Below, in pieces: positions 1-64,000 of a stretch of 64,000 nucleotides of DNA. The DNA is from Streptomyces mirabilis. GTDB taxonomy: Bacteria > Actinomycetota > Actinomycetes > Streptomycetales > Streptomycetaceae. The stretch covers positions 434,001 to 498,000 of the forward strand of contig NZ_CP074103.1 in NCBI RefSeq assembly GCF_018310535.1. Direction: 5' to 3'. Both the position numbers and the translations under genes were made by a program. Within the stretch, counting starts at the first letter, position 1, and the number at the start of each line of letters is the position of its first letter. The notes below the pieces were generated by a model. The model worked only from the letters and a program-made list of their open reading frames with translations, did not search any database and had not been told where the DNA came from.

Positions 1-83
1 CCGAACCCGATCCGCCGGTCAGCCCGGAGGGAGCGACCGTCCATCACGTTCGGCTCCGGCCCGCTGGCCCTGCGCGGTACGAG

Positions 84-920
84 TCAGCGGTCAGGGTTTT
101 GACGCCGGAGAAACTCCCGGGCTCCGCGAAGGTGGATGGCCAGGCGCTTCTGGGTGACGCGGCTTTCGAGGCGGACACAAAGTCCGCCAGGGAGGCCGCT
201 GTCAGCCCGACGGCCGGTCGGCAGCAGCGATGCGTCAAGGCCATCCCGCTGCGCGATGAGGGTGCCGAGTTCGTGGCGGGTGACGGCGTCCGGGCCGGCG
301 AGGTGAAAGACGCCGGCCGCATCGGACAGGGTGAGCTCCCACAGGGCGGCGGCCAGGTCGCGGACGTGGACTGGGCATCTGACATCGTCGGTGAACAGGG
401 CCCCGTCCCGTGTGCCGGCGGCCAGAGCGTGCACCAGGCGTTCGTGCTCGGACCGGCCATCGCCGATGATCAGGGAGGTCCGTGCGACGACGGCGCCCGC
501 GCTCAGGAGCCGCACGGCCGTTTCGGCCGCCGCCTTCGCGGCCCCGTACGGTGTTACCGGGTCGGGCAGACACGTCTCGTCGTACAGGTCCTCGCGGCGG
601 CCGGAGAAAACGGCGTCACTCGAGACGTGGACCAACTTGATGCCCCGTTGCGACGCAACTTGGGCCAGGCGCATCCCGCCCTCGGCCGTGACCGCCCACT
701 CGGCTCCGCCGCTGCTCGCGTTGATGACCGCGCTTGGGCTGACGGCATCCAGGACCTCCTGGAGATTCGCCGAGTTGCGCAGGTCGAGGCGGTGCCACGC
801 GCCGGCGCCCTTGCCAGGGTGCGAGTGGAAGGTGGCGGCCGTCTCCAAGCCCGCTGAATGGCCCTGGCGGGCCAGCTCAACGCCCAGGAACCCGCTGCCG
901 CCCACAATCAGTACCGTCAC
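84..920 (-). CDS. NAD(P)-dependent sugar-nucleotide reductase, RmlD/SDR-extended type
   Basis: The 278-residue protein starts with a Rossmann glycine motif (GGSGFLG, residues 7-13) and carries the SDR catalytic pattern Y125-x3-K129 with a Ser-Ser-Asp just before it (100-102). This fits the extended SDR family that includes dTDP-4-dehydrorhamnose reductase, which reduces a nucleotide-linked keto-sugar in the cytosol. The start codon is GTG. No other sugar-nucleotide genes lie nearby in the window, so the substrate cannot be inferred from context. It could equally be a general NAD-dependent epimerase/dehydratase. The family is secure, the substrate is not. Confidence 0.85.
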   Translation of the reverse strand: MTVLIVGGSGFLGVELARQGHSAGLETAATFHSHPGKGAGAWHRLDLRNSANLQEVLDAVSPSAVINASSGGAEWAVTAEGGMRLAQVASQRGIKLVHVSSDAVFSGRREDLYDETCLPDPVTPYGAAKAAAETAVRLLSAGAVVARTSLIIGDGRSEHERLVHALAAGTRDGALFTDDVRCPVHVRDLAAALWELTLSDAAGVFHLAGPDAVTRHELGTLIAQRDGLDASLLPTGRRADSGLPGGLCVRLESRVTQKRLAIHLRGAREFLRRQNPDR

Positions 921-996
921 GCCTCCCCACGCTAGGACTGCAAGGTGCGTCCTGTGGCGGATCCGTCTGAAGTGGGTGCTTAACGTTCAGCCTTTG

Positions 997-1737
997 TCAG
1001 CCCAGGGCTGTGTCGAAGGTCTTGCGGTTGGCCGATGTGTAGGCGTGCTCTTGCTCGGACCACTGGATGCGCCTGGCGATCGTGTGGTCGTCGGCGACGT
1101 GCGGGAACGGGCCTGCGAGGTGGCTGTGCCACCACCTGGCGTTGCGGGCCTGGCGGTCGAGCGCGGCATCGATGAGGCGGGAGCGGGAGGTGGCGTCGAG
1201 CCCGTACGCGTCGGCGAGGACGCGTACCTGTGCGGCCTGGACGGCGGCGGGCGGAGCGGTGGGTTTGGAGGAGATGCACCAGGTCCACGCCATGTAGCCG
1301 AGGTCTTCGAGGGGATCGCCCGGGGCAGCGGTGTCGAAGTCGATGAAGGCGGTCGGGATGTCGTCGGTGAAGACCGTGTTGTTCGGCCCCGGGTCGTGGT
1401 GGCAGACCACGGGATGCCGTCCGGTCAGGCGACTGCTGCGGGTGGCGTCGTGGAAGGAGCGGAGGAGGGTGCCGGCCGCGGCCACTTGGGGGTCGGTCCA
1501 GCGCTGGAATCGGGCGGGCACCCAGCCGGGGAGGTAACTGAGGATTTCGCGGCCGGCTGTGTCGAACCCGAGGTGGCGCGGAGCGCCGGTGAAGCCCTCT
1601 CGCTGGAGGTCACAGAGCAGCTCGGCGACGAACGATGACGATGCCGTGGCTGGCCGCCGGACGGTGCGCCCGACCCTGACCACGCCGAAGGTGATACGTC
1701 CGCCGGACAATGGCACTTCGTTCTCCATGGGCCTCAT
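997..1737 (-). CDS. Aminoglycoside phosphotransferase (APH)-family kinase
   Basis: The protein is about 246 residues with the APH/choline-kinase catalytic loop HxDxxxxN (HHDPGPNN, around residue 115) followed about 18 residues later by the metal-binding DFD. The family transfers ATP phosphate to small hydroxylated molecules, including aminoglycosides and macrolides. The N-terminal ATP-binding lobe is short, so activity toward an antibiotic is not implied. The frame is open further upstream to 1866, but the two ATGs at 1737 and 1728 lie after a purine-rich GGGGGCCAGG stretch and are the more likely starts. It is transcribed away from the replication genes. Confidence 0.8.
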   Translation of the reverse strand: MRPMENEVPLSGGRITFGVVRVGRTVRRPATASSSFVAELLCDLQREGFTGAPRHLGFDTAGREILSYLPGWVPARFQRWTDPQVAAAGTLLRSFHDATRSSRLTGRHPVVCHHDPGPNNTVFTDDIPTAFIDFDTAAPGDPLEDLGYMAWTWCISSKPTAPPAAVQAAQVRVLADAYGLDATSRSRLIDAALDRQARNARWWHSHLAGPFPHVADDHTIARRIQWSEQEHAYTSANRKTFDTALG

Positions 1738-2302
1738 CCTGGCCCCCTTCGTGCGCCGAGCACTCAGCCGACTCTGCACTCGCAGGGCATTGGTCAAGTT
1801 CAGCGGCAAACGGACGTGCACGTGACACGCGCGCCGCATCGGTGACGCAGCCGGATGACGCTGCACCGTTCTCTCCCACGATGGTGTTGACCTGTGCTTC
1901 TACCGTCCGGGGGCCGGTCGGCGGACGCTGATGACGCTCGGGCGCGCCATGTCTCTCCTTCCTTCCTCCCCCTCTTTCGTTGAGAGAGATGGGGTCGGAG
2001 AGCGTCATAGCGTCATGGGGTTGCTGGTCGGAGGGAACGTCCCAGGTCGCGGCTGGTGCGGACCAGGTGCCGGGTGCGTCATGGGCAGCGTCAGCTCGGC
2101 GTCATCTCTTCACGGCCGAGGCCGTCCCCGGCGCCTCGTCGGTCGTCGGGGTAGGCGGCTGACAGCCCGCGGGGTGGCTTCGGTCTGTGCGGGCCGGTCT
2201 CCCGGGGGTGTCAGGGACGTGCTGAAGGCCCGCGCGTCTCGGATGGCGGCGGGTTCGGTGACGGGATTGGTGGCTGGTTCGCGGCCGGGCGGGAGCCTGA
2301 GG
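1738..2302. other. Intergenic region, no gene recognised
   Basis: These 565 bases separate the kinase gene from the end of the replication operon. Long open frames cross it on both strands, as usual in DNA this GC-rich, but none has a family signature or convincing start. I see no repeat, tRNA or clear terminator here. Confidence 0.5.
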
Positions 2303-3883
2303 TCAGGCCGGCGGTCCGGAGTCCGGACGAAGGGTGATGAGGAAGCCTCGGGTGGCGCTGGTGCGGGGCAACTTGCGGATGTCGATGCCGCGTTGTCGCA
2401 GCGCCGGTGCGAGGGAGGTGAGGCGGGCGGAGAGCAGGGCGGTGGTCTTGGGCCAGGTGTCCGGGATGGGCCCGGGCGGCCGCAGAACCTCGTCGATCTG
2501 GCCGGTGGTGGCGCGCCACTCGGTGCTGCCGGTGGCGGACCAGCGGGTGAGGGCGGTGGCGACCGGGTCGGCGTCGATGACGTCGTCGGTGACCGCGTCC
2601 TGGGAGCCGGTGTAGGTGTTCAGGGTGTCCCATCCGGTGACCTGGTCCAGGGCCCACAGCAGTTCGGCCCAGTCGGCCATCCGCGGCTTCTGGTCAAGTT
2701 GGTCGGCCGCGTCGGGCAGCTTCGCCCACACTGCGGCCGCCAGGTCGAGCAGGCCGCCGAGGATGCGGCCGTGGTCGGCGCGGTAGTGGCGCCACAGGTC
2801 GTGCTCGCTGCGCCGGGCCTTGGGGTCGATGGCTTCCAGGGTGAAGGGCAGCAGGCGTTCGGCGAGGTCGGGCTGGAGGGCGCCGACGTCGATGCCGGTC
2901 AGCAGGACCGGGCGTTGGTAGGCCCAGGAGGTGACGTCGTCGTCGGTGTAGACCTCGCGCTTGGCGACGGAGGCCCCGGTGACCGCCCGGCACAGGAAGT
3001 CCGAGAGCCACTGCGGGATGCCGGCGAGGTTGTCCAGGCCCATGGTCCACCCGGCGGACGCGGCAACCGCGCCGTCGTCCTCGCTGCGGGGGACGTTGCG
3101 GACCTCGGCGCGGATCCCGTCGAGCACGCGCAGCAGCTGCCGGGCGCTGGTTGTCTTGGCCGTGCCGCGCTCCCCGTTGAAGTACGCGATCGGGCGTGGC
3201 ATATCGGGTCTCAGCCCGGCCAGCAGCCACGCGACCGCCAGCCGCCAGGACGGCTCAGCCAGCGCGGACAGCTCCCGCAGCAGCCCGAGTCCGGCCTGCC
3301 AGCCGCCCGGATCTCGCTCAGGCAACGGGAGTTCACCGGTCAACCGGGTGCGCCGCCACAACGGACCCTCGCCGATCGGCGGGGTGGTTACCGACCATGT
3401 GCCCGGCTCGATGCACACGCTGAGCCCGTCGGAGCGGCCCAGGTCGAGCCAGGTCGCCTGTTCGTCAGCCGGGTCGGTAGCGATCCGCAGGCAGACCGGC
3501 TGTTCCTCGGCGTCCAGCGCGAGGGCGTCCATGGAGGCGATCGCGTCGGTCAGGCAGCCCTGGGACGGGGAGCGGCCGGTGCGCAGGACGTAGGCCCGGT
3601 TGAGGAGTTGACGCAGAGAACCGGTGCCGCCGAAGCCGCCCTTGGCGCGCAGCGGGCGGGCGATCGGCGGCCCGTCGACGGGGACGGCGTACGCGGTCTG
3701 GTCGTGGCACACCAGCTGGTACTGATCCATGCCCAGGTGCAGCAGGATGTCGGCCTGCGACAGCTTCGGCTCCTGCTCGGCGGGCCGGGCTGCGTCCGGG
3801 CCGCCCGCGCCGGCCGGTTCGGCGGGCTGGGGTTCCCGGGCCGGGGAGGGCAGCGCGGCGCGGGAGGTGAGGGGGTGGTTCAT
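2303..3883 (-). CDS. Helicase-like P-loop ATPase, third gene of replication operon
   Basis: The 526-residue protein has a P-loop-like GERGTAKT, in which the usual Gly before Lys is Ala, followed by conserved blocks ending in RPVLLTGID and a C-terminal helical region. This layout resembles the ATPase half that accompanies primase-polymerases on actinobacterial plasmids and integrative elements (superfamily-3/D5-like helicases). It probably unwinds or loads at the plasmid origin. The start ATG at 3883 overlaps the stop of the primase-polymerase gene as ATGA, so the two are probably translationally coupled. The open frame extends upstream to 4708, but that part only shadows the preceding gene. 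Confidence 0.75.
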   Translation of the reverse strand: MNHPLTSRAALPSPAREPQPAEPAGAGGPDAARPAEQEPKLSQADILLHLGMDQYQLVCHDQTAYAVPVDGPPIARPLRAKGGFGGTGSLRQLLNRAYVLRTGRSPSQGCLTDAIASMDALALDAEEQPVCLRIATDPADEQATWLDLGRSDGLSVCIEPGTWSVTTPPIGEGPLWRRTRLTGELPLPERDPGGWQAGLGLLRELSALAEPSWRLAVAWLLAGLRPDMPRPIAYFNGERGTAKTTSARQLLRVLDGIRAEVRNVPRSEDDGAVAASAGWTMGLDNLAGIPQWLSDFLCRAVTGASVAKREVYTDDDVTSWAYQRPVLLTGIDVGALQPDLAERLLPFTLEAIDPKARRSEHDLWRHYRADHGRILGGLLDLAAAVWAKLPDAADQLDQKPRMADWAELLWALDQVTGWDTLNTYTGSQDAVTDDVIDADPVATALTRWSATGSTEWRATTGQIDEVLRPPGPIPDTWPKTTALLSARLTSLAPALRQRGIDIRKLPRTSATRGFLITLRPDSGPPA

Positions 3884-4944
3884 GACCGTGCTCCCGGGCT
3901 CGGGACGGTGCGCGGCGAGCGGATGCCCGCCTGAAGTGCGCGGCGGAGGGTGGACTGGGCTTTGGCCTCTCCGGGGTCGATCCCGGCCTGCTCGGCGGCG
4001 TCGGTGAGCGCCTGGTGGACCTGGTCGTGCTCCAGCAGCCCGGCCCCGACCAGTTGCCCGAGCCGGAACCCGGCGCGGTTGAGCTGGTCGTTGCGGCCGG
4101 CGCGGGCCGATGCCACCGCCTCGAGTTCGCCGCGCAGCGCCGCGGCGGCGTACGCGGTGGCGTCCCCCGGACCGTGCTCGCGGGTGGGGCGGGGAAGCCG
4201 GACCCGGCGGGGCGGGCCGACGGCCGGGTCGCGGTGGCGCAGTCCGACGCGGTCCAGCTCCAGCGCGACCCACCGCGGCAGCCGTACGGGGCTGTCCTGG
4301 TGGCCGGCGATCCGGTAGCGGCCGGCCGTGGTGACGGTGCCGGGCGCGACCGCGGTGGACCAGCCGGCCCGTACGTCGACCTGCCAGCCGAGCCGGCCCG
4401 CGCCCTGCACGTACCGGCTCGTGTCCCCGGCGCGGTACCACAGGTGGATCCCGCCGGACGGGGTCTGCACGGTCAGCGTCGCCGGGGCCTCCAGCAAGCT
4501 GCCCGCCCGCCGCACCCGGCACAGCAGCTCCAGCACGTCCGCCCCGGTCCGCACCCGGTCCAGCTCCGGGCCTGGGTGCTGCGTCAGGTCGACGCCCGGC
4601 AGCAACAGCGCCTGCTCCGGCGGCGGACGGTCGTGGTCGTCGAGGTCGAGCACCACCAGGCCGGACGGCCCAGTGGCCACGCCGACGCCGAAGTCTTGGC
4701 CGCGCCACCAGCGGTGGATCAGCTCCCGCTCCCGCGTTGCCGCCCGCACCCCGTGGCAGTACCGCCCGGCGTCACGGCACGCGCACCCGTCCGCATCGGG
4801 GAAGCCGCACGGCGGGCGCGCCCCGGTCGACGGCGGCCGGCACCGACGGCAGTTGCCCGCCGGACGCTTCGACCCCGGCAGCAGCGGATGCACCCACCAC
4901 CCCCGCTCAGCGCACCGCAGGGCCAACTCCACTCCCCCGATCAC
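3880..4944 (-). CDS. Bifunctional DNA primase/polymerase (prim-pol, archaeo-eukaryotic primase type)
   Basis: The 354-residue protein has the prim-pol acidic catalytic motif (LDLDD) in its N-terminal third and the later GGIHLWY motif that supplies the conserved histidine. Between the N-terminus and the acidic motif sits a cysteine-rich insertion (CRRC ... CGF ... CAC ... CHG) likely to bind zinc, a feature of actinobacterial plasmid members. Such enzymes prime and extend DNA at plasmid origins. The GTG start at 4944 overlaps the upstream gene's stop as GTGA. The downstream ATPase overlaps as ATGA. Together these suggest a coupled three-gene replication operon. Confidence 0.85.
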   Translation of the reverse strand: MIGGVELALRCAERGWWVHPLLPGSKRPAGNCRRCRPPSTGARPPCGFPDADGCACRDAGRYCHGVRAATRERELIHRWWRGQDFGVGVATGPSGLVVLDLDDHDRPPPEQALLLPGVDLTQHPGPELDRVRTGADVLELLCRVRRAGSLLEAPATLTVQTPSGGIHLWYRAGDTSRYVQGAGRLGWQVDVRAGWSTAVAPGTVTTAGRYRIAGHQDSPVRLPRWVALELDRVGLRHRDPAVGPPRRVRLPRPTREHGPGDATAYAAAALRGELEAVASARAGRNDQLNRAGFRLGQLVGAGLLEHDQVHQALTDAAEQAGIDPGEAKAQSTLRRALQAGIRSPRTVPSPGARS

Positions 4945-7742
4945 GCCGCGCTCACCGCCTCCCGGCACTCGCCCGCCGCCGGCTGCGGCACGCGGATCTC
5001 CTCGTCGAGCGGACGCGCCGCCAACTCGACCATCCGCTGCCCCCAACCGACGACCTCCTCGGAAGCCGACGGCCGATCCGCGGCCCTGACCTGGCCGAGC
5101 CGCTGGGCGAGAAGGAGCTCCGCGCAACGCTGCCGCGCCTGCTCAGACGCCGCCCGGGCCTGCAGCTCACCGCTGCGCCGCGCCCGCTCGATGGCGAAGA
5201 CCCGTTCGGCCTCAGCCTGGGCCTCCGCCGAGTCCAGCAGAGCGTCCACCGCGCGGGCCCGCTCCGCCCGCAGCAGCTCCTCGGCCAGGTTCCGCGCCTC
5301 CCAGGCCACCGCAGCCTCCGGCATCCCCTCGCGCCTCAACCGATCGGCCGCGCGGCCGACTTCGCCCTCGAGCCGGACCCGGTCCGCGGCCAGCCGACCC
5401 GCCACCACGCCCAGATCCTTCACCGGCCCGTTCACGGCAGCCGCGACCTGCGCCGCCTCCTCCACAGCCGCACGGACCGTGCGGCTGTACGAGCACACCG
5501 GGCACAGGCCAGCGGCCTCCGGGACCCCGCACTCCTCACACGCCTGTGCCGCCAACTCCGCCTTCGCTACCTCGAGTTCCTCGCGCTGCTGCGCCCAGAC
5601 CACCTCTCGGCGCGCCCGCTCCGCCACGGCACGCTCGCGCCGTACGGCGTCCCGCGCGGCCCGCAGGGCGACCTCCCGGCTCAGCCGCCGTTCGACCTCC
5701 GCCCGGGCCTCGGCCGGCGCCAGGCGGGGCAGCTCGGCGGCCATGGCCTGGACGACCTGGTGCCGCAGCGCGCGCCGGTCCCCGATCAGGAGCTCACAGC
5801 TCGGGCACACCAGACCGGTGTCCATCCGAACCTGGTCGTCGCACGCCGTCGCGTAGCACTCCGCCCGCTGCGGCAGACCCCGCGACAACAGCCAGCCGAC
5901 CGGCTCGCGCACCCGCTCACCGTGCTGAGCAGCAAGCCGCCGCTCCAGCCGCTCGGCCAGCACCACCGGAGCCTGCTCCGAGCCCACGATCCCGGCCAGC
6001 CGCCGCAACTCGGCCTTTAGCGCCACCCGCACCCGTGTGCGCCCCCCGGCATGCCCGATACGGGCCCACTCCAGCCGCACCGGGTCCAGCACCTGCTCCA
6101 GTCCTCGCGGCATCGACCACCGCAACGGCACTGACTTCGCGACCACCGGCTCAGGACGCGTCCGCCCTTCCCCCGCTCGATCTGGCTGCTGTTCCCCGCG
6201 AAGCGGGCTACCCCGGCCGCCCGGCTCGTAGGCCGCGCCGATCTGGGGCGCCTCGGACTCGATCTCGCGCCCGTCCGCGCGCTCCGGCAACGGCGGGAAC
6301 CCCAATGCGGCTTCGCCGGAAAAGCAAGACGAAGCTGCACCAGAACCACCATGAGTAACCACCGGCGCGTGGTCGGCGTGGAGTAGCGCACCAATAGCCT
6401 CTGCCTCCGACGCCTTGGCCCCTTCCTGGTCCTCGCGTTCCCCCAGGTCAGAAGTGCTTTCCGGTCCGGTCCAGAGTTCCTTGGCCCCCTCCTGATCCCT
6501 GAGTGCACCATCGCCCCCGTCATCCAGGCCGCCGTCCACGACGTCGAAGAACCCCTGCTGAACCCACCCCTCCCCCGGCTCCTCTGGCCTCGCCTCGCCC
6601 AATCCCGAAGCACAGTGCGCGCAGAATCGCTCCTCCTCTGGAGCGACCTCGTCCGCTCGCTGGTCCTCGGCCGGATCGGGCACGATCCGCAGCTCGGCTG
6701 CGGTACCCCGGCCGTGCGCGGCCGCCACCGCCGGCACCACCATCCGAATCCGGGCACCGGGCACACCCCTGCCCCGCACCTCCAACGCCTCCTGCTGGAC
6801 CAGCCCGTCCACCAACCGGGCCGCCTCTGCCACCGAGCACCCCAACAGTCGCGCAACCGTCGCATCCGCCCGGTCGTAGTCAGCCGCGACCGCCCCGCCG
6901 ACGAGCCGCACCCGACCATCCGGCCGGGCCGCCAGCACCAACCGCAGCAAGGCCAGCCGCTCCGCCGCAGCCCCCCGGCCTCGCCGAGCACCAAGTAGAC
7001 CCGCGGGCGTCTCTCGCTTGCCCACCGGCGCCCACCCTGGCGCGAACAACGCCTCGCACAACGCCAACAGGACCGACAACTCACGCTTCTCCAGCACCAG
7101 AGGGTCCGGGCGACAACGAGCCTGAGCAGCTGTCAGCGGCAGCAACTCCCAGCGCAGTCCATCAACCCGTCGAGTCCCGTCGACGGTCTTGGTCACCACC
7201 TTGGTTGCCACCGCACCAGAACCACGAAGGCCAGGAAGCACGCGGTGATCGACCCAAGACTCAGACACGCCCAGCCACCGGGCCAACTGGCCTGCTCGAA
7301 GCTCAAGTTGGGACCCGCCTGCTGGCGACTTCGCCAGCAGGACAACAGCCGCCAGGGCTTCAACCAGCGGACGCCGACGAAGCGATCGGTCCGTTACGAG
7401 AGCCTCAAGCGCGTCAGAGAGACGCTCCCGCATCCGCGGGAGCAACAACAACGGCGCAGACAACGCTGAGGCATCGGCAGACCTAGGCGCGCTGGGTGAG
7501 GGCGACCACTGGTCTGATGCGTTCCGATGCCCGGGAAGAGAGCGTGGCCTCTTTGTCAAAGTTTGGGCGTAGTTCGAAGAAGACTCCTGAGAGTCCGTTT
7601 TTGGCAATACGAAACTAGCCCCACGGCTGGCAGCTATGATCTGCTCCTGTCGAGGGATATGAGGGAAACCGTCATCGCCGTCCGGCCGGCTTGGGGAAGC
7701 ACAGGGGCCAGACGCGACATATTCAGATAGAGCGGGCATCAC
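4941..7742 (-). CDS. Large zinc-motif/HTH protein, putative replication initiator
   Basis: The frame encodes up to 933 residues. Residues about 105-330 are helical with winged-helix-like segments. The middle (about 370-560) is acidic and low-complexity. The last third is Glu/Arg/Ala-rich and probably coiled-coil, interrupted by two CxxC pairs (CPSCE; CEECG ... CPVC) that look like zinc ribbons. Being first in a coupled operon with a primase-polymerase and an ATPase, it is a candidate initiator, but I do not recognise the family. The start is uncertain. The first ~100 codons have poor GC at third positions, so the ATG at 7433 may be the real start, leaving an AT-richer leader behind the hairpin at 7752-7802. 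Confidence 0.65.
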   Translation of the reverse strand: MMPALSEYVASGPCASPSRPDGDDGFPHIPRQEQIIAASRGASFVLPKTDSQESSSNYAQTLTKRPRSLPGHRNASDQWSPSPSAPRSADASALSAPLLLLPRMRERLSDALEALVTDRSLRRRPLVEALAAVVLLAKSPAGGSQLELRAGQLARWLGVSESWVDHRVLPGLRGSGAVATKVVTKTVDGTRRVDGLRWELLPLTAAQARCRPDPLVLEKRELSVLLALCEALFAPGWAPVGKRETPAGLLGARRGRGAAAERLALLRLVLAARPDGRVRLVGGAVAADYDRADATVARLLGCSVAEAARLVDGLVQQEALEVRGRGVPGARIRMVVPAVAAAHGRGTAAELRIVPDPAEDQRADEVAPEEERFCAHCASGLGEARPEEPGEGWVQQGFFDVVDGGLDDGGDGALRDQEGAKELWTGPESTSDLGEREDQEGAKASEAEAIGALLHADHAPVVTHGGSGAASSCFSGEAALGFPPLPERADGREIESEAPQIGAAYEPGGRGSPLRGEQQPDRAGEGRTRPEPVVAKSVPLRWSMPRGLEQVLDPVRLEWARIGHAGGRTRVRVALKAELRRLAGIVGSEQAPVVLAERLERRLAAQHGERVREPVGWLLSRGLPQRAECYATACDDQVRMDTGLVCPSCELLIGDRRALRHQVVQAMAAELPRLAPAEARAEVERRLSREVALRAARDAVRRERAVAERARREVVWAQQREELEVAKAELAAQACEECGVPEAAGLCPVCSYSRTVRAAVEEAAQVAAAVNGPVKDLGVVAGRLAADRVRLEGEVGRAADRLRREGMPEAAVAWEARNLAEELLRAERARAVDALLDSAEAQAEAERVFAIERARRSGELQARAASEQARQRCAELLLAQRLGQVRAADRPSASEEVVGWGQRMVELAARPLDEEIRVPQPAAGECREAVSAA

Positions 7743-7751
7743 CTCCCTTCG

Positions 7752-7802
7752 ACGGGGCTAGGGGGGCGCAGAACACCAGGTTCTGCGCCCCCCTAGCCCC
7801 GT
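7752..7802. repeat. 23-bp perfect inverted repeat (long GC hairpin) upstream of replication operon
   Basis: Two 23-base arms (7752-7774 and 7780-7802) pair without mismatch around a 5-base loop. The arms include a run of six G against six C. There is no T-tract on either side, so it is not a classical intrinsic terminator. On the minus strand it sits directly before a strong Shine-Dalgarno-like GGGAGGTG and the first possible start codon of the replication operon. It could be an attenuator, a cruciform near the origin, or a strong insulator. Confidence 0.85.
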
Positions 7803-8201
7803 ATGAGCGCACGATCAGCGCTGGCCAGCAGCCTTGACATCGAGGACGGCGGCGTAGGGACGTGACGAGATATGACGCCGGCCCTCGCACACCAAATGGC
7901 GTGGCAGAGAGCCAGGCGCTGGGTAGAGGGACAGCCAGCCGGGCAGCGGCTCAGCCGCGCGAGGGCGAGATGTGCGCACAGCGATAGTGCGAGGGAGCAG
8001 GCCGTGAGGGCGCTTCCGCAAGACAGGGCACGCAGGGCCCCTTGCGAGCGCCGTCAGCCTGGGGCAAGACGGCATGGGCTACCAGTTTCACAAGCGTGAC
8101 GAGGGAGACACGTGTAGCCGAGGCTCCGGTGGGTGGAGACGACTCGGCTGGGGGCTGGTAACCTCAAGGATGGCGAGAGAGGCTACCTAGCCTTATCAGT
8201 C
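7803..8201. other. Intergenic region between hairpin and terminator, possible small RNA
   Basis: No convincing protein gene is visible. The last ~100 bases contain short complementary blocks (GTAGCC near 8113 and GGCTAC near 8181) and run into a T-tailed terminator that works on the plus strand, so a short structured plus-strand RNA is possible. This is inference only. Confidence 0.35.
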
Positions 8202-8247
8202 CGGCACCCACCCTGTTTGCGGCAGGTACGTGGGTGCCGTTCTTTTT
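8202..8247 (+). terminator. Intrinsic terminator with T-tract
   Basis: Nine-base arms (8202-8210 and 8231-8239) enclose a 20-base loop and are followed on the plus strand by TTCTTTTT, rare in this DNA. The polarity fits termination of a plus-strand transcript from 7803-8201. On the minus strand it lies just after the stop of the next gene and could serve both directions. Confidence 0.7.
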
Positions 8248-8719
8248 ATGCGGCTGCCTTGGCGGCTCCTTCTTCGAACTCGTTCTCAAGGCGCTGCTGA
8301 AGCTCTTCGTGCCAGGTCCCGATGGGCAGGACGTGGTACGGCAGCTTGCTCGCGAGAGCCTCCTCGCTGAGCTGCAGCAGTTGGTAGTCCTGGTGCGCCA
8401 GGGCGACTGACTCGGGGAAGGCGACGAGCCGTGTTCGCGGGTGAATCTTGTCTTCCGAGCCGGGCTCGGAAGCCGCGACCAGCAGTTCCATCACTATCCG
8501 AACGGCATCCCAGTCGCGCTGGAACGCTGTCGTAGTGCGTTCGCCCTGTTGAGAATCCCGGTTCGTCGACCGCGTAGCGCCGAGGGCCGCAGCCACCTGA
8601 GCAAGGACAACGTCGTGCGGGCGCAGCTGATTTGCGTCAGGTAGAAGGCCGATCCGAGCCAGGTTCTTGAGAGTTCCCGCGCCGACTCCGGACCATTCGG
8701 ACACGGTGCGCTGCGACAT
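8246..8719 (-). CDS. Putative DNA-binding protein of about 157 residues
   Basis: Residues about 5-45 contain a helix-turn-helix-like stretch (TVSEWSGVGAGTLKNLARIG, then LRPHDVVLAQVAAALG) reminiscent of MerR-type or plasmid control proteins. The C-terminal half is acidic and helical. I do not recognise a named family. The frame continues upstream to 8758, but the ATG at 8719 is the first start that preserves the helix-turn-helix at the N-terminus. The gene sits between the replication and partition loci, so copy control or partition regulation is a reasonable guess. Confidence 0.6.
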   Translation of the reverse strand: MSQRTVSEWSGVGAGTLKNLARIGLLPDANQLRPHDVVLAQVAAALGATRSTNRDSQQGERTTTAFQRDWDAVRIVMELLVAASEPGSEDKIHPRTRLVAFPESVALAHQDYQLLQLSEEALASKLPYHVLPIGTWHEELQQRLENEFEEGAAKAAA

Positions 8720-9136
8720 CGTCCCGTTTCTGCGCACGGGTGAACGACGTGGCGGCACTTGGATCTCCCTCCGCTGGCAACTGGCAGGTGAGCACGAGAC
8801 TATCGCGCTGTGCTGCGAATCATACGACCCTCGCGCATCTCTGATGCAAACCCATAGTTTTCAGCGTGTCGCCAGGCTGACGTGCTGGCGGTATCCATCC
8901 ACGCCAGGACCTCCCGATTGGCGAATATGCGCAGGTAGATCGGCATATTGCGACGGGGGGCATGGCTCGCCGAGGGGGCTGGCCTGCTGGCAGGGGAGGG
9001 TCCCGCATTCCCAAAGGTGCACGAGGGTCGCGCAGTTTGGGGGCTGACGCGCCTTCGGCCGATGGCGGGTTCCCCGAGCGTGCGGGACTGCGGACGGCAA
9101 TCCCCGGGCACGAAGGCATCTACATCGGGAATCCTC
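8720..9136. other. Intergenic region upstream of element A
   Basis: No supported gene. The notable feature is an AT-rich inverted repeat, AATATGC at 8924-8930 and GCATATT at 8943-8949 with a 12-base spacer, which could be an operator. Several short frames cross the region but lack family signatures. Confidence 0.4.
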
Positions 9137-9193
9137 GTGTCCCTGTGTTCCGCGCCGTGTCCCGACACGTGTCCCTGCTTGTGCTTATGTGAA
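9137..9193 (-). repeat. Partition-type repeat element A (four GGACAC boxes, 12-12-8 spacing)
   Basis: Read on the minus strand the element is TTCACAT, three bases, CAC, six bases, then four GGACAC-type boxes whose starts are 12, 12 and 8 bases apart (plus-strand GTGTCC at 9169, 9157, GTGTTC at 9145, GTGTCC at 9137). Its 57-base layout matches elements B and C exactly, although the sequence between boxes differs and the flanking TTGAC hexamer is missing. It lies just beyond the terminator of the partition operon. I infer a binding site for the partition protein. Confidence 0.75.
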
Positions 9194-9208
9194 TTGCTGC
9201 TGAAAGAA

Positions 9209-9240
9209 GAGGGGCGAGCCGCGACGGCGGCTCGCCCCTC
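9209..9240 (-). terminator. Terminator of the par operon
   Basis: A 14-bp perfect stem (9209-9222 with 9227-9240) around a 4-base loop lies 37 bases after the stop of the partition partner gene. On the minus strand it is followed by TTCTTTC, giving the expected polarity for ending the parA-operon transcript. Confidence 0.8.
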
Positions 9241-9276
9241 ATGGACGACTGGGCCCAGGCCGGCCTTGAGCTTGTA

Positions 9277-10491
9277 TCAGTCCGTTGCCGGGGCCTCAGC
9301 CCTCAACTGCTCAAGGAACGACTGGACGATCACGTTGACCATATGGCCATGCAGACCAGTGGTGTTTGCGAGAAGAAGCTCGTCCATCATGTCGTTCAGC
9401 CAGTCGTCGTTCTCCCGGCTGATGCTGTAGTGGTTGGGGGACGCTGCACCGCTCTCCTCCCCCAGGTGACTGTCTCGGAACTCGTCAGCGGCCTTGATGA
9501 GATCGGTGACCGAGACGTGGCGTGCCAGAGTGATGGAGGCGTCCAGGTACTGGCTCGGCTTGAGGTTTCTGAGCCCGAGCATTCGCTTGTCGCTGACCAT
9601 CTGGCGATTCACCGCGATTGCGACGTCGGCATGTAGCCGGATGTTGCGCTTCGCAGGCTTCGTACCGGTTCGTGTCGCCTGTGCCTGGCGGTAACTCCTC
9701 GCGAGCTCGATGTACGCGACCGGCAGCCCCTGCACCTTCTCGGCGAGCTGCGGCGGAAGAGCATCGAGCATTCGCCTCTCGGAGAATCCGCTGGTGGCCG
9801 GGAAAGCAGGCCCAGCGGCTCTCCGAAGGGTGACTGCGCCCCCAGACGACTCGCGTCCTCCTGGCGCCTCTTGTCCGTAGACGGGCAGATCGGCGGCAGC
9901 GAGCTCTTCAGACCGGAGACGTCGCGGCGGATTTTCAACTGGCGTCTGCGCAGGGATGGGTGTGGTTGCCGCAGGTGAGTCCAGGGCGTCGAGCCGTGCG
10001 CTTTCCGCAGCCTGCAGCCTGTTGATCGAGGGCGCGGGTTCGCGTTCGGCGGGCGTGCGTGTGCCCGCGGACTCCTCGTGAGCGACTCCAACGTGTTCGG
10101 GTGCGGCCGCTGGTGCGAGCTCGGTCGGCGTGCTCTCGGCGGTCGGCTGGTCCTGCACAGGCCCGGCTGGCTCACTGTCCACCGGAGGCTCGGGCACATG
10201 TACGTCCGTTGGACTGGCAGACGCGCCGGCATCCGAGGGCTCGGTCTGTTCGGGTGCGGCCGCTGGTGCGAGCTCGGTCGGCGTGCTCTCGGCGGTCGGC
10301 TGGTCCTGCAGGGGCCCGGCCGGCTCACTGTCCACCGGAGGTACCGAACCGGACGTCGTCTGGGGATCGCTGTTGATCTTGGAAAGGGCGCCAGACGCTG
10401 ACAGCTGGTTCAGCTTTCCGAAAGCAGCGCTGGCCTTCGGTGCCTTCCGCCGTCGAGCGGGAGTCTGACTCCCTCCTTTGGCTTCAGCCAT
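9277..10491 (-). CDS. ParB-like centromere-binding partner of ParA
   Basis: The 404-residue protein begins with a basic Ala/Lys-rich segment, then a long Pro/Glu/Ala-rich linker holding a duplicated ~29-residue unit (residues 53-81 and 104-132). The C-terminal third (about 285-350) is compact and looks like a ribbon-helix-helix DNA-binding region. Its ATG shares one base with the parA stop (TAATG), so the genes are co-translated. Position and architecture argue for the DNA-binding half of a plasmid partition system, recognising centromere sites such as elements A-C. It lacks an obvious ParB/Spo0J nuclease-type N-domain, so it belongs with small unrelated plasmid ParB analogues rather than canonical ParB. 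Confidence 0.65.
   Translation of the reverse strand: MAEAKGGSQTPARRRKAPKASAAFGKLNQLSASGALSKINSDPQTTSGSVPPVDSEPAGPLQDQPTAESTPTELAPAAAPEQTEPSDAGASASPTDVHVPEPPVDSEPAGPVQDQPTAESTPTELAPAAAPEHVGVAHEESAGTRTPAEREPAPSINRLQAAESARLDALDSPAATTPIPAQTPVENPPRRLRSEELAAADLPVYGQEAPGGRESSGGAVTLRRAAGPAFPATSGFSERRMLDALPPQLAEKVQGLPVAYIELARSYRQAQATRTGTKPAKRNIRLHADVAIAVNRQMVSDKRMLGLRNLKPSQYLDASITLARHVSVTDLIKAADEFRDSHLGEESGAASPNHYSISRENDDWLNDMMDELLLANTTGLHGHMVNVIVQSFLEQLRAEAPATD
10094..10341. repeat. Internal direct repeat in the ParB-like gene
   Basis: A ~95-base unit at 10094-10188 recurs at 10247-10341, almost identical and offset by 153 bases (51 codons), so the duplication keeps the reading frame. It lengthens the Pro/Ala/Glu linker of the protein and appears recent because silent positions also match. 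Confidence 0.85.
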
Positions 10492-11405
10492 TACTGGGCC
10501 TCCACCTCGTCCTTGAGCCAGGCAGCTTCTCGCTCGGCGATCACGGAAGCCGGAACTCCGAGCGCCTCGGCGAGTACTGACCCGAAGTGGCCGAAGTCGT
10601 CTGGAATCGAGCCCCAGGTGTCAGCGATGCCTTCGAGGAGAGGAATGGTGCCCTCCAGAAGATCCACGCTGGGAAGGCCGTCCGGGTGGTCGGCGCTCTC
10701 GCCGTTGATCAGCCCCTGGATGTAGTCGCGAGCGTTGGTGAAGCTGCTGCGCTTGGGGAACGACTTAGCGAGCATGACGAAGAGGTCGATGCGCTCGCCC
10801 ATCTCCTTGAGGAGGTCGAACGTAGTCGTCAGCTGGACCACATCGCCGACGTGCTGCTGGGTCGGAACGATCCCTCGCTTAGTCAGCATCCAGGCGGTCT
10901 TCAGGACCCCCTTGTCCGTGGGGCCAACGTCGATCACCAGGTGCTTGAAGCCTCGCGCCATGAGATCCGTGACCTGCTTGGCCATGGCGGGGCCCGTGTA
11001 CCCGACGACGGTTACGAGGGGCGGCCAGTCGTCTCCGGCTGCGGCCTGCCACTTGAGGCAGGTTTTGTTGGTGTCGTCGGCGTCTACGAGGAGAACGGGT
11101 TCGCCGGTGAGTGCCAGGATCAAGGCAACGTAGACGGACATCGTCGTCTTCATTACGCCGCCCTTGGCGTTGCCCATGGTGATCTTCACGCCGTCAGGCG
11201 TGTTGAGGGCAGCAAGGACGGCTGTCCTCAAGGGTTCCGGGAGGCTGTAGATCAGTTCCCGAACTTCGGTGCTGACGTGAGAAGGCACTGTCAGGGCAGG
11301 CGGCGTGATGTTCCCCGAAAGGAACGTCGCGGGAACCGCATCGGCTTCGCGGGCAGGAGAGGGCACCAAGCCCTGGGCCTGCTCCGTAGCGAGTTGCTCA
11401 GGCAT
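10491..11405 (-). CDS. parA: ParA-family partition ATPase
   Basis: The 304-residue protein has the deviant Walker A box KGGVMKTT (residues 81-88) with both signature lysines, the LLVDADDTN switch at about 104-112, and a Walker B-like LVIDVGP. ParA ATPases form dynamic patterns on the nucleoid that pull plasmid copies apart, stimulated by a ParB-type protein. The ~70-residue N-terminal extension before the Walker box is typical of plasmid ParAs that also repress their operon. Met at position 85 replaces the more usual glycine. The upstream region carries elements B and C, and the overlapping downstream gene is its likely partner. Confidence 0.9.
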   Translation of the reverse strand: MPEQLATEQAQGLVPSPAREADAVPATFLSGNITPPALTVPSHVSTEVRELIYSLPEPLRTAVLAALNTPDGVKITMGNAKGGVMKTTMSVYVALILALTGEPVLLVDADDTNKTCLKWQAAAGDDWPPLVTVVGYTGPAMAKQVTDLMARGFKHLVIDVGPTDKGVLKTAWMLTKRGIVPTQQHVGDVVQLTTTFDLLKEMGERIDLFVMLAKSFPKRSSFTNARDYIQGLINGESADHPDGLPSVDLLEGTIPLLEGIADTWGSIPDDFGHFGSVLAEALGVPASVIAEREAAWLKDEVEAQ

Positions 11406-11852
11406 GAGAGTGGAGTACCTGCTTACTTCTTGGCGAGTTGCTACTTGTCGGCCGAACAGTCCAGTCAGTCGACGCTTCGGCGACCCTCAGATTGCGGTGA
11501 GTGCCGTAGTGGTGGGGCTTCCTGATGGGGTGACGTGAAGCCCTACGTGCTTCTCGTGACCCGATCGCTGGTGCCCGACGGCTGGTCGCTGCGACGCCGA
11601 GCTTGCTGGGTTGCTGCCCGGGTGCCATCCAGTCCACTGGACGGCGGGCTCACGCTAGCAGAGATGAGATGACTCACTGGGGTTGGCACGCAGAAAGAAG
11701 CGTGCAAGGGGGGGTGGTGTGACGGCTTGGAACGCAGTCCGTCGGGCGAGTCTAGGGTCGCCCGGGTGTGACTCTGGAGTGTCTGCAGACCGGATTCAGG
11801 ACTGCGCTCGCTGGTCGAGATTCGGGGGAGCGGTCGACTGATAGAGCCGGTC

Positions 11853-11909
11853 GTGTCCCTGTGTCCCGCGCTGTGTCCCTTCCTGTGTCCTAGGTAGTGA
11901 ACATGTGAA
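11853..11909 (-). repeat. Partition-type repeat element B
   Basis: The element has the same 57-base layout as A and C: on the minus strand TTCACAT, three bases, CAC, TACCTA, then GGACAC boxes (plus-strand GTGTCC at 11885, 11873, 11861 and 11853). A TTGACC hexamer at 11916-11921 upstream and the TACCTA immediately before the first box make a promoter-like arrangement pointing toward parA, with the boxes overlying the expected start of transcription. This would allow autorepression by the bound protein. Confidence 0.8.
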
Positions 11910-12520
11910 AGTGCAGGTCAAAGCGTGTTTTTAAGATCCCTTTACTGAGCGCAAGAGCTGATCTTGTGAGGCCTCGGTAGGCGATCTGCGCCTCAGTCTT
12001 CCTCTCGAATGCGTTAATTTAAGACATCAGGCGTATGTCAACTATTCGTGTCAATAGGTAAATTCAACCCATGTGCGCGCTGCGTCGCGACCGGCCAAAG
12101 ACTCGGAGGGAGGGAGGATCCGTCCTCCGAGGGCGGACCGTTCCGACGTGGAGCAGGTGAACCACGTCGGCGCTCATGGCCTCAACGAAGGACACGAACG
12201 GGTGAATCGGCTATCCCTCGCGCGGTGGCTCGCTTGGCCCGGGGGCCGGAGGTCGGGGCGCGGTCAGTCTGCCGACTTGCACCTGTCGGTAGGGCGTTGC
12301 GCGGGGTCGAGCGCGACTGCCGACACGTCGACCTCGCATCGGCGAGTTGACGAGCGATGACGCGGGTGGGGTACGTCCGACGCTCAACGAAGCAGCTTCC
12401 CTGGGTGGCCGGCGCGACCTTGACTGGCGGGCCGAGCGGGAGGAGTCGCGCACACGGTCGACGACCATGGCAATAGCGAGGAGTCGCTCGGCCGGGCCGC
12501 CAAGCGTGACCGTCTCGCAG

Positions 12521-12577
12521 GTGTCCCTGTGTCCCGCCCTGTGTCCCGCCCTGTGTCCTAGGTAGTGAACATGTGAA
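12521..12577 (-). repeat. Partition-type repeat element C
   Basis: This element is nearly identical to B over ~70 bases, including TTGACA (12584-12589), TTCACAT, CAC, TACCTA and four GGACAC boxes (plus-strand GTGTCC at 12553, 12541, 12529, 12521) with 12-12-8 spacing. It is oriented like A and B and lies about 670 bases upstream of B with no gene between. Confidence 0.8.
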
Positions 12578-12720
12578 AGTTCATGTCAAGGCCGCTGGAA
12601 CGCTGAAGTGCACGAACCAGCGCGTCTTGTGGATCAGCCTGCCGAAACCGGCGCGAGGGTGCCGTGTTGCCTGTCAGGCTGAGCCCTCGCATAACCGGGA
12701 ACGTACGGACGGAACGCACC

Positions 12721-15700
12721 ATGGCACGCAGCCCGCTCACCGCCGCTCAGCAGCGGCGGGTGCAGTGGAAGACCATCGACGGGGCGCTCGCCCCCTTCTC
12801 CACCGATTCGCTCACGGTGCTCCTCCAGGCCGCGCTGGCGTCTCCGGGCTGTTCCCGCGTTCACGATCACCTCCTGCTGCTGTGGACCCGCACTCTGCGA
12901 ACTCCAGCGCGTACCGGTGCTGCTGCGGCCGCGGCGGCCGCGGCGGACTTGCCGGGGCTGGTCGAGGCCGCCGGGCGCGCGGCGCCCGGGCGCGGCGTGG
13001 TGACCGACCGGGTTCCCAGCGACGTACGGGGCAGGGTCCGGTTCGCCACGTCGGCGGGGGAGCGGCTGCTGGTCCATCCCGGGCAGCTCGCGCACCCCCT
13101 CCTGGTCCTGCGCAGCTTGCAGCTGACCGCGCTGGCTGTTGATGAACCGGCGCGCGCAGCGGTCGGGTTCGGATTGAGCGACGTTCTCGAGCTCGCGCTG
13201 CGCCTGAGCGACCACACCCTCACCGCGGTGTCCCCGGCGTGGCCGGCTGGCGCGCCGGACGAGGACCCGCAGGTCGTGTGCGCTCTCACCGAGGACGAGG
13301 TCGGCGCCGCCCGTCTGCTGGCCGGCGCGGACCTGGACGCGGTCACCGCCGCGTGCGGGCAGCCGGCGGACGCCGCGCGGGCGCTGGATTGGCTGACCGA
13401 ACCGATCGAGGGCCTTCCGCTGCGCTACCACCCGCAGGCGCCGCTGCTCGGGCCGGTCCTCGCGGTCACCGCGCACGGCCGGCGGGTAGCGGTGCCGGCC
13501 TGCGCCGCGACCGATGCCCTCGCCCCGTCCGCCGGCCGCCTGCTTGGCGCTCTTCCCGCCTCGGCGGTGGAGGCCGCCGAGGAGCGGTTGCAGGACCTCG
13601 TCGTCTCCCGCACCGCGCAGTTGCTGGGCATGGAAGAAGTCCCGGCCCGTCCCGGCCGGGTGTGCGTGCTGTCCGCACCCGCCGACCGCTACGACATCGC
13701 GATCGTCAGCGCGCTGGCCGAGGGCGCCCTGTCGGCCCGGATCGAGGAAGCGCGTTCCGTCCTGGGCGAGTTGGCGACGGGGCGGGGCCGCCTGGTCGTC
13801 TACGGCGGGCCGCGGTTCCTGGGCCCGGAGCTCATCGAGGACACCGTCTACCTGCACACCGAGGAACTCGCCGAGATCCTTGCCGACGCAGAAGGTGACC
13901 TGGCCGTACTGGCCCTGTTCATCCTGGAACTCACCGAACACCCGGGCGTGCACGGCGTCTTCTACCGCGACGTGCTGCACGCGTGGACCGCGTGGCGGCG
14001 CGAGACGACGCTGCTGCCGCCGGGCCCGTACCGCGACGAGGTCGCCGCCGTCTCGCCGGCCGTGCACGACGTGTCATGGGAACGGGCCGCGGCGTGGGCG
14101 GCCACCGACGAGGTGCTGGCCGCCGCTGAACTGCCCGAAGCCCTCCACTGGCGCTTCGCCCGACTGGACAAGCCCGACCCGGACCCCGTGGGCGAGCACG
14201 CCGACCTTGTCTACCCCACCTCGACGGGCCAGATGATCGCGCACGTCTCCACGCTCCCACCGCTCGTGGTCGTCGCCACCGTCCGCCCCGGCCCGGACAC
14301 GTTCCTCGACCCAGGCACGATGACCGGACTCGCGGACGCCCTGCGCACCACCCTGGTCACCTGTCCCACGGTCGCCGACCACGCCACGCTCCCCGACGGC
14401 GCCCCCATCGTCATCGAGCTGACCGCAACCGCCGAGCCCCACCAGCCCCCGGCGACCGCCGGCGTGGACACTGAACCCGACGGCGACCCGGAAGCGGGGG
14501 AGCGGTTGCTGCTGCACGTCGGCGCAGATCCGGACCGCGCCCGCATCGGCGTGGACATCGACCCTCCGCTGCTGGCCGCGTTCACCGGCGACGGCCGCCA
14601 GGGACACCACATCGTCGGCCAGGTGCTGCACCACCTGCTCGACCAGATCCGCCAGGCCCGCGGCGCCGGCCCCGGCACCGACCGGGAGACCTACCTGGCG
14701 GAATGGGACACAGCCCACCCGGTCCTGCGCCTGAGCGGCGCCACCAACTCCTGGCCCGCCACCGCACCCGCCTACACCCTGCCGCGCTCGCCCCACCTGC
14801 ACGCCCGCGCCCTGAGCACCGCGGCCGCGGCCGTCCGCCGAGCCCGGATCCCGGCCGGCACATGGAGCGGCCCGCAGGCTTACGCCCGGGGCGGTCCCGC
14901 CGAGCAACTGCTCCACGCGCTGGAGGAGATGCTCGCCGAGGAGATCCGCGCGCACCGGCCCGACCTGGTCGACGAGTTGGCCCGCCACCTGAACGCCGCC
15001 TGGGCCAGCCGCACGCGCGGCGACGCCGAGGCCGCCGCGAACCTGACGGCGCCGTGGGCGGAGAACTGGATCGAGGAGGCAGGCCGGCGCCAGAGCGACG
15101 GCGCCAACGCGACCTCCGCACTGCAACTCCTGCTCCAGCAGGCGATCGCCACCCCGCCCGCCGGCGAAAAGCCCGTCGACACGATCGCGGTCGCCGAGCT
15201 CGTCGCCCTGGCCGAGCTCGTACGACACTGCGGCACCACCGCAGTCGCCGCCGCTCGCCGCCTGCACGACCTCCACCTGCAGATCCACCCCACCGGCGTC
15301 TTCACCCTCACCGACACCCCCGACCCCGACACCCCCGACCCCGACTCGGCCGACATCCAGGGCACGGACGCCGAACTCGCCGCCCACCTCGGCTTCGACG
15401 CCCACGCCTACCAAAGCGCCCGCCAGCAGCACCGCATCACCCGGGCCGCGACCGCCGATCCCGAGCCGCTCGACGCCGCCACCGTCCTGGCCGGCCCGGG
15501 CATCCGCACGGCGACCGAGTACACCCAGGCGGAGCTGCCACCCCGCAGCCACCTCGCCCAGGCCGACCGGCTGCTGCGCCAGCACTGGAACTGCGGCCTG
15601 GCCGCCCTGGGCGCCGTGCTGGCCACCGCCGTCGACTGGACCACCGGCCCGCAAGGCACCACCGCCGTCACGGCTGAAGACCTCCTACGCGAAGCCGCCG

Positions 15701-16467
15701 CTTGGTCGAACCTGCCCGACGAGGAGCTGATCGCCGCCACCGAGCGGCTGACCCTGCACCCGGGCAACGCGGCCTCCGTCGGAGCGCATCCCTACACCGA
15801 GGTCGAGCGGCGCACCCGCCCCATGACCCACCCCCTGATCACCGCCGGGGACCGGCTGCTCGTCCTTCCCTGGCTCGTCCACGCCGCCCAGGAGCTCTAC
15901 GCCGGCTACATCGACGAAGGACGACTGCCCCGTCCCGATGTCCCCGATCCTGTCGGGAAGGCCCTGCTCCGCCACCGTCAGCAGCTCGACGAGCTCCTGG
16001 AGAGCGACCTCAAGGAGATCGCCCAGCGGGCAGGTCTGCCCCACCGCTTCCGCCTGCTGGAGAAGACTGCCGCCTCTCTCGGCATCCCCGGCCTGACCGG
16101 CGAAGTCGACCTGCTCATCGCCGACCCGGACCGCGGGAGGCTGTGGGTGATCGAGGCGAAGAACCCGGTACCCGCCGTGGCACCGCACGCCGTCCTCCAG
16201 CACATCCAGCGCTTCACGACCCGCTACCGCGACAAGCTCCTGGCCAAGACGGCCACCATCGCCGCCTTCCCCGGACAAGCCGCGGGGGCCTGCCGGGCCG
16301 CTTCCGAACAGCCTTGGCAGGTGCTGCCGTTGATGGTGACCCGCGCTGTGGAGCCCGCCGCGTTCGTCACCGACCCCCGCGTCCCGTACACCACCGCCGA
16401 CAACCTCGCCCACGTCCTCACCGCGCCGGGCGACCCCGCCCCGGGCTGGATCCCACGCCGGGACTGA
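12721..16467 (+). CDS. Very large protein with C-terminal PD-(D/E)XK-like nuclease motif
   Basis: The 1,248-residue protein shows no recognised domain over its first ~1,100 residues, which alternate helical and Pro/Asp-rich segments (for example around 860-880). Near the C-terminus D1130 in GEVDLLI is followed by E1145-A-K1147 in VIEAKN, the pattern of PD-(D/E)XK/NERD-like endonuclease cores. A DNA-processing or defence role is therefore plausible. The ATG at 12721 is preferred over a TTG-type start 57 bases upstream because the upstream codons look non-coding. The ribosome site is weak (GGAACG). It is next to the proposed centromere and transcribed away from it. Confidence 0.7.
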   Translation: MARSPLTAAQQRRVQWKTIDGALAPFSTDSLTVLLQAALASPGCSRVHDHLLLLWTRTLRTPARTGAAAAAAAAADLPGLVEAAGRAAPGRGVVTDRVPSDVRGRVRFATSAGERLLVHPGQLAHPLLVLRSLQLTALAVDEPARAAVGFGLSDVLELALRLSDHTLTAVSPAWPAGAPDEDPQVVCALTEDEVGAARLLAGADLDAVTAACGQPADAARALDWLTEPIEGLPLRYHPQAPLLGPVLAVTAHGRRVAVPACAATDALAPSAGRLLGALPASAVEAAEERLQDLVVSRTAQLLGMEEVPARPGRVCVLSAPADRYDIAIVSALAEGALSARIEEARSVLGELATGRGRLVVYGGPRFLGPELIEDTVYLHTEELAEILADAEGDLAVLALFILELTEHPGVHGVFYRDVLHAWTAWRRETTLLPPGPYRDEVAAVSPAVHDVSWERAAAWAATDEVLAAAELPEALHWRFARLDKPDPDPVGEHADLVYPTSTGQMIAHVSTLPPLVVVATVRPGPDTFLDPGTMTGLADALRTTLVTCPTVADHATLPDGAPIVIELTATAEPHQPPATAGVDTEPDGDPEAGERLLLHVGADPDRARIGVDIDPPLLAAFTGDGRQGHHIVGQVLHHLLDQIRQARGAGPGTDRETYLAEWDTAHPVLRLSGATNSWPATAPAYTLPRSPHLHARALSTAAAAVRRARIPAGTWSGPQAYARGGPAEQLLHALEEMLAEEIRAHRPDLVDELARHLNAAWASRTRGDAEAAANLTAPWAENWIEEAGRRQSDGANATSALQLLLQQAIATPPAGEKPVDTIAVAELVALAELVRHCGTTAVAAARRLHDLHLQIHPTGVFTLTDTPDPDTPDPDSADIQGTDAELAAHLGFDAHAYQSARQQHRITRAATADPEPLDAATVLAGPGIRTATEYTQAELPPRSHLAQADRLLRQHWNCGLAALGAVLATAVDWTTGPQGTTAVTAEDLLREAAAWSNLPDEELIAATERLTLHPGNAASVGAHPYTEVERRTRPMTHPLITAGDRLLVLPWLVHAAQELYAGYIDEGRLPRPDVPDPVGKALLRHRQQLDELLESDLKEIAQRAGLPHRFRLLEKTAASLGIPGLTGEVDLLIADPDRGRLWVIEAKNPVPAVAPHAVLQHIQRFTTRYRDKLLAKTATIAAFPGQAAGACRAASEQPWQVLPLMVTRAVEPAAFVTDPRVPYTTADNLAHVLTAPGDPAPGWIPRRD

Positions 16468-16477
16468 ACCGGCCCTG

Positions 16478-16493
16478 CCGGGGCATGCCCCGG
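16478..16493 (+). terminator. Palindrome after the large nuclease-like gene
   Basis: A perfect 16-base palindrome centred on CATG lies 10 bases after the stop at 16467. It probably acts as a terminator hairpin, although no T-tract follows, as is common in these genomes. Confidence 0.5.
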
Positions 16494-16709
16494 CCCTAGG
16501 GGCACGTACGGGTCCGCGCGGCGAAGAGGCCGCCGAGGCCGGTGCGGCGTGACGGCATGCGACGGCACACGAGTTGTGTGCCGCAAGTGGCGGGGGAGCG
16601 GCCGGCGGCGGGGCGGCGCAGGTACGCGACCGACTCGAAGCGGCTGGGCGGCAGGAGAAGCTCGTCAGTGCCTCAGGCCGGGACCTTCAATCGGTGATCC
16701 GAGAGGCAG

Positions 16710-16747
16710 AGAGCCCGGTCCGCGCTGCTCAGCGCGGACCGGGCTCT
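16710..16747 (-). terminator. Terminator of the six-gene minus-strand operon
   Basis: A 17-bp perfect stem (16710-16726 with 16731-16747) and 4-base loop sit 20 bases beyond the stop of the last gene in the operon that begins at 19780. It also faces the end of the plus-strand large gene and may work in both directions. Confidence 0.75.
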
Positions 16748-16766
16748 CATGGTGCGGGGAGGTAGG

Positions 16767-17453
16767 TCAGGGCGGGGTGTCGTCGTAGGCGAGGTGAGCC
16801 AGGAGGAGAACCTCGGGGCGGCCGAGGAGGTTGTCGGGGTCTGCGTGGGTCCGGTACAGGGAGAGTGCCGCCTCGGCGAGGATGAGCAGCTCTGTGCGGC
16901 AGAAGACTTCGTCGATGTCCGGGGCGTCGGGAAGGCCGTTGTCGAGGGCGTCCATGCTGGTCGCGAGGCGCTCCAGCAGCAGCGCCACTTCGGGCGTCAC
17001 GCCCTGCTGGGGAAGCGGGTGGGCCTGTTTGAGGGTGAGGCAGGCGCGGGCCAGTGTCACCAGGTCGGAGTCCGTGAGATCGCCGCGGGCGACCGGCACG
17101 AGTGAAGAGCCGGAGAGGCCGAGCAGCCGCCACAGCCCGTCCGGCGCCCGGCCGTTGGTGGTCGGCTCGGCCTGACCCGGGTTTTCCTCGGCGGGGGTGG
17201 CGACGAAGCGCAGCCAGAACCGGCCGTCGCCGGAGTGCATGTCCAGAGTGTCGGGATGGGTACTGCTGACGCGGCCCGGGGGCTGGGCACGCAGGAGTCG
17301 GCGGGCGGCCAGGAGGACGTCCAGGCCGGGCAGTTCCCGGTGGTCGGGGTCGGCGGGCTGGGTCCAGCCGGTTTCGGTGCGGACGTGGACGGTGTAGTCG
17401 GCGTCGGGGTCGATCAGCTGGCGGGCGGTGGCGTAGGCACGGTCGGGGGTCAT
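16767..17453 (-). CDS. Unrecognised 228-residue protein, last gene of operon 1
   Basis: I do not recognise a family. The N-terminal ~70 residues read as a small beta-rich domain (DADYTVHVRTETGW ... LDVLLAARRLLR), followed by acidic helical segments with several Leu-rich stretches. There is no signal peptide or membrane segment. The ATG at 17453 overlaps the previous stop as ATGA. It is the last of six genes read from the promoter motif at 19873-19903. Confidence 0.7.
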   Translation of the reverse strand: MTPDRAYATARQLIDPDADYTVHVRTETGWTQPADPDHRELPGLDVLLAARRLLRAQPPGRVSSTHPDTLDMHSGDGRFWLRFVATPAEENPGQAEPTTNGRAPDGLWRLLGLSGSSLVPVARGDLTDSDLVTLARACLTLKQAHPLPQQGVTPEVALLLERLATSMDALDNGLPDAPDIDEVFCRTELLILAEAALSLYRTHADPDNLLGRPEVLLLAHLAYDDTPP

Positions 17454-17974
17454 GCTGCGGTCTCCTCGGCGCCGGGGCGGTGCTCGTGTTCGCCGCTGTT
17501 GTTCACCTTGACGAGCAGCAGGCCAGCCTCGTCGCGCTGGTCCTCGATGTGGATGTAGGGGACGTCGGTGTCGGGGCCCCACTGGGCGCGCCGGCGGATG
17601 AGGATGCTGACGCCGAAGACCTGGATCTCGTAGACGTCGCTGGGGGTGTTGTCCTTGGGGGAGGCGTCGACCACGGTGATCGAGGCGTCGCGGACGCGGT
17701 GGAGTTCGGGGTCTGGCATGGGGGTTCCCGGGGGTGTCGGCGTGGGGGAGTAGGTGGCGGGGTCGAGTGCGAGGAGGGCGTCGGCGATGGCCGAGGACAG
17801 GTGGGAGGGGACGAGGTTGGAGTTCTGCAGCAGCGCGAGCTTGTCGTGCGGGGTGGGCGCGTAGTCGATCGCGTCGAGCACCTTCTGGTCCTCGGCGTCG
17901 TCGCACGCCCACTGCTGGGCTTCGGCGAGGAGGGCTTCGTAGAGAGAGCCGGCTGCGTCATGCGGAGTGTTCAT
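17450..17974 (-). CDS. Unrecognised 174-residue acidic protein, operon 1
   Basis: The N-terminal half is helical and acidic (LYEALLAEAQQWACDDAEDQ). The C-terminal half is beta-rich (DVYEIQVFGVSILIRRRAQW, then VPYIHIEDQ). No family is recognised. The start ATG at 17974 overlaps the preceding stop, and its own stop overlaps the next start, so translation of three consecutive genes is likely coupled. Function is unknown. Confidence 0.7.
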   Translation of the reverse strand: MNTPHDAAGSLYEALLAEAQQWACDDAEDQKVLDAIDYAPTPHDKLALLQNSNLVPSHLSSAIADALLALDPATYSPTPTPPGTPMPDPELHRVRDASITVVDASPKDNTPSDVYEIQVFGVSILIRRRAQWGPDTDVPYIHIEDQRDEAGLLLVKVNNSGEHEHRPGAEETAA

Positions 17975-18393
17975 GGGTGCCTCAGGTCGGGGTGCCGGGC
18001 CCCTGCGGGGCCCGGCACCGGAACGGGGTGTGGTCGGGAGGGCCGGAGCTTCTCGGCGATCAGTTCGTTGATGACCTGGTCGAGCGGGGGAAGGGCGGCG
18101 TGCTGCCTCTCCATGTCCTGGAGGCGGGCACGTTCGCGCTCCACGTACGTGGGGTCGGTGGGGGAGCCGTCGGGTTCGCAGCGCATCAGGTGCTTGCCGA
18201 TCCAGTAGGCGGAGAACGTCGGCTCGGTGTGGCCGTTGAAGGCGACGCGGCCGTCGATGCGGCTGGTGACGGTCCAGACATGAACCTGGCGTGCGCCGAG
18301 GATGTGGTGGCGCCACAGCTCGCTGCGCTCGGCGTAGGTGGCGCCGATCTCGGGGAGGGGCTTCGGTCGGCGCGCAGGCTTGGAGTTGGTCAC
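17971..18393 (-). CDS. Unrecognised 140-residue protein, operon 1
   Basis: The protein has a basic N-terminus (MTNSKPARRPKP), a central region with several Trp/His residues (LWRHHILGARQVHVWTV) and a helical, charged C-terminus ending in Pro/His repeats. No family is recognised. It is cytoplasmic by sequence and coupled to the downstream gene by an ATGA overlap. Confidence 0.65.
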   Translation of the reverse strand: MTNSKPARRPKPLPEIGATYAERSELWRHHILGARQVHVWTVTSRIDGRVAFNGHTEPTFSAYWIGKHLMRCEPDGSPTDPTYVERERARLQDMERQHAALPPLDQVINELIAEKLRPSRPHPVPVPGPAGARHPDLRHP

Positions 18394-18418
18394 GGAAGCG
18401 GCCTTCGCGGTGGGTGGG

Positions 18419-18871
18419 TCAGGGCTGGTCGGGGAGGAAGTGGACGAGGCGGAGGGGGGTCAGCGGCCCGTGCTCGTTGAAGGCGTCGACGCAGTTGGAA
18501 CAGGTGGCCAGGCGGGGGTCGGCCGCGATGGGCTGGGGGGTCTCGGAATCGCACAGGGGCCAGGCCCTGGTGCTCGGGGCCAGCGATTCGGTGAGTGGTC
18601 CCGGCACCCAGGTGGAGGGGTCGGTCGAGGCTGCGATGCACGCCTCCGTGGTCGGGACGGGCGGAGCGTTGCGGACGGCGTCGGCGAGCCGGAGGAGGAG
18701 GGCGAGCACCTCGTCGCGGGTGCCGTGGAGGGCGATGCCGTCGCTGCCGTTGTAGACGGCGGCGGTGATCTCGCCGGGCTCGACGAGCGCGTCGTCGGAG
18801 GTGAAGCCGGGGTAGAGCAGGACCGGTGTGGCGTCGGCGGGGACCCATTCGAATTCGGTGTGGTCGAGCAT
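18419..18871 (-). CDS. Unrecognised 150-residue protein, operon 1
   Basis: The protein is acidic and carries a C-terminal pair of cysteines (LCDSE ... CSNC) that might bind metal. The ATG at 18871 (MLDHTEFEW) is preferred over the longer open frame, which runs through arginine-rich out-of-frame sequence. A 25-base gap separates it from the next gene. No function can be assigned. Confidence 0.65.
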   Translation of the reverse strand: MLDHTEFEWVPADATPVLLYPGFTSDDALVEPGEITAAVYNGSDGIALHGTRDEVLALLLRLADAVRNAPPVPTTEACIAASTDPSTWVPGPLTESLAPSTRAWPLCDSETPQPIAADPRLATCSNCVDAFNEHGPLTPLRLVHFLPDQP

Positions 18872-18954
18872 GCGGGAGCCCTTCGGATGTGGAGGCGCGG
18901 GAGAGGTAGGGGGCCGGGCGGCCCGGGGTGCAAGGCCGCCCGGTGGTGGGACGG

Positions 18955-19215
18955 TCAGTAGGCGTCGGGCTCGTAGTGCTCGACGGTGTCGTCGACCCAG
19001 GCGCCGTCGTCGCGGGCGAACTCCTCGTACGCGCGCTGCACGGCGCGACGATGTGCGTCGACGTCGAACTCGCACGCCCAGTTCGCGCCTTGGGCGAACG
19101 CGGGCCGGGTGAGGGCGTCGATGGCGGCCTGGTCCCCGTCGGCGACCTGGTGGGAAGCGGTGATGCTGAGGGTGGCGCGGTCCTTGGACCAGCAGCCGAT
19201 CAGCAGAGTGGACAC
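18955..19215 (-). CDS. Unrecognised 86-residue protein, operon 1
   Basis: This is a short acidic protein with a GTG start and a weak ribosome site. Residues 40-80 are probably helical (RRAVQRAYEEFARDD). No family is recognised. It is placed in the operon by strand and by gaps of under 100 bases to both neighbours. Confidence 0.6.
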   Translation of the reverse strand: MSTLLIGCWSKDRATLSITASHQVADGDQAAIDALTRPAFAQGANWACEFDVDAHRRAVQRAYEEFARDDGAWVDDTVEHYEPDAY

Positions 19216-19282
19216 GGCGGGTTCGCTCTCTGCGGCCCCAGGGCCCAGCGGTTGCTCGCCGGACCCCGGCGGGCGGCGGGGT

Positions 19283-19780
19283 TCAAGGGGTCAGGACGAC
19301 GCGGATGTGTTCGCCATAGCTCGGCTCCGACCACTTGGTGAGGGAGTCGAGCGCGGCGGCGATGTCCTCGAAGCGGGCCCGGTCGCGGAAGCCGTCGGTG
19401 ATCTCTTCGGTCATGCCGCCGTACATCTCGGTGACCTCGGCGCCGCGCCAGCCGGGCCCGCCCCAGTAGTCGAAGACCACGGCGTCGGGCATCGGAGCGT
19501 CGAGGGCGTAGTGCTTGAGGAGCGCTCGGCGCAGCCGGGTCCACCGGCCTTCGGTGTACATGGAGGGGTGAACGTCGCCGACTGGCTTGCCCTTGTGGCC
19601 CCAGCCGCAGCCCTGGCAGTAGCGCCGGCCCCGGTCGTTGTAGGCGGGGCAGGCCGGGTTCCCGCAGCGCCACAGGTAGCCGGCCTGGCGGGCGAGTTCG
19701 TGGATGAGCTGCGTCTGGGTCTCGTCGGCCTCGGCGACGAGCCGGGCTATGACGGTGTGGACGACTTCGGCTTCGGACAT
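19283..19780 (-). CDS. Unrecognised 165-residue protein with zinc ribbon, first gene of operon 1
   Basis: The N-terminal ~40 residues are helical, then two cysteine pairs (CGNPACP and CQGCG, about residues 38-62) form a probable zinc ribbon, followed by a Trp/Tyr/Gly-rich region with WGGPGWRGAEV. The ATG at 19780 follows GGAGAACTCCC, a good ribosome site. It is the first gene behind the conserved promoter at 19873-19903 and lies ~85 bases from the predicted transcription start. The function is unknown. Zinc binding is inferred. Confidence 0.7.
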   Translation of the reverse strand: MSEAEVVHTVIARLVAEADETQTQLIHELARQAGYLWRCGNPACPAYNDRGRRYCQGCGWGHKGKPVGDVHPSMYTEGRWTRLRRALLKHYALDAPMPDAVVFDYWGGPGWRGAEVTEMYGGMTEEITDGFRDRARFEDIAAALDSLTKWSEPSYGEHIRVVLTP

Positions 19781-20120
19781 GGGAGTTCTCCGGAAGGGGG
19801 GGGCATGGGGGAGCTGCAGTGCAGCTCCAAGCGGTGTGCGTTGGAGGGGAAGCAGCGCCCTCAACACGGACAAGATTACATATCGAAACGCGAATAAGCA
19901 ACAACAGTCGTAAGTTCGTGCAGCTCTCCCACCCTCGGGGGAAGCAGGCCACCGCCCACGCCGGACCGCCGCTCCTCACGCCTCACGCGGGCGATGGGCC
20001 GGAGCCCCGGAATGATCATCCCGCGCGGGAGAGCGCGGACCAGCCGGTGGAGCGGATCCTCAGCCGACGCCGTCCGCTGCGCACCGCGCACCGGACGGGG
20101 ACATCAGCCGCCGCCGGTGG
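19781..20120. other. Intergenic region holding operon 1 promoter
   Basis: This 340-base stretch contains the conserved promoter motif at 19873-19903 in a short AT-richer patch, and about 200 bases upstream of it where I see no gene. Confidence 0.6.
19873..19903 (-). promoter_or_regulatory. Conserved promoter motif, site 1
   Basis: On the minus strand TTGCTT (19896-19901) and TAATCT (19873-19878) are separated by exactly 17 bases. The 27-base core (19877-19903; on the plus strand TACAT, two bases, then CGAAA and GCAACA) matches sites 2 and 3 at the same spacing. It reads into the gene starting at 19780. Confidence 0.75.
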
Positions 20121-20711
20121 TCAGGAGAGGGGGACGACCCCGAGGTGGACGGTCCGCCCGCACGGGAGACATCCCTGCCCGTCCAGTCCGCTGTCGGTGC
20201 GCCGGGTCCGGATCCGCTCCAGCCCTGCGCCGGCGGCAGCGGCGACCCCCTCCATGTCGTCACTGCTCGCGGCTGTCGCCAGCAGCCGGACCGTGAAACC
20301 CCGGCCGTCGTCCTCCACCCACAACTGCGCCCCCGGCAACCGCTCCTGGTCCAGTGCGGCCGTCCACGGGACCAGTGTCCGCAGCAGTTCGGCCGCTGCC
20401 TCCGCCGACGTCAGCCGTCCCCCTGGGACGGCGCCGCGCACCGGTGCATCCACGGCGGCCACCAGGACCAGCTCCTCCTCCAGGTCCACCGTCAGCACAC
20501 CGTCACGGTGGGCCGAGAGGCCGGCCGCCTCGCCGCACGCTGCTGCCAGCCGCGCCATGCTTGCCGAGGCGGCCGGCCCGCTCGCGCACACTTCCGCCTG
20601 CACGTCCGCCTCGCTCATGCACAGCCGGACCGGCTCCAGCGGCCCGCAGGCATCCAGCAGGCGGGCAACCGCTTCCACACAGCGGGCCATGGAGAGTGAC
20701 ATGGCCGCCAT
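20121..20711 (-). CDS. Unrecognised 196-residue protein, last gene of operon 2
   Basis: The protein is Ala-rich and mixed helical/beta, with acidic patches (VDLEEELVLVAAVDAPVRG) and a C-terminal stretch containing two cysteines. No family is recognised. The start could be the ATG at 20711 or the one at 20702. It ends operon 2, and the promoter of operon 1 lies about 220 bases downstream. Confidence 0.6.
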   Translation of the reverse strand: MAAMSLSMARCVEAVARLLDACGPLEPVRLCMSEADVQAEVCASGPAASASMARLAAACGEAAGLSAHRDGVLTVDLEEELVLVAAVDAPVRGAVPGGRLTSAEAAAELLRTLVPWTAALDQERLPGAQLWVEDDGRGFTVRLLATAASSDDMEGVAAAAGAGLERIRTRRTDSGLDGQGCLPCGRTVHLGVVPLS

Positions 20712-20793
20712 TCTCGCCCCGGTGAGGCCGAGGAGTCCTGTGTCCGACCAAAGGGTGGCTCCATCTTTGTGGCGGTCACCAGGATTCGGACAA

Positions 20794-21435
20794 CTACGAG
20801 GCGCTCTCAGTAGGGGCAGTGCCGTACACGTGCCAGTCCCACAGGTCCCGGGCGCTGTTCAGGCTGGGGCACCAGGTGACCTTGCGGCCGTCGCGGCAGA
20901 TCTCGCCGGCCCCCGGCGCACACCGGCACACCACGCGGAACTGCCCGGCGCGCGAGGACACGACCGCCTGCACGATCCGGCCCCGGTGCGTGCCGTGGGC
21001 GACCACCAGCCGGACGGCCGCGGTCAGCTGCTCCGGCGTGACCACCTCCAGCCGGTCGACCGCGTCCATCGTGCGCCAGACCCTGCCGTCGGGCAGCGTG
21101 TACGACTTCACCGCCACCCACTGGCCCAGCCGGAACACGGCGCCGACCACTGCGGCACGCTCCTGCTCGGGGTAGGACTGCATCACCAGGTCGCCCCGCC
21201 GCACGTGGGGAGCGTCAACCAGGCGCTGCAGCGCGCTCACCGCGGCCTGCGCGCTCACCCGGTTTTCGAGCCGCGCGGACTCCACGGTCCACACACCAGG
21301 ACCGGGCCCGGGCTCCATCAGCTCCCATTCGCCCGGCCAGCCTTCCACGGCCACGATCTCACCGGACTGCAACACCTCGTCTCCGGACGCGGTGTCCGGG
21401 GCCTGGGCGGCCCCGGTCTTCGCCGACAACGCCAT
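20794..21435 (-). CDS. Unrecognised ~213-residue protein, operon 2
   Basis: The protein has a low-complexity N-terminus, a central beta-rich region and a C-terminal block with cysteines (VCRCAPGAGEIC ... WCPS) suggestive of a small metal site. The frame opens at an ATG at 21456, but a purine-rich GGAAGGAAGCAGAGAAG precedes the ATG at 21435, so the shorter form is preferred. The function is unknown. Confidence 0.6.
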   Translation of the reverse strand: MALSAKTGAAQAPDTASGDEVLQSGEIVAVEGWPGEWELMEPGPGPGVWTVESARLENRVSAQAAVSALQRLVDAPHVRRGDLVMQSYPEQERAAVVGAVFRLGQWVAVKSYTLPDGRVWRTMDAVDRLEVVTPEQLTAAVRLVVAHGTHRGRIVQAVVSSRAGQFRVVCRCAPGAGEICRDGRKVTWCPSLNSARDLWDWHVYGTAPTESAS

Positions 21436-21507
21436 CTCTTCTCTGCTTCCTTCCATCAGCGATCACACGAATCGGCCACCAGGCCGTGGGTTAGCGGGGT
21501 GCGGGAC

Positions 21508-21533
21508 CGGCGGCCACCCTCGGGCGGCCGCCG
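21508..21533 (-). terminator. Intercistronic hairpin in operon 2
   Basis: An 8-bp GC stem (21508-21515 with 21526-21533) and 10-base loop lie between the second and third genes. There is no T-tract. It may be a partial terminator or an mRNA processing or stability element. Confidence 0.45.
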
Positions 21534-21565
21534 CGCGGCTGGACAGGCGGGTGCCGAGGGCCGGG

Positions 21566-21955
21566 TCAGTCCTGGCCCTTCGCTGCCTCGGCGGTGAGCT
21601 CCTTGTGTACGCGCAGCGCCGCGGTCGCGTACTCCACGGGCGACGGACTGCCGCCCTGCACGCCCGTGATCGCCGCCAGGAAACGGGCGTAGACGAGCTG
21701 GTCGGCGTCGTCGACGACGTCCTCGATCAGGGTGAAGGCGCTCGTCGCGAAGCGCCTCAGTGCCAGCGGACGCGCCTTGCGGCCGGCCGCGCCCGGCCTG
21801 TTGTCGCGCTCGACCACGCAGTCGGCGTGTGTCGCGCCCACGGCGACCACGCGCAGCATCCGCTCGCGATCGACCATGTCGGGGGCCATGTCCTGCCACA
21901 GCTGCCCGGCCCGGACGGGGCCGACGGCGGACAAGACGGGCGTGGTGATGCTCAT
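21566..21955 (-). CDS. Unrecognised 129-residue protein, operon 2
   Basis: The ATG at 21955 follows AGGAG at good spacing, which decides the start over an upstream one at 22003. The N-terminal half is a probable small beta barrel (VRAGQLWQDMAPDM ... LRVVAVGATHADCVVERD). The remainder is helical. It resembles uncharacterised Streptomyces DUF proteins, but I cannot name one with certainty. Confidence 0.65.
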   Translation of the reverse strand: MSITTPVLSAVGPVRAGQLWQDMAPDMVDRERMLRVVAVGATHADCVVERDNRPGAAGRKARPLALRRFATSAFTLIEDVVDDADQLVYARFLAAITGVQGGSPSPVEYATAALRVHKELTAEAAKGQD

Positions 21956-22028
21956 GGTGAACTCCTGGCTGGTGGCGAAGGGGTGATGCCGGGCAGCGGG
22001 CATGCGCCCGGCGACGACGAGAAGAGGT

Positions 22029-22676
22029 TCAGGCCGAGGTGCCCGGGGCGGGCGTCTTCAGAATGCGGAGGTTCTCCGCGTGGATCTCGGCGCACAACCG
22101 GCTGATGAGCACCCACAGCGGCATGGACAGACCGTCGAGCTGGTCATGAAGCAGCCGGGCGGCTTCGTGCATGCCGTGCTGTGCGCGGGCGATGTCGATC
22201 GTGTCCACGCCGCGCGCCGCCCGCTCCAGCGACCGGCCGGCGCCGAGGACGTGGTCGTGGGCATCGCGGCTGACCGTCTCCAGCCGCAGCGGGTGCCCCG
22301 GGGTGAACAGGGACGGCGGGGCCGGGGCCGGGTCGAAGGCGGCCGGGCGGCCCGCGGTGTAGCGGCTCGCCCACAGCTCCACCATGTAAACCACGACGGC
22401 CTGCCAAGCGGCCTCGTCGTGCTCGCCGGTGCGCTCCTGGAAGGTCGTGACGGCCCGGCGGGCGAGGATCTCAGCGCGCTCCAGCGCGGCGTTGCGACCG
22501 AGGCGGAAGTCCTCCAGAGCCTTGGCGGCCTCGATCACGTTCACGTGGGCCGAGCGGGCGTGATCGTTGAGACCTCGTCGCATCAGGATGTCGCCGGCCT
22601 CCACGGTGATCCGCGACCCGGGCGCGGCAGGCTCCCCGGGCTCAGGGGGCAGAACGTGCCGAGAGGGAAAGGCCAT
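22029..22676 (-). CDS. Unrecognised 215-residue helical protein, first gene of operon 2
   Basis: The protein is almost entirely helical after residue 35, with long Ala/Glu/Arg/Leu helices (AAKALEDFRLGRNAALERAE; later ARLLHDQLDGLSMPLWVL). There is no membrane segment or signal peptide. The ATG follows GAGGAG. It is transcribed from conserved promoter site 2, divergently from tap, with a predicted leader of about 130 bases. The function is unknown. Confidence 0.7.
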   Translation of the reverse strand: MAFPSRHVLPPEPGEPAAPGSRITVEAGDILMRRGLNDHARSAHVNVIEAAKALEDFRLGRNAALERAEILARRAVTTFQERTGEHDEAAWQAVVVYMVELWASRYTAGRPAAFDPAPAPPSLFTPGHPLRLETVSRDAHDHVLGAGRSLERAARGVDTIDIARAQHGMHEAARLLHDQLDGLSMPLWVLISRLCAEIHAENLRILKTPAPGTSA

Positions 22677-22810
22677 GGCTGTCGTACTCCTCAGGTGTCA
22701 TGCCCGACAGGAACGGGGCTCCCAGCTCGGACGGGGGTGGGCTCGGTGTGTGCCGCCCCTGTGTGGGGGCGCGCCCGCCATCCAGCGGCGGCCCCTCTCA
22801 ACGAGCAATC

Positions 22811-22841
22811 AACTTACATCTTGAAACCAGAACAAGCAACA
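22811..22841 (-). promoter_or_regulatory. Conserved promoter motif, site 2
   Basis: On the minus strand TTGCTT (22834-22839) and TAAGTT (22811-22816) are 17 bases apart. The core 22815-22841 aligns base for base with sites 1 and 3 (plus-strand TACAT, two bases, TGAAA, three bases, GAA, then GCAACA). It drives operon 2 and lies in the 265-base divergent region in front of tap. Confidence 0.75.
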
Positions 22842-22941
22842 ACCATAATGCACATTGAAATGCAAACAGAACTTGAAATCGGCGGTCGGTGCGGGTACGT
22901 TGGATTCGCGTTAGATTCTGTTTTTGAGGGTGGAGGTGGAA

Positions 22942-25494
22942 GTGGACCCGGCAACCGACCCGGTAACGGCGGTGCTCGCACGGATCCCGGTCGACGGCCC
23001 GGTGCCGCCGCTGCCGGACCCGGCCGCACGCGTCAGGCTCCGCGAGGAGTTCGGCTGGACCGTGACGCAGATGGGCAAGGCGACCAGCGTGCGCCGCGAG
23101 ACGGTGTGGACCTGGGAATCGGATCCACCCCGCACGCCGCGTGGGGAGAAGGGGCAGCTCTACGCCCGGCTCCTCGCCTACTTCGCCGACGAGCTCGCTC
23201 GCGCCGCAGCAACGAGCGGCGCCACCGCTCCGGTGCCCGTGCCGGTGCCCGTGCCCGATGCCGCGCCTCCGCCGCAGCCGGCGGCCGCCGCGGAAGAGGA
23301 GCAGCCCCCCCTGTTCGACTACGACATCGAGGACCCGCCCGAACTCGCCTGGCCGGACACCGACCAGAGCCCCGCCCTCGACAACACGGCGGCGCAGGCC
23401 GAGTACCCCGAGTACGACGCGCCCGGCTCCGGGACTTACCTGCCCGAGGACGTCACCCGCCCCTGTGTCCGCTGCGGCAAGCCGACGTCATGCCTCGTCG
23501 CAGGCCAGCCCCGCCACATCTACCTCCAGGCCATGGCCGCCATGGGCGTGCCCCGCTGCGGCACGCAGCCCACTGCCCCGGCCGAGCCCGTCCTGCCGAC
23601 CGCAGCCGAGACGGCCGCCCCCGTGCCCGCTGCCCTCACACCGGCTCCCGCCCCCTCGGCGGACGCCGCACCCCCGGCCGCCGCACCGGCAGTCGCGCTT
23701 CCGGCTGTTGCTCCCGCGTCTCCCGTTCGTCCGCCGGCCGTGCCGCGCCGCCCGGGCGCCGCCACCAGTTCGGCCTCCCGCCGCAAGACGGCGAAGAAGC
23801 CGGCCGTGAAGGCGGTGGCCCCCGAGCACGCCGACGGTCCGCTGGCCGTCCTCGACATCACCGACGGCGCCCTGACCGCCCACCTTGTCGACGGCCGCAC
23901 CATGCCGTGCCCGGCCAAGACGCTCCAGGCTCTGGCCGCGTGGGCGCTGGACAAGAAGAAGATCCGCCTGGGGGCAGCCAAGCTCCACGACAACGGGTTC
24001 CACCAGGACCCGCTGATCATCCTCACCGAAGGGGCCGTGGCCCACTTCGGCCTGCCCACCAACCTCGCGGACCAGGAGGACCTGCGCCTGCCGGCCGACG
24101 ACAAGATCGTCAAGAACATCACGAAGGCAGGCTGGGAACTCACCAAGTCCGGCTTCGGCCCCTGGGCCAGGATCTTCAAGCGCCTCGACGGAAAGCGCCA
24201 CTGCGTCCAGCTCGCCCTCGTGCCCTGGGGCGCGCTGGAGACCCGCGCCTGGGGCAAGGCCGGCGACCTGCCCGCCGGTGAACTCGCCAGGATGCTCGGC
24301 ACCTACGCCCGCCTGGTCATCACCCCCCGCGGCACCCTCGCGGTCACCGGCGAACAGCTCATGACCTCGCTGCGCCCGCCCACCAAGGCAGAGTGGAGCG
24401 AGAAGGAGAACAAGTACGTCTCGGCGAAGGTGCCCCACACCCTTCACACCGTCGTCGACCCCGCCCCGTGCGAGGCCCCCGACGAACACCCCGTCGTCGT
24501 CGCTGACTACCCCGAGGAAGGCTCCCGGCCCGCCAGCGAGGCCCTCGACGAGGAAGCCTGCATCTGGGTCCGCCCCGCCGAACTCATCACCGACGACGAA
24601 CGGGCCCGCACCCACGTCGCCGCCCTCGACGTGCAGGTGGCCTTCCTCGCCGCCTGCCGGCGTCTGCACGTCGGCACCGGCCCGGCCATCCACTACCCCC
24701 GCAACCCGTCCTTCGACCCCGAGCTGCCCGGCTCCTGGTTCCTCGACCTCTCCCACATCGAGACCGACCCGCGCCTGCCCAGCCCCTTCACCTCCAGCGG
24801 CGAGCGCCCCGAGGGACCCGGCTGGTACGCCACGCCCACCGTCGCCTACGCCGTCGAACTCGGCGCCGACGTCCGCCCGATGGAGGCATGGGTCCGTGAG
24901 ACCCACAGCCCCTACCTCCAGCCCTGGTACGACACCCTCCGCGACGCCTACCTGACCGTGATGGCCGACCTCGGCGTCACCACGGACCTCGACGACGAAG
25001 CCTTTCTCGCGGCGATGGCCCACTACAAGGACGGCGACCCGCTCCTGGTGACGCTGGCGAACGCCATCAAGGCCACCGCCAAGTCCGGGATCGGCAAGCT
25101 GCGCCAGCGCCCCAACCTCGGCCTCGACCACGTCTTCGGCGACCCGTGGCCGGCCCTGAGGCGTCTGACGTGGCGGCCCGACATCCGCGCCATGATCCTG
25201 TCGAAGGCGCGGACCAACATGCACCGCAAGATGCAGAGCCTCACCATCGCGGGGCGGTACCCGCTCGCCGTCAACAACGACTGCGTCGTCTACGCGATCG
25301 ACGGCCTGTCGCCGCTGCCGGTCCTGCTCGGCCCCGACGGCGAGCCGATCCGCGGCGGCTTCCGCCTCGGCGTCAACCCGGGCTCCGTCAAGCACCAGGG
25401 GAGCCAGACCATCGGCTGGGCGCTGGACCTGCTCGCCGACGGAGTGAACATTGCCAACGAAATCAAGGACGCCTCGCTCGTCCGCGTGGCCTGA
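22942..25494 (+). CDS. tap: Telomere-associated protein Tap
   Basis: The ~850-residue protein begins with an XRE-like helix-turn-helix (GWTVTQMGKATSVRRETVWTW, about residues 38-58), followed by a long Pro/Ala linker with a cysteine cluster (CVRCGKPTSC), a basic segment and a large conserved C-terminal region. This order and the tpg gene 22 bases downstream identify Tap, which binds the single-stranded 3' telomere overhang and recruits the terminal protein so linear replicons can be end-patched. It is somewhat longer than the ~740 residues usual for chromosomal Tap. The GTG at 22942 is preferred because GGAGG sits five bases upstream. In-frame TTG and GTG codons lie up to 18 bases earlier. Confidence 0.9.
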   Translation: MDPATDPVTAVLARIPVDGPVPPLPDPAARVRLREEFGWTVTQMGKATSVRRETVWTWESDPPRTPRGEKGQLYARLLAYFADELARAAATSGATAPVPVPVPVPDAAPPPQPAAAAEEEQPPLFDYDIEDPPELAWPDTDQSPALDNTAAQAEYPEYDAPGSGTYLPEDVTRPCVRCGKPTSCLVAGQPRHIYLQAMAAMGVPRCGTQPTAPAEPVLPTAAETAAPVPAALTPAPAPSADAAPPAAAPAVALPAVAPASPVRPPAVPRRPGAATSSASRRKTAKKPAVKAVAPEHADGPLAVLDITDGALTAHLVDGRTMPCPAKTLQALAAWALDKKKIRLGAAKLHDNGFHQDPLIILTEGAVAHFGLPTNLADQEDLRLPADDKIVKNITKAGWELTKSGFGPWARIFKRLDGKRHCVQLALVPWGALETRAWGKAGDLPAGELARMLGTYARLVITPRGTLAVTGEQLMTSLRPPTKAEWSEKENKYVSAKVPHTLHTVVDPAPCEAPDEHPVVVADYPEEGSRPASEALDEEACIWVRPAELITDDERARTHVAALDVQVAFLAACRRLHVGTGPAIHYPRNPSFDPELPGSWFLDLSHIETDPRLPSPFTSSGERPEGPGWYATPTVAYAVELGADVRPMEAWVRETHSPYLQPWYDTLRDAYLTVMADLGVTTDLDDEAFLAAMAHYKDGDPLLVTLANAIKATAKSGIGKLRQRPNLGLDHVFGDPWPALRRLTWRPDIRAMILSKARTNMHRKMQSLTIAGRYPLAVNNDCVVYAIDGLSPLPVLLGPDGEPIRGGFRLGVNPGSVKHQGSQTIGWALDLLADGVNIANEIKDASLVRVA

Positions 25495-25516
25495 ACCGTA
25501 GGGAAGCTGACTGACC

Positions 25517-26092
25517 GTGGGACTGATCGAAGACCGCCTGGAAGAGGCCGCCGAGACCGCCTACTCCCAGCCGATCCCCAAGACGCTCGGCGCGCGGATC
25601 CGCTTTCTGCTCAAGCAGGAGAAGGGCGTCAGCCGCGCCGAGGCCGCCCGCGCGGTCGCCGAGAAGATCGGCAAATCCCAGCGCACCGTCGAGCGCTACC
25701 GCGACGACGAGATCAAGGCCGCGAAGCCCGAGACCGCCGCCCTCATCGAGGCCACGGTCAAGCAGCTCTGGCAGCCGATCGTCAAGGCGAAGAAGCTCCA
25801 GGCCGCCGTCACCACCGGCGGCATCAAAGTGGACGTAAGAGGGAAATTCGGGTTCAAGTCCCCCAAGGGCACCACCAACGACCCCCGCTACCGCCGCCTC
25901 ACCCGCCGCCTGGACGCCGCCACCGCCGCAGCCCTCTTCGAAGCCAAAGAGGCCGGCGCCTCGGAGGAAGACCTCGCCCAGATCGTCGCCGACGGGCTGC
26001 GGGACGACTACTTCACCGACGGCGGCTCGCGGGCCACCTCTCTTCAGTCGGTCGCACTGACCGGCATCGACCACATCAAGTTCAGCATCTGA
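25517..26092 (+). CDS. tpg: Telomere terminal protein Tpg
   Basis: The 191-residue protein has the Tpg N-terminus (MGLIEDRLEE), a helix-turn-helix (residues about 38-60, SQRTVERY) and the conserved GTTNDPRYRRLT region at 118-129, where the priming threonine lies in characterised Tpg proteins. Tpg becomes covalently attached to the 5' ends of linear Streptomyces replicons and primes fill-in synthesis. The size matches the usual ~185 residues. It starts with GTG just after tap and is followed by a helicase gene 38 bases later. Confidence 0.92.
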   Translation: MGLIEDRLEEAAETAYSQPIPKTLGARIRFLLKQEKGVSRAEAARAVAEKIGKSQRTVERYRDDEIKAAKPETAALIEATVKQLWQPIVKAKKLQAAVTTGGIKVDVRGKFGFKSPKGTTNDPRYRRLTRRLDAATAAALFEAKEAGASEEDLAQIVADGLRDDYFTDGGSRATSLQSVALTGIDHIKFSI

Positions 26093-26130
26093 CCCGCCGC
26101 CCGCACCCGGCTGAAAGGACCGGCCACCCC

Positions 26131-28530
26131 GTGACCGCGACCACCACCGCCCCACCGCCCAGGATCAGGCTGCGCCCGCACCAGTCCAAGGCCGTCCACG
26201 CCGCGCACACCGCGCTGCGCCTGACCGCCCGGATCTCCGTCGTGATGGCCTGCGGCACCGGCAAGACGTACGTCGCCGCGCGCACCGCCGCCCGTGTCGC
26301 CCCCCAGGGCACCCGGCTGGTGCTGCTGCCCACTCTGGAGCTCCTCGCCCAGACCATCGACGACTGGCGCACCGCCGGCATGACCGGGCCCGTGCTCGCC
26401 CTGTGCTCCAAGCGCCCCAACACCGCGGGCGAGCCCGTCGCGTTCACTACCGACCCGGCCGCCCTGGCCGCCACCGTCCACCAGAACCCCGGCCTGACGG
26501 TCTTCGCCACCTACCACTCCCTGCACCGCGTCCAGTACGCCCACACCCACTTCGCTCTCCCCGCCTGGTCGCTGGTGGCAGTCGACGAAGCCCACCGCAC
26601 CAGTGGTGACCTGGGAAAACGCTGGGCCGCCGTCCACGACGACGAACTGATCCCCGCGCACAAGCGGCTCTATCTCACCGCCACCCCGAGGATCTGGTCG
26701 GCCGGCGAGCCCGGTGACGACGAGGACGACTCGCTCGTCGCGTCCATGGACAACCCGGCTCTCTACGGCGACACCTGCTTTCGCCTCCCGCTCGCCGAGG
26801 CCATCGACGAAGACCTCCTGGCCGACTACCGGGTCGTCGTCATGGAGGTGAACGAGGCGACCATCCGCACCCGGCTCGGGATCTCCGACATGGCCACCGA
26901 AGCCGAACTGCGCCAGGCCGCCCTCCAGATCGCCGTCCTGCGCGCCATGGCCGAGCTCGATCTGCGCCGCGTCGTGAGCTTCCACCACCGTGTGGCCGAC
27001 GCCCACGCCTTCGCCGACACCCTCCGCGAGACGGCCGCCCTCCTCTACGCGCTGGACGAGACCGGAACCGGCTGCCCCGACCCGGGAGAACTGTGGGCGG
27101 CCGGGCTCGACGGCAACCAGGACCCCGCCTACCGACGCGAGCTCCTGGACCGCTTCGACGGCCGCCCGGGCGCATTCCTCGCGCCGGCCCTCCGCACGGT
27201 GATCGCGAACGCTCGCCTTCTCGGCGAGGGCGTCAACATCCCCAGCATCGACACCGTGGTCTTCGCCGATCCCAAGGAATCGATCGTCGACACGGTCCAG
27301 GCCGTCGGCCGCGCCCTTCGACAAAAGCCTGGCCAGGGCAAGAAGGCCACCTTGATCGTCCCCGTCTACGTCGCCCCCGGCGAGGACGCCGACGACCTCA
27401 TGGGCTCCAACCTGTACCGCCCGCTCTGGCGGGTCCTCCAGGCGCTGCGTGCACACGACGACCGCATCGCCGACCGTCTCGCCGTCCCCCAACAGCCCTC
27501 CTACCCGCAGCCGGAGGACGAGCAGGACGACGCGAGCGTGCCCGTCGACGTCGTCTTCGACCGGCCCTTCCCCGCCGACACCATCGCCCAGGCCTTTCGG
27601 CTGCGCGTCCTGCACCCCCGCGAAGCGTCCTTCCGGCGCGGTCTGGAAGCCGCCACCGTCTACCAGCAGGCCCACGGGCACCTCGATGTCCCCCGGCTCT
27701 ACGACGATGCGGGCGGCTTCGCGCTGGGCCGCTGGATCAACCGGGCACGCAAGGCGTACGCGGCCGGCACCCTCAAGCCCTCCCAGATCAAGTCCCTGGA
27801 ACACCTCGGCATGATCTGGAACCTCCAGACCCAGGCCGCCGAACGCGGACTCCTCCACGCCCGCAGCTGGGCCGCCCGCCGCGGCCATCTCGCCGTTCCC
27901 AGCGACGAGATGATCGGCGACTACGCCTTCGGCCGCTGGCTCACCAACCGCCGAGCCGCCGCCCGCACCCGCGCGGACAACGGACTCGAACCCGACCCCA
28001 CCGACACCGCACTCGCCGAGATCGACCCGTACTGGAACCCGCCGTGGCCGATCACCTGGCAGCGCCTCTACTACACCGCCCGCACCTACGCCGAAGCCAG
28101 CATCACGCTCGACGACCTCCCCGCCGACTTCATCACCGACGACGACGAGCCCCTCGGTGAATGGGTCGCGGCGCAGAGCACCGAATACAGCACACTCCAT
28201 CCCGAGCAGCTCCGGCTCGTGAGCGAGCTGGGCATCACCCTGATCGAACCCGACGATGAGCCGGCGCAGCCCACCGGCCGAGCCGCCCGCCAGCAGCGGC
28301 AGCTGAACCAGGGCCTGGCGGCCGTCGCCGCCTTCCGGGACCGCGAAGGTCACGTCCTCATCCATCAGCGCGACACCGTCACCGTCGACGGCGAGGAGTT
28401 CAAGGTCGGCCAGTGGCTCAAGAACCTCCGCCGACGTTGGGACAGCCTGCCGCCCGAACACGTTCAGGCCGTCACCGCCGCGGGCCTCACCCGCCACCCA
28501 CAGACACCTGAGGCCGCGGTCAGCGGCTGA
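26131..28530 (+). CDS. Superfamily-2 DEAD/DEAH helicase with helicase-associated (HA) repeats
   Basis: The 799-residue protein has Walker A (ACGTGKT, about residues 45-52), a DEAH box (VDEAHR, about 151) and the motif VI region (QAVGRALR). The C-terminal third carries about three helicase-associated repeats of the form G-HL-VP ... G-WI-N-R-A. Such helicases are common near telomeres and on linear plasmids of Streptomyces. Following tap and tpg with a 38-base gap, it is probably in the same transcript and may help conjugal transfer or end processing. The start is GTG with GAAAGGA upstream. Confidence 0.88.
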   Translation: MTATTTAPPPRIRLRPHQSKAVHAAHTALRLTARISVVMACGTGKTYVAARTAARVAPQGTRLVLLPTLELLAQTIDDWRTAGMTGPVLALCSKRPNTAGEPVAFTTDPAALAATVHQNPGLTVFATYHSLHRVQYAHTHFALPAWSLVAVDEAHRTSGDLGKRWAAVHDDELIPAHKRLYLTATPRIWSAGEPGDDEDDSLVASMDNPALYGDTCFRLPLAEAIDEDLLADYRVVVMEVNEATIRTRLGISDMATEAELRQAALQIAVLRAMAELDLRRVVSFHHRVADAHAFADTLRETAALLYALDETGTGCPDPGELWAAGLDGNQDPAYRRELLDRFDGRPGAFLAPALRTVIANARLLGEGVNIPSIDTVVFADPKESIVDTVQAVGRALRQKPGQGKKATLIVPVYVAPGEDADDLMGSNLYRPLWRVLQALRAHDDRIADRLAVPQQPSYPQPEDEQDDASVPVDVVFDRPFPADTIAQAFRLRVLHPREASFRRGLEAATVYQQAHGHLDVPRLYDDAGGFALGRWINRARKAYAAGTLKPSQIKSLEHLGMIWNLQTQAAERGLLHARSWAARRGHLAVPSDEMIGDYAFGRWLTNRRAAARTRADNGLEPDPTDTALAEIDPYWNPPWPITWQRLYYTARTYAEASITLDDLPADFITDDDEPLGEWVAAQSTEYSTLHPEQLRLVSELGITLIEPDDEPAQPTGRAARQQRQLNQGLAAVAAFRDREGHVLIHQRDTVTVDGEEFKVGQWLKNLRRRWDSLPPEHVQAVTAAGLTRHPQTPEAAVSG

Positions 28531-28798
28531 ACGCCGCCGCCCCCGCCGAAGGGCGGGCTTCGCCGGCGGAAGAGGGCCCCCGCAGCACGACAGGGACGTA
28601 CTCGCACCCTGCGACCTGTGCGGGGCCGCCTACCCGATCACCCGAACGAGTGAATGTGCGGTGATCGGTGGGCAGGCTCTCCCATCCCCTCCACGCTGAT
28701 CACGGGTGCGCGAAGGCCGCACTACAGCGGAGTTTGGGGATGCTTTCGGCGTAGCGTCGCCGGGTGGTGGCGCATCGAAGAAGGGAAGGGCCAGGTTC

Positions 28799-29449
28799 AT
28801 GGCCGAGTTCTGGATCGGGCATCGCAAGTACCGGACCAAGGGGGATGCGCAGGAGGCGGTACAGAAGGTGCTGTACCGGTACTCGGTGGGCAGCATCGTG
28901 GATCAGCAGGAGGACCACCTTCTCCTGCTGGACCTTCTGAACATGCACCGGGAGGCTGAGGACAAGATCGGCCCTGGTGTCGAAGCCTTCGCGATCGCCC
29001 CTCCGCCGCGCGGTCCGTACCCCTGCTTCGAGGTGGTCCGGGTGGACGGCAGCCGCATCGACTTCTCGTACAAGGACTGTCTGAAGCCGAAGACCTACCG
29101 TCAGCAGGTCCTGAACGTGATGCGCGACGAGGTGAAGTCGGCCATCAATACGTATTTCGAGTCCCGCAAGCAGGCCGGCTCCCTCGTCTCGGACCTGTCC
29201 GGAGCAACGCTGGAGAGTTCCGACACGGCCGTGAGCTACTTCGGCGGGCCCTCTTTCAACGACATCGCCGGGGAGTTCGCCGACCGTGTCGGCGGGTGGG
29301 AGGCGATCGAACTGACGCCCTCCACCGAGCCTGGACTCGGGCGGTTCAAGGACCGCGACCTGGCCGAGCAGTGGTTCAGCTACCACCAGGACCGTGCGGT
29401 TCTCGGGCTGTTGTCGACGAAGGAGAACCAGCGCCGCCCTCGCAGGTAA
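28799..29449 (+). CDS. DUF3223/DCL-like domain protein
   Basis: The 216-residue protein contains the DUF3223 pattern found in bacterial proteins and in plant DCL (chloroplast rRNA processing): a helix with LLDLLNMHREAEDKIGPG, then CFEVVRVDGSRIDFSYKDC. In plants the domain is linked to RNA maturation. Its bacterial role is unknown. The region after about residue 85 is helical and then unassigned. The ATG at 28799 follows GAAGGGAAGG. The frame is open 93 bases further upstream without family support. Confidence 0.75.
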   Translation: MAEFWIGHRKYRTKGDAQEAVQKVLYRYSVGSIVDQQEDHLLLLDLLNMHREAEDKIGPGVEAFAIAPPPRGPYPCFEVVRVDGSRIDFSYKDCLKPKTYRQQVLNVMRDEVKSAINTYFESRKQAGSLVSDLSGATLESSDTAVSYFGGPSFNDIAGEFADRVGGWEAIELTPSTEPGLGRFKDRDLAEQWFSYHQDRAVLGLLSTKENQRRPRR

Positions 29450-29464
29450 CTCGGGTGCCCGAAC

Positions 29465-29496
29465 GCAGCCGCACGTCCGCTCCGACGTGCGGCTGC
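29465..29496 (+). terminator. Terminator after DUF3223 gene
   Basis: A 13-bp perfect stem (29465-29477 with 29484-29496) and 6-base loop begin 16 bases after the stop at 29449. No T-tract follows. Confidence 0.7.
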
Positions 29497-29563
29497 GGCC
29501 GGGAGTCGGTCGGGTGAGGGAGGGGCGGTCTACGGGGACCTGGACGAGCGCGCCGGCGGCGGG

Positions 29564-29806
29564 TTGGTCGAGCGCGAGCTGTGTCCGTGGTGTGGGGGCC
29601 TGCCGGGTCCGGCGTGCTGGGCGAACTCCAACGGCTGCTCCTGCGGCGCGACCGCCTACCGGCCGCCAGCTTCGCCGCAGCGTTCCGCTGCTGGTGCCGG
29701 GCACAGCGTTGTCAGACCTCGGTGCAAGGATGGCGAACGAAGCGTCGCGTCCGCGCAGCGGTCGCGACAACCCGAACGTCACGGAGTACCGCATGAACCG
29801 CAGTGA
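29564..29806 (+). CDS. Possible small zinc-ribbon ORF or gene remnant
   Basis: A frame here encodes CPWCGG, then eight residues on a CW, and CSCG, spaced like a small zinc ribbon. It has only a TTG-type start, no clear ribosome site, and runs out of frame into the hupA start. It may be a decayed gene in the 343-base gap before hupA, or chance. Confidence 0.2.
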   Translation: MVERELCPWCGGLPGPACWANSNGCSCGATAYRPPASPQRSAAGAGHSVVRPRCKDGERSVASAQRSRQPERHGVPHEPQ

Positions 29807-30074
29807 GCTGATCGCAGCCCTCGCCGAGCGCGCCGAGGTGACCCGCAAGGACGCCGACGCTGTTCTGGCCGCCCTCGCAGAGACCGTCGGCGACGTCGTC
29901 GCCAAGGGCGATGAGAAGGTCACCATCCCCGGCTTCCTGACTTTCGAGCGCACCCACCGCGCTGCCCGTACGGCCCGCAATCCCCAGACGGGCGAGCCGC
30001 TCGAGATCGCAGCCGGATACAGCGTGAAGGTCTCGGCAGGCTCCAAGCTCAAGGAAGCCGCGAAGGGCAAGTAG
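29793..30074 (+). CDS. hupA: HU-family nucleoid protein HupA
   Basis: At 93 residues it has the full HU fold: MNRSELIAALAERA, the VTIPGFLTF beta segment, RNPQTGEP at the tip of the DNA-binding arm and GSKLKEAAKGK at the end. It closely resembles the short Streptomyces HupA rather than the Lys-rich HupS. HU bends and packs DNA. A plasmid-borne second copy could package the replicon or buffer the host, as nucleoid proteins on large plasmids often do. The start is ATG at 29793 with GGAG upstream. Confidence 0.93.
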   Translation: MNRSELIAALAERAEVTRKDADAVLAALAETVGDVVAKGDEKVTIPGFLTFERTHRAARTARNPQTGEPLEIAAGYSVKVSAGSKLKEAAKGK

Positions 30075-30263
30075 CCCCCCGCGCCGTGGGCACTCCAGGA
30101 CCGCGCACTGACTCACGGACGCACTGCGTCACGCGATCACTGCGCGGAGCCCGGATAGTTGTGGCGCCGACGGGGTAGAACGGACGCCGGGTGCCCTCCG
30201 TCTACGGAGGGCTCCGACTCCAGACCAGCCGGGGTTCCTCGGCAAGATCGAAGGACACGCAGT

Positions 30264-30467
30264 ATGGCCAGCGGCACCGTGAAGTGGTTCAACTCGGAGA
30301 AGGGCTTCGGTTTCATCGCCCAGGAGGGCGGCGGCCCGGACGTCTTCGCCCATTACTCCAACATCGCCGGCAGCGGCTACCGCGAGCTGGCGGAGGGCGA
30401 CGCGGTCACGTTCGACGTGACCCAGGGGCAGAAGGGCCCCCAGGCCGAGAACATCGTCCGGAGCTGA
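30264..30467 (+). CDS. Cold-shock domain protein (CspA family)
   Basis: The 67-residue protein is a single cold-shock domain with both RNA-binding motifs (KGFGFI and VFAHYS). It acts as a nucleic-acid chaperone. AAGGA lies eight bases before the ATG. A 189-base gap separates it from hupA, which might hold a regulatory 5' leader as in other csp genes, although I see no specific element. Confidence 0.93.
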
Positions 30468-30523
30468 CGGCCGTACGGCACCGCCCCGCCCGCGAAGATC
30501 ACTGTGTAGAGTGGCCTTACCGA

Positions 30524-30597
30524 CGCGGGGTGGAGCAGCTCGGTAGCTCGCTGGGCTCATAACCCAGAGGTCGCAGGTTCAAATCCTGTCCCCGCTA
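30524..30597 (+). tRNA. Initiator tRNA-fMet (CAU)
   Basis: A complete cloverleaf of 74 bases: acceptor CGCGGGG with CCCCGCT, D-arm, anticodon stem CTGGG/CCCAG with loop CTCATAA (CAT at 30558-30560), and T-arm with TTCAAAT. The first acceptor pair is C opposite T, unpaired, and the anticodon stem ends in three G-C pairs. Both are hallmarks of initiator tRNA. CCA is not encoded, as usual in Streptomyces. TAGAGT at 30507-30512 is a candidate -10 box. Confidence 0.93.
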
Positions 30598-30602
30598 CTG
30601 AC

Positions 30603-30633
30603 CGAAGGGCCCGGCATGCAGCCGGGCCCTTCG
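30603..30633 (+). terminator. Terminator after tRNA-fMet
   Basis: A 13-bp perfect stem (30603-30615 with 30621-30633) and 5-base loop start five bases after the tRNA and are followed by TCGT. Confidence 0.75.
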
Positions 30634-30803
30634 TCGTATGCGAACACCACGTGGAGCACTAGCGGCTGTCCCTGGCCCTGACCGGAACAGGCCGGTATGG
30701 GCATTGCCCGCTGCCTCTCGGGCCGTGTCCTTCCGCGCGGCGCGATGATCTACGGTCTCCTACGGCACCGAAATGATCAGTTCAGCAACGGGGAAGTACG
30801 CAC

Positions 30804-31265
30804 ATGCGCAAGACAACAACGCTCACCACCACCCTGCTCGCAGCGGCCGTGCTGCTGACCGGGTGCGGCAGCGAGAAGAAGGACACCGGCCCGGCCAAGG
30901 CGGGCGAGGCCTCGCCGAGCGTCTCGGCGAGCGGCGGCGCGAAGGGCTCGTCGTCGGGGAAGAAGGGCGTTGCCCATCAGGTGGTCTTCGAGGTGGGGGG
31001 CACGGGCACGGGCAAGGTCATGTGGATCGGGAACACCAACCACTTCGAGCAGGTGACGTTGCCCTGGACGAAGACGGAGTCCATCCAACTGGAGGGGGCC
31101 GAGCTGAAGGTCGGCGTCACGGTGTCGGTGGTACCCGCCTCGGTCGAGGGCCCGGACAGAATGCTCAAGCCCGCCCCGTGCACGATCAAGGTCGACGGCA
31201 AGCAGGTCGCTGACAACCAGGGCGGCAAGTCGGCCGAGCCCTGTAAGTACGAGCTCAAGGACTGA
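30804..31265 (+). CDS. Secreted lipoprotein, MmpS-like beta-sandwich
   Basis: The 153-residue protein has a type II signal peptide with lipobox LLTGC (Cys about residue 21), a Ser/Gly/Lys-rich spacer and a C-terminal domain (VVFEVGGTGTGKVMWIG ... LPWTKT ... CTIKVDGK ... C). The pattern fits MmpS-type or similar small exported lipoproteins of actinobacteria. It is anchored outside the membrane. It precedes a receptor-like kinase by 141 bases on the same strand, so the two could be linked. Function unknown. Confidence 0.75.
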   Translation: MRKTTTLTTTLLAAAVLLTGCGSEKKDTGPAKAGEASPSVSASGGAKGSSSGKKGVAHQVVFEVGGTGTGKVMWIGNTNHFEQVTLPWTKTESIQLEGAELKVGVTVSVVPASVEGPDRMLKPAPCTIKVDGKQVADNQGGKSAEPCKYELKD

Positions 31266-31406
31266 CAGCCGGCACCCTCACACACGCCTCGCCGCCCTCC
31301 GGCAAGTCGTGTGCGTATGCTCCGCCGCACCGCCGGGCGCGCCCCGCGACCGGCGGTGCGCTGGGCCGGCCGGCCCAGCGCAGGAGCATGCAGGGCTGGA
31401 GGAATG

Positions 31407-32945
31407 ATGCGAGGCACGACGGTCGCCGGCCGGTACAGGCTGAAGGAGGCCATCGGCAGCGGAGGCATGGGCACGGTCTGGCGAGCCGAGGACATCCACC
31501 ACCTTCACGACGTCGCCCTCAAGATCATCCCGGTGGGGGAGGGGGACCCAGTAGGTGAGGCGGCCTTTCGCCGGGAGGCACACGTGGCCGCGCGCCTGTC
31601 CCACCCGCACGTCGTCGCCGTCCACGACCACGGCGCCGCCGACCTCGACGGCCGCCGCATCTTCTTTCTGGCCATGGACCTTGTCGACGGCCGCCCGCTG
31701 AACACACTGACCGGCAGTCCACTCTCCCTGACTGATGCCCTGACCTGGGCGATCCAGATCAGCCAGGCCCTGGAGGCCGCCCATCAGTCCGGCATCGTCC
31801 ACCGCGACCTCAAGCCGTCCAACATCCTCATCGACCGGTCGGACACCGCGTACCTGTGCGACTTCGGCATCGCGCGCCTGGCCGAAGCCACCCATCACAC
31901 CCTGACCGTGACCGGCGTCGCCATCGGAACCCCCGCCTACATGTCGCCCGAGCAGGCCCGCGGAGACACCACCCTGGGCGCGCCCAGTGACCTCTACTCG
32001 CTCGGCTGCCTCCTCCACGAACTTCTCGCCGGCAGCGTCCCCTTCACCGGCACGGGATGGCAGGTCCTCAACCAGCACCTGAACGACGCGCCGGCCCCGC
32101 TGTCCGCCCTGCGCCCCGGCGTCCCCCGCGAGCTCGAGCAACTGGTCCTGGAGCTCCTCGACAAGAACCCCGACCGCCGGCCGACCGCGGCCGACACCCG
32201 CGCACGCCTCACCCAGCTGCACACCGCACTGGCCGCCTTCGCCGACGCACCCACCGCAGTCCCGAACCCGCAGCCGCCCACGCGGGTCGCCACCACCATC
32301 GACCGGGCCGCCGAAGGCCGCGAACCCGGCACCCGGCTCCCCGCCGTGGTCGCGGGCGCCGTCACCGCCGCCGCCATCGCCGGCGAACTCTCACTCACCA
32401 CCACACTGCCGACCGCCTGGACGGCCGGCCTCGGCACTCTCGCTGGGCTGCTCCTCGCCGCCCTCTACCTTCTCGACCCGCCCCAGTCGCCGCACCCCGA
32501 GCAGCTGAGGATCACCACGGCCTGCCTGCTGACCACCCTGCTCCTGACCGGCGGCATGGCGCTCGCCGTCCTGGTCAACGCCCCCGGCCTGTGGGCGAAC
32601 GCCCTGGCCATCGCAGTCCTCGGTGGCCCCGCCCTGCTCGCCTTCGCCAGCGGCGTGCGCCGCCTGGTCGAGCACAGCCTTCACCGGAGTGCCTGGCACG
32701 CCGATCTCGCCACGACCGCCGGCATCCTCCACACCGCCGTCGTCCTGCTCACCGGCCACCACGCCGGCCTCCCGGGGCTCACCCTCACCGCTGTCGGCGT
32801 CGGGCTGTGGCCGGCCACGGCGCTGCTCACGGCGCTGCTCACCCCGGGCCGCTCCGCCTCCGGCGTTGCTCGGCCGACTCCCACCGGCCAGGTCACGCAC
32901 CGACACCGCCCCGGACCGCTCCCCGCCCAGCCCCGGATGCCCTAG
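31407..32945 (+). CDS. Membrane Ser/Thr protein kinase (PknB/Hanks type)
   Basis: The ~512-residue protein starts with a complete Hanks kinase domain: glycine loop GSGGMG (18-23), Lys39, HRDLKPSN (132-139), DFG (152-154) and the APE-like SPE. After about residue 315 come five or six hydrophobic segments typical of integral membrane helices, with a short tail of Pro/Arg. No PASTA or other extracellular sensor domain is present. GGAGG four bases ahead favours the second of two adjacent ATGs (31407). Kinases of this type control differentiation and stress in actinobacteria. The substrate is unknown. Confidence 0.9.
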   Translation: MRGTTVAGRYRLKEAIGSGGMGTVWRAEDIHHLHDVALKIIPVGEGDPVGEAAFRREAHVAARLSHPHVVAVHDHGAADLDGRRIFFLAMDLVDGRPLNTLTGSPLSLTDALTWAIQISQALEAAHQSGIVHRDLKPSNILIDRSDTAYLCDFGIARLAEATHHTLTVTGVAIGTPAYMSPEQARGDTTLGAPSDLYSLGCLLHELLAGSVPFTGTGWQVLNQHLNDAPAPLSALRPGVPRELEQLVLELLDKNPDRRPTAADTRARLTQLHTALAAFADAPTAVPNPQPPTRVATTIDRAAEGREPGTRLPAVVAGAVTAAAIAGELSLTTTLPTAWTAGLGTLAGLLLAALYLLDPPQSPHPEQLRITTACLLTTLLLTGGMALAVLVNAPGLWANALAIAVLGGPALLAFASGVRRLVEHSLHRSAWHADLATTAGILHTAVVLLTGHHAGLPGLTLTAVGVGLWPATALLTALLTPGRSASGVARPTPTGQVTHRHRPGPLPAQPRMP

Positions 32946-33116
32946 CGCCCGACGAGGCGGCCAGACTGTGCCGCCATCGGCGTGCACCTCCCAGCGCCCC
33001 CCTACCGCCCGAATACGGCGCCACGACCGTCGATACGTACGGGTCCGCAGGTCACCGGGGCGAACGGCACTCGTGCCTCGGGCAACCGATGCCGCCACGC
33101 ACGCGTCGGACACGAC

Positions 33117-33542
33117 ATGAACCGCGAATGGCTCTTCACGCTCATACCGCTGGTGATCGGCGTGAGCTTTCTCTGTGCCGGCGTGTACGGACTCCGCCGC
33201 GCCAGCGCGCTTCGCCGCACGGGCATCACCGCCGTAGGGCGAGTCGTCCGCCACGACACCAGGCGAGACGACGACGGAGCCAAGTACCACCACCCGGTCG
33301 TAGCCTGGACGACCCGGGACGGCAGCGAGTGCACGTACTCCTCCACGTTCGGCCGAGGCAAGGTCCTCAACGGCTACGGCGTCGGCAACTCGGTCTTCGT
33401 CCTCTACGACGAGAACGATCCCCGCCGCTTCGAGATCCGCGGCTGGGACTCGACTTCGTTGTACATGGTGTTCACCGTGGTAGGCACGGTGCTCACAACA
33501 GGCACATTGACGGTTCTCCTCGTCCTGCTGAGCACTCTTTGA
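33117..33542 (+). CDS. DUF3592-type membrane protein
   Basis: The 141-residue protein has an N-terminal membrane helix, a central beta-rich domain (AVGRVVRHDTRRDDDG ... HHPVVAW ... VFVLYDENDPRRFEIRG) and a C-terminal membrane helix. This is the layout of DUF3592 proteins. The role is unknown. It lies 171 bases after the kinase gene and is followed by about 275 bases without a gene. Confidence 0.75.
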   Translation: MNREWLFTLIPLVIGVSFLCAGVYGLRRASALRRTGITAVGRVVRHDTRRDDDGAKYHHPVVAWTTRDGSECTYSSTFGRGKVLNGYGVGNSVFVLYDENDPRRFEIRGWDSTSLYMVFTVVGTVLTTGTLTVLLVLLSTL

Positions 33543-33817
33543 CCGCCGTGAGATGTTGCGCACCCAGTGGTTCAGGCGGGCGGGCCCACTGTCGTGCCGG
33601 ACCTTTCCCCTGTCTGATGACCGCGCCGAACGCACCGCCCACCGGCGGCCCTCAACAGGTCCCCGGCACCCCGGACCGTCACCGTGCTGCTCGGCCGCGA
33701 ACTGAATGAAGCCGCCGGGCCACCCAGCGGAAGACGGACACCGCAACCCACCAGCGGCAAGGCGACGATCAGAGTCGATGTCAGTGGCCACCCCTATGCT
33801 GCGCCGAACAGCGAGGC

Positions 33818-35383
33818 ATGACCCCGCTCACCCTGGAGAGCGGGGAGTTGGACTTGGCAGGCAGCGGCCGACCGCGGAAGGATCCGCGACAGGCGGAAGA
33901 GATCATGCGCGCGGCCGGCCTGGAGCCGCTGGAGCCCTACCGCGGCAGCTCCGCCCCGTGGCGGTGCCGCCATACGGCGTGCGGGCGGGAGGTCACCCCC
34001 CGCCTGAGCAACATCACCAAGGGACAGCGCGGCTGCGTCTACTGCTCCGGACACGCCCGGATCGAACCCGAGGCCGCAGCCGCGGTGATGCGGGCGGCCG
34101 GGCTGGAGCCGCTCGAGCCGTACCCCGGCGGCAGCGACCGGAAGTGGCGGTGCCGTCACCGCGCATGCGGACGCGAGGTCACACCCACCTATGTCCGGAT
34201 CAACTCCGGTGCCGGGCCCTGCCGGTGGTGCGCACCGAACGCGCCGGTCGACCCCGACGTTGCGGCGGCCGACATGCGGGCCGCGGGCCTGGACCCCCTC
34301 GGCCCGTACCCGGGAGTGGACACGCCCTGGCCGGTCCGATGTCGGGCGTGCGGAGCGCCAGGGGCCCCCACGCTGGGCTCCATCCGTCAGGGGCAGGGCG
34401 GCTGCTACCCCTGCGGCCGGCGCAAGGCCAACGAGTCGATGCGCCACGACGCCGAGACCGCGGCCGCGGTGATGCGGGCGGCGGGCCTGGAGCCGCTGGA
34501 GCCGTACCCCGGCACGGAGTTCGCGTGGAAGAGCCGCTGCATCACGTGCGGGTCCATCGTCTCCCCGCGCCTGGGTTCCCTGACCGGCCGGAGCCGGCGT
34601 CCTGGCTGCAAGCGGTGCGCCGACCGGGCCAACGGTGCAGCACAGCGCCACGACGAGGACCTGGCCGTCGCCGAGATGCGCGAGCACGGATTCGAACCCC
34701 AGGAGCCGTACCGCGGGGTCAAGTACCCCTGGCGGTGCCTGTGCCACGGCTGCGGCACCATCACCTCACCGACCTTCGGATCCATCCTCGCCGGCCAGAG
34801 CGGATGCCGGCGCTGCGCCGACCTCCGCTCCGCCGCCGCACGACGGGAAGACCCCGAGCGCGCCGCCGCCTCCATGCGCGAGGCCGGTCTCGAGCCCCTG
34901 GAGCCCTACACCACGTCCATGACGCCCTGGCGCTGCCGCTGCACCACCTGCGGCCGCACCTCGACTCCCACCCTGTCCAAGATCCGCAGCGGCCGCGGAT
35001 GCAAGTACTGCGCCCGCTTCGGCTTCGACCGTGCCGCGCCCGCCCGCGTCTACGTCGTCACCCACGTACAGCACGGCGCCGTCAAGATCGGCGTCGCCGG
35101 CGCTCGTCAGCGAAACGACCGCATCGGCCAGCACCGCCGCCTCGGTTGGACCCTGTACTACGAGCACCACGTGCCCACCGGCGACGACGCCCTGTCCGTC
35201 GAACAGACGATCCTGCGGCGCCTGCGCGCCGCCGGGCACGGCGTCTTCCTCACCGCCGCCCAGTTGCCCAACGGCTGGACCGAGACGTTCGACGCCGCCC
35301 GCGTCACCGCCGCCGAGCTTCGGGACGCGATCCGAGAACACCAGACCGCACCAACCCCTCCTCAGCCGTTGACCCTGTTCTAG
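33818..35383 (+). CDS. Six zinc-finger-like repeats fused to a GIY-YIG-like nuclease domain
   Basis: The 521-residue protein consists of six repeats of about 62-66 residues beginning near residues 30, 91, 153, 219, 287 and 353. Each runs M-R-x-A-G-L-E-P-L-E-P-Y, then W-x-C-R-C-x2-C-G, a SP-x-L/I segment and GC-x2-C, i.e. a treble-clef-like zinc site. Residues about 409-490 (RVYVVTH ... VKIGVAG, then R426/R432 and E462 in VEQTILRRL) match a GIY-YIG-type nuclease such as the MUG113/T5orf172 group. I infer a nuclease with a modular DNA-recognition array. The start ATG follows GAGG. TATGCT at 33795-33800 could be its -10. Confidence 0.75.
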   Translation: MTPLTLESGELDLAGSGRPRKDPRQAEEIMRAAGLEPLEPYRGSSAPWRCRHTACGREVTPRLSNITKGQRGCVYCSGHARIEPEAAAAVMRAAGLEPLEPYPGGSDRKWRCRHRACGREVTPTYVRINSGAGPCRWCAPNAPVDPDVAAADMRAAGLDPLGPYPGVDTPWPVRCRACGAPGAPTLGSIRQGQGGCYPCGRRKANESMRHDAETAAAVMRAAGLEPLEPYPGTEFAWKSRCITCGSIVSPRLGSLTGRSRRPGCKRCADRANGAAQRHDEDLAVAEMREHGFEPQEPYRGVKYPWRCLCHGCGTITSPTFGSILAGQSGCRRCADLRSAAARREDPERAAASMREAGLEPLEPYTTSMTPWRCRCTTCGRTSTPTLSKIRSGRGCKYCARFGFDRAAPARVYVVTHVQHGAVKIGVAGARQRNDRIGQHRRLGWTLYYEHHVPTGDDALSVEQTILRRLRAAGHGVFLTAAQLPNGWTETFDAARVTAAELRDAIREHQTAPTPPQPLTLF

Positions 35384-35759
35384 CCGCACACCTGGGCCGG
35401 GGGAGCGAGCCGACCTCGGCGGCGGCGATGGGGGAGTGGTGAGGGAATGGGCTACGCCGCGCCCTGGACGGCAAAAACTGCCACGGCGGCCTGCTCGGCG
35501 CCTCCAGCGCCTTGGTGAACGTCAAGGCGACGACGGCCGCCTCGTCGGTCAGCCGGCCGGGTGCCCCCACGCCGGCCGCGGCCACGGCGCGGGCAGCACG
35601 CCGGCCGGTCGCAGCATGACGTCTCTCGTCGGCGAAGCTCCCGTCAGGCGGGCCACGGGGGCAAGCCGTTTCCCGTCGTGCTGGTCGTTCAGGCACCGGG
35701 CGCCCGTGTGGCGGGAGAAGGTCTGGCCGGGCACCCGTAGCGCCCGTCATGATCACGGC
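35384..35759. other. Intergenic region, no gene recognised
   Basis: A minus-strand frame crosses most of these 376 bases but lacks a family or ribosome site. I see only the likely leaderless promoter of the next gene (CATGAT ending six bases before its ATG). Confidence 0.4.
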
Positions 35760-37046
35760 ATGGGTGCAAGCGCGTGGGACACCGAGACCAAGCGGCCGAT
35801 CTATGTCGATCTGGGCGTGGAGGGGCTACCGATCGGCCTGGCGGGCGGCCGGTACCTGTGCAGAGCCTGCGCGGATCCACTGATCCTCAGGGGCGCCCGG
35901 CCCGAAGCGAAGGTCACGCCGCACTTCTCCCACCAGGAAGGAGGTCCGTGCCGACTGGCAGAACGGGAAGCGCAGATCGACGCGGACGACCAGGTCGTCA
36001 TCCAGCTGAGCCACCAGATTCGCGCCCTGCCCGGCATCACCGGCTGCACCCTCGCCTCCCCCGGAGACGACCCTCACGACCCGATCGGACTCCCGCCGGT
36101 CGTCATCGCACAGTGCGGCGACACCGCCGTTGTCATCGAACGCCCCGGCACGCTGCCCAGCCCTCAGGCAGTCCGCCGACGCATCCTCGCGGTACGCGAG
36201 CACCACGCCGGAGCCGCACACGTCTGGTTCCTGCGCCGCGACCCTGGCCAATTCGGCCAACTCCCCAGCCACAAGGTCCGCCTGAGCGGACGGGACGTCG
36301 AGCACCAGCGTGTCGCCCCCACCGAGCAGCAGCTGGCCATCCTCGACGCCGGCGGCCATGTGTACTGGCTCGACGGGAAGCTCGTGCTGGTGCCCTACGG
36401 CTACCACGCCTTCCGGCACCCCGCCCGCCCCGAACAGGACTGGACGGCCTGGCCGAAATGGCCGCGCCACAAGGACCCCCGGGACGACTGGCGGATCAGC
36501 AAGCCCCGTCCGGCCCCCACCGCGGACTGCTGGGGCCTGGTCCCGATCGCCCTGTCCTCGCTGACCCGCACCCGGGCGGTCTTCCACCCCGCCGACGCGC
36601 ACAAGGTCATGGACGAGCTGTATGCCGCCCAGGAGGGCCGGCACCGCTGGCGCGACCGGCGAGCCCGCGAGGTGTACGCCGAGCGGCACGCTCCGCCCAC
36701 TCCTCAGCCCGCCGCGCCGATCCCGACGGCCGAAGCCCCCGCCACCGAGGCTGAGACAGATCAGCACACCGCCCCACAACTTCCGCAGCCGGCCGACCAG
36801 CACGATGCCGAGGCACCCCCGCGCGGGAACGTGACCCCGTCCGTCGCCTCGTCCGCGAACCTCGCGCCGGCCTTCCCACCTCCACCTGTGGCCCCGCCCA
36901 CGATTCCCCCGCCCCCACAGCTGCCCCCCGCGCCCCCCGCGCCCCCCGCGCCCCCCGCGCCCCCCGCGCCCCCCGCGCCCCGCGCGCCCCGGCAACGCCG
37001 ATGGGTAGACACCCTCCGCATGCTGCGCCGACGGCGTGAGCGTTGA
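35760..37046 (+). CDS. CoiA-like protein with proline-rich tail
   Basis: The N-terminus carries the competence-protein CoiA zinc signature: C34-x2-C37, an arginine loop and HFSH (55-58), with another Cys at 64. A nuclease-like core may follow (VVIERPGTL ... RILAVREHH), but the catalytic residues of CoiA are not clearly conserved. After about residue 300 the chain is low-complexity and ends in a run of (PPA) repeats and a basic tail. CoiA-type proteins act on incoming or recombining DNA. CATGAT six bases ahead of the ATG suggests a leaderless transcript. Confidence 0.65.
   Translation: MGASAWDTETKRPIYVDLGVEGLPIGLAGGRYLCRACADPLILRGARPEAKVTPHFSHQEGGPCRLAEREAQIDADDQVVIQLSHQIRALPGITGCTLASPGDDPHDPIGLPPVVIAQCGDTAVVIERPGTLPSPQAVRRRILAVREHHAGAAHVWFLRRDPGQFGQLPSHKVRLSGRDVEHQRVAPTEQQLAILDAGGHVYWLDGKLVLVPYGYHAFRHPARPEQDWTAWPKWPRHKDPRDDWRISKPRPAPTADCWGLVPIALSSLTRTRAVFHPADAHKVMDELYAAQEGRHRWRDRRAREVYAERHAPPTPQPAAPIPTAEAPATEAETDQHTAPQLPQPADQHDAEAPPRGNVTPSVASSANLAPAFPPPPVAPPTIPPPPQLPPAPPAPPAPPAPPAPPAPRAPRQRRWVDTLRMLRRRRER
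36924..36978. repeat. 9-base tandem repeat encoding a (PPA) tail
   Basis: About six copies of a CCCCCCGCG-type 9-mer are in frame and encode Ala-Pro-Pro repeats at the end of the CoiA-like protein. The number of copies is likely to vary between relatives. Confidence 0.85.
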
Positions 37047-37117
37047 CGAACTCCGGAAAAGCAGTGGGCCCGGTCCGAAGTCGTACCGATACTGGCGACG
37101 GAGGAAGTGAGGCGCCC

Positions 37118-38797
37118 ATGCCGCAAGTAGAACCGTGTGTGCTCGACGTGCTCACGGAAGCGGCGGCGAACGCCGCTTCCTGCGAGGACATCGCCGCCGT
37201 CCTCGCGGCCGCGGACACCGGCACGAACGCGGCCGCCGAGCAGCAGCGCGATGCGCTACTCGCCGCGCTGCGTCTCCGACCCGCCGGGACTGGCAGGGCG
37301 CAGACGTTCACCGGGATCGTCCTCGGCCGGCCGTCTGCGAGCCTGTCCGACGTCGCCGCCGACCAGATGGAGACCTGGAGCGCGTACGCCGAGGCCGTGA
37401 CCAACTCCTTTGTCCGGGGACGCCTCCATCACCTTCTGCTCGTCGCAGGACACGGTCGCAAGGTCGACCGCATCCGGGGCGCGGCCGCCGGGTACCTGGA
37501 CGCGGTGCCGCTTTTGCTCGCCGCCCGCAAGCGCTTCCCCGGCCTGGTGGGTGCGACCGAGTGTCTGCGCTGGGCCGGAGACCTCGCCCGGACCTATAAC
37601 CAGACCGACCTGTGCAAGCGCGTCACCGACGACACGGTCGCCCTGGCCGAGCGAGTCCTTGCCGCTCCCGAGGACGAGACGGCGATCATGGCCGATCTCC
37701 TGGAGGGGCTGCGTGTCCAGCGCTACGACATCACCGACTTCGCAGAACGCGCCGCCCGTCGGTACGCCGGCGATGTGCACGCCCGCGTCGGATTCCTCAA
37801 GCTGATACGGGCAGAAGCGTCCGAGTTCCGCCGAGTCGGCATCGACACCGAGATCGTCAGCGCCCTCCTCGACGCCGCCGATGCCGACACGGGGTTCCGT
37901 CGCCACAACCTGCTGACCCAGGCCGCGACCATCGCGCGGGATCGAGGTCTGCCCGAGCTGAGGGTGCGTGCCGAGATGGCCCTGCAACAGACCGATCCGG
38001 ACTCCCTGGGATGGACTCGAATCCGTCGCCCGCTCATCCCCCCGCCGGGACTTTTCGCCGGGGCCCGGGCGCACGTCGACGCCGCCCCAAGCCTGCGAGA
38101 CGCACTGTGGCGAACCGCGCAAGACGCCCATCCGGCGATGCGCGAGCACCCCGACGACGTGGGCCTCCTGGACGGTCTGCTCCGGATCCCGCGCACGCGC
38201 ATCAACACCGCCGGACCCGTCCAGGTCGCTCCGCCCGTCGCCGCCGCCGACGACCACCTCGTCGGACTGCAGGTCCTCGCGATGGACTTCCTCGGGCACC
38301 TCGCCGCCCATCAGCTCGACCACATCCACGAGCGCTTCGATCCGGACGAGGCCGAGCTGATCGGCGCCCTCGCCCATGACGCCGTCTTGCCAAAGGCGCG
38401 CGCCCGAACGCTGGCCTACGCCTTCCGGTACTTCTGGCTGGGGGAGTTCGACGCAGCGGTATGCATCGCCCTGCCTCAGGTGGAGCAGATCCTCAGACAG
38501 CTCCTGCGCTGGCAAGTCTCGATCTTGTCCGTGGCCAAGGGCGAGTCCCCCGGGACCGTCGACCAGCTGGGAGGACTCCTCCGCAGCATGCCGGCCGCCG
38601 GGTATCCCGCGGACTGGAGCCGCGCCCTGGAGCTGCTCCTGGTCGACCCCGACCGCGGGATGAACCTGCGCAACGACGTTTGCCACGGCCTGATCGACAC
38701 CCCGCCCAAGCACCGCGTCGCGCTCATCCTCCAGGCGGCGCTGTACCTGCTCAGCTACGCCCACGGGCATCGAACCCTCGCCCCGCCCGCTCCCTGA
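37118..38797 (+). CDS. Helical protein with C-terminal HEPN-type motif (DUF4209-like)
   Basis: The 559-residue protein is largely helical. Its last ~120 residues resemble DUF4209, ending in R518-N-D-V-C-H523-G, which fits the R-x4-6-H catalytic motif of HEPN RNases. HEPN proteins are common toxins or effectors in anti-phage systems. The ATG at 37118 follows GGAGGAAGTGAGG. It lies 71 bases after the CoiA-like gene and could share its transcript. Whether it cuts RNA is inference from a short motif. Confidence 0.65.
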   Translation: MPQVEPCVLDVLTEAAANAASCEDIAAVLAAADTGTNAAAEQQRDALLAALRLRPAGTGRAQTFTGIVLGRPSASLSDVAADQMETWSAYAEAVTNSFVRGRLHHLLLVAGHGRKVDRIRGAAAGYLDAVPLLLAARKRFPGLVGATECLRWAGDLARTYNQTDLCKRVTDDTVALAERVLAAPEDETAIMADLLEGLRVQRYDITDFAERAARRYAGDVHARVGFLKLIRAEASEFRRVGIDTEIVSALLDAADADTGFRRHNLLTQAATIARDRGLPELRVRAEMALQQTDPDSLGWTRIRRPLIPPPGLFAGARAHVDAAPSLRDALWRTAQDAHPAMREHPDDVGLLDGLLRIPRTRINTAGPVQVAPPVAAADDHLVGLQVLAMDFLGHLAAHQLDHIHERFDPDEAELIGALAHDAVLPKARARTLAYAFRYFWLGEFDAAVCIALPQVEQILRQLLRWQVSILSVAKGESPGTVDQLGGLLRSMPAAGYPADWSRALELLLVDPDRGMNLRNDVCHGLIDTPPKHRVALILQAALYLLSYAHGHRTLAPPAP

Positions 38798-38866
38798 GCG
38801 TCCGGCAAGTCTGAACCCGACGGGGGACGTCACCGCCTTCCGCGGTGAGGCGGATAGCGTGCGGGC

Positions 38867-39451
38867 ATGACGATGAGGGGGAAGCGGCGGGTCCTGTACC
38901 GGCAGGGCACTGGGTTCTGGCGGATGACGGCGAAGTGGGTTGTGGTCTTCGGGGCCCTGTACCTGATGGACGGGGGCCTGGTCCGATCGTGGGGCGACGC
39001 TCTGGTCTGGCCGATGATCGGGATCCTGCTGTGGGTGCCGTTCGGGATCGGCGTCGTCTGGTATCCGAAGAAGGACCAGCGGATCACGCTGACGACGCGC
39101 GAACTGCGTGTGCGGCGCAAGCGGCTGGCGATGGAGCAGGTGAACCTGCTGCACGTGGCGCGACTGTGGCTCGAAGGGCGGTCGACTGCCGACGACCAGC
39201 CGGTGCTGGAGTGGATACGGTTCGACTGGGTGGTGTGGGTTCCGCTCCAAGACGGCCGGGCGTTCGGCGTGGAGTTTCGCGACCCCGCCGCCTTCGCCAA
39301 GGTTTTCGGCGCCTTCGCGGTCGAGGCGTGCGGCGGGCCGGAGGTCGTCCGTGCTCGAGCTGCAGCAGCCACCTACCCGGAGCCGCGCGCGATGCGGCCC
39401 CGCTCCGCCGACGACGGCTCCTGGCTGGACGTCCTCGACATCTTCAGCTGA
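38867..39451 (+). CDS. Membrane protein with cytoplasmic PH-like tail, leaderless start
   Basis: The 194-residue protein has a basic N-terminus, two hydrophobic helices (about 22-60) and a beta-rich C-terminal domain (RITLTTRELRVRRKRLAMEQ) like bacterial pleckstrin-type folds. No specific family is recognised. TAGCGT at 38855-38860 lies six bases before the ATG, the arrangement of leaderless Streptomyces promoters. Confidence 0.65.
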   Translation: MTMRGKRRVLYRQGTGFWRMTAKWVVVFGALYLMDGGLVRSWGDALVWPMIGILLWVPFGIGVVWYPKKDQRITLTTRELRVRRKRLAMEQVNLLHVARLWLEGRSTADDQPVLEWIRFDWVVWVPLQDGRAFGVEFRDPAAFAKVFGAFAVEACGGPEVVRARAAAATYPEPRAMRPRSADDGSWLDVLDIFS

Positions 39452-39768
39452 GAGCCGGAGCTGCGCGGCATGGGCAGCGGTCCGTGAGAGGCGCGGAGAA
39501 CTACACAGGGTCGGCGTTCTGGCCGACCCTGCCCGGGCTCTTCCGCGGTCAGGAGCGAGAGGCGACAACCCCCTGGACGGCGTACGCAATCGTCGGTGAG
39601 ACGAAAGCAAGCCGGCAGCCTGCGATGGGACTCGCTCAACGCCCAGTGCGACGCACCCTTCGCCCAGCGTCCGAACGAGCTTGGAAACTCGTTTGCTCCG
39701 ACTGTCACACCGCGCGTCGTCCGCACACCTGTAGCAGGTGACAGCGGACCTCACAGCGGGAGTTGCAC
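39452..39768. other. Intergenic region with operator-like inverted repeat
   Basis: No gene is supported in these 317 bases. Near the 3' end CACCTG-TAG-CAGGTG (39725-39739) is a short inverted repeat placed where a promoter for the next gene would be. Confidence 0.4.
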
Positions 39769-41844
39769 GTGCCTGACACCCTCACCCCGTACACGCCCCG
39801 ACAGCAGTGGGGCCTTCGCACGACCGACGCGGTCCTTGACCCGGTCGCCCTGCGCCAGATGGCCACGGGTGAGTCCGAGGAGACCGCCCGAGCCGAGCTC
39901 ACGGACGCCCAGCACCTCATCTCGGCGCCCACCCCCGGACAGGCCCGAGGCGAGGCACGGGTCTTCCAGGCACTCATCACCGCCTACGGCCGCCACCGCC
40001 CCATACTCACCGGCGGCCCGTTCGGCATCCGCAGTCTCACCCCCCGCACCGACGAACTGGTGGTGAGGATCGCGCCCTCCCAGGTAGATCGGTGGATCGA
40101 CGCCCTCGCCTACCGGCAGGGCGGGACCGGCGTCGCAGGACTGCGCTGGGCCGGCCGGCGAGACGGGATCATCCTGACCTTGCCCGGAACGAAGATGCTC
40201 CTCGCCGAAATCAGCGAGAGCGACTGGCGTGCTGCCCTCGGACGCCGGACCGCCGACCAGAGCAGCCTCATGCCGCACTGGATCCCCCAGCTCCCCGGCG
40301 AGGCCGAGCACACCGCCACCGAGGACGCCGAACTCGCCGGCGCCTGCGACCACCTCTGCGCCACCTTGCGCCGGATCCGGCTTGTCGACGCCCTCACCCG
40401 CGGGAGCGGTCACGTCCACCTGTTCACCACCCGCCACCACGGCGACCTCCACCTGATCGAGGCGTGCGAGGCCACCCCCACCGTCCTGCCGTTGTGGACC
40501 TCTCGGTCCCTGCCCCTGGCGCTGTGGCCCGCCGGCCCGATCCCCGCCCCGGGCCCGATGGACCCGCGCACTGCTGTGCTCGACCTCCTCACCGAGATCG
40601 AACCCGCCCACGCCCCCTCCAGCGCCGCCGACCACCGCGCCGCCCGCGCCCTGTGCCACCTCACCGGCCTGAGCACCGCCCCCGTCCTTGTCCAGGCCGC
40701 CGAGCACGTTCTCGACGTCGCCACCCACGTCCTCGCCGACCCCGCCCACGCCAGCGTCTACGCCTCCGGTGGCTGGGCAGGCAGCTGCCGCACGTATCCC
40801 CAAGGCACCGTCCACGGCACCGACCCCTGCCTCCCGCCCGGCGCCGAGAAAGTCACCGACCTCCCCGAGGACGCACTCCAGCGCCTCGGCAGGCACTTCT
40901 CCAGCCGATCCTCCGACACCTCGCGCGCCGACCTCGTCAACGCCGGCCAGGAAGAACTCGTCCACCTGCTCGACTGGGCGCTCGCCGCCGCGACCCGCCC
41001 CACCAGTCGTCTGGACTGGAACCCCAATGAGGCCGACGGCACGCTTCAGCACAGGCAGCAGCTGCCCGACCGCGACGGCACCCTGACCCTGACCGCCAGC
41101 ACCACCGGCGTCTACCGCGTCAGCCTGGAAGCACTCGGCCTGAGCGACCTCGCCGACGAGGACGACACCATGGAATGGGAACGCGAGGCCGCCCCCTCGC
41201 AGAGCGCCGCCGTCCTGCTGGCCGAACACACCGCGATCGAGGCGGCGGTCTGCCTGCCCTTCCAGCGCGAGCACCGCAAGCAGCGCCTCCTGCTGCCCAG
41301 TACGGTGTCGGCCGCGGTCGAGCCCACGATCCGGTCCGTCATCGCCGGAGCCGATCACGTCCTGGGGTTCTTCACCCTCGCCAGCGTCCTCGGCCGCCTC
41401 CACGACCGCGTCGGCCTCACCCAGGGAGCAACCGACGGCCACTGGCGCACCGATCCTCACTCCGACACCCCGCGCGACTACCCGGCCACCCTCACCGCTC
41501 TCATCAGCGACTGGTTCGAGCTCCCCTCACCCCACCACGGCGAAGCCGCCAACACCGCCGCGGTCGACAGCCCCACCTACCTCCGCCACCTCGCCGCCCA
41601 CCGCGCAGCGCTCGACCCGTTCGTCACCCGCTACCTCGCCGCAGCCGACAGCCTCACCGGCGCGCGCACTGTCGAAGAGCGCCACGTAGCCGGCTTCGCA
41701 GCCCTGCGCACCACCGACCTTTCCGCCCTGGCCTGCACGGAGGTCCGCCCCGTCCGCGAAGGACTCCTCCGCCTGATCAAGACGATGCCCCAGGACCCCG
41801 CCCACCTGACCGCCTGGTACGAACGCCACCTCGACCAGGTCTGA
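39769..41844 (+). CDS. Unrecognised 691-residue protein
   Basis: I do not recognise a family. The chain is rich in Ala, His, Asp and Leu, without membrane segments or signal peptide, and has mixed helical and beta regions. The GTG at 39769 follows GGGAG. A TTG six bases earlier is possible. It is followed 35 bases later by a smaller gene that may be co-transcribed. It precedes the divergent SNF2 locus by about 2.4 kb. Confidence 0.7.
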   Translation: MPDTLTPYTPRQQWGLRTTDAVLDPVALRQMATGESEETARAELTDAQHLISAPTPGQARGEARVFQALITAYGRHRPILTGGPFGIRSLTPRTDELVVRIAPSQVDRWIDALAYRQGGTGVAGLRWAGRRDGIILTLPGTKMLLAEISESDWRAALGRRTADQSSLMPHWIPQLPGEAEHTATEDAELAGACDHLCATLRRIRLVDALTRGSGHVHLFTTRHHGDLHLIEACEATPTVLPLWTSRSLPLALWPAGPIPAPGPMDPRTAVLDLLTEIEPAHAPSSAADHRAARALCHLTGLSTAPVLVQAAEHVLDVATHVLADPAHASVYASGGWAGSCRTYPQGTVHGTDPCLPPGAEKVTDLPEDALQRLGRHFSSRSSDTSRADLVNAGQEELVHLLDWALAAATRPTSRLDWNPNEADGTLQHRQQLPDRDGTLTLTASTTGVYRVSLEALGLSDLADEDDTMEWEREAAPSQSAAVLLAEHTAIEAAVCLPFQREHRKQRLLLPSTVSAAVEPTIRSVIAGADHVLGFFTLASVLGRLHDRVGLTQGATDGHWRTDPHSDTPRDYPATLTALISDWFELPSPHHGEAANTAAVDSPTYLRHLAAHRAALDPFVTRYLAAADSLTGARTVEERHVAGFAALRTTDLSALACTEVRPVREGLLRLIKTMPQDPAHLTAWYERHLDQV

Positions 41845-41879
41845 TCCCCGTCGACCCTTGCAAGAAGGAGAGCCCCACG

Positions 41880-42359
41880 ATGAGTGAGCAACTGCCCGAC
41901 CTGGCCATGTTCATAGGCCCCCTGGGGCGCGGGAAGACGCCGCTGCCGGCTGACGCCGATGCTGGCCAGCTCGCGGCCGTGCTGAGGCGCGCCCTGCACA
42001 CCGTCGAATGCCGCGAACTCGGGCCAGCCGCCGCCGAGCAGACGTTCGGACCGTTCGCAGACACCACGGAAGGCCGGATGACCGTGTTCATGGACGAGGA
42101 CCAGCTTCGGGCCGACCATCGCGGCCACGAAGAGCTCCACCAACTGGCGCGAGCGGTCCGTGATCGAGGGCCGGCCGTGGACGTCGTCTTGGCGCCACTC
42201 AAGCCGTCCGTGCTGCTCCTGGACGAGATGACCCACGTCGTCGGCAAGAGCGCCGGGTCGGCCTCGGGCACCGGCAGGGCCGGGACAGGCCGGTTGTACG
42301 AGCTGCGGCCGGTCTTGCCGTACTCGGGCGCTGTCCGCGTGGCGGCGGGCGAGCGGTGA
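41880..42359 (+). CDS. 159-residue protein with degenerate P-loop, possible ATPase fragment
   Basis: AAGAAGGAGAG gives a strong ribosome site. The chain contains GPLGRGKT near the N-terminus, which matches GxxxxGKT, then EGRMTVFMDEDQLRADHR and, near residue 115, LLLDEM, which could act as Walker B. The two halves of a P-loop ATPase are therefore present in a protein that is too short, so a trimmed relative of a larger plasmid ATPase (for example a DNA translocase) is one reading. Activity is doubtful. Confidence 0.6.
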   Translation: MSEQLPDLAMFIGPLGRGKTPLPADADAGQLAAVLRRALHTVECRELGPAAAEQTFGPFADTTEGRMTVFMDEDQLRADHRGHEELHQLARAVRDRGPAVDVVLAPLKPSVLLLDEMTHVVGKSAGSASGTGRAGTGRLYELRPVLPYSGAVRVAAGER

Positions 42360-42512
42360 GAGCAGCGGGCCCCGGCGCGGCGGATCCGGAAGGCCGAGAC
42401 AGCGAACGTGTGCCCGCGGCGCCGCTGAAGGGCGGAGTGCCGCCTTGCAGCCGATCAGCAGCGAAGAGAGCCTGACCTGCAGGCACGGCCCAGGGAAATC
42501 CTCTCGGACCGT

Positions 42513-42524
42513 AGATTCGAATCT
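42513..42524. promoter_or_regulatory. Perfect 12-base palindrome upstream of a small ORF
   Basis: AGATTCGAATCT lies 73 bases before the 66-residue ORF, in a locally AT-richer segment. A TACGCT that could be a -10 box follows. It could be an operator site. Confidence 0.45.
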
Positions 42525-42597
42525 GGGTACGCTTTCGCAGCCGGCCCATGTGCCGGCCTTGGAGCGGGTAGGGCCCGCGACGCATCAGGGGGAGCAG

Positions 42598-42798
42598 ATG
42601 ACCACCACGAAGACATCAGGCACGGCAGCACCCGCGCCCGCTCACACTTCGGGCATGCCCGTCGCCTTGTTCAGCGACGAGGCATCCGCCGTGATGACGC
42701 CCGTGCCCGGCTCGGGCCAGCGCCTGCCGCGGCCGTTGGACACCCTGAAATGGCAGGCGCCCCCTGCACTGGAAGGCATCGACGACGACTCGCAGTGA
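42598..42798 (+). CDS. Small 66-residue protein
   Basis: GGGGGAGCAG directly precedes the ATG, a strong ribosome site for so short an ORF. The sequence is hydrophilic, Thr/Ala/Pro-rich, with a short core (MPVALFSDEASAV) and an acidic end. It could be a peptide precursor, a small regulator or an unstructured protein. No modifying enzyme is adjacent. The gene sits alone between a palindrome and a convergent operon. Confidence 0.55.
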   Translation: MTTTKTSGTAAPAPAHTSGMPVALFSDEASAVMTPVPGSGQRLPRPLDTLKWQAPPALEGIDDDSQ

Positions 42799-42818
42799 CC
42801 ACAACGCGAGGGTGGCCC

Positions 42819-42842
42819 GGTGCCGTGGATCTCCACGACACC
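42819..42842. terminator. Shared hairpin between convergent genes
   Basis: An 11-bp stem with one mismatch (42819-42829 with 42832-42842) lies between the stop of the 66-residue ORF and the stop of the convergent minus-strand gene, so it may serve both. Confidence 0.5.
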
Positions 42843-42858
42843 GAGCCACGAAGGCCGG

Positions 42859-43248
42859 TCACTCGGCCCGGGTGCTCCAGCCGAAGAAGAGCCAGCTCGG
42901 CTCGGGTCCGGCGGCATCGAGCAGCAGCGCTCCGGCGCCGCCCAGCCGGACGCACGGGGCGTCATCCTCGATCAGGCGGTCGGCCAGCCACTCGGCATCG
43001 TCTTCGTTCAGGGGTTCTCCGTCGGAGGGCGACGATGGGTCGTGGGAGGCGTTGAAGTAGCCCGCCGCGACGGCGTGCAGCGCGGCGCGTTCGCGTACGA
43101 CGGTGACGCGGTCCACCTTCGTCAGGTCCGCGCGGGGCGAGAACAGGTCGACCGGGAGTTCTCGGTCTGCGGCGGCGTAGAGGGCGAAGGCGTTCTCGGG
43201 CGTGGCGCCGCTCGCGATGAAGCGGAACAGCATGGGGAACGGGTGCAT
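42859..43248 (-). CDS. Unrecognised 129-residue acidic protein, second gene of operon 3
   Basis: The ATG follows AAGGAG at good spacing. The N-terminal half is helical (LFRFIASGATPENAFALYAAAD). The C-terminal half is acidic and ends in WLFFGWSTRAE. No family is recognised. It is read with the upstream 210-residue gene from promoter site 3. Confidence 0.65.
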   Translation of the reverse strand: MHPFPMLFRFIASGATPENAFALYAAADRELPVDLFSPRADLTKVDRVTVVRERAALHAVAAGYFNASHDPSSPSDGEPLNEDDAEWLADRLIEDDAPCVRLGGAGALLLDAAGPEPSWLFFGWSTRAE

Positions 43249-43310
43249 GGCACTCCTTGGGTGGGGCCCGGCCGCCGGGAGGGTTGTCCCGCGGCCGGGA
43301 CGGGTGATGA

Positions 43311-43943
43311 TCAGGCGGGCCGACCGGGAATGACCTGTTCGCCGTTGCGCATGGCGTGCATGATGCGGGCCAGTGCGACGGAGACGGTTCCTTCCGGCCC
43401 CGCCGCGTCGTCCCGCCCACCGGCGACCCGTACGTCCGCCTCTCCACCCCGCTGACGCTTCACGTGGAAGGTGCGCTGGTTGAGATCGACGGCGTGCACG
43501 AGCCGGACTTCCCGCCGGTTGGGCAGCAGATGGTTCACCCGCATGCCCGTCTGCCGGAGCCGCTCCACCGCCGGGGGCAGCGGGACGGTCGTGTCGCGCA
43601 TCCAGCCCTCAAACATGAACCCGACCGCGCAGACGGGCGCCTGAGCCGCGTCGGCGGGCAGGAGAAGGTCCGGGACGGGCGGCAGCGAGCTGCTCAACCC
43701 ACTCAAGGCATCAGCGGGGTTGACGCCGCCGGGGTTCCAGATGGCCTCGGGATACAGAGCCGTCTCCACCCGATCGCCGGGCAGCAGCCGCAGCGTGAAG
43801 AGGCGGGAGGGACGGTTCCACCCCTCCTGTTCACCGCACTGGGCCTCGATCGCCACGATGGCGGCGGCGATGGTGTTGGCGTGTGGATCGTCCGCCGAAA
43901 CGAGGGGAGCGGAGAACGTGAAGTCGCGGGGCTTCCTGGACAT
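43311..43943 (-). CDS. Unrecognised 210-residue protein, first gene of operon 3
   Basis: The chain has no membrane segments. The N-terminus is a short Asp/Ala-rich helix, followed by beta-rich segments (LFTLRLLPGDRV ... VCAVGFMFEGW) and a C-terminal basic region. The ATG at 43943 is the first after the predicted promoter leader. The upstream open frame to 44138 crosses that promoter and is rejected. The function is unknown. Confidence 0.65.
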   Translation of the reverse strand: MSRKPRDFTFSAPLVSADDPHANTIAAAIVAIEAQCGEQEGWNRPSRLFTLRLLPGDRVETALYPEAIWNPGGVNPADALSGLSSSLPPVPDLLLPADAAQAPVCAVGFMFEGWMRDTTVPLPPAVERLRQTGMRVNHLLPNRREVRLVHAVDLNQRTFHVKRQRGGEADVRVAGGRDDAAGPEGTVSVALARIMHAMRNGEQVIPGRPA

Positions 43944-44042
43944 GGCAAACGCGCCTTTCCGTGCAGCCGTAGCCGAGTACGGCCGCGCTGATGCGGTGGA
44001 GGAGGAAGGGAAAGAAGCCGGAGAGCCCGGCTCGATACGACC

Positions 44043-44073
44043 AAAGTACATCCTGAAATATGAATACGCAACA
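44043..44073 (-). promoter_or_regulatory. Conserved promoter motif, site 3
   Basis: On the minus strand TTGCGT (44066-44071) and TACTTT (44043-44048) are 17 bases apart. The core 44047-44073 aligns with sites 1 and 2. It reads into the 210-residue gene, divergently from the dsRBD-SNF2 gene. Confidence 0.75.
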
Positions 44074-44207
44074 CACGTTTGGCCTTGACCGCCTCCTCGG
44101 ACGGTGACGGACGAGGCTGCCTGGCGTGTGTATGGCACCGAGCTGACGCACCCGCAGGTGACAATGGGGGCGGTCTCGACGGCGTCCGGTTACTGGGGGA
44201 GTGCTCT

Positions 44208-47200
44208 TTGTCCATCGACCGCCTGCAGCCCATCAGCCCCGCAGCGCTGGCCGCTCGTACGTCCGGACCCGGCATCCCCGCCTCACGCACCGCACCCCGT
44301 GCCGACGGCACCTCCTCGATGAGTACCGACGCCTTCCGCGCAGCACTGAAGCGCGGCATCGCGCGCGATGCCGCGCCAACCGTTGCCGCGGCGGCGGCCG
44401 CCGAAGCGGCGCGCCGGCTCACTCAGGGCCGCCTGGAGGTATCCGACCTGCGGGTGCTGCTCCTGGAGCCCCCCGGCTCGGAGGTCTGGGCGGCGGTTCG
44501 CCGTGCAGCGCTCACCACGGTCACCGCCAGCCCGGAACTGGCGCCGAGCATCATCTCCATGCACGCTCAGCTGCTCCGGCTGGCGGCGGCGACCGTCCGC
44601 GAGGGCCAGGACGCCGGGAGCCAGGACGGCTTTCACGCGCAGGCCACGCTCACGGTCGACGACCAGCAGATCAGCGGCAGCATTCAGTGCTCCCGCACCC
44701 GCAAGGGCGCCCGGCAGCAGGCCATGACCACGCTCATCGCGGCGATCGCCGGCCTTCCCGACCCGCTCGCCGACCGTGCCGTAGAGGCATGGGGCGCATC
44801 TGCCAGCCCCGCCGTCCCGCCGCCAGCCCCGGCACCTCGCGCCGGCTCGGCACCCGCTGCGGGCCGCAGCCCCATCTCGGTCCTTCACGAGTTCGCCCAG
44901 GCCGGGCACACCACGACACCCGACTTCCGGGTCACGGGGGCCGCTTCCGCCTTCACCGCCACAGTCACCGCCGTCCACCGCGGGCAGAAACTCGCCGCGA
45001 CGGGAGAGGGAACGAGCAAACAGAGCGCCCGCGCGGCCGCGGCCAGCAGCCTCCTGGAAATGCTTCAGCAAGCACTGGCCGCCGACGTCCCCCCAGCTCC
45101 CGCGCCCGAGCCTCCCACCCCGTCCAACGCCCCGGCGCTGCTTCCACCGCTCGGCCTCGCCCGTACACAGGAGCCACCCCCCGCCGTTCCCGCCAGCGCA
45201 GCCGAGTTGTTCCGCGCGCACCACGTCCTCGAGCAGGCCCTGGCCGACGGCGTGGCGCTCACCCTGCTGCCCGCCCGCCACCCCGCCCACAGCACCTGGA
45301 TGATCTTCCGGCCCGACGGCGTACCGCTCCCCGACCTCGAACTACTGCCGGCGCCCCTTCAGCCGGTCACCCGCGACCTCGTCCTGGCCGGGACCGGTGG
45401 CATCATGCCGCGCCGCGCCACCGTGACCGGCATGGCCGTCCCGCTCCGACTCGCCCTCCCCCTGATCCTCGATCCCCGCCAGGGAGAGCACGCCTCGGTC
45501 ACCGGATGGCGCCACCCTCTGCGCCTGGCCCTCACGTGCGTGGCGCAGCAGCGCGTCCACCCCGCCCTGACCGACCAAGGCCAGGGCTGCTGGCGCATCG
45601 GCCCGATCACCGAAGCCCTGCACACCGCCGTCACCGACGTCGCCGCGCTGATGGCCCCCGAAGGACACTGCCTCCTCGCCGGTACCAACCCCATCCGCGT
45701 CCCGTCCCCCGAACACGCGGTGTGGCCCCTGCTCGACGCCGTCGCCGACACCATGCTCCGCACCCCCGGCACCCCCACCCTCCTGGGATCCGGCCCCCAC
45801 ACCGGGCCCGCCGGCCAGGACGCCGAGGCGACACCCGAGTTGTGGAGGTGGGCGGACGCGATCGAGGACACCGTCGATCCCCACCCCACCCCGCGCCTGG
45901 TGCTGCGCATCAAGGAACCCGACACCGCGGGCACCGTCCCGTCCGCACCTGCCGTCCTGCACCTCGCCGCCCCCGACCAGCAGGACACCGTTGCAGCGAT
46001 CACTGTCTGGGACGGGGCTCAGCACACCCGGGCCGAGCTCACCCCCGCCGCCCTGCCCGCTGTACGCCGCGCGCTGCGCCGGGCCGCCCGCCACTACCCG
46101 CCCCTGGCGCACCTCGCCGCCCAGGAACGCCCCCACCGCATCTCCCTGACCGCCCCAGACCTGGCCCGCCTCCACGACCACGCCACCGCCCCGCTCGCCG
46201 AGTCCGGCATCACCGTGCAGTGGCCCCCCACCCTCCTCGGCGCCCTCACCGCCACCGCCGTCATCGGCACCCACGACCCCGGCGACGAGGACGAGTCCCC
46301 GACGGGTGGCGGATACCTCGCACTGGAACGCCTGGTGGACTGCCGCTGGCACATCAACCTCGACGGTGACCCGCTGACCGAGCAGGAGATGACCGCGCTG
46401 GCCGACGCCGCGTGGCCGCTGATCCAACTGCGAGGCCGCTGGCTCCTGGTCGACGCCGACACCGCTCGCCGCGCCCGCGCCCGAGACCTCGCGCCCCTGC
46501 CATCCCTCGACGCGCTGACCGCGGCCCTGTCCGGCACCCTCACCCTCAATGGCGAAGCCCTCGAAGCCCGGCCCGCCGGCGCCCTGGCCACCCTGGTCGG
46601 CACGCTGCGCGGCGCCCCCGACGAGACCCGGGCCGTGCCCCCGCCGGCCGCCCTGAAAGCGACGCTGCGCCACTACCAGCAGCGCGCCCTGACCTGGCTC
46701 GCGAACATGGTCGACCTGGGCTTCGGCACGCTGCTCGCGGACGACATGGGCCTCGGCAAGACCCTGACGACCATCGCCCTGCACCTGAACCGCATCGAGA
46801 CCACCCGCGCCGCCGGCCCGACGCTAGTGGTCTGCCCGGCCTCCCTGATCGCGAACTGGGAGCGCGAGATCACCCGCTTCGCGCCCTCCACCACGGTCGT
46901 GCGCTACCACGGCGCCGGCCGGACCCTCGACCGTGACGCCCTCGACCCCAACACAGTCGTCATCACCACCTACGGCACCGTCCGCCGTGACACCACCTCC
47001 CTCGCCGCCGCCGAGTGGGGACTGGTCATCGCGGACGAGGCCCAGCACATCAAGAACCCCACCTCGGCCACTGCCAAGGCACTGCGCACCGTGCCCGCCC
47101 GCGGCCGGATCGCGGTCACCGGCACCCCGGTGGAGAACAACATCACCGAGCTGTGGGCCATCCTCGACTGGACCAACCCCTCCCTCTTCGGCACCCGCAA

Positions 47201-48086
47201 AGCCTTCCGCACCCGCTACGGCGCCGTGGAGAAGGACTCCGCCTCACCGGCCGCCGCGCAACTCGCCCGGCTCGTCGGCCCGTTCATGCTGCGACGGCGC
47301 AAGACGGACCCCGGCATCGCCCCCGAACTGCCCGGCAAAGTGCACCACCACCGCATCGTCGCCCTCACCGAAGAACAGATCGGCCTGTACGAGGCATCCG
47401 TCCGCGACACCATGGACAAGATCGCCACCAGCACCGGAATCCAGCGCCGCGGCCTCGTCCTCAAACTGCTCCAGGCCCTGCGCCAGATCTGCAACACCCC
47501 CAGCCTCTACCTCAAGGAGCCGCTGGAGGACGCCGACCCGGCGGGCCTCGCCTGCCGCTCGGGCAAGCTGGCGGCCCTGGACGACCTCATGCCCACCCTG
47601 GCCGAGCGCGGCGAAGCGTCTCTGATCTTCACGGGATACGTGCAGATGGGCCGCATCCTTGAGCACCACCTCCGGGCCCGCGGCCGCTCGGTGCGTTTCC
47701 TCCACGGCGGAACGCCCCCGGCCCGCCGCCAGGACCTCGTCGACGCCTTCCAGAACGACCCGGACCCGGCCCCGGTCTTCGTGCTGTCGGTCAAGGCGGC
47801 CGGCACCGGACTCACCCTCACCCGGGCCGAGCACGTCGTCCACTACGACCGGCCCTGGAACCCCGCCGTCGAGGACCAGGCGACCGACCGCGCCCACCGC
47901 ATCGGCCAGCACCGCACCGTCCAGGTCCACCACCTGATCACCGAGGGCACCGTGGAAGACCACATCAACGAACTCCTCGCCCGCAAACGCGCCCTGACCG
48001 AGGCGGTCCTCACCTCCGGCGAGAGCGCCCTCGCCGACCTCGACGACACCGAACTCAACGCGCTCGTGGCCCTGGCCGCCCGATGA
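44208..48086 (+). CDS. SNF2-family helicase with N-terminal double-stranded-RNA-binding domain
   Basis: The ~1,292-residue protein has a well-formed dsRBD at about 221-290 (PISVLHEFAQ, then F-TV-V, GEGTSK, SAR-AAAASSLLEML) and a weaker copy at about 135-182. Residues about 290-800 are unassigned. The last ~470 residues form a full SNF2 motor: DDMGLGKT (845-852), DEAQ (943-946), TGTPVENN, and the C-terminal lobe with LHGGTP, KAAGTGLTLT and DRAHRIGQ. SNF2 proteins translocate on duplex nucleic acid. The dsRBD implies RNA or hybrid recognition. A TTG at 44208 with GGGGGAG six bases before is the likely start. An ATG lies at 44319. The stop overlaps the SWIM gene. Confidence 0.85.
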   Translation: MSIDRLQPISPAALAARTSGPGIPASRTAPRADGTSSMSTDAFRAALKRGIARDAAPTVAAAAAAEAARRLTQGRLEVSDLRVLLLEPPGSEVWAAVRRAALTTVTASPELAPSIISMHAQLLRLAAATVREGQDAGSQDGFHAQATLTVDDQQISGSIQCSRTRKGARQQAMTTLIAAIAGLPDPLADRAVEAWGASASPAVPPPAPAPRAGSAPAAGRSPISVLHEFAQAGHTTTPDFRVTGAASAFTATVTAVHRGQKLAATGEGTSKQSARAAAASSLLEMLQQALAADVPPAPAPEPPTPSNAPALLPPLGLARTQEPPPAVPASAAELFRAHHVLEQALADGVALTLLPARHPAHSTWMIFRPDGVPLPDLELLPAPLQPVTRDLVLAGTGGIMPRRATVTGMAVPLRLALPLILDPRQGEHASVTGWRHPLRLALTCVAQQRVHPALTDQGQGCWRIGPITEALHTAVTDVAALMAPEGHCLLAGTNPIRVPSPEHAVWPLLDAVADTMLRTPGTPTLLGSGPHTGPAGQDAEATPELWRWADAIEDTVDPHPTPRLVLRIKEPDTAGTVPSAPAVLHLAAPDQQDTVAAITVWDGAQHTRAELTPAALPAVRRALRRAARHYPPLAHLAAQERPHRISLTAPDLARLHDHATAPLAESGITVQWPPTLLGALTATAVIGTHDPGDEDESPTGGGYLALERLVDCRWHINLDGDPLTEQEMTALADAAWPLIQLRGRWLLVDADTARRARARDLAPLPSLDALTAALSGTLTLNGEALEARPAGALATLVGTLRGAPDETRAVPPPAALKATLRHYQQRALTWLANMVDLGFGTLLADDMGLGKTLTTIALHLNRIETTRAAGPTLVVCPASLIANWEREITRFAPSTTVVRYHGAGRTLDRDALDPNTVVITTYGTVRRDTTSLAAAEWGLVIADEAQHIKNPTSATAKALRTVPARGRIAVTGTPVENNITELWAILDWTNPSLFGTRKAFRTRYGAVEKDSASPAAAQLARLVGPFMLRRRKTDPGIAPELPGKVHHHRIVALTEEQIGLYEASVRDTMDKIATSTGIQRRGLVLKLLQALRQICNTPSLYLKEPLEDADPAGLACRSGKLAALDDLMPTLAERGEASLIFTGYVQMGRILEHHLRARGRSVRFLHGGTPPARRQDLVDAFQNDPDPAPVFVLSVKAAGTGLTLTRAEHVVHYDRPWNPAVEDQATDRAHRIGQHRTVQVHHLITEGTVEDHINELLARKRALTEAVLTSGESALADLDDTELNALVALAAR

Positions 48087-49297
48087 CCGGCTCCGGCAAC
48101 ACCCGCAACATGGCCCCCCTCGTGGCCGCCTGGAAGCAGGCATTCCACCTGGCGACCAACGGCTCCGGCTCCTACGGCAAGGGCCTCAACCTCCACCGCA
48201 ACGGCGGCGTCGCGCAGATCCACGCGCAACCCGGGCGCCTGGCCGCCGCCGTCACCGCGAAGAAGGCCACCCACCAAGCCGTCCTGTTCCTGCCCGAACT
48301 GACCGACACTCAGTGGGACACCCTCGCCGGCCGCCTCGCCGGCAACGCCCAAGCCGTCGCCGACCTCCTGGCCAACCGGGTCCCTGCGGCCATCGCCGAC
48401 CCCGGCCATGCCGGCGGCATCGCCATCGTCCCGGCAGCCGAAGAGATCACCTTCGCCTGCTCCTGCCCCACCGGCCACGCCGGCCGCGTGTGCGACCACA
48501 GCGGCGCCCTCGGCCACGCCGTCACCGACCGCCTCGCCGTCACGGCCTCCATCCTGCTCGGCGCCCGCGGCATGTCCGCCCGCAGCCTCGCCGTCCTCGT
48601 CCGTGACCTCATCGCCGAAACCGACCCCGGCACCCTCCCGGCAGACGACGACGGAACCGTCCGCGCCGACCAGCTCTACTCCCTGGCAGCCCACCGGCCA
48701 CCGCACTCCCCGCCCGACCTCGACCTCGATCCCATCGTCCCGGTCACCACCGACCTCGACGACCCGCCCCTCCCCGGGCCCCGCGCCCAAGACCTGGCCT
48801 GGATGACCCAGGACGCCGCCGATCGCGCCCGAGCGCTCCTGACAGCCATCCCGGACCCACCCCACGACGACCTCGCCGACACAGTTCGAATCCTCGCCAG
48901 CCCTCACGGCATCGACCGGCTACCCGCCGCCGCCGACGCCACTGGCCTCAGCGAAACCACGCTGCGCGCGATGATGATCGGCTACCGCCACGGCGGCCCG
49001 GCCGGCGCCCATGCCACCCTCGCCGCAGCCACGGTCCCGCCGAGCACCCTGGAACAGGCTGCAGAGGCCCTCCGCGCCTCCCGCGCCTTCGCCTTCGGCA
49101 TCATCGACATCGCCGACGGAGCGATCACCGACTCGACCGCAGGCGTCCAGATCCGGCCCGGTCTCGACGGTCGGTGGCACCCCTTCACGCTCAGGCGAGC
49201 CGATGAGTGGCGTCCCGCCCCCGGAGCCTGCGACGATCCCGCCGAAGCATTCCGCGCGGCGCGGCGCGCCCGCGCCGCACGACCGCTCAGCCGGTAG
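48083..49297 (+). CDS. SWIM zinc-finger protein, partner of SNF2 helicase
   Basis: The 404-residue protein has the SWIM signature CxC-n-CxH (C126, C128, C137, H139) preceded by a beta-rich region. SWIM proteins are often encoded next to SNF2 helicases in actinobacteria and probably act as nucleic-acid-binding partners. The ATG shares ATGA with the SNF2 stop, so expression is coupled. The C-terminal half is helical and without assignment. Confidence 0.85.
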   Translation: MTGSGNTRNMAPLVAAWKQAFHLATNGSGSYGKGLNLHRNGGVAQIHAQPGRLAAAVTAKKATHQAVLFLPELTDTQWDTLAGRLAGNAQAVADLLANRVPAAIADPGHAGGIAIVPAAEEITFACSCPTGHAGRVCDHSGALGHAVTDRLAVTASILLGARGMSARSLAVLVRDLIAETDPGTLPADDDGTVRADQLYSLAAHRPPHSPPDLDLDPIVPVTTDLDDPPLPGPRAQDLAWMTQDAADRARALLTAIPDPPHDDLADTVRILASPHGIDRLPAAADATGLSETTLRAMMIGYRHGGPAGAHATLAAATVPPSTLEQAAEALRASRAFAFGIIDIADGAITDSTAGVQIRPGLDGRWHPFTLRRADEWRPAPGACDDPAEAFRAARRARAARPLSR

Positions 49298-49348
49298 ACC
49301 GACCCACAGCCGACCAGGTCACCCACTCCGGAAGGAAAGATCCGCCGC

Positions 49349-49651
49349 ATGCTTTTGGACCTGCAGACCGGCGTACGCGCCTACCAGTTCGTCGTGGACC
49401 GGCTCGACGACCGGCGCCGCGAGCAGTACCCCGAGGGGCGCCAGGCGTATGAGGACGACTGGACAGCCGCCCACGATCTGGAGAAGTCCTACGCCGAGGC
49501 CGTACACGCCCAGGACCGTGACACGGCCGAGCACCTGCTCCAGAAGCTCATGAGCTTGGCCGCTCCGTGGCGAAACCATCCGCACCACCCGGACAACGAC
49601 ACCGAGGGCGGGCGCCAGACCGACGGCACCGTGCCGGGCGGCCGGCCATGA
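49349..49651 (+). CDS. Unrecognised 100-residue helical protein
   Basis: The protein is charged and helical, with repeated Asp/Arg/Glu (VVDRLDDRRREQYPEGRQAY, DLEKSYAEAVHAQD). GGAAGGA precedes the ATG by about ten bases. Its stop overlaps the next start. No function can be assigned. Confidence 0.55.
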   Translation: MLLDLQTGVRAYQFVVDRLDDRRREQYPEGRQAYEDDWTAAHDLEKSYAEAVHAQDRDTAEHLLQKLMSLAAPWRNHPHHPDNDTEGGRQTDGTVPGGRP

Positions 49652-49857
49652 GGCGGCAGTGGGTCCTTCCATGCGGCATGATCGCCGCGATGGTGGTGCT
49701 CACGCCCACCGTGCTCGACACCCGCAGCACGCCATGGACCATGGGATGGGTCGCCATCCTCCTCGGCGCCCTCGCCGTGCAGATGCTGCTCATGCTGGTG
49801 GACCATCTCGCCCCCGATACAGACAGCCCCAAGCACGACGACGTCCCGGAAGCCTGA
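49648..49857 (+). CDS. Small two-helix membrane protein
   Basis: The 69-residue protein has two hydrophobic segments separated by TRSTP and a short acidic tail. It overlaps the previous gene by ATGA. No family is recognised. Confidence 0.55.
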   Translation: MRRQWVLPCGMIAAMVVLTPTVLDTRSTPWTMGWVAILLGALAVQMLLMLVDHLAPDTDSPKHDDVPEA

Positions 49858-49942
49858 ACCGTCCTGCTCAGCCGCGACAGGGGTGAAGGCGAGCGGGACG
49901 CTCGCAGCCACCGCTGTCGGAGCCGGGGCCTACAGTCCGCAT

Positions 49943-50533
49943 GTGCGTGACATGACAGCTGTGAGTGCAGAGGCCGCCTGGCTGCTCCTGGTCGGTCTGG
50001 CGTTGGTCGGTGCGATGGTGACCCTCGCCGACGGACGCCTACGTTGGTATCCGACAGGTCTGCTGCAGTGGTGCATGGTCATCGCCTTGGCACAGGGGCC
50101 GTACGGAATGCTTCTGGCCAGCGGTTTGATCCCGCAGGCCCAGACCCCGGCCATCCGCATCGTGATGCTGCCGACGTGGATCGCTGGCGTCGGGTTCGCG
50201 GTCTGGAAGGGCAGACGAGCCGTGCTCGGCAGATGGGCGGATCAAGAACTCGTCCGCATCCTGGGCAAACTCAACGTGCTGACCCGGATCACCGCGCTGC
50301 ACCGCCGCGCCGAGGGCGCGGATGTCAGGCAGCTTCCGTTGCAGGAGGCCCGGACCGCGCTGGGCCGACGCCGCGGCCGTGTGGCCTTGCTGTCCTTCGA
50401 AAAGGTGCTTGAACTGATGGAGGCGGAGCACCGATCCGCCGAGGAGTGGTCCGAGCTCCGCTCCCCGATCCGCGCGCTGGTCACGAACTTCGTCGGCAGA
50501 CCACAGACCGACCAGGCGCCCCCTGGCGCGTGA
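49943..50533 (+). CDS. Membrane protein, probable leaderless start
   Basis: The protein is about 196 residues with two or three N-terminal membrane helices (LLLVGLALVGAMVTL; MVIALAQGPYGMLLASG) and a basic cytoplasmic C-terminal half with coiled-coil character. The open frame reaches 49883, but TACAGT (49931-49936) six bases before a GTG at 49943 suggests a leaderless transcript from there. An ATG lies at 49952. Family unknown. Confidence 0.55.
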   Translation: MRDMTAVSAEAAWLLLVGLALVGAMVTLADGRLRWYPTGLLQWCMVIALAQGPYGMLLASGLIPQAQTPAIRIVMLPTWIAGVGFAVWKGRRAVLGRWADQELVRILGKLNVLTRITALHRRAEGADVRQLPLQEARTALGRRRGRVALLSFEKVLELMEAEHRSAEEWSELRSPIRALVTNFVGRPQTDQAPPGA

Positions 50534-50537
50534 CCGA

Positions 50538-50563
50538 TCTTGCGCGATGCGTCGATCGCAAGA
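50538..50563. terminator. Hairpin between convergent genes
   Basis: A 7-bp stem TCTTGCG/CGCAAGA (50538-50544 with 50557-50563) lies between the membrane-protein gene and the toxin gene and may terminate both transcripts. Confidence 0.45.
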
Positions 50564-50626
50564 ACTCCGGTCCATGACCAAACGCGTGTTGATGGCCGGG
50601 CGACGCTCGCCCACGGCCATGCCCGA

Positions 50627-50992
50627 TCAGCTTGTCCAGGTCTTGATCTGAGCGGCGACCTCTCGCACCGGGAGCCCGTCCCGGGCGGCGCGGGCCAAGG
50701 GAATCACGGTGTCCAGCCCAGGGCTGACCGGGAGGCCGCATGCCGACAGGTAGGCCGCCGTCACCGTGGCCGCGAACAAGAGGTTGCGTACCTCAAGGCT
50801 GGGGTTCCTCGCCAGTTCACACAGCAGCGCGGCGGCTTTGTGGTGGGGCTCGGGATAGACCTCGTGGTCCAGGACCTCCGCGCGATGACGTGCTTCAGCT
50901 GCTACTGGCACGCCGTAGTCGACGACCTGGGGGTCACCCGGGATCTGCTGCGCCACAGCCAAGATCCAGGCGAGATCGATGCGGAGATTCAC
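50627..50992 (-). CDS. Fic/Doc-type toxin of a toxin-antitoxin pair
   Basis: The 121-residue protein matches the small Streptomyces Fic/Doc family (LRIDLAWILAVAQQIPGDPQVVDYG ... LLCELARNPSLEVRNLLFA ... AYLSACG). The canonical Fic HPFxxGNGR loop is not visible, as in other members of this plasmid-borne group. The GTG start overlaps the antitoxin stop as GTGA, the usual toxin-after-antitoxin order. Doc-like toxins modify translation factors. The precise activity here is unknown. Confidence 0.75.
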   Translation of the reverse strand: MNLRIDLAWILAVAQQIPGDPQVVDYGVPVAAEARHRAEVLDHEVYPEPHHKAAALLCELARNPSLEVRNLLFAATVTAAYLSACGLPVSPGLDTVIPLARAARDGLPVREVAAQIKTWTS

Positions 50993-51252
50993 GCGGCGTC
51001 CCTCGGCGCGCTCTCCATCAGCCCCTCCGGGAGGCCGGGGTAGCGGTCCTCGCCGACCTCCGCCTCGAACGTGTCCGCATACTGGGCCAGGAACGTCGCG
51101 GCGCCGGCCATGAAGGCGGCACGGGACTGGTTCACATCGGCCTCGATCAAGTCGGCAACGTAGCCCTGCAGGCTCAGTCCGCGGCGCTTGGCCCGGTCCT
51201 CGGCGGCCGCCTTGACGGCGTCGTCCAGCCGGATATTCGTCTGCTTTCCCAT
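50989..51252 (-). CDS. Ribbon-helix-helix antitoxin
   Basis: The 87-residue protein has a ribbon-helix-helix N-terminus (QTNIRLDDAVKAAAEDRAKRRGLSLQGYVADLI) and a longer C-terminal tail likely to contact the toxin. It would bind DNA to repress the pair and neutralise the toxin. The open frame runs upstream to 51360 without support, and MGKQTN at 51252 is the natural start. Confidence 0.8.
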   Translation of the reverse strand: MGKQTNIRLDDAVKAAAEDRAKRRGLSLQGYVADLIEADVNQSRAAFMAGAATFLAQYADTFEAEVGEDRYPGLPEGLMESAPRDAA

Positions 51253-51332
51253 ACACACCACTGTAGCTAGGTGCTGGTACCAGCGGCTAGCAGAACGGGC
51301 GAACGGAAACTGCTGCCAACCGCCGCGCCGCC

Positions 51333-51629
51333 CTACCGGCCGCGCCCCCAAGGCCACCACCGGGTACGCGCCTGCATACGGCCAGCGTCGATGGGCGCAG
51401 ACTCGCGCGGCGCCGCGGTGTGGTCAGGCGGCAGGCCGAGCTTGTGCGGGTGAACGCAGGCCGGCCTCCCGTCGAGGGTGTACCGATGTCCGTCAGCCGG
51501 GTCGAAGGGGGCCTCGCGACACGGCCGATCGAAGACGACGAAGACCGTACGCGGGAACCGAAGGGCGGGGCAGATCCCACAGAGGCGATGGTCCGAGGCG
51601 GGATCAACATGGGGAAGGCTGCCATCCAT
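51333..51629 (-). CDS. Possible small Cys/His protein
   Basis: The frame encodes 98 residues with LCGICPA, FDRPC and ACVHPHK. Some pairs could bind a metal. TACCGT eight bases ahead of the ATG at 51629 gives a leaderless-like promoter. The opposite strand has an overlapping open frame, so the choice is not certain. Confidence 0.4.
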   Translation of the reverse strand: MDGSLPHVDPASDHRLCGICPALRFPRTVFVVFDRPCREAPFDPADGHRYTLDGRPACVHPHKLGLPPDHTAAPRESAPIDAGRMQARTRWWPWGRGR

Positions 51630-51744
51630 GCCCGCACACGGTAGCGGGGCGGCCAAGGTGCGGCCGCCACACTGGGCGCCGTCGTCAGCCGACGTAGGGA
51701 GCCGGGGATCGAAGTTCCGGTACAGCCGGTGCGGCGTCCGGTTC

Positions 51745-52194
51745 TCAGGACGGGACTGGGTCCTCCATGGGTTCGGGGATCGCGGCCCACACTGGCGAGG
51801 TGAAGCCGGTCATGTCGGGCGCGAACTTCGCCAGGGTGGGAAGGAACCGGTCCGGCTTGCCATCGACGCCGTGGATGACCCGTACGGGCCTGCGTGTGAT
51901 GTTGGCGAGGTCCTGCGCCTGGTCCATCACGGCCGTGACCGCCTGGGGGAACCGGCTGCCGGCCGGGACAACGACCGGGCCTGTGCACTCGGGTCCGGCG
52001 CGTCCCACCATCACGCGGGCCTGCCAGCCGATGGGCTCGCGTCGGTAGTCGACCATGACCCGCAGAAGCCACGCCTGGGCCTCTCCTTCGGTGAGGCCGT
52101 CGATCCCGTCCACGCCGTGCAACTGCGCCAGCCGCTCCTCGCTCGGGCCGGGTACAGCCGCGACCTGCGCCATCCACTCCTTGAAGTCCGTCAT
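51745..52194 (-). CDS. Unrecognised 149-residue protein
   Basis: The first half is acidic and helical (MTDFKEWMAQVAAV ... SEERLAQLHGVD). The second half is beta-rich with VIHGVDGKPDRFLPTL. TTGACA lies just before the start on the minus strand. It is divergently arranged with the Spo11-like gene, 145 bases away. Function unknown. Confidence 0.6.
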   Translation of the reverse strand: MTDFKEWMAQVAAVPGPSEERLAQLHGVDGIDGLTEGEAQAWLLRVMVDYRREPIGWQARVMVGRAGPECTGPVVVPAGSRFPQAVTAVMDQAQDLANITRRPVRVIHGVDGKPDRFLPTLAKFAPDMTGFTSPVWAAIPEPMEDPVPS

Positions 52195-52339
52195 GGCCTG
52201 TCAACGAGGCAGTCGACACCAGGTCGCCCCGGATGTCGCCCATTCGGGAAGGGGCAGGAAGGGGCCTGGCATCTTGCGTTCTGTGCGGCGATCGTTGAAA
52301 GGGACGCCATGGCGTCCCTTTCGCCGTCGGGAGGTGACC

Positions 52340-53242
52340 ATGCCCAATCGGCGCTCACGCGGATACCAGCCGTGCTGGAAGCCCCAGGCGTCCTCGCTGG
52401 AACTGCTCGCGGCCGTGGACCGGGTCCTGAACCGATACACGGACCACCTGCCCCTCACGATCAGGCAGGTCTGGTACTCGCTGATCTCCGACGGGGTACT
52501 GGCCAAGGAGTCCCGTACCTACAAGCGGCTGATCGAGGTGATCGGGATGGGCCGCCGGTCGGGCCGAATCCCCTGGGAAGCGCTCCGCGACGACACCGAA
52601 TTGAAAGCGGAACCCGTCTTCTACGCCGGCCCCGACGACTTCCATGCCGCGCTGCGGCAGGCTGCGGACGGCTACCGGCTGGACCGGCAGACAGGCCAGC
52701 CGATCCGGCTGGAGGTGTGGTCGGAGACAGCGGGGATGGTCAACCAGCTCCGCGCTGTGGCCGACCCGTACGGAGTGCCTGTGTACTCGGGCAGCGGGTT
52801 CAGCGGCCTGCCGGCGAAACGGACCGCGGCGCTGCGCATGGCCGCCGATCCCCGGCCCGTGAGGGTGTTCGTCGTATCGGACTGGGATCCGAGCGGGGTG
52901 CACCTGTTCTCCGCGCTCGCGGAGGACGTCGCGGCGTTCGCCACCGTGGACGCCCCCGGTTCGGAAGTCGTCTTCGAGCGCCTGGCAGTCACCGAGCAGC
53001 AGATCGAGGAACACCGGCTGCCGACCGCCCCCACGAAAACCACCGACAACCGCTCCTTCACCGGCAGCTCCACCACCCAGGCTGAGGCCCTGCCGCCCGA
53101 CGTCCTCGCCTCCGTCGTACGCGATGCGATCACCTCCCGCCGTGATCCGCTGATCCTCGCGGAACTCCTGAACCGAGAGGAACGCGAACGCCGCGCCCTG
53201 CTCGCCGACCTGAACATCCACGCCGACCCCGGGCCCGACTAG
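52340..53242 (+). CDS. Spo11/topoisomerase VI-A-like protein with TOPRIM-type DxD
   Basis: The 300-residue protein has an N-terminal region with LTIRQVWYSLISDG (R42, Y46), resembling the winged-helix tyrosine site of TopoVI-A/Spo11, and a later VVSDWDPSG (D181, D183) typical of the TOPRIM fold in the same family. Such proteins cut duplex DNA through a covalent tyrosine. Stand-alone bacterial members are poorly understood. GGGAGGTGACC precedes the ATG. It lies 134 bases before the Gabija-like pair on the same strand. Confidence 0.7.
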   Translation: MPNRRSRGYQPCWKPQASSLELLAAVDRVLNRYTDHLPLTIRQVWYSLISDGVLAKESRTYKRLIEVIGMGRRSGRIPWEALRDDTELKAEPVFYAGPDDFHAALRQAADGYRLDRQTGQPIRLEVWSETAGMVNQLRAVADPYGVPVYSGSGFSGLPAKRTAALRMAADPRPVRVFVVSDWDPSGVHLFSALAEDVAAFATVDAPGSEVVFERLAVTEQQIEEHRLPTAPTKTTDNRSFTGSSTTQAEALPPDVLASVVRDAITSRRDPLILAELLNREERERRALLADLNIHADPGPD

Positions 53243-53376
53243 CGACTCGACCGGCACAGCCGCAGAGATCGCACCGGCGGGGCCGGCAGACCACCGGACG
53301 CTGAGAAAGGGCCCACCGGCGTGGACGGTCCTGGAATGATGAATCACCACATCGCACCAGATCGCCAAGGGGATCA

Positions 53377-55368
53377 ATGGGCCTGCACATTTCGCGGATC
53401 GAGATACGCAACTTCCGCAACTTCCGGCACCTGGTCATCGACGACTTCCCCGCCCACGCCGTAGTCGTCGGCGAGAACGGCGTCGGCAAGTCGAACCTGC
53501 TGGAAGCGATCCGCCTGGTCCTCGACCCGTCCATCTCCGACGCACGGCGCATGCTGCGCGAGGAAGACATCTGGGAAGGACACCCCGCGGGCCTGGCCGG
53601 CGGAGCCGAAGTGACCATCGTGGTCGAACTCCGAGGCTTCGACGACGACGCCGACGCCAAGAGCATTCTGTCCAGCGCCGCGGTGGACTTCGACCCCTAC
53701 GTAGCCCGGCTGACCTACCGCTTCGCCCCGCGGACGGAGGTGGCAACGGCCGATGGCTCCCGCGTGCAGCCGACCGGCCGGCCGCTGACCGCGAAGGACT
53801 ACGACGTCGTCGTCTTCGCCGGCGACCGCGAGACCAACGACGTGCGCGCCATCCGCCGCGAAGTTGCCCTGCGCGTCCTGCCGGCCCTGCGAGACGCCGA
53901 GGCAGACCTGCACAACTGGCGCCGCAGCCCTATGAGGGACCTCCTCGAACGGCTCCCCCTTGACCCGGTCAACCTGGAAGCCACCGCCTCGGCCATGGCC
54001 ACGGCAGTCGACCAGCTCACCAAGGACGACAACGTCGCCAAGCTGGAAGGACACCTGACGGACCGGCTCGGCGCGATGTTCGGGCCGCGCCTGGCGGTCC
54101 AACCCACCCTGGGGTTCGCCTCCTCCAAGCCGGACGAACTGATCCGCGCCGTACGCCTCTTCTTCGACACGGCACGCCGCAGAAGCATCTCCGACACCAG
54201 CCTGGGCAGCGCCAACGTCATCTACCTCGGCCTGCTGCTCGAAGCCCTCAGCCAGCAGCGAGACGACGAGGAATTCATCGCCACCCTCGTCGCCGTGGAG
54301 GAGCCCGAAGCCCACCTCCACGTCACCCTCCAGCGGCACCTCTTCGGGTACCTGCTGCGCAGCGGACCGTCGCTCGTCCTCACCACCCACAGTCCGCACA
54401 TCGCCGCCGTCGCCCCGGTCCGCTCCTTCATCGTGCTGCGCGCAACGGAGAACGGCACTACCGGTGCCACAACGTCCGCCCTCCCCGTCACCAGCGAGCA
54501 GGCCGCGGACCTGGAGCGCTACCTCGACGTCAGCCGCGCCGAGGTCCTCTTCGCCTCCGCCGTCGTCCTGGTCGAAGGACTGGCCGAGCTGTACATCCTC
54601 CCCGCCCTGGCCGAAGCCGCCGGCTTCGACCTCGACGCCTACGGCACCGTGGTGGCCAGCGTCCACGGCACCGACTTCAAGCCCTACCGGGCACTCCTCG
54701 GCCCGAAGGGCCTCGACACCCCCCACGTGGTCATCACCGACGGAGACGCCGCCCGCGACAAGCGCGGCCGACGGGAAGCCGGCCTCAAGCGAGGCGCGAA
54801 CCTCCACCCCGACGAAGCCCGCGGCAAGGCGCTCCGCGACCAGATTGCCCGCCTGCCGGAAACCGGCGCGGCCGACTACCAAACGACCCGCGATCCCCTC
54901 GCCTCAGAACTCCAGGACCACGGCGTCTACGTCGGCGCCCAGACCCTGGAGACCGACCTGTGCTCCATGTTCGGCGAGGAGATCATCCAAGCCTTCAAGG
55001 AGCTGAACGGCAACGCCACCGCGATCGACGACGTGAGCCGCGGGGTCGCCAACGAGCTGAACACGACGATCGACCCCGAGCTGCGGAAGAAGATGCTCAA
55101 GCGCATCGGCGACCTCGGCAAGGGCCGCTTCGCCCAGCGCCTCGCCGCGCACATCGCCCAGGTCGACCTGGACGCCCGGATCCGGTCCGAAGCCAACATC
55201 ACGGACGACCTTGTCCCCCTGGACGAGCACGCCCTGCGCCGCCTGGGCACGGCGTCCTACCTCTTCCTGGCCATGGAACGCATCAGCCGCGCGGCCCGCG
55301 GAACCTCACTACTCACCGGCCACACGGCGCCACAGGCCAACGGGCAGGGCAGCGATGCAGGTCAGTGA
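53377..55368 (+). CDS. gajA: OLD-family ATP-dependent endonuclease, GajA-like
   Basis: The 663-residue protein has an ABC-type ATPase with Walker A GENGVGKS (32-39), Walker B VAVEEPEAHLHV and a HSPH switch, followed by a TOPRIM nuclease with VEG (399-401) and DGD (455-457). This is the class 2 OLD architecture of GajA, the nuclease of Gabija anti-phage systems, which cleaves DNA when nucleotide levels fall. It overlaps the helicase gene by 14 bases. The length is somewhat above the usual ~580 residues. AAGGGG precedes the ATG by five bases. Confidence 0.85.
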   Translation: MGLHISRIEIRNFRNFRHLVIDDFPAHAVVVGENGVGKSNLLEAIRLVLDPSISDARRMLREEDIWEGHPAGLAGGAEVTIVVELRGFDDDADAKSILSSAAVDFDPYVARLTYRFAPRTEVATADGSRVQPTGRPLTAKDYDVVVFAGDRETNDVRAIRREVALRVLPALRDAEADLHNWRRSPMRDLLERLPLDPVNLEATASAMATAVDQLTKDDNVAKLEGHLTDRLGAMFGPRLAVQPTLGFASSKPDELIRAVRLFFDTARRRSISDTSLGSANVIYLGLLLEALSQQRDDEEFIATLVAVEEPEAHLHVTLQRHLFGYLLRSGPSLVLTTHSPHIAAVAPVRSFIVLRATENGTTGATTSALPVTSEQAADLERYLDVSRAEVLFASAVVLVEGLAELYILPALAEAAGFDLDAYGTVVASVHGTDFKPYRALLGPKGLDTPHVVITDGDAARDKRGRREAGLKRGANLHPDEARGKALRDQIARLPETGAADYQTTRDPLASELQDHGVYVGAQTLETDLCSMFGEEIIQAFKELNGNATAIDDVSRGVANELNTTIDPELRKKMLKRIGDLGKGRFAQRLAAHIAQVDLDARIRSEANITDDLVPLDEHALRRLGTASYLFLAMERISRAARGTSLLTGHTAPQANGQGSDAGQ

Positions 55369-57223
55369 CACCCTGCTCGCAGAGCTCGACAGTCTGCACC
55401 CCAGGCAGCGGACCGCCGTTCTCCACGACGGCAACGTCGTACTGCGGGCCGGGCCCGGAAGCGGGAAGACACGCACCCTCGTCGCCCGGATCGCCTACGT
55501 GCTCCAGACGCAGATCTCGGCCTTCCGCGGCGTGGCCTGCATCACCTACACCAACGCGGCGGCCGAGGAGATCCGCCGCCGCGTCCTGCGCAGCGGCGTG
55601 CGCGCCGAAGGGCGGATCACCTGCTCCACCGTGCACGCCTTTTGCCTGAACGAGATCCTCCGCGCCTTCGCACACCTGACCGGGCAGTCGGCACCTCAAG
55701 CAGGACAGGTCCTCAACAAGGCGGCCACCGAAGCGCTTCTGCAGCGGTGCTTCGACCAGGCCGGCATCGGCGAGGTCCTCGCCCAGCACCGCATGCCCCA
55801 GAGCACCCGGATTCGCCGGGCCCTGGCCTGCAACGAGGACCTGGACAGCTTCGACCCGCGGGAAGTCCAGGCGGCACGCCTCTACGAGGAACAGCTCATC
55901 CTCCGAGGCGAGATCGACTTCGAGGCCATGGTCACCCGGGCCGTGCACATCGTCAGGGAGCACGCACATGTCCGCGACCTCCTGCGCTCCCGCTTTCCCC
56001 ACCTCGTCGTCGACGAGTACCAGGACCTCGGCGGAGTCCTCCACGAACTCGTGCTCGCGCTGCGCGACCTGGCCGGCATCACCGTCTTCGCCGTCGGGGA
56101 CACCGACCAGTCTGTCTACGGATTCACCGGAGCCGACGCCAAGTACCTGACCGAGCTGGCAGGCCGAGCGGACTTCCGCGATCTCGAACTCGAGGTCAAC
56201 TACCGCAGCGGCCAGGACATCATCACCGCCGCCGAAGCCGCCCTCGGCCTTTCCCGAGGCCGCCTCGCCCGCGAAGGGGCACCCCCAGGCGACGTCAACC
56301 TCGAACAGGTCGAGGGAGGGCTCGCGGACCACGCCCGAGTGACCTGCGACCTGGTCGAACAGGCGCAGAACAAGGGCATCAGCCCCGAGCGGATCGCCAT
56401 CCTCTACCCCGCTCGCGGTCGCCTGCTCGACGAAGTCCGCAGCGAGCTCACCCGACGCGAGCTGGACTTCCGGCACGAAGGTGACGACAAGCTCCCCGCC
56501 GGCAGCCTTTCCCGCTTCGTCCAGCGGTGCGCCAGCCGCGCCGTCACCAACTACCAGATCCACACCGCATCCGGCGCCGATCGCGCCGACATGCTGCGCC
56601 GTACGCAGGCGCCGTCACTTGCCTCCCTGGCCCGCGCCTTCACCACGCTGCGTACCGAGGCCCAGCTCGCCCCGTCCCCCTCGCGGCTCTTCGTGCCCAG
56701 GGCTCTGCAACTGTGCCTCGACCCCGAGGAGCTCTACCCAGCCGAAGCCCCTGCCCTCGCCTGGCTGGAGCAGCTGCGCGCCGGCTTGGCTCTTGACGAG
56801 ATAGCCGCGGGACACCCCGACCAGGACAACACGAGCAGCCTCGACCGCATGGCCGACCTGTGCAGGTCCAAGGACTTTCTGCTGCAGGACCTCGCGCGCG
56901 GCGAGGAAGTCATCGGGAAGGTACTGCTCGCCACCTACCACGCAGCCAAGGGCCGAGAGTTCGACACCGTGATCCTGCCGGGCCTCCTCCAGGGCATCAT
57001 TCCGCGTGATGTCCCGAGCGGGAAGCAGTGGCGGAAACCCACGGAGACGGAGCTCGCGGAGCAGAGGCGCACCTTCTACGTCGCCCTCACCCGTGCCGAG
57101 TCGACCGTGACCATGATCGTCGGCCCCGGGTACGAGACCAGGAACGGATACTGGATGTCGTTGGGGCCCTCAGCCTTCGTGATCGAGATGGCGCGGCGGC
57201 TCTTCCCCGACGAACAGACCTGA
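55355..57223 (+). CDS. gajB: UvrD-type helicase, GajB-like partner
   Basis: The 622-residue protein has SF1 motifs: Walker A AGPGSGKT (32-39), VVDEYQD, GDTDQSVYGF, and near the end VALTRAE. It is the second gene of the OLD-UvrD pair and starts inside the end of the nuclease gene, as in Gabija operons. GajB acts with GajA in anti-phage defence. It is longer than the typical ~490 residues, with an extra helical stretch after about residue 370. Confidence 0.83.
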   Translation: MQVSDTLLAELDSLHPRQRTAVLHDGNVVLRAGPGSGKTRTLVARIAYVLQTQISAFRGVACITYTNAAAEEIRRRVLRSGVRAEGRITCSTVHAFCLNEILRAFAHLTGQSAPQAGQVLNKAATEALLQRCFDQAGIGEVLAQHRMPQSTRIRRALACNEDLDSFDPREVQAARLYEEQLILRGEIDFEAMVTRAVHIVREHAHVRDLLRSRFPHLVVDEYQDLGGVLHELVLALRDLAGITVFAVGDTDQSVYGFTGADAKYLTELAGRADFRDLELEVNYRSGQDIITAAEAALGLSRGRLAREGAPPGDVNLEQVEGGLADHARVTCDLVEQAQNKGISPERIAILYPARGRLLDEVRSELTRRELDFRHEGDDKLPAGSLSRFVQRCASRAVTNYQIHTASGADRADMLRRTQAPSLASLARAFTTLRTEAQLAPSPSRLFVPRALQLCLDPEELYPAEAPALAWLEQLRAGLALDEIAAGHPDQDNTSSLDRMADLCRSKDFLLQDLARGEEVIGKVLLATYHAAKGREFDTVILPGLLQGIIPRDVPSGKQWRKPTETELAEQRRTFYVALTRAESTVTMIVGPGYETRNGYWMSLGPSAFVIEMARRLFPDEQT

Positions 57224-57280
57224 CCAGGCGGCCGTCCCCGGCCCCGTCCGACGCTCCGGCATCCGACTACGGTGATCACC

Positions 57281-58159
57281 ATGACACTGGGGGAGATGCT
57301 GCAACGCCACGCCGGGCAGGCCATGGTGGCGACGGCGATCATCAGCGAGGCCGTCATGACACAGCTGCGCGGACCGGCGGCCGGCATCGCCGTCGGCGTG
57401 GCGGCGGCGGCCGGCGGACTGTGGGCGGTGCAGGGCCGCGCCCGGCAGAAGTCGGCGATCGCCATGGGGCCGTCAGCCCAGGCGTTGACCTGGCAGGCCC
57501 ACGCAAGCCGCAAGCCCGACCCGTCCGACAGCGACACGTACCGCCACATCGCCACCCGGATGCGGCAGACCACCGAGCACGTACGCCGCACCACTGCCGA
57601 GCGCGGACTGAAGAAGGTCACCCTGGCCACTTCCAGCGAGACCGGCAGCTGGGCCGACGCCCGCTCCACCGGCCACGGCCGCCGAGGCCACGTGTGGCTC
57701 GGCATGCGGTGGCTCCACCCCCGACACACCAACCACCTCCCCGCGGTCCTGGAGCACGAACTCGCCCACCTCCAGCGCCGCGACACCGGCAAGCGCATCG
57801 CCGCCGAGTCCGCCGCCGTCGCGGTGGCTGGCCTGGCCGCGGGCCTGCTGCCCCTGCCCGCCTTCGCCCTGACCGCAGCCGCCGCCTGGGCGCTGAACAC
57901 CCTGTTCTTCTGGTGGGGCGAACTCGCCTGCGACCTCGCAGCCGCCCGCGTCTGCGGCCGGACCGCCGTAGCCGACATGTGGCGCGAGGACCTCGAACGT
58001 GACCGCGCCCGCACCGTACTGCCCCGGATCTGGGTGACGGTGCGGGGCCTGCGCACGCACCCGCCACTGCGCCTGCGGATCCTGTGCGCCGAACACGTCC
58101 CGTTGCCCGACGCACGCGGGCAGGCCGTGCACCCACTGCACACGCCGGCCGCCAGTTGA
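57281..58159 (+). CDS. M48-type membrane metallopeptidase
   Basis: The 292-residue protein contains HELAH (159-163), followed by two hydrophobic helices and GELACDLAAAR, which supplies the third zinc ligand. This is the M48 pattern of HtpX/BlaR-like peptidases. An N-terminal hydrophobic region also suggests membrane attachment. TACGGT (57268-57273) lies seven bases before the ATG, a leaderless promoter. The substrate is unknown. Confidence 0.8.
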   Translation: MTLGEMLQRHAGQAMVATAIISEAVMTQLRGPAAGIAVGVAAAAGGLWAVQGRARQKSAIAMGPSAQALTWQAHASRKPDPSDSDTYRHIATRMRQTTEHVRRTTAERGLKKVTLATSSETGSWADARSTGHGRRGHVWLGMRWLHPRHTNHLPAVLEHELAHLQRRDTGKRIAAESAAVAVAGLAAGLLPLPAFALTAAAAWALNTLFFWWGELACDLAAARVCGRTAVADMWREDLERDRARTVLPRIWVTVRGLRTHPPLRLRILCAEHVPLPDARGQAVHPLHTPAAS

Positions 58160-58276
58160 TCCGACCTCCTCGCCCACTGCTTCCCGTCCACGAACCCGCG
58201 CTGCGCGCCGACGCGTGATGGGATTCCCCGATATGTGCGATAAGCGGCCGGTTGGCGCGGTACTTTGTCGAGCAGT

Positions 58277-58317
58277 CCCCCTGGACGCCGCGTCCCCCCG
58301 TGCGCTGCGTCCGGGGG
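58277..58317. terminator. Imperfect hairpin between convergent genes
   Basis: About ten paired bases (58277-58288 with 58307-58317, one bulge) lie in the 255-base gap between the peptidase gene and the convergent 472-residue gene. Confidence 0.35.
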
Positions 58318-58414
58318 TGTACTCCGCCGGTTCAGGCGTGATCAGCCGCCCTCCGGCCGCGGCAACCCGCTCTCGCGACCGTCTGGCGCGACCGGCTCTC
58401 TCTTTCACATGAGA

Positions 58415-59833
58415 TCACCGGCTCGCAGCGCCGGGGTTCGGGATCCGGTAGACCGGGGTGGCGGGTGCGAGGGGGAGGTCGGCGCGGACCCGCGCGCGGA
58501 GGAAGAACCGGCGCTCACGAGTGAACGTGACGCCCTCGACCGCACCGTCCTTGTAGACCGGCCCGACGAGCCGCCCGTCACTGTCGCGGATCCCGATCCG
58601 CACTCCGGGCTTCCAGTGCGCCCGCCGCCACGTGCCGACGACGAGCGGCCCCCGCGAGCCGGTTGGCGCCGTGCGCTGCTCGGGCGGTCCCTCGGGCGGA
58701 GGGGTGAAGTCCAGGACACGGACCCCATGGAAGCCGCCAGCCCGCCCGGCCTCGCTCGTGGCGATCCTGCCCAAGGAGCTGCGCGACGTGGGGCGCGGAC
58801 CGGGGTCCGGCAGAGCGGGCGGCTGCGTCCATCGGGCGAACGCCAACTGCGCGGCATACCCGTACAGCACGCGGCCGCCGCCGTGGTCGCCGTACGCGGT
58901 CGGCTGCAGCACCTGGCATCGCTTCCCCGTCGCGTCGAGGGAGGAGATGAGCAGGAACCCGGACGTCGTGTCCAGCCGGCCATCGGGCTGGGAGGCGAGC
59001 AGGCCGCCGAGGATGACTGGCTCCAGTCCCACGCACACGCCGTCCTCGATCAGCGCGGCGAGCTCGTCGTCGTCGGCTTGGGCCGCGCGCAGGGGGACGG
59101 CGTCGTGCGTGATGAGGGACCAGGGGGCCGGCAGTCGCAGAGCGTCCCGGGTCGGTTCGTCCAGCGGGGCGGTGGTGACCACGTCCAGGGCGAGCGGGGC
59201 GGGGACCATGTGCACGGCGGCCAGGTAGGCGGCGGTGCCGGTCAGGGCGCGCAGCCACCGCACGGCTCGCTCCTGTTGCACGGTGTAGGTGCTGGTGCGG
59301 AAATCCTGCTCGTCCAGCAGACCGGACCGCAGCGCGCCGACGTCCGCGGGCACCAGGCCGGACAGGTCCGAGGGCAGGCGGCGATGGATTTGGGCGAAGC
59401 GCCGCTCGAGCTCCCACTGCTCCCGCTGGGTCGCCAGTGCGGCCGCGGCGACGTCGATGATGACGTCGTCCGGCCCGCACAGCGCGAGGACTGCCTTGGA
59501 CTCGTGAGGAGCCAGCTCCCAGTCGATGGCGTGCTCGTTCGCGAGTCGTTGTGCCTCTCCGCACTCGGCGACCACTCGCTTCCATAGCACCGCCAGCTGC
59601 TCGTCCCAGGATCCCGATCTGCCGGGCCCAGCGCCGGGACCGAGAAGGAACTCCTTCCAGGCGCCCGAGGTCAGGGCGGTGAAGGTGAGGCCGCTGTCAC
59701 GCGTAGCCGGGGCGGCCGGTTGCGCGAAGGCCGTGTCGAGGAGGTTCCGAACGCTCATGCCCTGGTCAACGATGGTGCTCGGTTCGAAGGCACTCATGTC
59801 CGCGCCTTGCGGTGGCCGCCTGGGGTTGGTCAC
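58415..59833 (-). CDS. Unrecognised 472-residue protein
   Basis: I recognise no family. The chain is mixed helical and beta with no membrane segments. The start GTG at 59833 overlaps the previous stop as GTGA, and an ATG lies 36 bases further in. It forms a coupled pair with the small gene upstream. Confidence 0.65.
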   Translation of the reverse strand: MTNPRRPPQGADMSAFEPSTIVDQGMSVRNLLDTAFAQPAAPATRDSGLTFTALTSGAWKEFLLGPGAGPGRSGSWDEQLAVLWKRVVAECGEAQRLANEHAIDWELAPHESKAVLALCGPDDVIIDVAAAALATQREQWELERRFAQIHRRLPSDLSGLVPADVGALRSGLLDEQDFRTSTYTVQQERAVRWLRALTGTAAYLAAVHMVPAPLALDVVTTAPLDEPTRDALRLPAPWSLITHDAVPLRAAQADDDELAALIEDGVCVGLEPVILGGLLASQPDGRLDTTSGFLLISSLDATGKRCQVLQPTAYGDHGGGRVLYGYAAQLAFARWTQPPALPDPGPRPTSRSSLGRIATSEAGRAGGFHGVRVLDFTPPPEGPPEQRTAPTGSRGPLVVGTWRRAHWKPGVRIGIRDSDGRLVGPVYKDGAVEGVTFTRERRFFLRARVRADLPLAPATPVYRIPNPGAASR

Positions 59834-60150
59834 TCCTCGGCTTGCTGCTGGGCCTCTTCGAGGGCACGCAGCGCGGCCTGACGAGTCTGCTCGATACGGG
59901 CAGGATCCCGCGGCGTTTGGTCCTCTTCGGCTCCCGCGCCGCCGTCAGCCGCCGCCATCATGGCGTCGAGGGCCTTGCGCCGCGCGGCCGCACTCAGTGG
60001 CGGCCGCCGGCCGCGCAGCGCCCCGATCGTCATCAGCGTCAGCACGTCGTCGCTCGTGGTGGGCCGCATGCGGCCTTCGAGAAGTTCGTCCAGCCGCCAG
60101 CTGTCCGCGATCTCTTCCCACGTCACGTCCGGCGTTGCTTCCTCGCTCAT
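59830..60150 (-). CDS. Unrecognised 106-residue helical protein
   Basis: The protein is acidic with a short N-terminal helix (WEEIADSWRLDELLEG) and a long C-terminal Ala/Glu/Gln helix. GGGG lies seven to nine bases before the ATG at 60150. It is coupled to the 472-residue gene by GTGA. Function unknown. Confidence 0.6.
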   Translation of the reverse strand: MSEEATPDVTWEEIADSWRLDELLEGRMRPTTSDDVLTLMTIGALRGRRPPLSAAARRKALDAMMAAADGGAGAEEDQTPRDPARIEQTRQAALRALEEAQQQAEE

Positions 60151-60214
60151 GCGTTTCCCCACCCCAAAACGAACGTCACCGCTTCCGGTCTGCCGAAATC
60201 CCCGACCGGCGTGC

Positions 60215-60916
60215 TCACACGCTGCGCATGACCGCCACGACCTTGCCGAGGATGGACGCCGCGTCGCCGCAGATGGGCTCGAAGGCGTCGTTCTCCGGCA
60301 TGAGCCACACCCTCGGGCCCTCCCGCTTGAGTCGCTTGACCGTCGCCTCGCCGTCGATCATGGCGGCGACGATCTCGCCGTTCTCGGCGTCCGGCTGCAC
60401 CCTGACGGCGACTGTGTCGCCGTCCATGATGTGCGCCTTGATCATCGACTCGCCGCTGACCGTGAGCGCGAACACCTGCCCGCTGCCGACGAGTTGCCTC
60501 GGCAGCGCGAGCACATCCTCGACCTGCTCGTCGGCGGTGATGGGAACGCCGGCGGCGATGCGGCCGACGAGGGGGGTGTGGACTACCGAGGAGTCGGACA
60601 CCGCGCCTTCGGGGCCCGTCTCCACGGCGGGGCCGCCCTCGGGGCTGGCTGTCGTGGTGGGGACGTAGGCGCGAGGACGCTTCGGGTCCTGTCGCAGGAC
60701 GCCCTTCTTCACCAGAGCGCCGATCTGATGCGCGACGGACGAGGTGCTGGAGAGCCCGGCGGCCTGGCCCAGCTCCCGCATCGACGGCGGGTATCCGCGG
60801 TCCCTGATGCTGGACCGGATGGCGTCGACGATCCTGTGCTGCCGGTCGGTCAGTCCGTCCTCCCGGGTCACGATGCCCGGAGGGCGCCCGACGTACCGAG
60901 ACGTTGTGGCCTCCAT
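60215..60916 (-). CDS. lexA: LexA-family SOS repressor
   Basis: The 233-residue protein has a LexA winged-helix (PPSMRELGQAAGLSSTSSVA, about 43-62) and a full S24 peptidase domain: Ala122-Gly123 cleavage site in GRIAAGVP, Ser157 in GESM and Lys194 in ATVKRL. LexA represses DNA-damage genes and cleaves itself with RecA help. GGGGGACATC precedes the ATG. I do not see the actinobacterial SOS box in its own upstream region. A plasmid-borne paralogue is likely. Confidence 0.9.
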   Translation of the reverse strand: MEATTSRYVGRPPGIVTREDGLTDRQHRIVDAIRSSIRDRGYPPSMRELGQAAGLSSTSSVAHQIGALVKKGVLRQDPKRPRAYVPTTTASPEGGPAVETGPEGAVSDSSVVHTPLVGRIAAGVPITADEQVEDVLALPRQLVGSGQVFALTVSGESMIKAHIMDGDTVAVRVQPDAENGEIVAAMIDGEATVKRLKREGPRVWLMPENDAFEPICGDAASILGKVVAVMRSV

Positions 60917-61066
60917 GATGTCCCCCTTCGTGCTCTTACAGGTACGAACCGTAACCCGAGATTCCGGGAAAGGGCACAGGTATTCGACCTGTCTTCCCTG
61001 GCCAGGCGGCCGCGGGGGCCAGCCCAGAGCCCGGAGCGGAGAGTGGTGCTGCGTACGGTTACGCCC

Positions 61067-61843
61067 ATGACATTGCCGCTGGAAGACGATTCGAGGCCGC
61101 CCTATCTCCAGGCGGCCGAGGTGCTGCGCGCCGGGATCCAGACCGGGGAGTACGCCCGCGGGAGCCGACTGCCGTCGGCGCGGGTACTTCAGGCGCGGTT
61201 CGGAGTCTCCAGCTCGACGGTGCAAAACGCGCTGCGGGTCTTGAAGCAGGAAGGCATCGTCTACTCCGTGCTCGGGCGGGGCAGCTACGTCAGCACCACA
61301 CACCCCGGCCTCCCGCCGGCGCCCCGGACGGAGTCCTCCCCCGTCGCCAACGACGTGATCGACGAGGAACACGACCCCAGACCCCCCTACGTCCGTACGG
61401 CAGACCTGCTCAGGGAGGAGATTCGGTCCGGCAGCTTCGAACCGGGCGGGCGGCTTCCCTCCGCGCGCGAACTCCAAGACCGCTTCGGGATCGCCAACTC
61501 GACCGCACAGAACGCGGTGCGCGTGCTCAAACGCGAGGGCCTGGTCTACGCGGTCAAGGGCAAGGGCGTGTTCATCCGCCGCTCCGCACAGCAGGACGCG
61601 CCCCACCCGGGTGAGACGGACCATTCAGCACAGCCTGGCTTTCACGCGCGACCGCGAACCGATGAAGAACTCGCCGCAGACCTGGCCGCCGCCGAGCAAC
61701 GTCTCGCGCGCGCCGCCGACGCCTACACCGCGGCTGGTGCCCAGCTCGACGCCCTCACCCGCGAGGCCCTGCGCCGCGGCATGCCCATGCCGACCGCAGC
61801 GCGACCGGGTTCGCAACCCCTCTCACCCCGCGTCGGGGTCTGA
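61067..61843 (+). CDS. GntR-family regulator with two tandem DNA-binding domains
   Basis: The 258-residue protein contains two full GntR winged-helix domains (about residues 11-75 and 103-170), each with the pattern RPPY ... LR ... G ... LPSAR.LQ.RFG ... STVQNALRVLK.EG. A helical C-terminal tail follows instead of a ligand-binding domain. TACGGT seven bases before the ATG suggests a leaderless transcript, divergent from lexA. It could recognise a direct or inverted repeat as a single chain. Confidence 0.85.
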   Translation: MTLPLEDDSRPPYLQAAEVLRAGIQTGEYARGSRLPSARVLQARFGVSSSTVQNALRVLKQEGIVYSVLGRGSYVSTTHPGLPPAPRTESSPVANDVIDEEHDPRPPYVRTADLLREEIRSGSFEPGGRLPSARELQDRFGIANSTAQNAVRVLKREGLVYAVKGKGVFIRRSAQQDAPHPGETDHSAQPGFHARPRTDEELAADLAAAEQRLARAADAYTAAGAQLDALTREALRRGMPMPTAARPGSQPLSPRVGV

Positions 61844-61898
61844 CCCGAGAGCAGCCGATTCGCGGTTCCTGCCCCGATGGGGCCCCTGACGGAGAACG

Positions 61899-62252
61899 AT
61901 GGGGATCGTGATGCACGGGGAAGGAACCACGCCGCCGCTCGACCGCACCGACTGCCTCATGGCCTTGGAGGCTGCCCTCCGGTGGTGGGGAGCCGATGTG
62001 CCGGAGGACCCAGGAGCGGGTGAGCTGGCACAGCTGCTGGACGAGATCGTAGAACGCCTGAGCGGGGGGCGGAGTACCGAGCAGGCGCGATCGGCCGCCG
62101 AGCTCCTGGCCCAGGCGGCTGAGGCACTGAGGGCGGCGGCCCGGCTCGGCGGCCTCCTTCCGGCGATCTCGTTGTGGCACCTCAGGACCGCGCTCCGACA
62201 AGAAGCCGTCGCCCGCGGCCAACTCGCCGAGCTGGCCGCGTCCCCCCTGTAA
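61899..62252 (+). CDS. Unrecognised 117-residue protein
   Basis: The protein is helical and Ala/Leu/Glu-rich after residue 20, with no family or membrane signal. GGAG lies four bases before the ATG. It follows the GntR gene by 55 bases. Confidence 0.55.
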   Translation: MGIVMHGEGTTPPLDRTDCLMALEAALRWWGADVPEDPGAGELAQLLDEIVERLSGGRSTEQARSAAELLAQAAEALRAAARLGGLLPAISLWHLRTALRQEAVARGQLAELAASPL

Positions 62253-62294
62253 CCCGCACCCCGCACCCCGCACCCCGCACCCCGCACCCCGCAC
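62253..62294. repeat. 7-base tandem repeat, six copies
   Basis: Six exact copies of CCCGCAC start directly after the preceding stop codon. It is a simple sequence repeat, possibly prone to copy-number change. Confidence 0.9.
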
Positions 62295-62519
62295 CGGCGA
62301 ACGGCGTGGCGCCCCCATCGAGCCGGGCCCGACGACTACAGTCGCGCCGTGCGGCATCGGTCTGCTGCTCCTCACGCGAACCTCGGCCCGCTGGTTCAAG
62401 GCGTAGGCGAAGAAGCACGGCTTCGATCAGCTGCACCCCACCGACCGCAACACCGCACACCAGTGCCTGTTCCTCACGCTCCGCGGGCCGACGGAGCTGA
62501 GCGAAAGGTGCCTGAAGCC

Positions 62520-63527
62520 ATGTCGGCCACCCAGACCAGCAGTCGAGCCCGGACCTACGCCCTTTACACCGGCGCCCCCCGCCAAGCCGCCTGTGACGCC
62601 GTTACCGCCCTGCAGCCCGGCGCGCCCCTCATCCCGGCACCGGCCCAGCAGGCACAACTGCTCCTCGAATCCGAGGTGTTCTACTGGGTCCTCAACTCCC
62701 AGAGGCACTTCTTCGAGTACCCCTTCGGCATCCGCTACGTGCAGCCCACCCCGCACAGCATCAAGCTCCACCTGGAAAGCGACGAAAGCCTCGACAGCCT
62801 GATGGGCGGGCTGCTGCCCTCCCGTGCACCGATGCGCACCGGACGAGACGAAATCTACGGACTCAACGGCGTCCGGATCTGCGCACGCACCGATCGCGGC
62901 ATCGAGCTCCGCCGACTCGGGCAGCCGACCAGCATCCAGCTCACCGGCCCCTCACGCCGCGCCTTCCAGAAGGCCGAGGCAGCCCTCGCCCGGCAGATCC
63001 AGAGCAACGGCGGAGAAGCCTGCTGGCTGGCCGGCGACACCTGGACCCCCTACGAGAAGCAGTGGGACGACGAACGACAGCCGATCGCCTACGAGTCCAC
63101 ATGGCGCGACGCGGCTTGGCTGCCCAGCGGACTGCTGCGCCGCCTCGGACTCCTTCACACGGTCGCCGTCCCCCAGGTCGTCACCGGGCACGAGGCGAGG
63201 CTGGGGGAGTGGTGGATCCTGCACCTCGAACACGACTCCGACACCGGCCTGCGCCGCGCCGAGCTGGTCCAGGCCCTGACCGACCCGCACCACGGTCTGC
63301 CGCTGGAGCTGTGCGGCCACCGCGACCTGACGCCCGGAGAAAGCCTCGGGCTGGTCCTCTTGAAGTCCCCGGATCGCACCGCCGCCCTCCAACTGCGTTA
63401 CGGCCGGATCGACTACCCGATCAAGGAGAATCGCGCGCAGATGTTCGCGGCGATCCGGCAGCGCACCAGCGCTCTGACGGGCGAAGCCTCATTGCCGCCC
63501 ATGCCCGGTTGCTCGGGCACCGGTTGA
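62520..63527 (+). CDS. Unrecognised 335-residue protein
   Basis: The protein is mixed helical and beta, with many aromatic residues (FYWVLNSQRHFFEYPFGIRY) and no recognised domain. The ATG at 62520 is the first after a non-coding-like stretch. It is separated from the WhiB gene by about 160 bases. Function unknown. Confidence 0.6.
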   Translation: MSATQTSSRARTYALYTGAPRQAACDAVTALQPGAPLIPAPAQQAQLLLESEVFYWVLNSQRHFFEYPFGIRYVQPTPHSIKLHLESDESLDSLMGGLLPSRAPMRTGRDEIYGLNGVRICARTDRGIELRRLGQPTSIQLTGPSRRAFQKAEAALARQIQSNGGEACWLAGDTWTPYEKQWDDERQPIAYESTWRDAAWLPSGLLRRLGLLHTVAVPQVVTGHEARLGEWWILHLEHDSDTGLRRAELVQALTDPHHGLPLELCGHRDLTPGESLGLVLLKSPDRTAALQLRYGRIDYPIKENRAQMFAAIRQRTSALTGEASLPPMPGCSGTG

Positions 63528-63635
63528 GCCGAGCCCCGCGCCGGCGATTCGTCAAGGCCGCCGTCACTCAAAGGGATTGCCGCAACCGGGCGAGGTCCCA
63601 CGACCCGCGTGCTTGCCGTACGGTTTCCGGACTGC

Positions 63636-63658
63636 GCCTGCCGGGGGGAACGGCAGGC
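63636..63658 (+). promoter_or_regulatory. Hairpin in the WhiB leader
   Basis: A 7-bp stem (GCCTGCC at 63636-63642 with GGCAGGC at 63652-63658) lies 27 bases before the WhiB start and could affect translation or terminate the previous transcript. Confidence 0.4.
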
Positions 63659-63684
63659 CGGACCGGGGAGGGGACGGCGTCCAG

Positions 63685-64000
63685 ATGGTCGGGGATGAAC
63701 AGGAGACCTGGGGCGAACACGCGATCTGCCGAACCGCAGATCCGGACGAACTCTTCGTCGACGGCGCGGCCCAGAACCGGGCCAAGGCTCTGTGCACCGG
63801 CTGCCCGGTGCGCACCGAGTGCCTCGCCCATGCCCTCGACAAACGCATCGAGCACGGCGTCTGGGGAGGCATGACCGAGCGTGAACGGCGCTCCCTCCTG
63901 CGACGCCGGCCGCTGGTCACCTCCTGGCGCCGCCTGCTCGAAGCGGCCCGATCAGAACATGAGCGCATCGTCCGGTCCGACGACCAGCAGCCCTGGAACG
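63685..64000 (+). CDS. WhiB-family iron-sulphur regulator (cut by window end)
   Basis: The 105 residues visible have the four Wbl cysteines (C15, C37, C40, C46) that hold a [4Fe-4S] cluster and the GVWGG turn (58-62), followed by an Arg-rich segment. Wbl proteins bind sigma factor HrdB-like subunits and respond to redox and development. Plasmid copies are common. The gene continues past 64000, so total length is unknown. Confidence 0.85.
   Translation, partial: MVGDEQETWGEHAICRTADPDELFVDGAAQNRAKALCTGCPVRTECLAHALDKRIEHGVWGGMTERERRSLLRRRPLVTSWRRLLEAARSEHERIVRSDDQQPWN

Follow-up and report, generated by a model that had tools for sequence, protein, structure and literature searches.

This locus raises the question of why a SNF2 protein, a member of a class of dsDNA translocases, should begin with domains of the double-stranded-RNA-binding (dsRBD) type. 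To our knowledge, RNase III is the main setting in which bacteria are known to recognize dsRNA. The gene (positions 44208..48086, plus strand) encodes 1292 aa from a TTG start, as judged from the open reading frame, Pfam matches, and an N-terminus conserved among relatives. It lies in a 64,000-nt stretch of Streptomyces mirabilis DNA, here called the window, which is 434001-498000 of a 517,982-bp contig (the 518-kb plasmid contig).

The better-formed of the two putative dsRBDs, dsRBD2 (residues 218-290; 44859..45077, plus strand), scores 28.4 bits against PF00035 over residues 222-286 (Pfam cut-off 23), has conserved residues described below, and is predicted by AlphaFold2 to have the alpha-beta-beta-beta-alpha fold of a textbook dsRBD. 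In a PDB fold comparison the model matches solved dsRBDs, some of them dsRNA-bound. An earlier note had placed a dsRBD at residues 221-290 and proposed a structure prediction and a dsRBD HMM search, both of which were positive for this domain. The weaker dsRBD it had suspected ahead of this one is also borne out by AlphaFold2, as a divergent domain, dsRBD1 (residues 108-182; 44529..44753, plus strand), which has no PF00035 match in Pfam. It is preceded by a helical part (residues 38-107; 44319..44528, plus strand; from AlphaFold2 and recurrence in relatives), and AlphaFold2 together with the relatives suggests that the two form a repeating unit, about 70 helical residues followed by an atypical dsRBD.

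A search with residues 40-350, with scoring limited to the 7990 candidates sharing the most words, returned 40 proteins. Thirty-nine of these, from sources including Streptomyces and an Actinacidiphila, are 48-95% identical to the window protein and are called group A (one, P0019, is an incomplete record that lacks the SNF2 domain). A second search, from the fortieth protein (P0040), returned 52, comprising 47 group B proteins (P0040 counted) and five of group C. Array HMMs find one unit and one dsRBD in 39 of 39 group A relatives, two units in all 47 group B proteins (45 with one dsRBD, the other two with no dsRBD match), and two units plus one dsRBD in all five of group C; an earlier unit model had given one group C protein a single unit, and a looser threshold found a dsRBD in 46 of the 47 group B proteins. 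L046 has two units and two dsRBD-type repeats, as L032 and L033 probably do as well (the first repeat there being a partial match), while L053 has two units and no dsRBD match. The array in 39/39 group A relatives, together with the predicted fold, rules out a singleton or chance dsRBD, and on sequence grounds the dsRBD-SNF2 architecture is a recurrent actinobacterial family. In two records it is interrupted: the Embleya plasmid copy (L028 8530-13294) has its units in a different frame from its dsRBD and SNF2 parts, a broken gene or a sequencing error, and in pFRL3 (L052 1924-6170) the array is a 479-aa ORF of its own overlapping a 962-aa SNF2 ORF, from a split gene or a frameshift.

A unit-profile survey found the array in 5 of 121 Streptomyces genomes and, in a sample of 100 genomes from the phylum, in 1, namely the window's own; matches in G011 and G018 (E 6.8e-4 and 3.0e-4) were not confirmed by the array profiles. 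Outside the Streptomycetaceae it occurs in Sphaerimonospora thailandensis (L030) and in an actinobacterial MAG (L029), the two relatives found with a group C query among 208 pattern-matched stretches. By these surveys the array is rare, accessory, and so far actinobacterial. A phage origin was considered and rejected, residues 36-331 having no match among 50,697 phage records.

In dsRBDs generally, RNA is contacted through region 1 (E), region 2 (GPxH), and region 3 (KKxAK). Across the 40 aligned group A rows (the window protein and 39 relatives), dsRBD2 keeps regions 1 and 3, as E, Q and K[QR]xAR, in 40 of 40, with E228 and Q231 in region 1 and K271, A274, and R275 in region 3 invariant; in dsRBD1, R165 and R169 are found in 40/40 rows and K166 in 39/40. 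All of these we take to be RNA-contacting positions. The region-2 loop is missing in group A and present in group C, whose proteins, Sphaerimonospora included, keep GPPH or GPAH; dsrm scores are 32.6 bits for L030, 43.6 for P0088, and 48.0 for P0089.

The strongest sign that the array would bind RNA is its recurrence on a second enzyme. A group C N-terminus used as query matched proteins of two linear Streptomyces plasmids that are annotated as "RNB domain-containing ribonuclease": L026 (813 aa), with RNB at 18-309, units at 365-505 and 559-699, and a dsRBD at 728-806, and L027 (618 aa), with RNB at 17-311, one unit at 367-507, and a dsRBD at 536-612. The L026 array in turn retrieved 30 proteins, 25 with RNB (PF00773) plus dsrm (PF00035), four with SNF2, and one with dsrm only. 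The D-x5-D-x-DDA motif, which has a catalytic role in RNB enzymes, is kept within the first 120 residues of 24 of the 25 (P0095 lacks it). RNB exoribonucleases usually carry cold-shock or S1 RNA-binding parts; Pfam finds neither at E <= 0.1 in L026 and L027, the two proteins scanned, so the array appears to replace them. These sisters thus join the RNB domain of the RNase II/R family to a window-type array, and differ both from that family, in lacking cold-shock and S1 domains, and from the window dsRBD-SNF2 protein, in which Pfam finds no nuclease domain.

The fusions also bear on dsRBD1. A dsrm match of 40.9 bits in L026 (630-698) falls on the atypical dsRBD of its own second unit, which backs the window dsRBD1 as a true dsRBD, and in the RNB fusions, as in groups A, B, and C, a helical part again stands ahead of the atypical dsRBD. 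Within group A, hhalign gives dsRBD1 and dsRBD2 a probability of only 4.2%, from few effective sequences, so that the case for their kinship is made by the fold and by groups B, C, and the RNB proteins. In the rows listed, the two types of array gene lie on separate plasmid records (five RNB records, none of them among two further plasmid listings of 40 rows each), though strain CAU 1734 has one of each (P0074 and P0094), both listed with a 320,317-base contig. The RNB-array gene of L026 has WGR, AAA_5, and VWA CoxE-like genes 5' of it (2863-6787), possibly as an operon, and that of L027 has an annotated dndC nearby (2931-4478, NZ_CP108678.1).

Taken together, we consider it quite probable that the array binds RNA. 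The earlier note had spoken of an "RNA-guided or RNA-sensing" role. Sensing is now the better supported, by the invariant contact residues of group A, the canonical dsRBDs of group C, and the RNB fusions; guidance finds no support, since Pfam detects no guide-loading domain in the window protein, whose matches are to SNF2/helicase-type domains, DUF3670, and dsrm only.

The rest of the protein is, as first described, a complete SNF2 motor. Pfam places an SNF2-associated DUF3670 at 46128..46517, the SNF2-related ATPase domain (PF00176) at 46674..47507, and the Helicase_C lobe at 47565..47906, all on the plus strand; both lobes have their motor motifs intact, DDMGLGKT, DEAQ, and QATDRAHR being invariant in the 40 aligned group A rows. 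Its nearest named family is the SCO1167/SCO6262 family helicase (NF058637), whose 932-position model aligns at 928 positions through DUF3670 and the SNF2 motor. The score of 1029.7 bits is below the equivalog cut-off of 1200, and in the 1256-aa translation the model begins at residue 314, past the array. DHX9/MLE are DExH RNA helicases that likewise carry tandem dsRBDs on an SF2 motor, and MLE/DHX9 dsRBDs are among the listed fold matches (which cover residues 215-292, and 23-149 of a second model); the window motor, however, is SNF2 and not DExH, and the comparison made here extends to the dsRBD fold. RapA, the SNF2-family protein of RNA polymerase recycling, is bacterial too; the window protein scores 46.8 bits to NF003426, far under the cut-off of 576. 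The front of RapA is a tandem Tudor, according to one account (PMC12839542), and Pfam finds no such front in the window protein.

The host genome also encodes three chromosomal paralogues of the motor (46-48% identity), none of which matches the array HMMs. An apparent dsRBD in one of them, L004, from an alignment starting at residue 216, was rejected: the L008 frame (956 aa) has no dsRBD and no array HMM match. In a phylogeny of 34 motor regions, groups A and C are each recovered at 100/100, group B is scattered over several lineages, and deep branches are not resolved. The array-less chromosomal proteins of the host genome and the array-less L055 cluster with the array-bearing P0085 (100/100), which suits an old array with later loss; the array may therefore be ancestral and lost in the chromosomal line, with independent gains as a conceivable alternative.

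The SNF2 stop codon overlaps the start of a 404-aa partner gene (48083..49297, plus strand) in an ATGA, so the SWIM gene that the earlier note saw overlapping the motor gene is indeed there. The partner has a CxCx(n)CxH motif, CSCPTGHAGRVCDH (48458..48499, plus strand; position counted from the translation), and no match to the Pfam SWIM model at E <= 1. Partners were read for 17 array-bearing SNF2 genes: five of group A (the window, L013, L014, L015, and L056), ten B-like (L031, L032, L033, L046, and L049-L054), and two of group C (L029 and L030). All 17 have a downstream partner gene, and a motif search finds SWIM in 13, missing in L029, L030, L031, and L053. Partners of L029-L031 are short and retain the C-terminal part alone, those of L032, L033, and L046 lack that part, and that of L013 is split over two frames. 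With four of 17 lacking the motif and none lacking a partner, the finger is not required, while the partner gene seems obligatory. SNF2-SWIM pairs are themselves already known, and NF058637 describes the motor but has no array. PMC5512222 names SWIM-associated SWI2/SNF2 ATPases that belong to mobile elements and resemble the present pair in having an SNF2 motor, a SWIM partner, and a location on mobile DNA; "double-stranded RNA" is not mentioned in that text.

The predicted folds, the conserved contact residues, the intact motor, the gene coupling, and the presence of the array on two unrelated enzymes lead us to propose an RNA-reading motor. The tandem dsRBD array would be the front end of a plasmid-borne SNF2 dsDNA translocase, binding double-stranded or strongly folded RNA; the bound RNA would either lead the motor to the source DNA or transcription complex, or turn its ATPase on. 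SNF2 proteins and RapA offer a precedent for the removal of proteins and polymerase from DNA, and by analogy the motor and its co-translated SWIM partner might strip RNA polymerase, R-loops, or other proteins off the DNA. In the RNB-fused sisters the same reader would hand such RNA to a 3'-5' exoribonuclease. We put the probability that the array recruits or switches the SNF2 motor on double-stranded or folded RNA at roughly 0.55.

What such a motor would be for is a separate matter. One possibility, which we regard as less likely than not, is defense against invaders, with dsRNA or folded transcripts of phages or plasmids triggering the SNF2-SWIM motor, possibly along with neighboring RNases. 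The array's accessory distribution in Streptomyces would fit, as would the neighborhood: a Gabija pair lies 4 kb downstream (53377-57223; GajA 628.9 bits, with an OLD-like TOPRIM, and GajB 584.3 bits), and a DUF4209 protein with an RNDVCH motif at 37043-38797 (25.3 bits; cut-off 22.3). DUF4209 and Ymh are both HEPN families, according to PMC3710099. TIGR02391/Ymh genes occur in three of seven plasmid SNF2 loci, and genes of the 2'-5' RNA ligase family also in three of seven (Pfam confirms two of the Ymh proteins and one of the ligases). These counts are small, however: the seven loci (L049-L055, with 3.5-kb flanks, L055 array-less) were hand-picked from rows 15-39 of the plasmid matches, have no control set, and include related plasmids, and the L049 copy of Ymh lacks R-x4-H. 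Matches to defense families in PADLOC (25 of 44 families listed) and NCBIfam fall in the generic motor, between residues 745 and 1252 of the 1256-aa translation; scores in NCBIfam are far below whole-protein cut-offs (Zorya ZorD 268.1 of 1500, Dpd DpdE 49.7 of 500, DISARM DrmD 90.2 of 950 and 86.7 of 610), so assignment to any of these named families was rejected. The group A gene, moreover, resembles plasmid backbone, being at least 80% covered by 13 of 848 plasmid records. The missing phage match to the array is neutral.

A second possibility, to which we give the same weight, is that the RNA-dependent remodeling serves plasmid upkeep, acting on the plasmid's own transcription or on telomere-proximal DNA and not in defense. 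Within the window, at 22924-26092, are tap (812.4 bits against a cut-off of 600) and tpg (221.9 bits against 90), which mark the replicon as a linear plasmid, and the dsRBD-SNF2 gene ends about 36 kb short of the contig's right end. The 24-kb block around it is partly kept by related plasmids (47 records match, none over 80%; gene tables identify pFRL5, pSCL3, and an S. xanthophaeus plasmid as retaining parts). The plasmid also has a promoter-like motif of its own, TACATNNTGAAANNNNNATACGCAACA, with 12 sites at up to three mismatches on the 518-kb contig and none on the 9.1-Mb contig (the reversed control also gave none), so that its sites are perhaps a plasmid-only regulon. On the other side, array-bearing SNF2 genes are found on 7-10 Mb contigs (L031, L032, and L046, the last near a recombinase-like gene read from sequence, with no family match) and on non-streptomycete contigs, which makes a telomere link unnecessary.

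The window sites of TACATNNTGAAANNNNNATACGCAACA are at 19877-19903, 22815-22841, and 44047-44073. The last of these (minus strand, a direction inferred from position) is conserved in five aligned plasmids and probably belongs to the divergent gene; all three lie 5' of minus-strand genes, making it less likely that the motif drives the SNF2 gene. Elsewhere in the window, a row at 22924-28530 is made up of tap, tpg, and a helicase that also has helicase-associated domains; in pSCL3 the dsRBD-SNF2 gene is preceded by a row of similar size, comprising a regulator, a hypothetical protein, and a DEAD/DEAH helicase. A 67-nt repeat occurs six times at a spacing of 183-204 nt (33880-34915), within a 521-aa ORF whose protein has repeats of approximately 61-68 residues.

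That the dsRBDs might instead be protein-protein modules, for the SWIM partner or for dimerization, and read no RNA is improbable: several of the best fold matches are indeed dsRBDs whose solved structures show them in contact with proteins (Miranda/Staufen dsRBD5 and the Dicer-TRBP interface) and group A does lack the region-2 loop, but the K and R of region 3 never vary in the 40 group A rows, RNB enzymes carry the array too, and the array-less SNF2 gene of L055 has a partner gene behind it too.

For the array as an RNA-reading front end, no paper on bacterial dsRBD-SNF2 or dsRBD-RNB fusions was found among the open-access matches listed, nor, among the best matches listed, one on DUF3670 together with SNF2; the locus tags SCO6262, SCO6263, and SCO1167 appear in no title or abstract among the open-access matches listed. 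It is conceivable, at rather long odds, that the repeats of helical part and atypical dsRBD with a canonical dsRBD cap are a portable dsRNA-reading module of Actinobacteria and linear plasmids, with interchangeable effectors. Just as speculatively, the SNF2-SWIM motor and the 3'-5' exoribonuclease might together let bacteria respond, by sensing dsRNA, to antisense or foreign transcription; if so, the SNF2-SWIM effector would act on the DNA source and the RNB effector on the RNA. For the SNF2-SWIM pairs of Streptomyces, the array offers a point of entry for biochemistry. Its presence on a dsDNA motor and, in other proteins, on an exoribonuclease means that the possibility of bacteria sensing dsRNA and linking it to remodeling or RNA decay can be tested directly.
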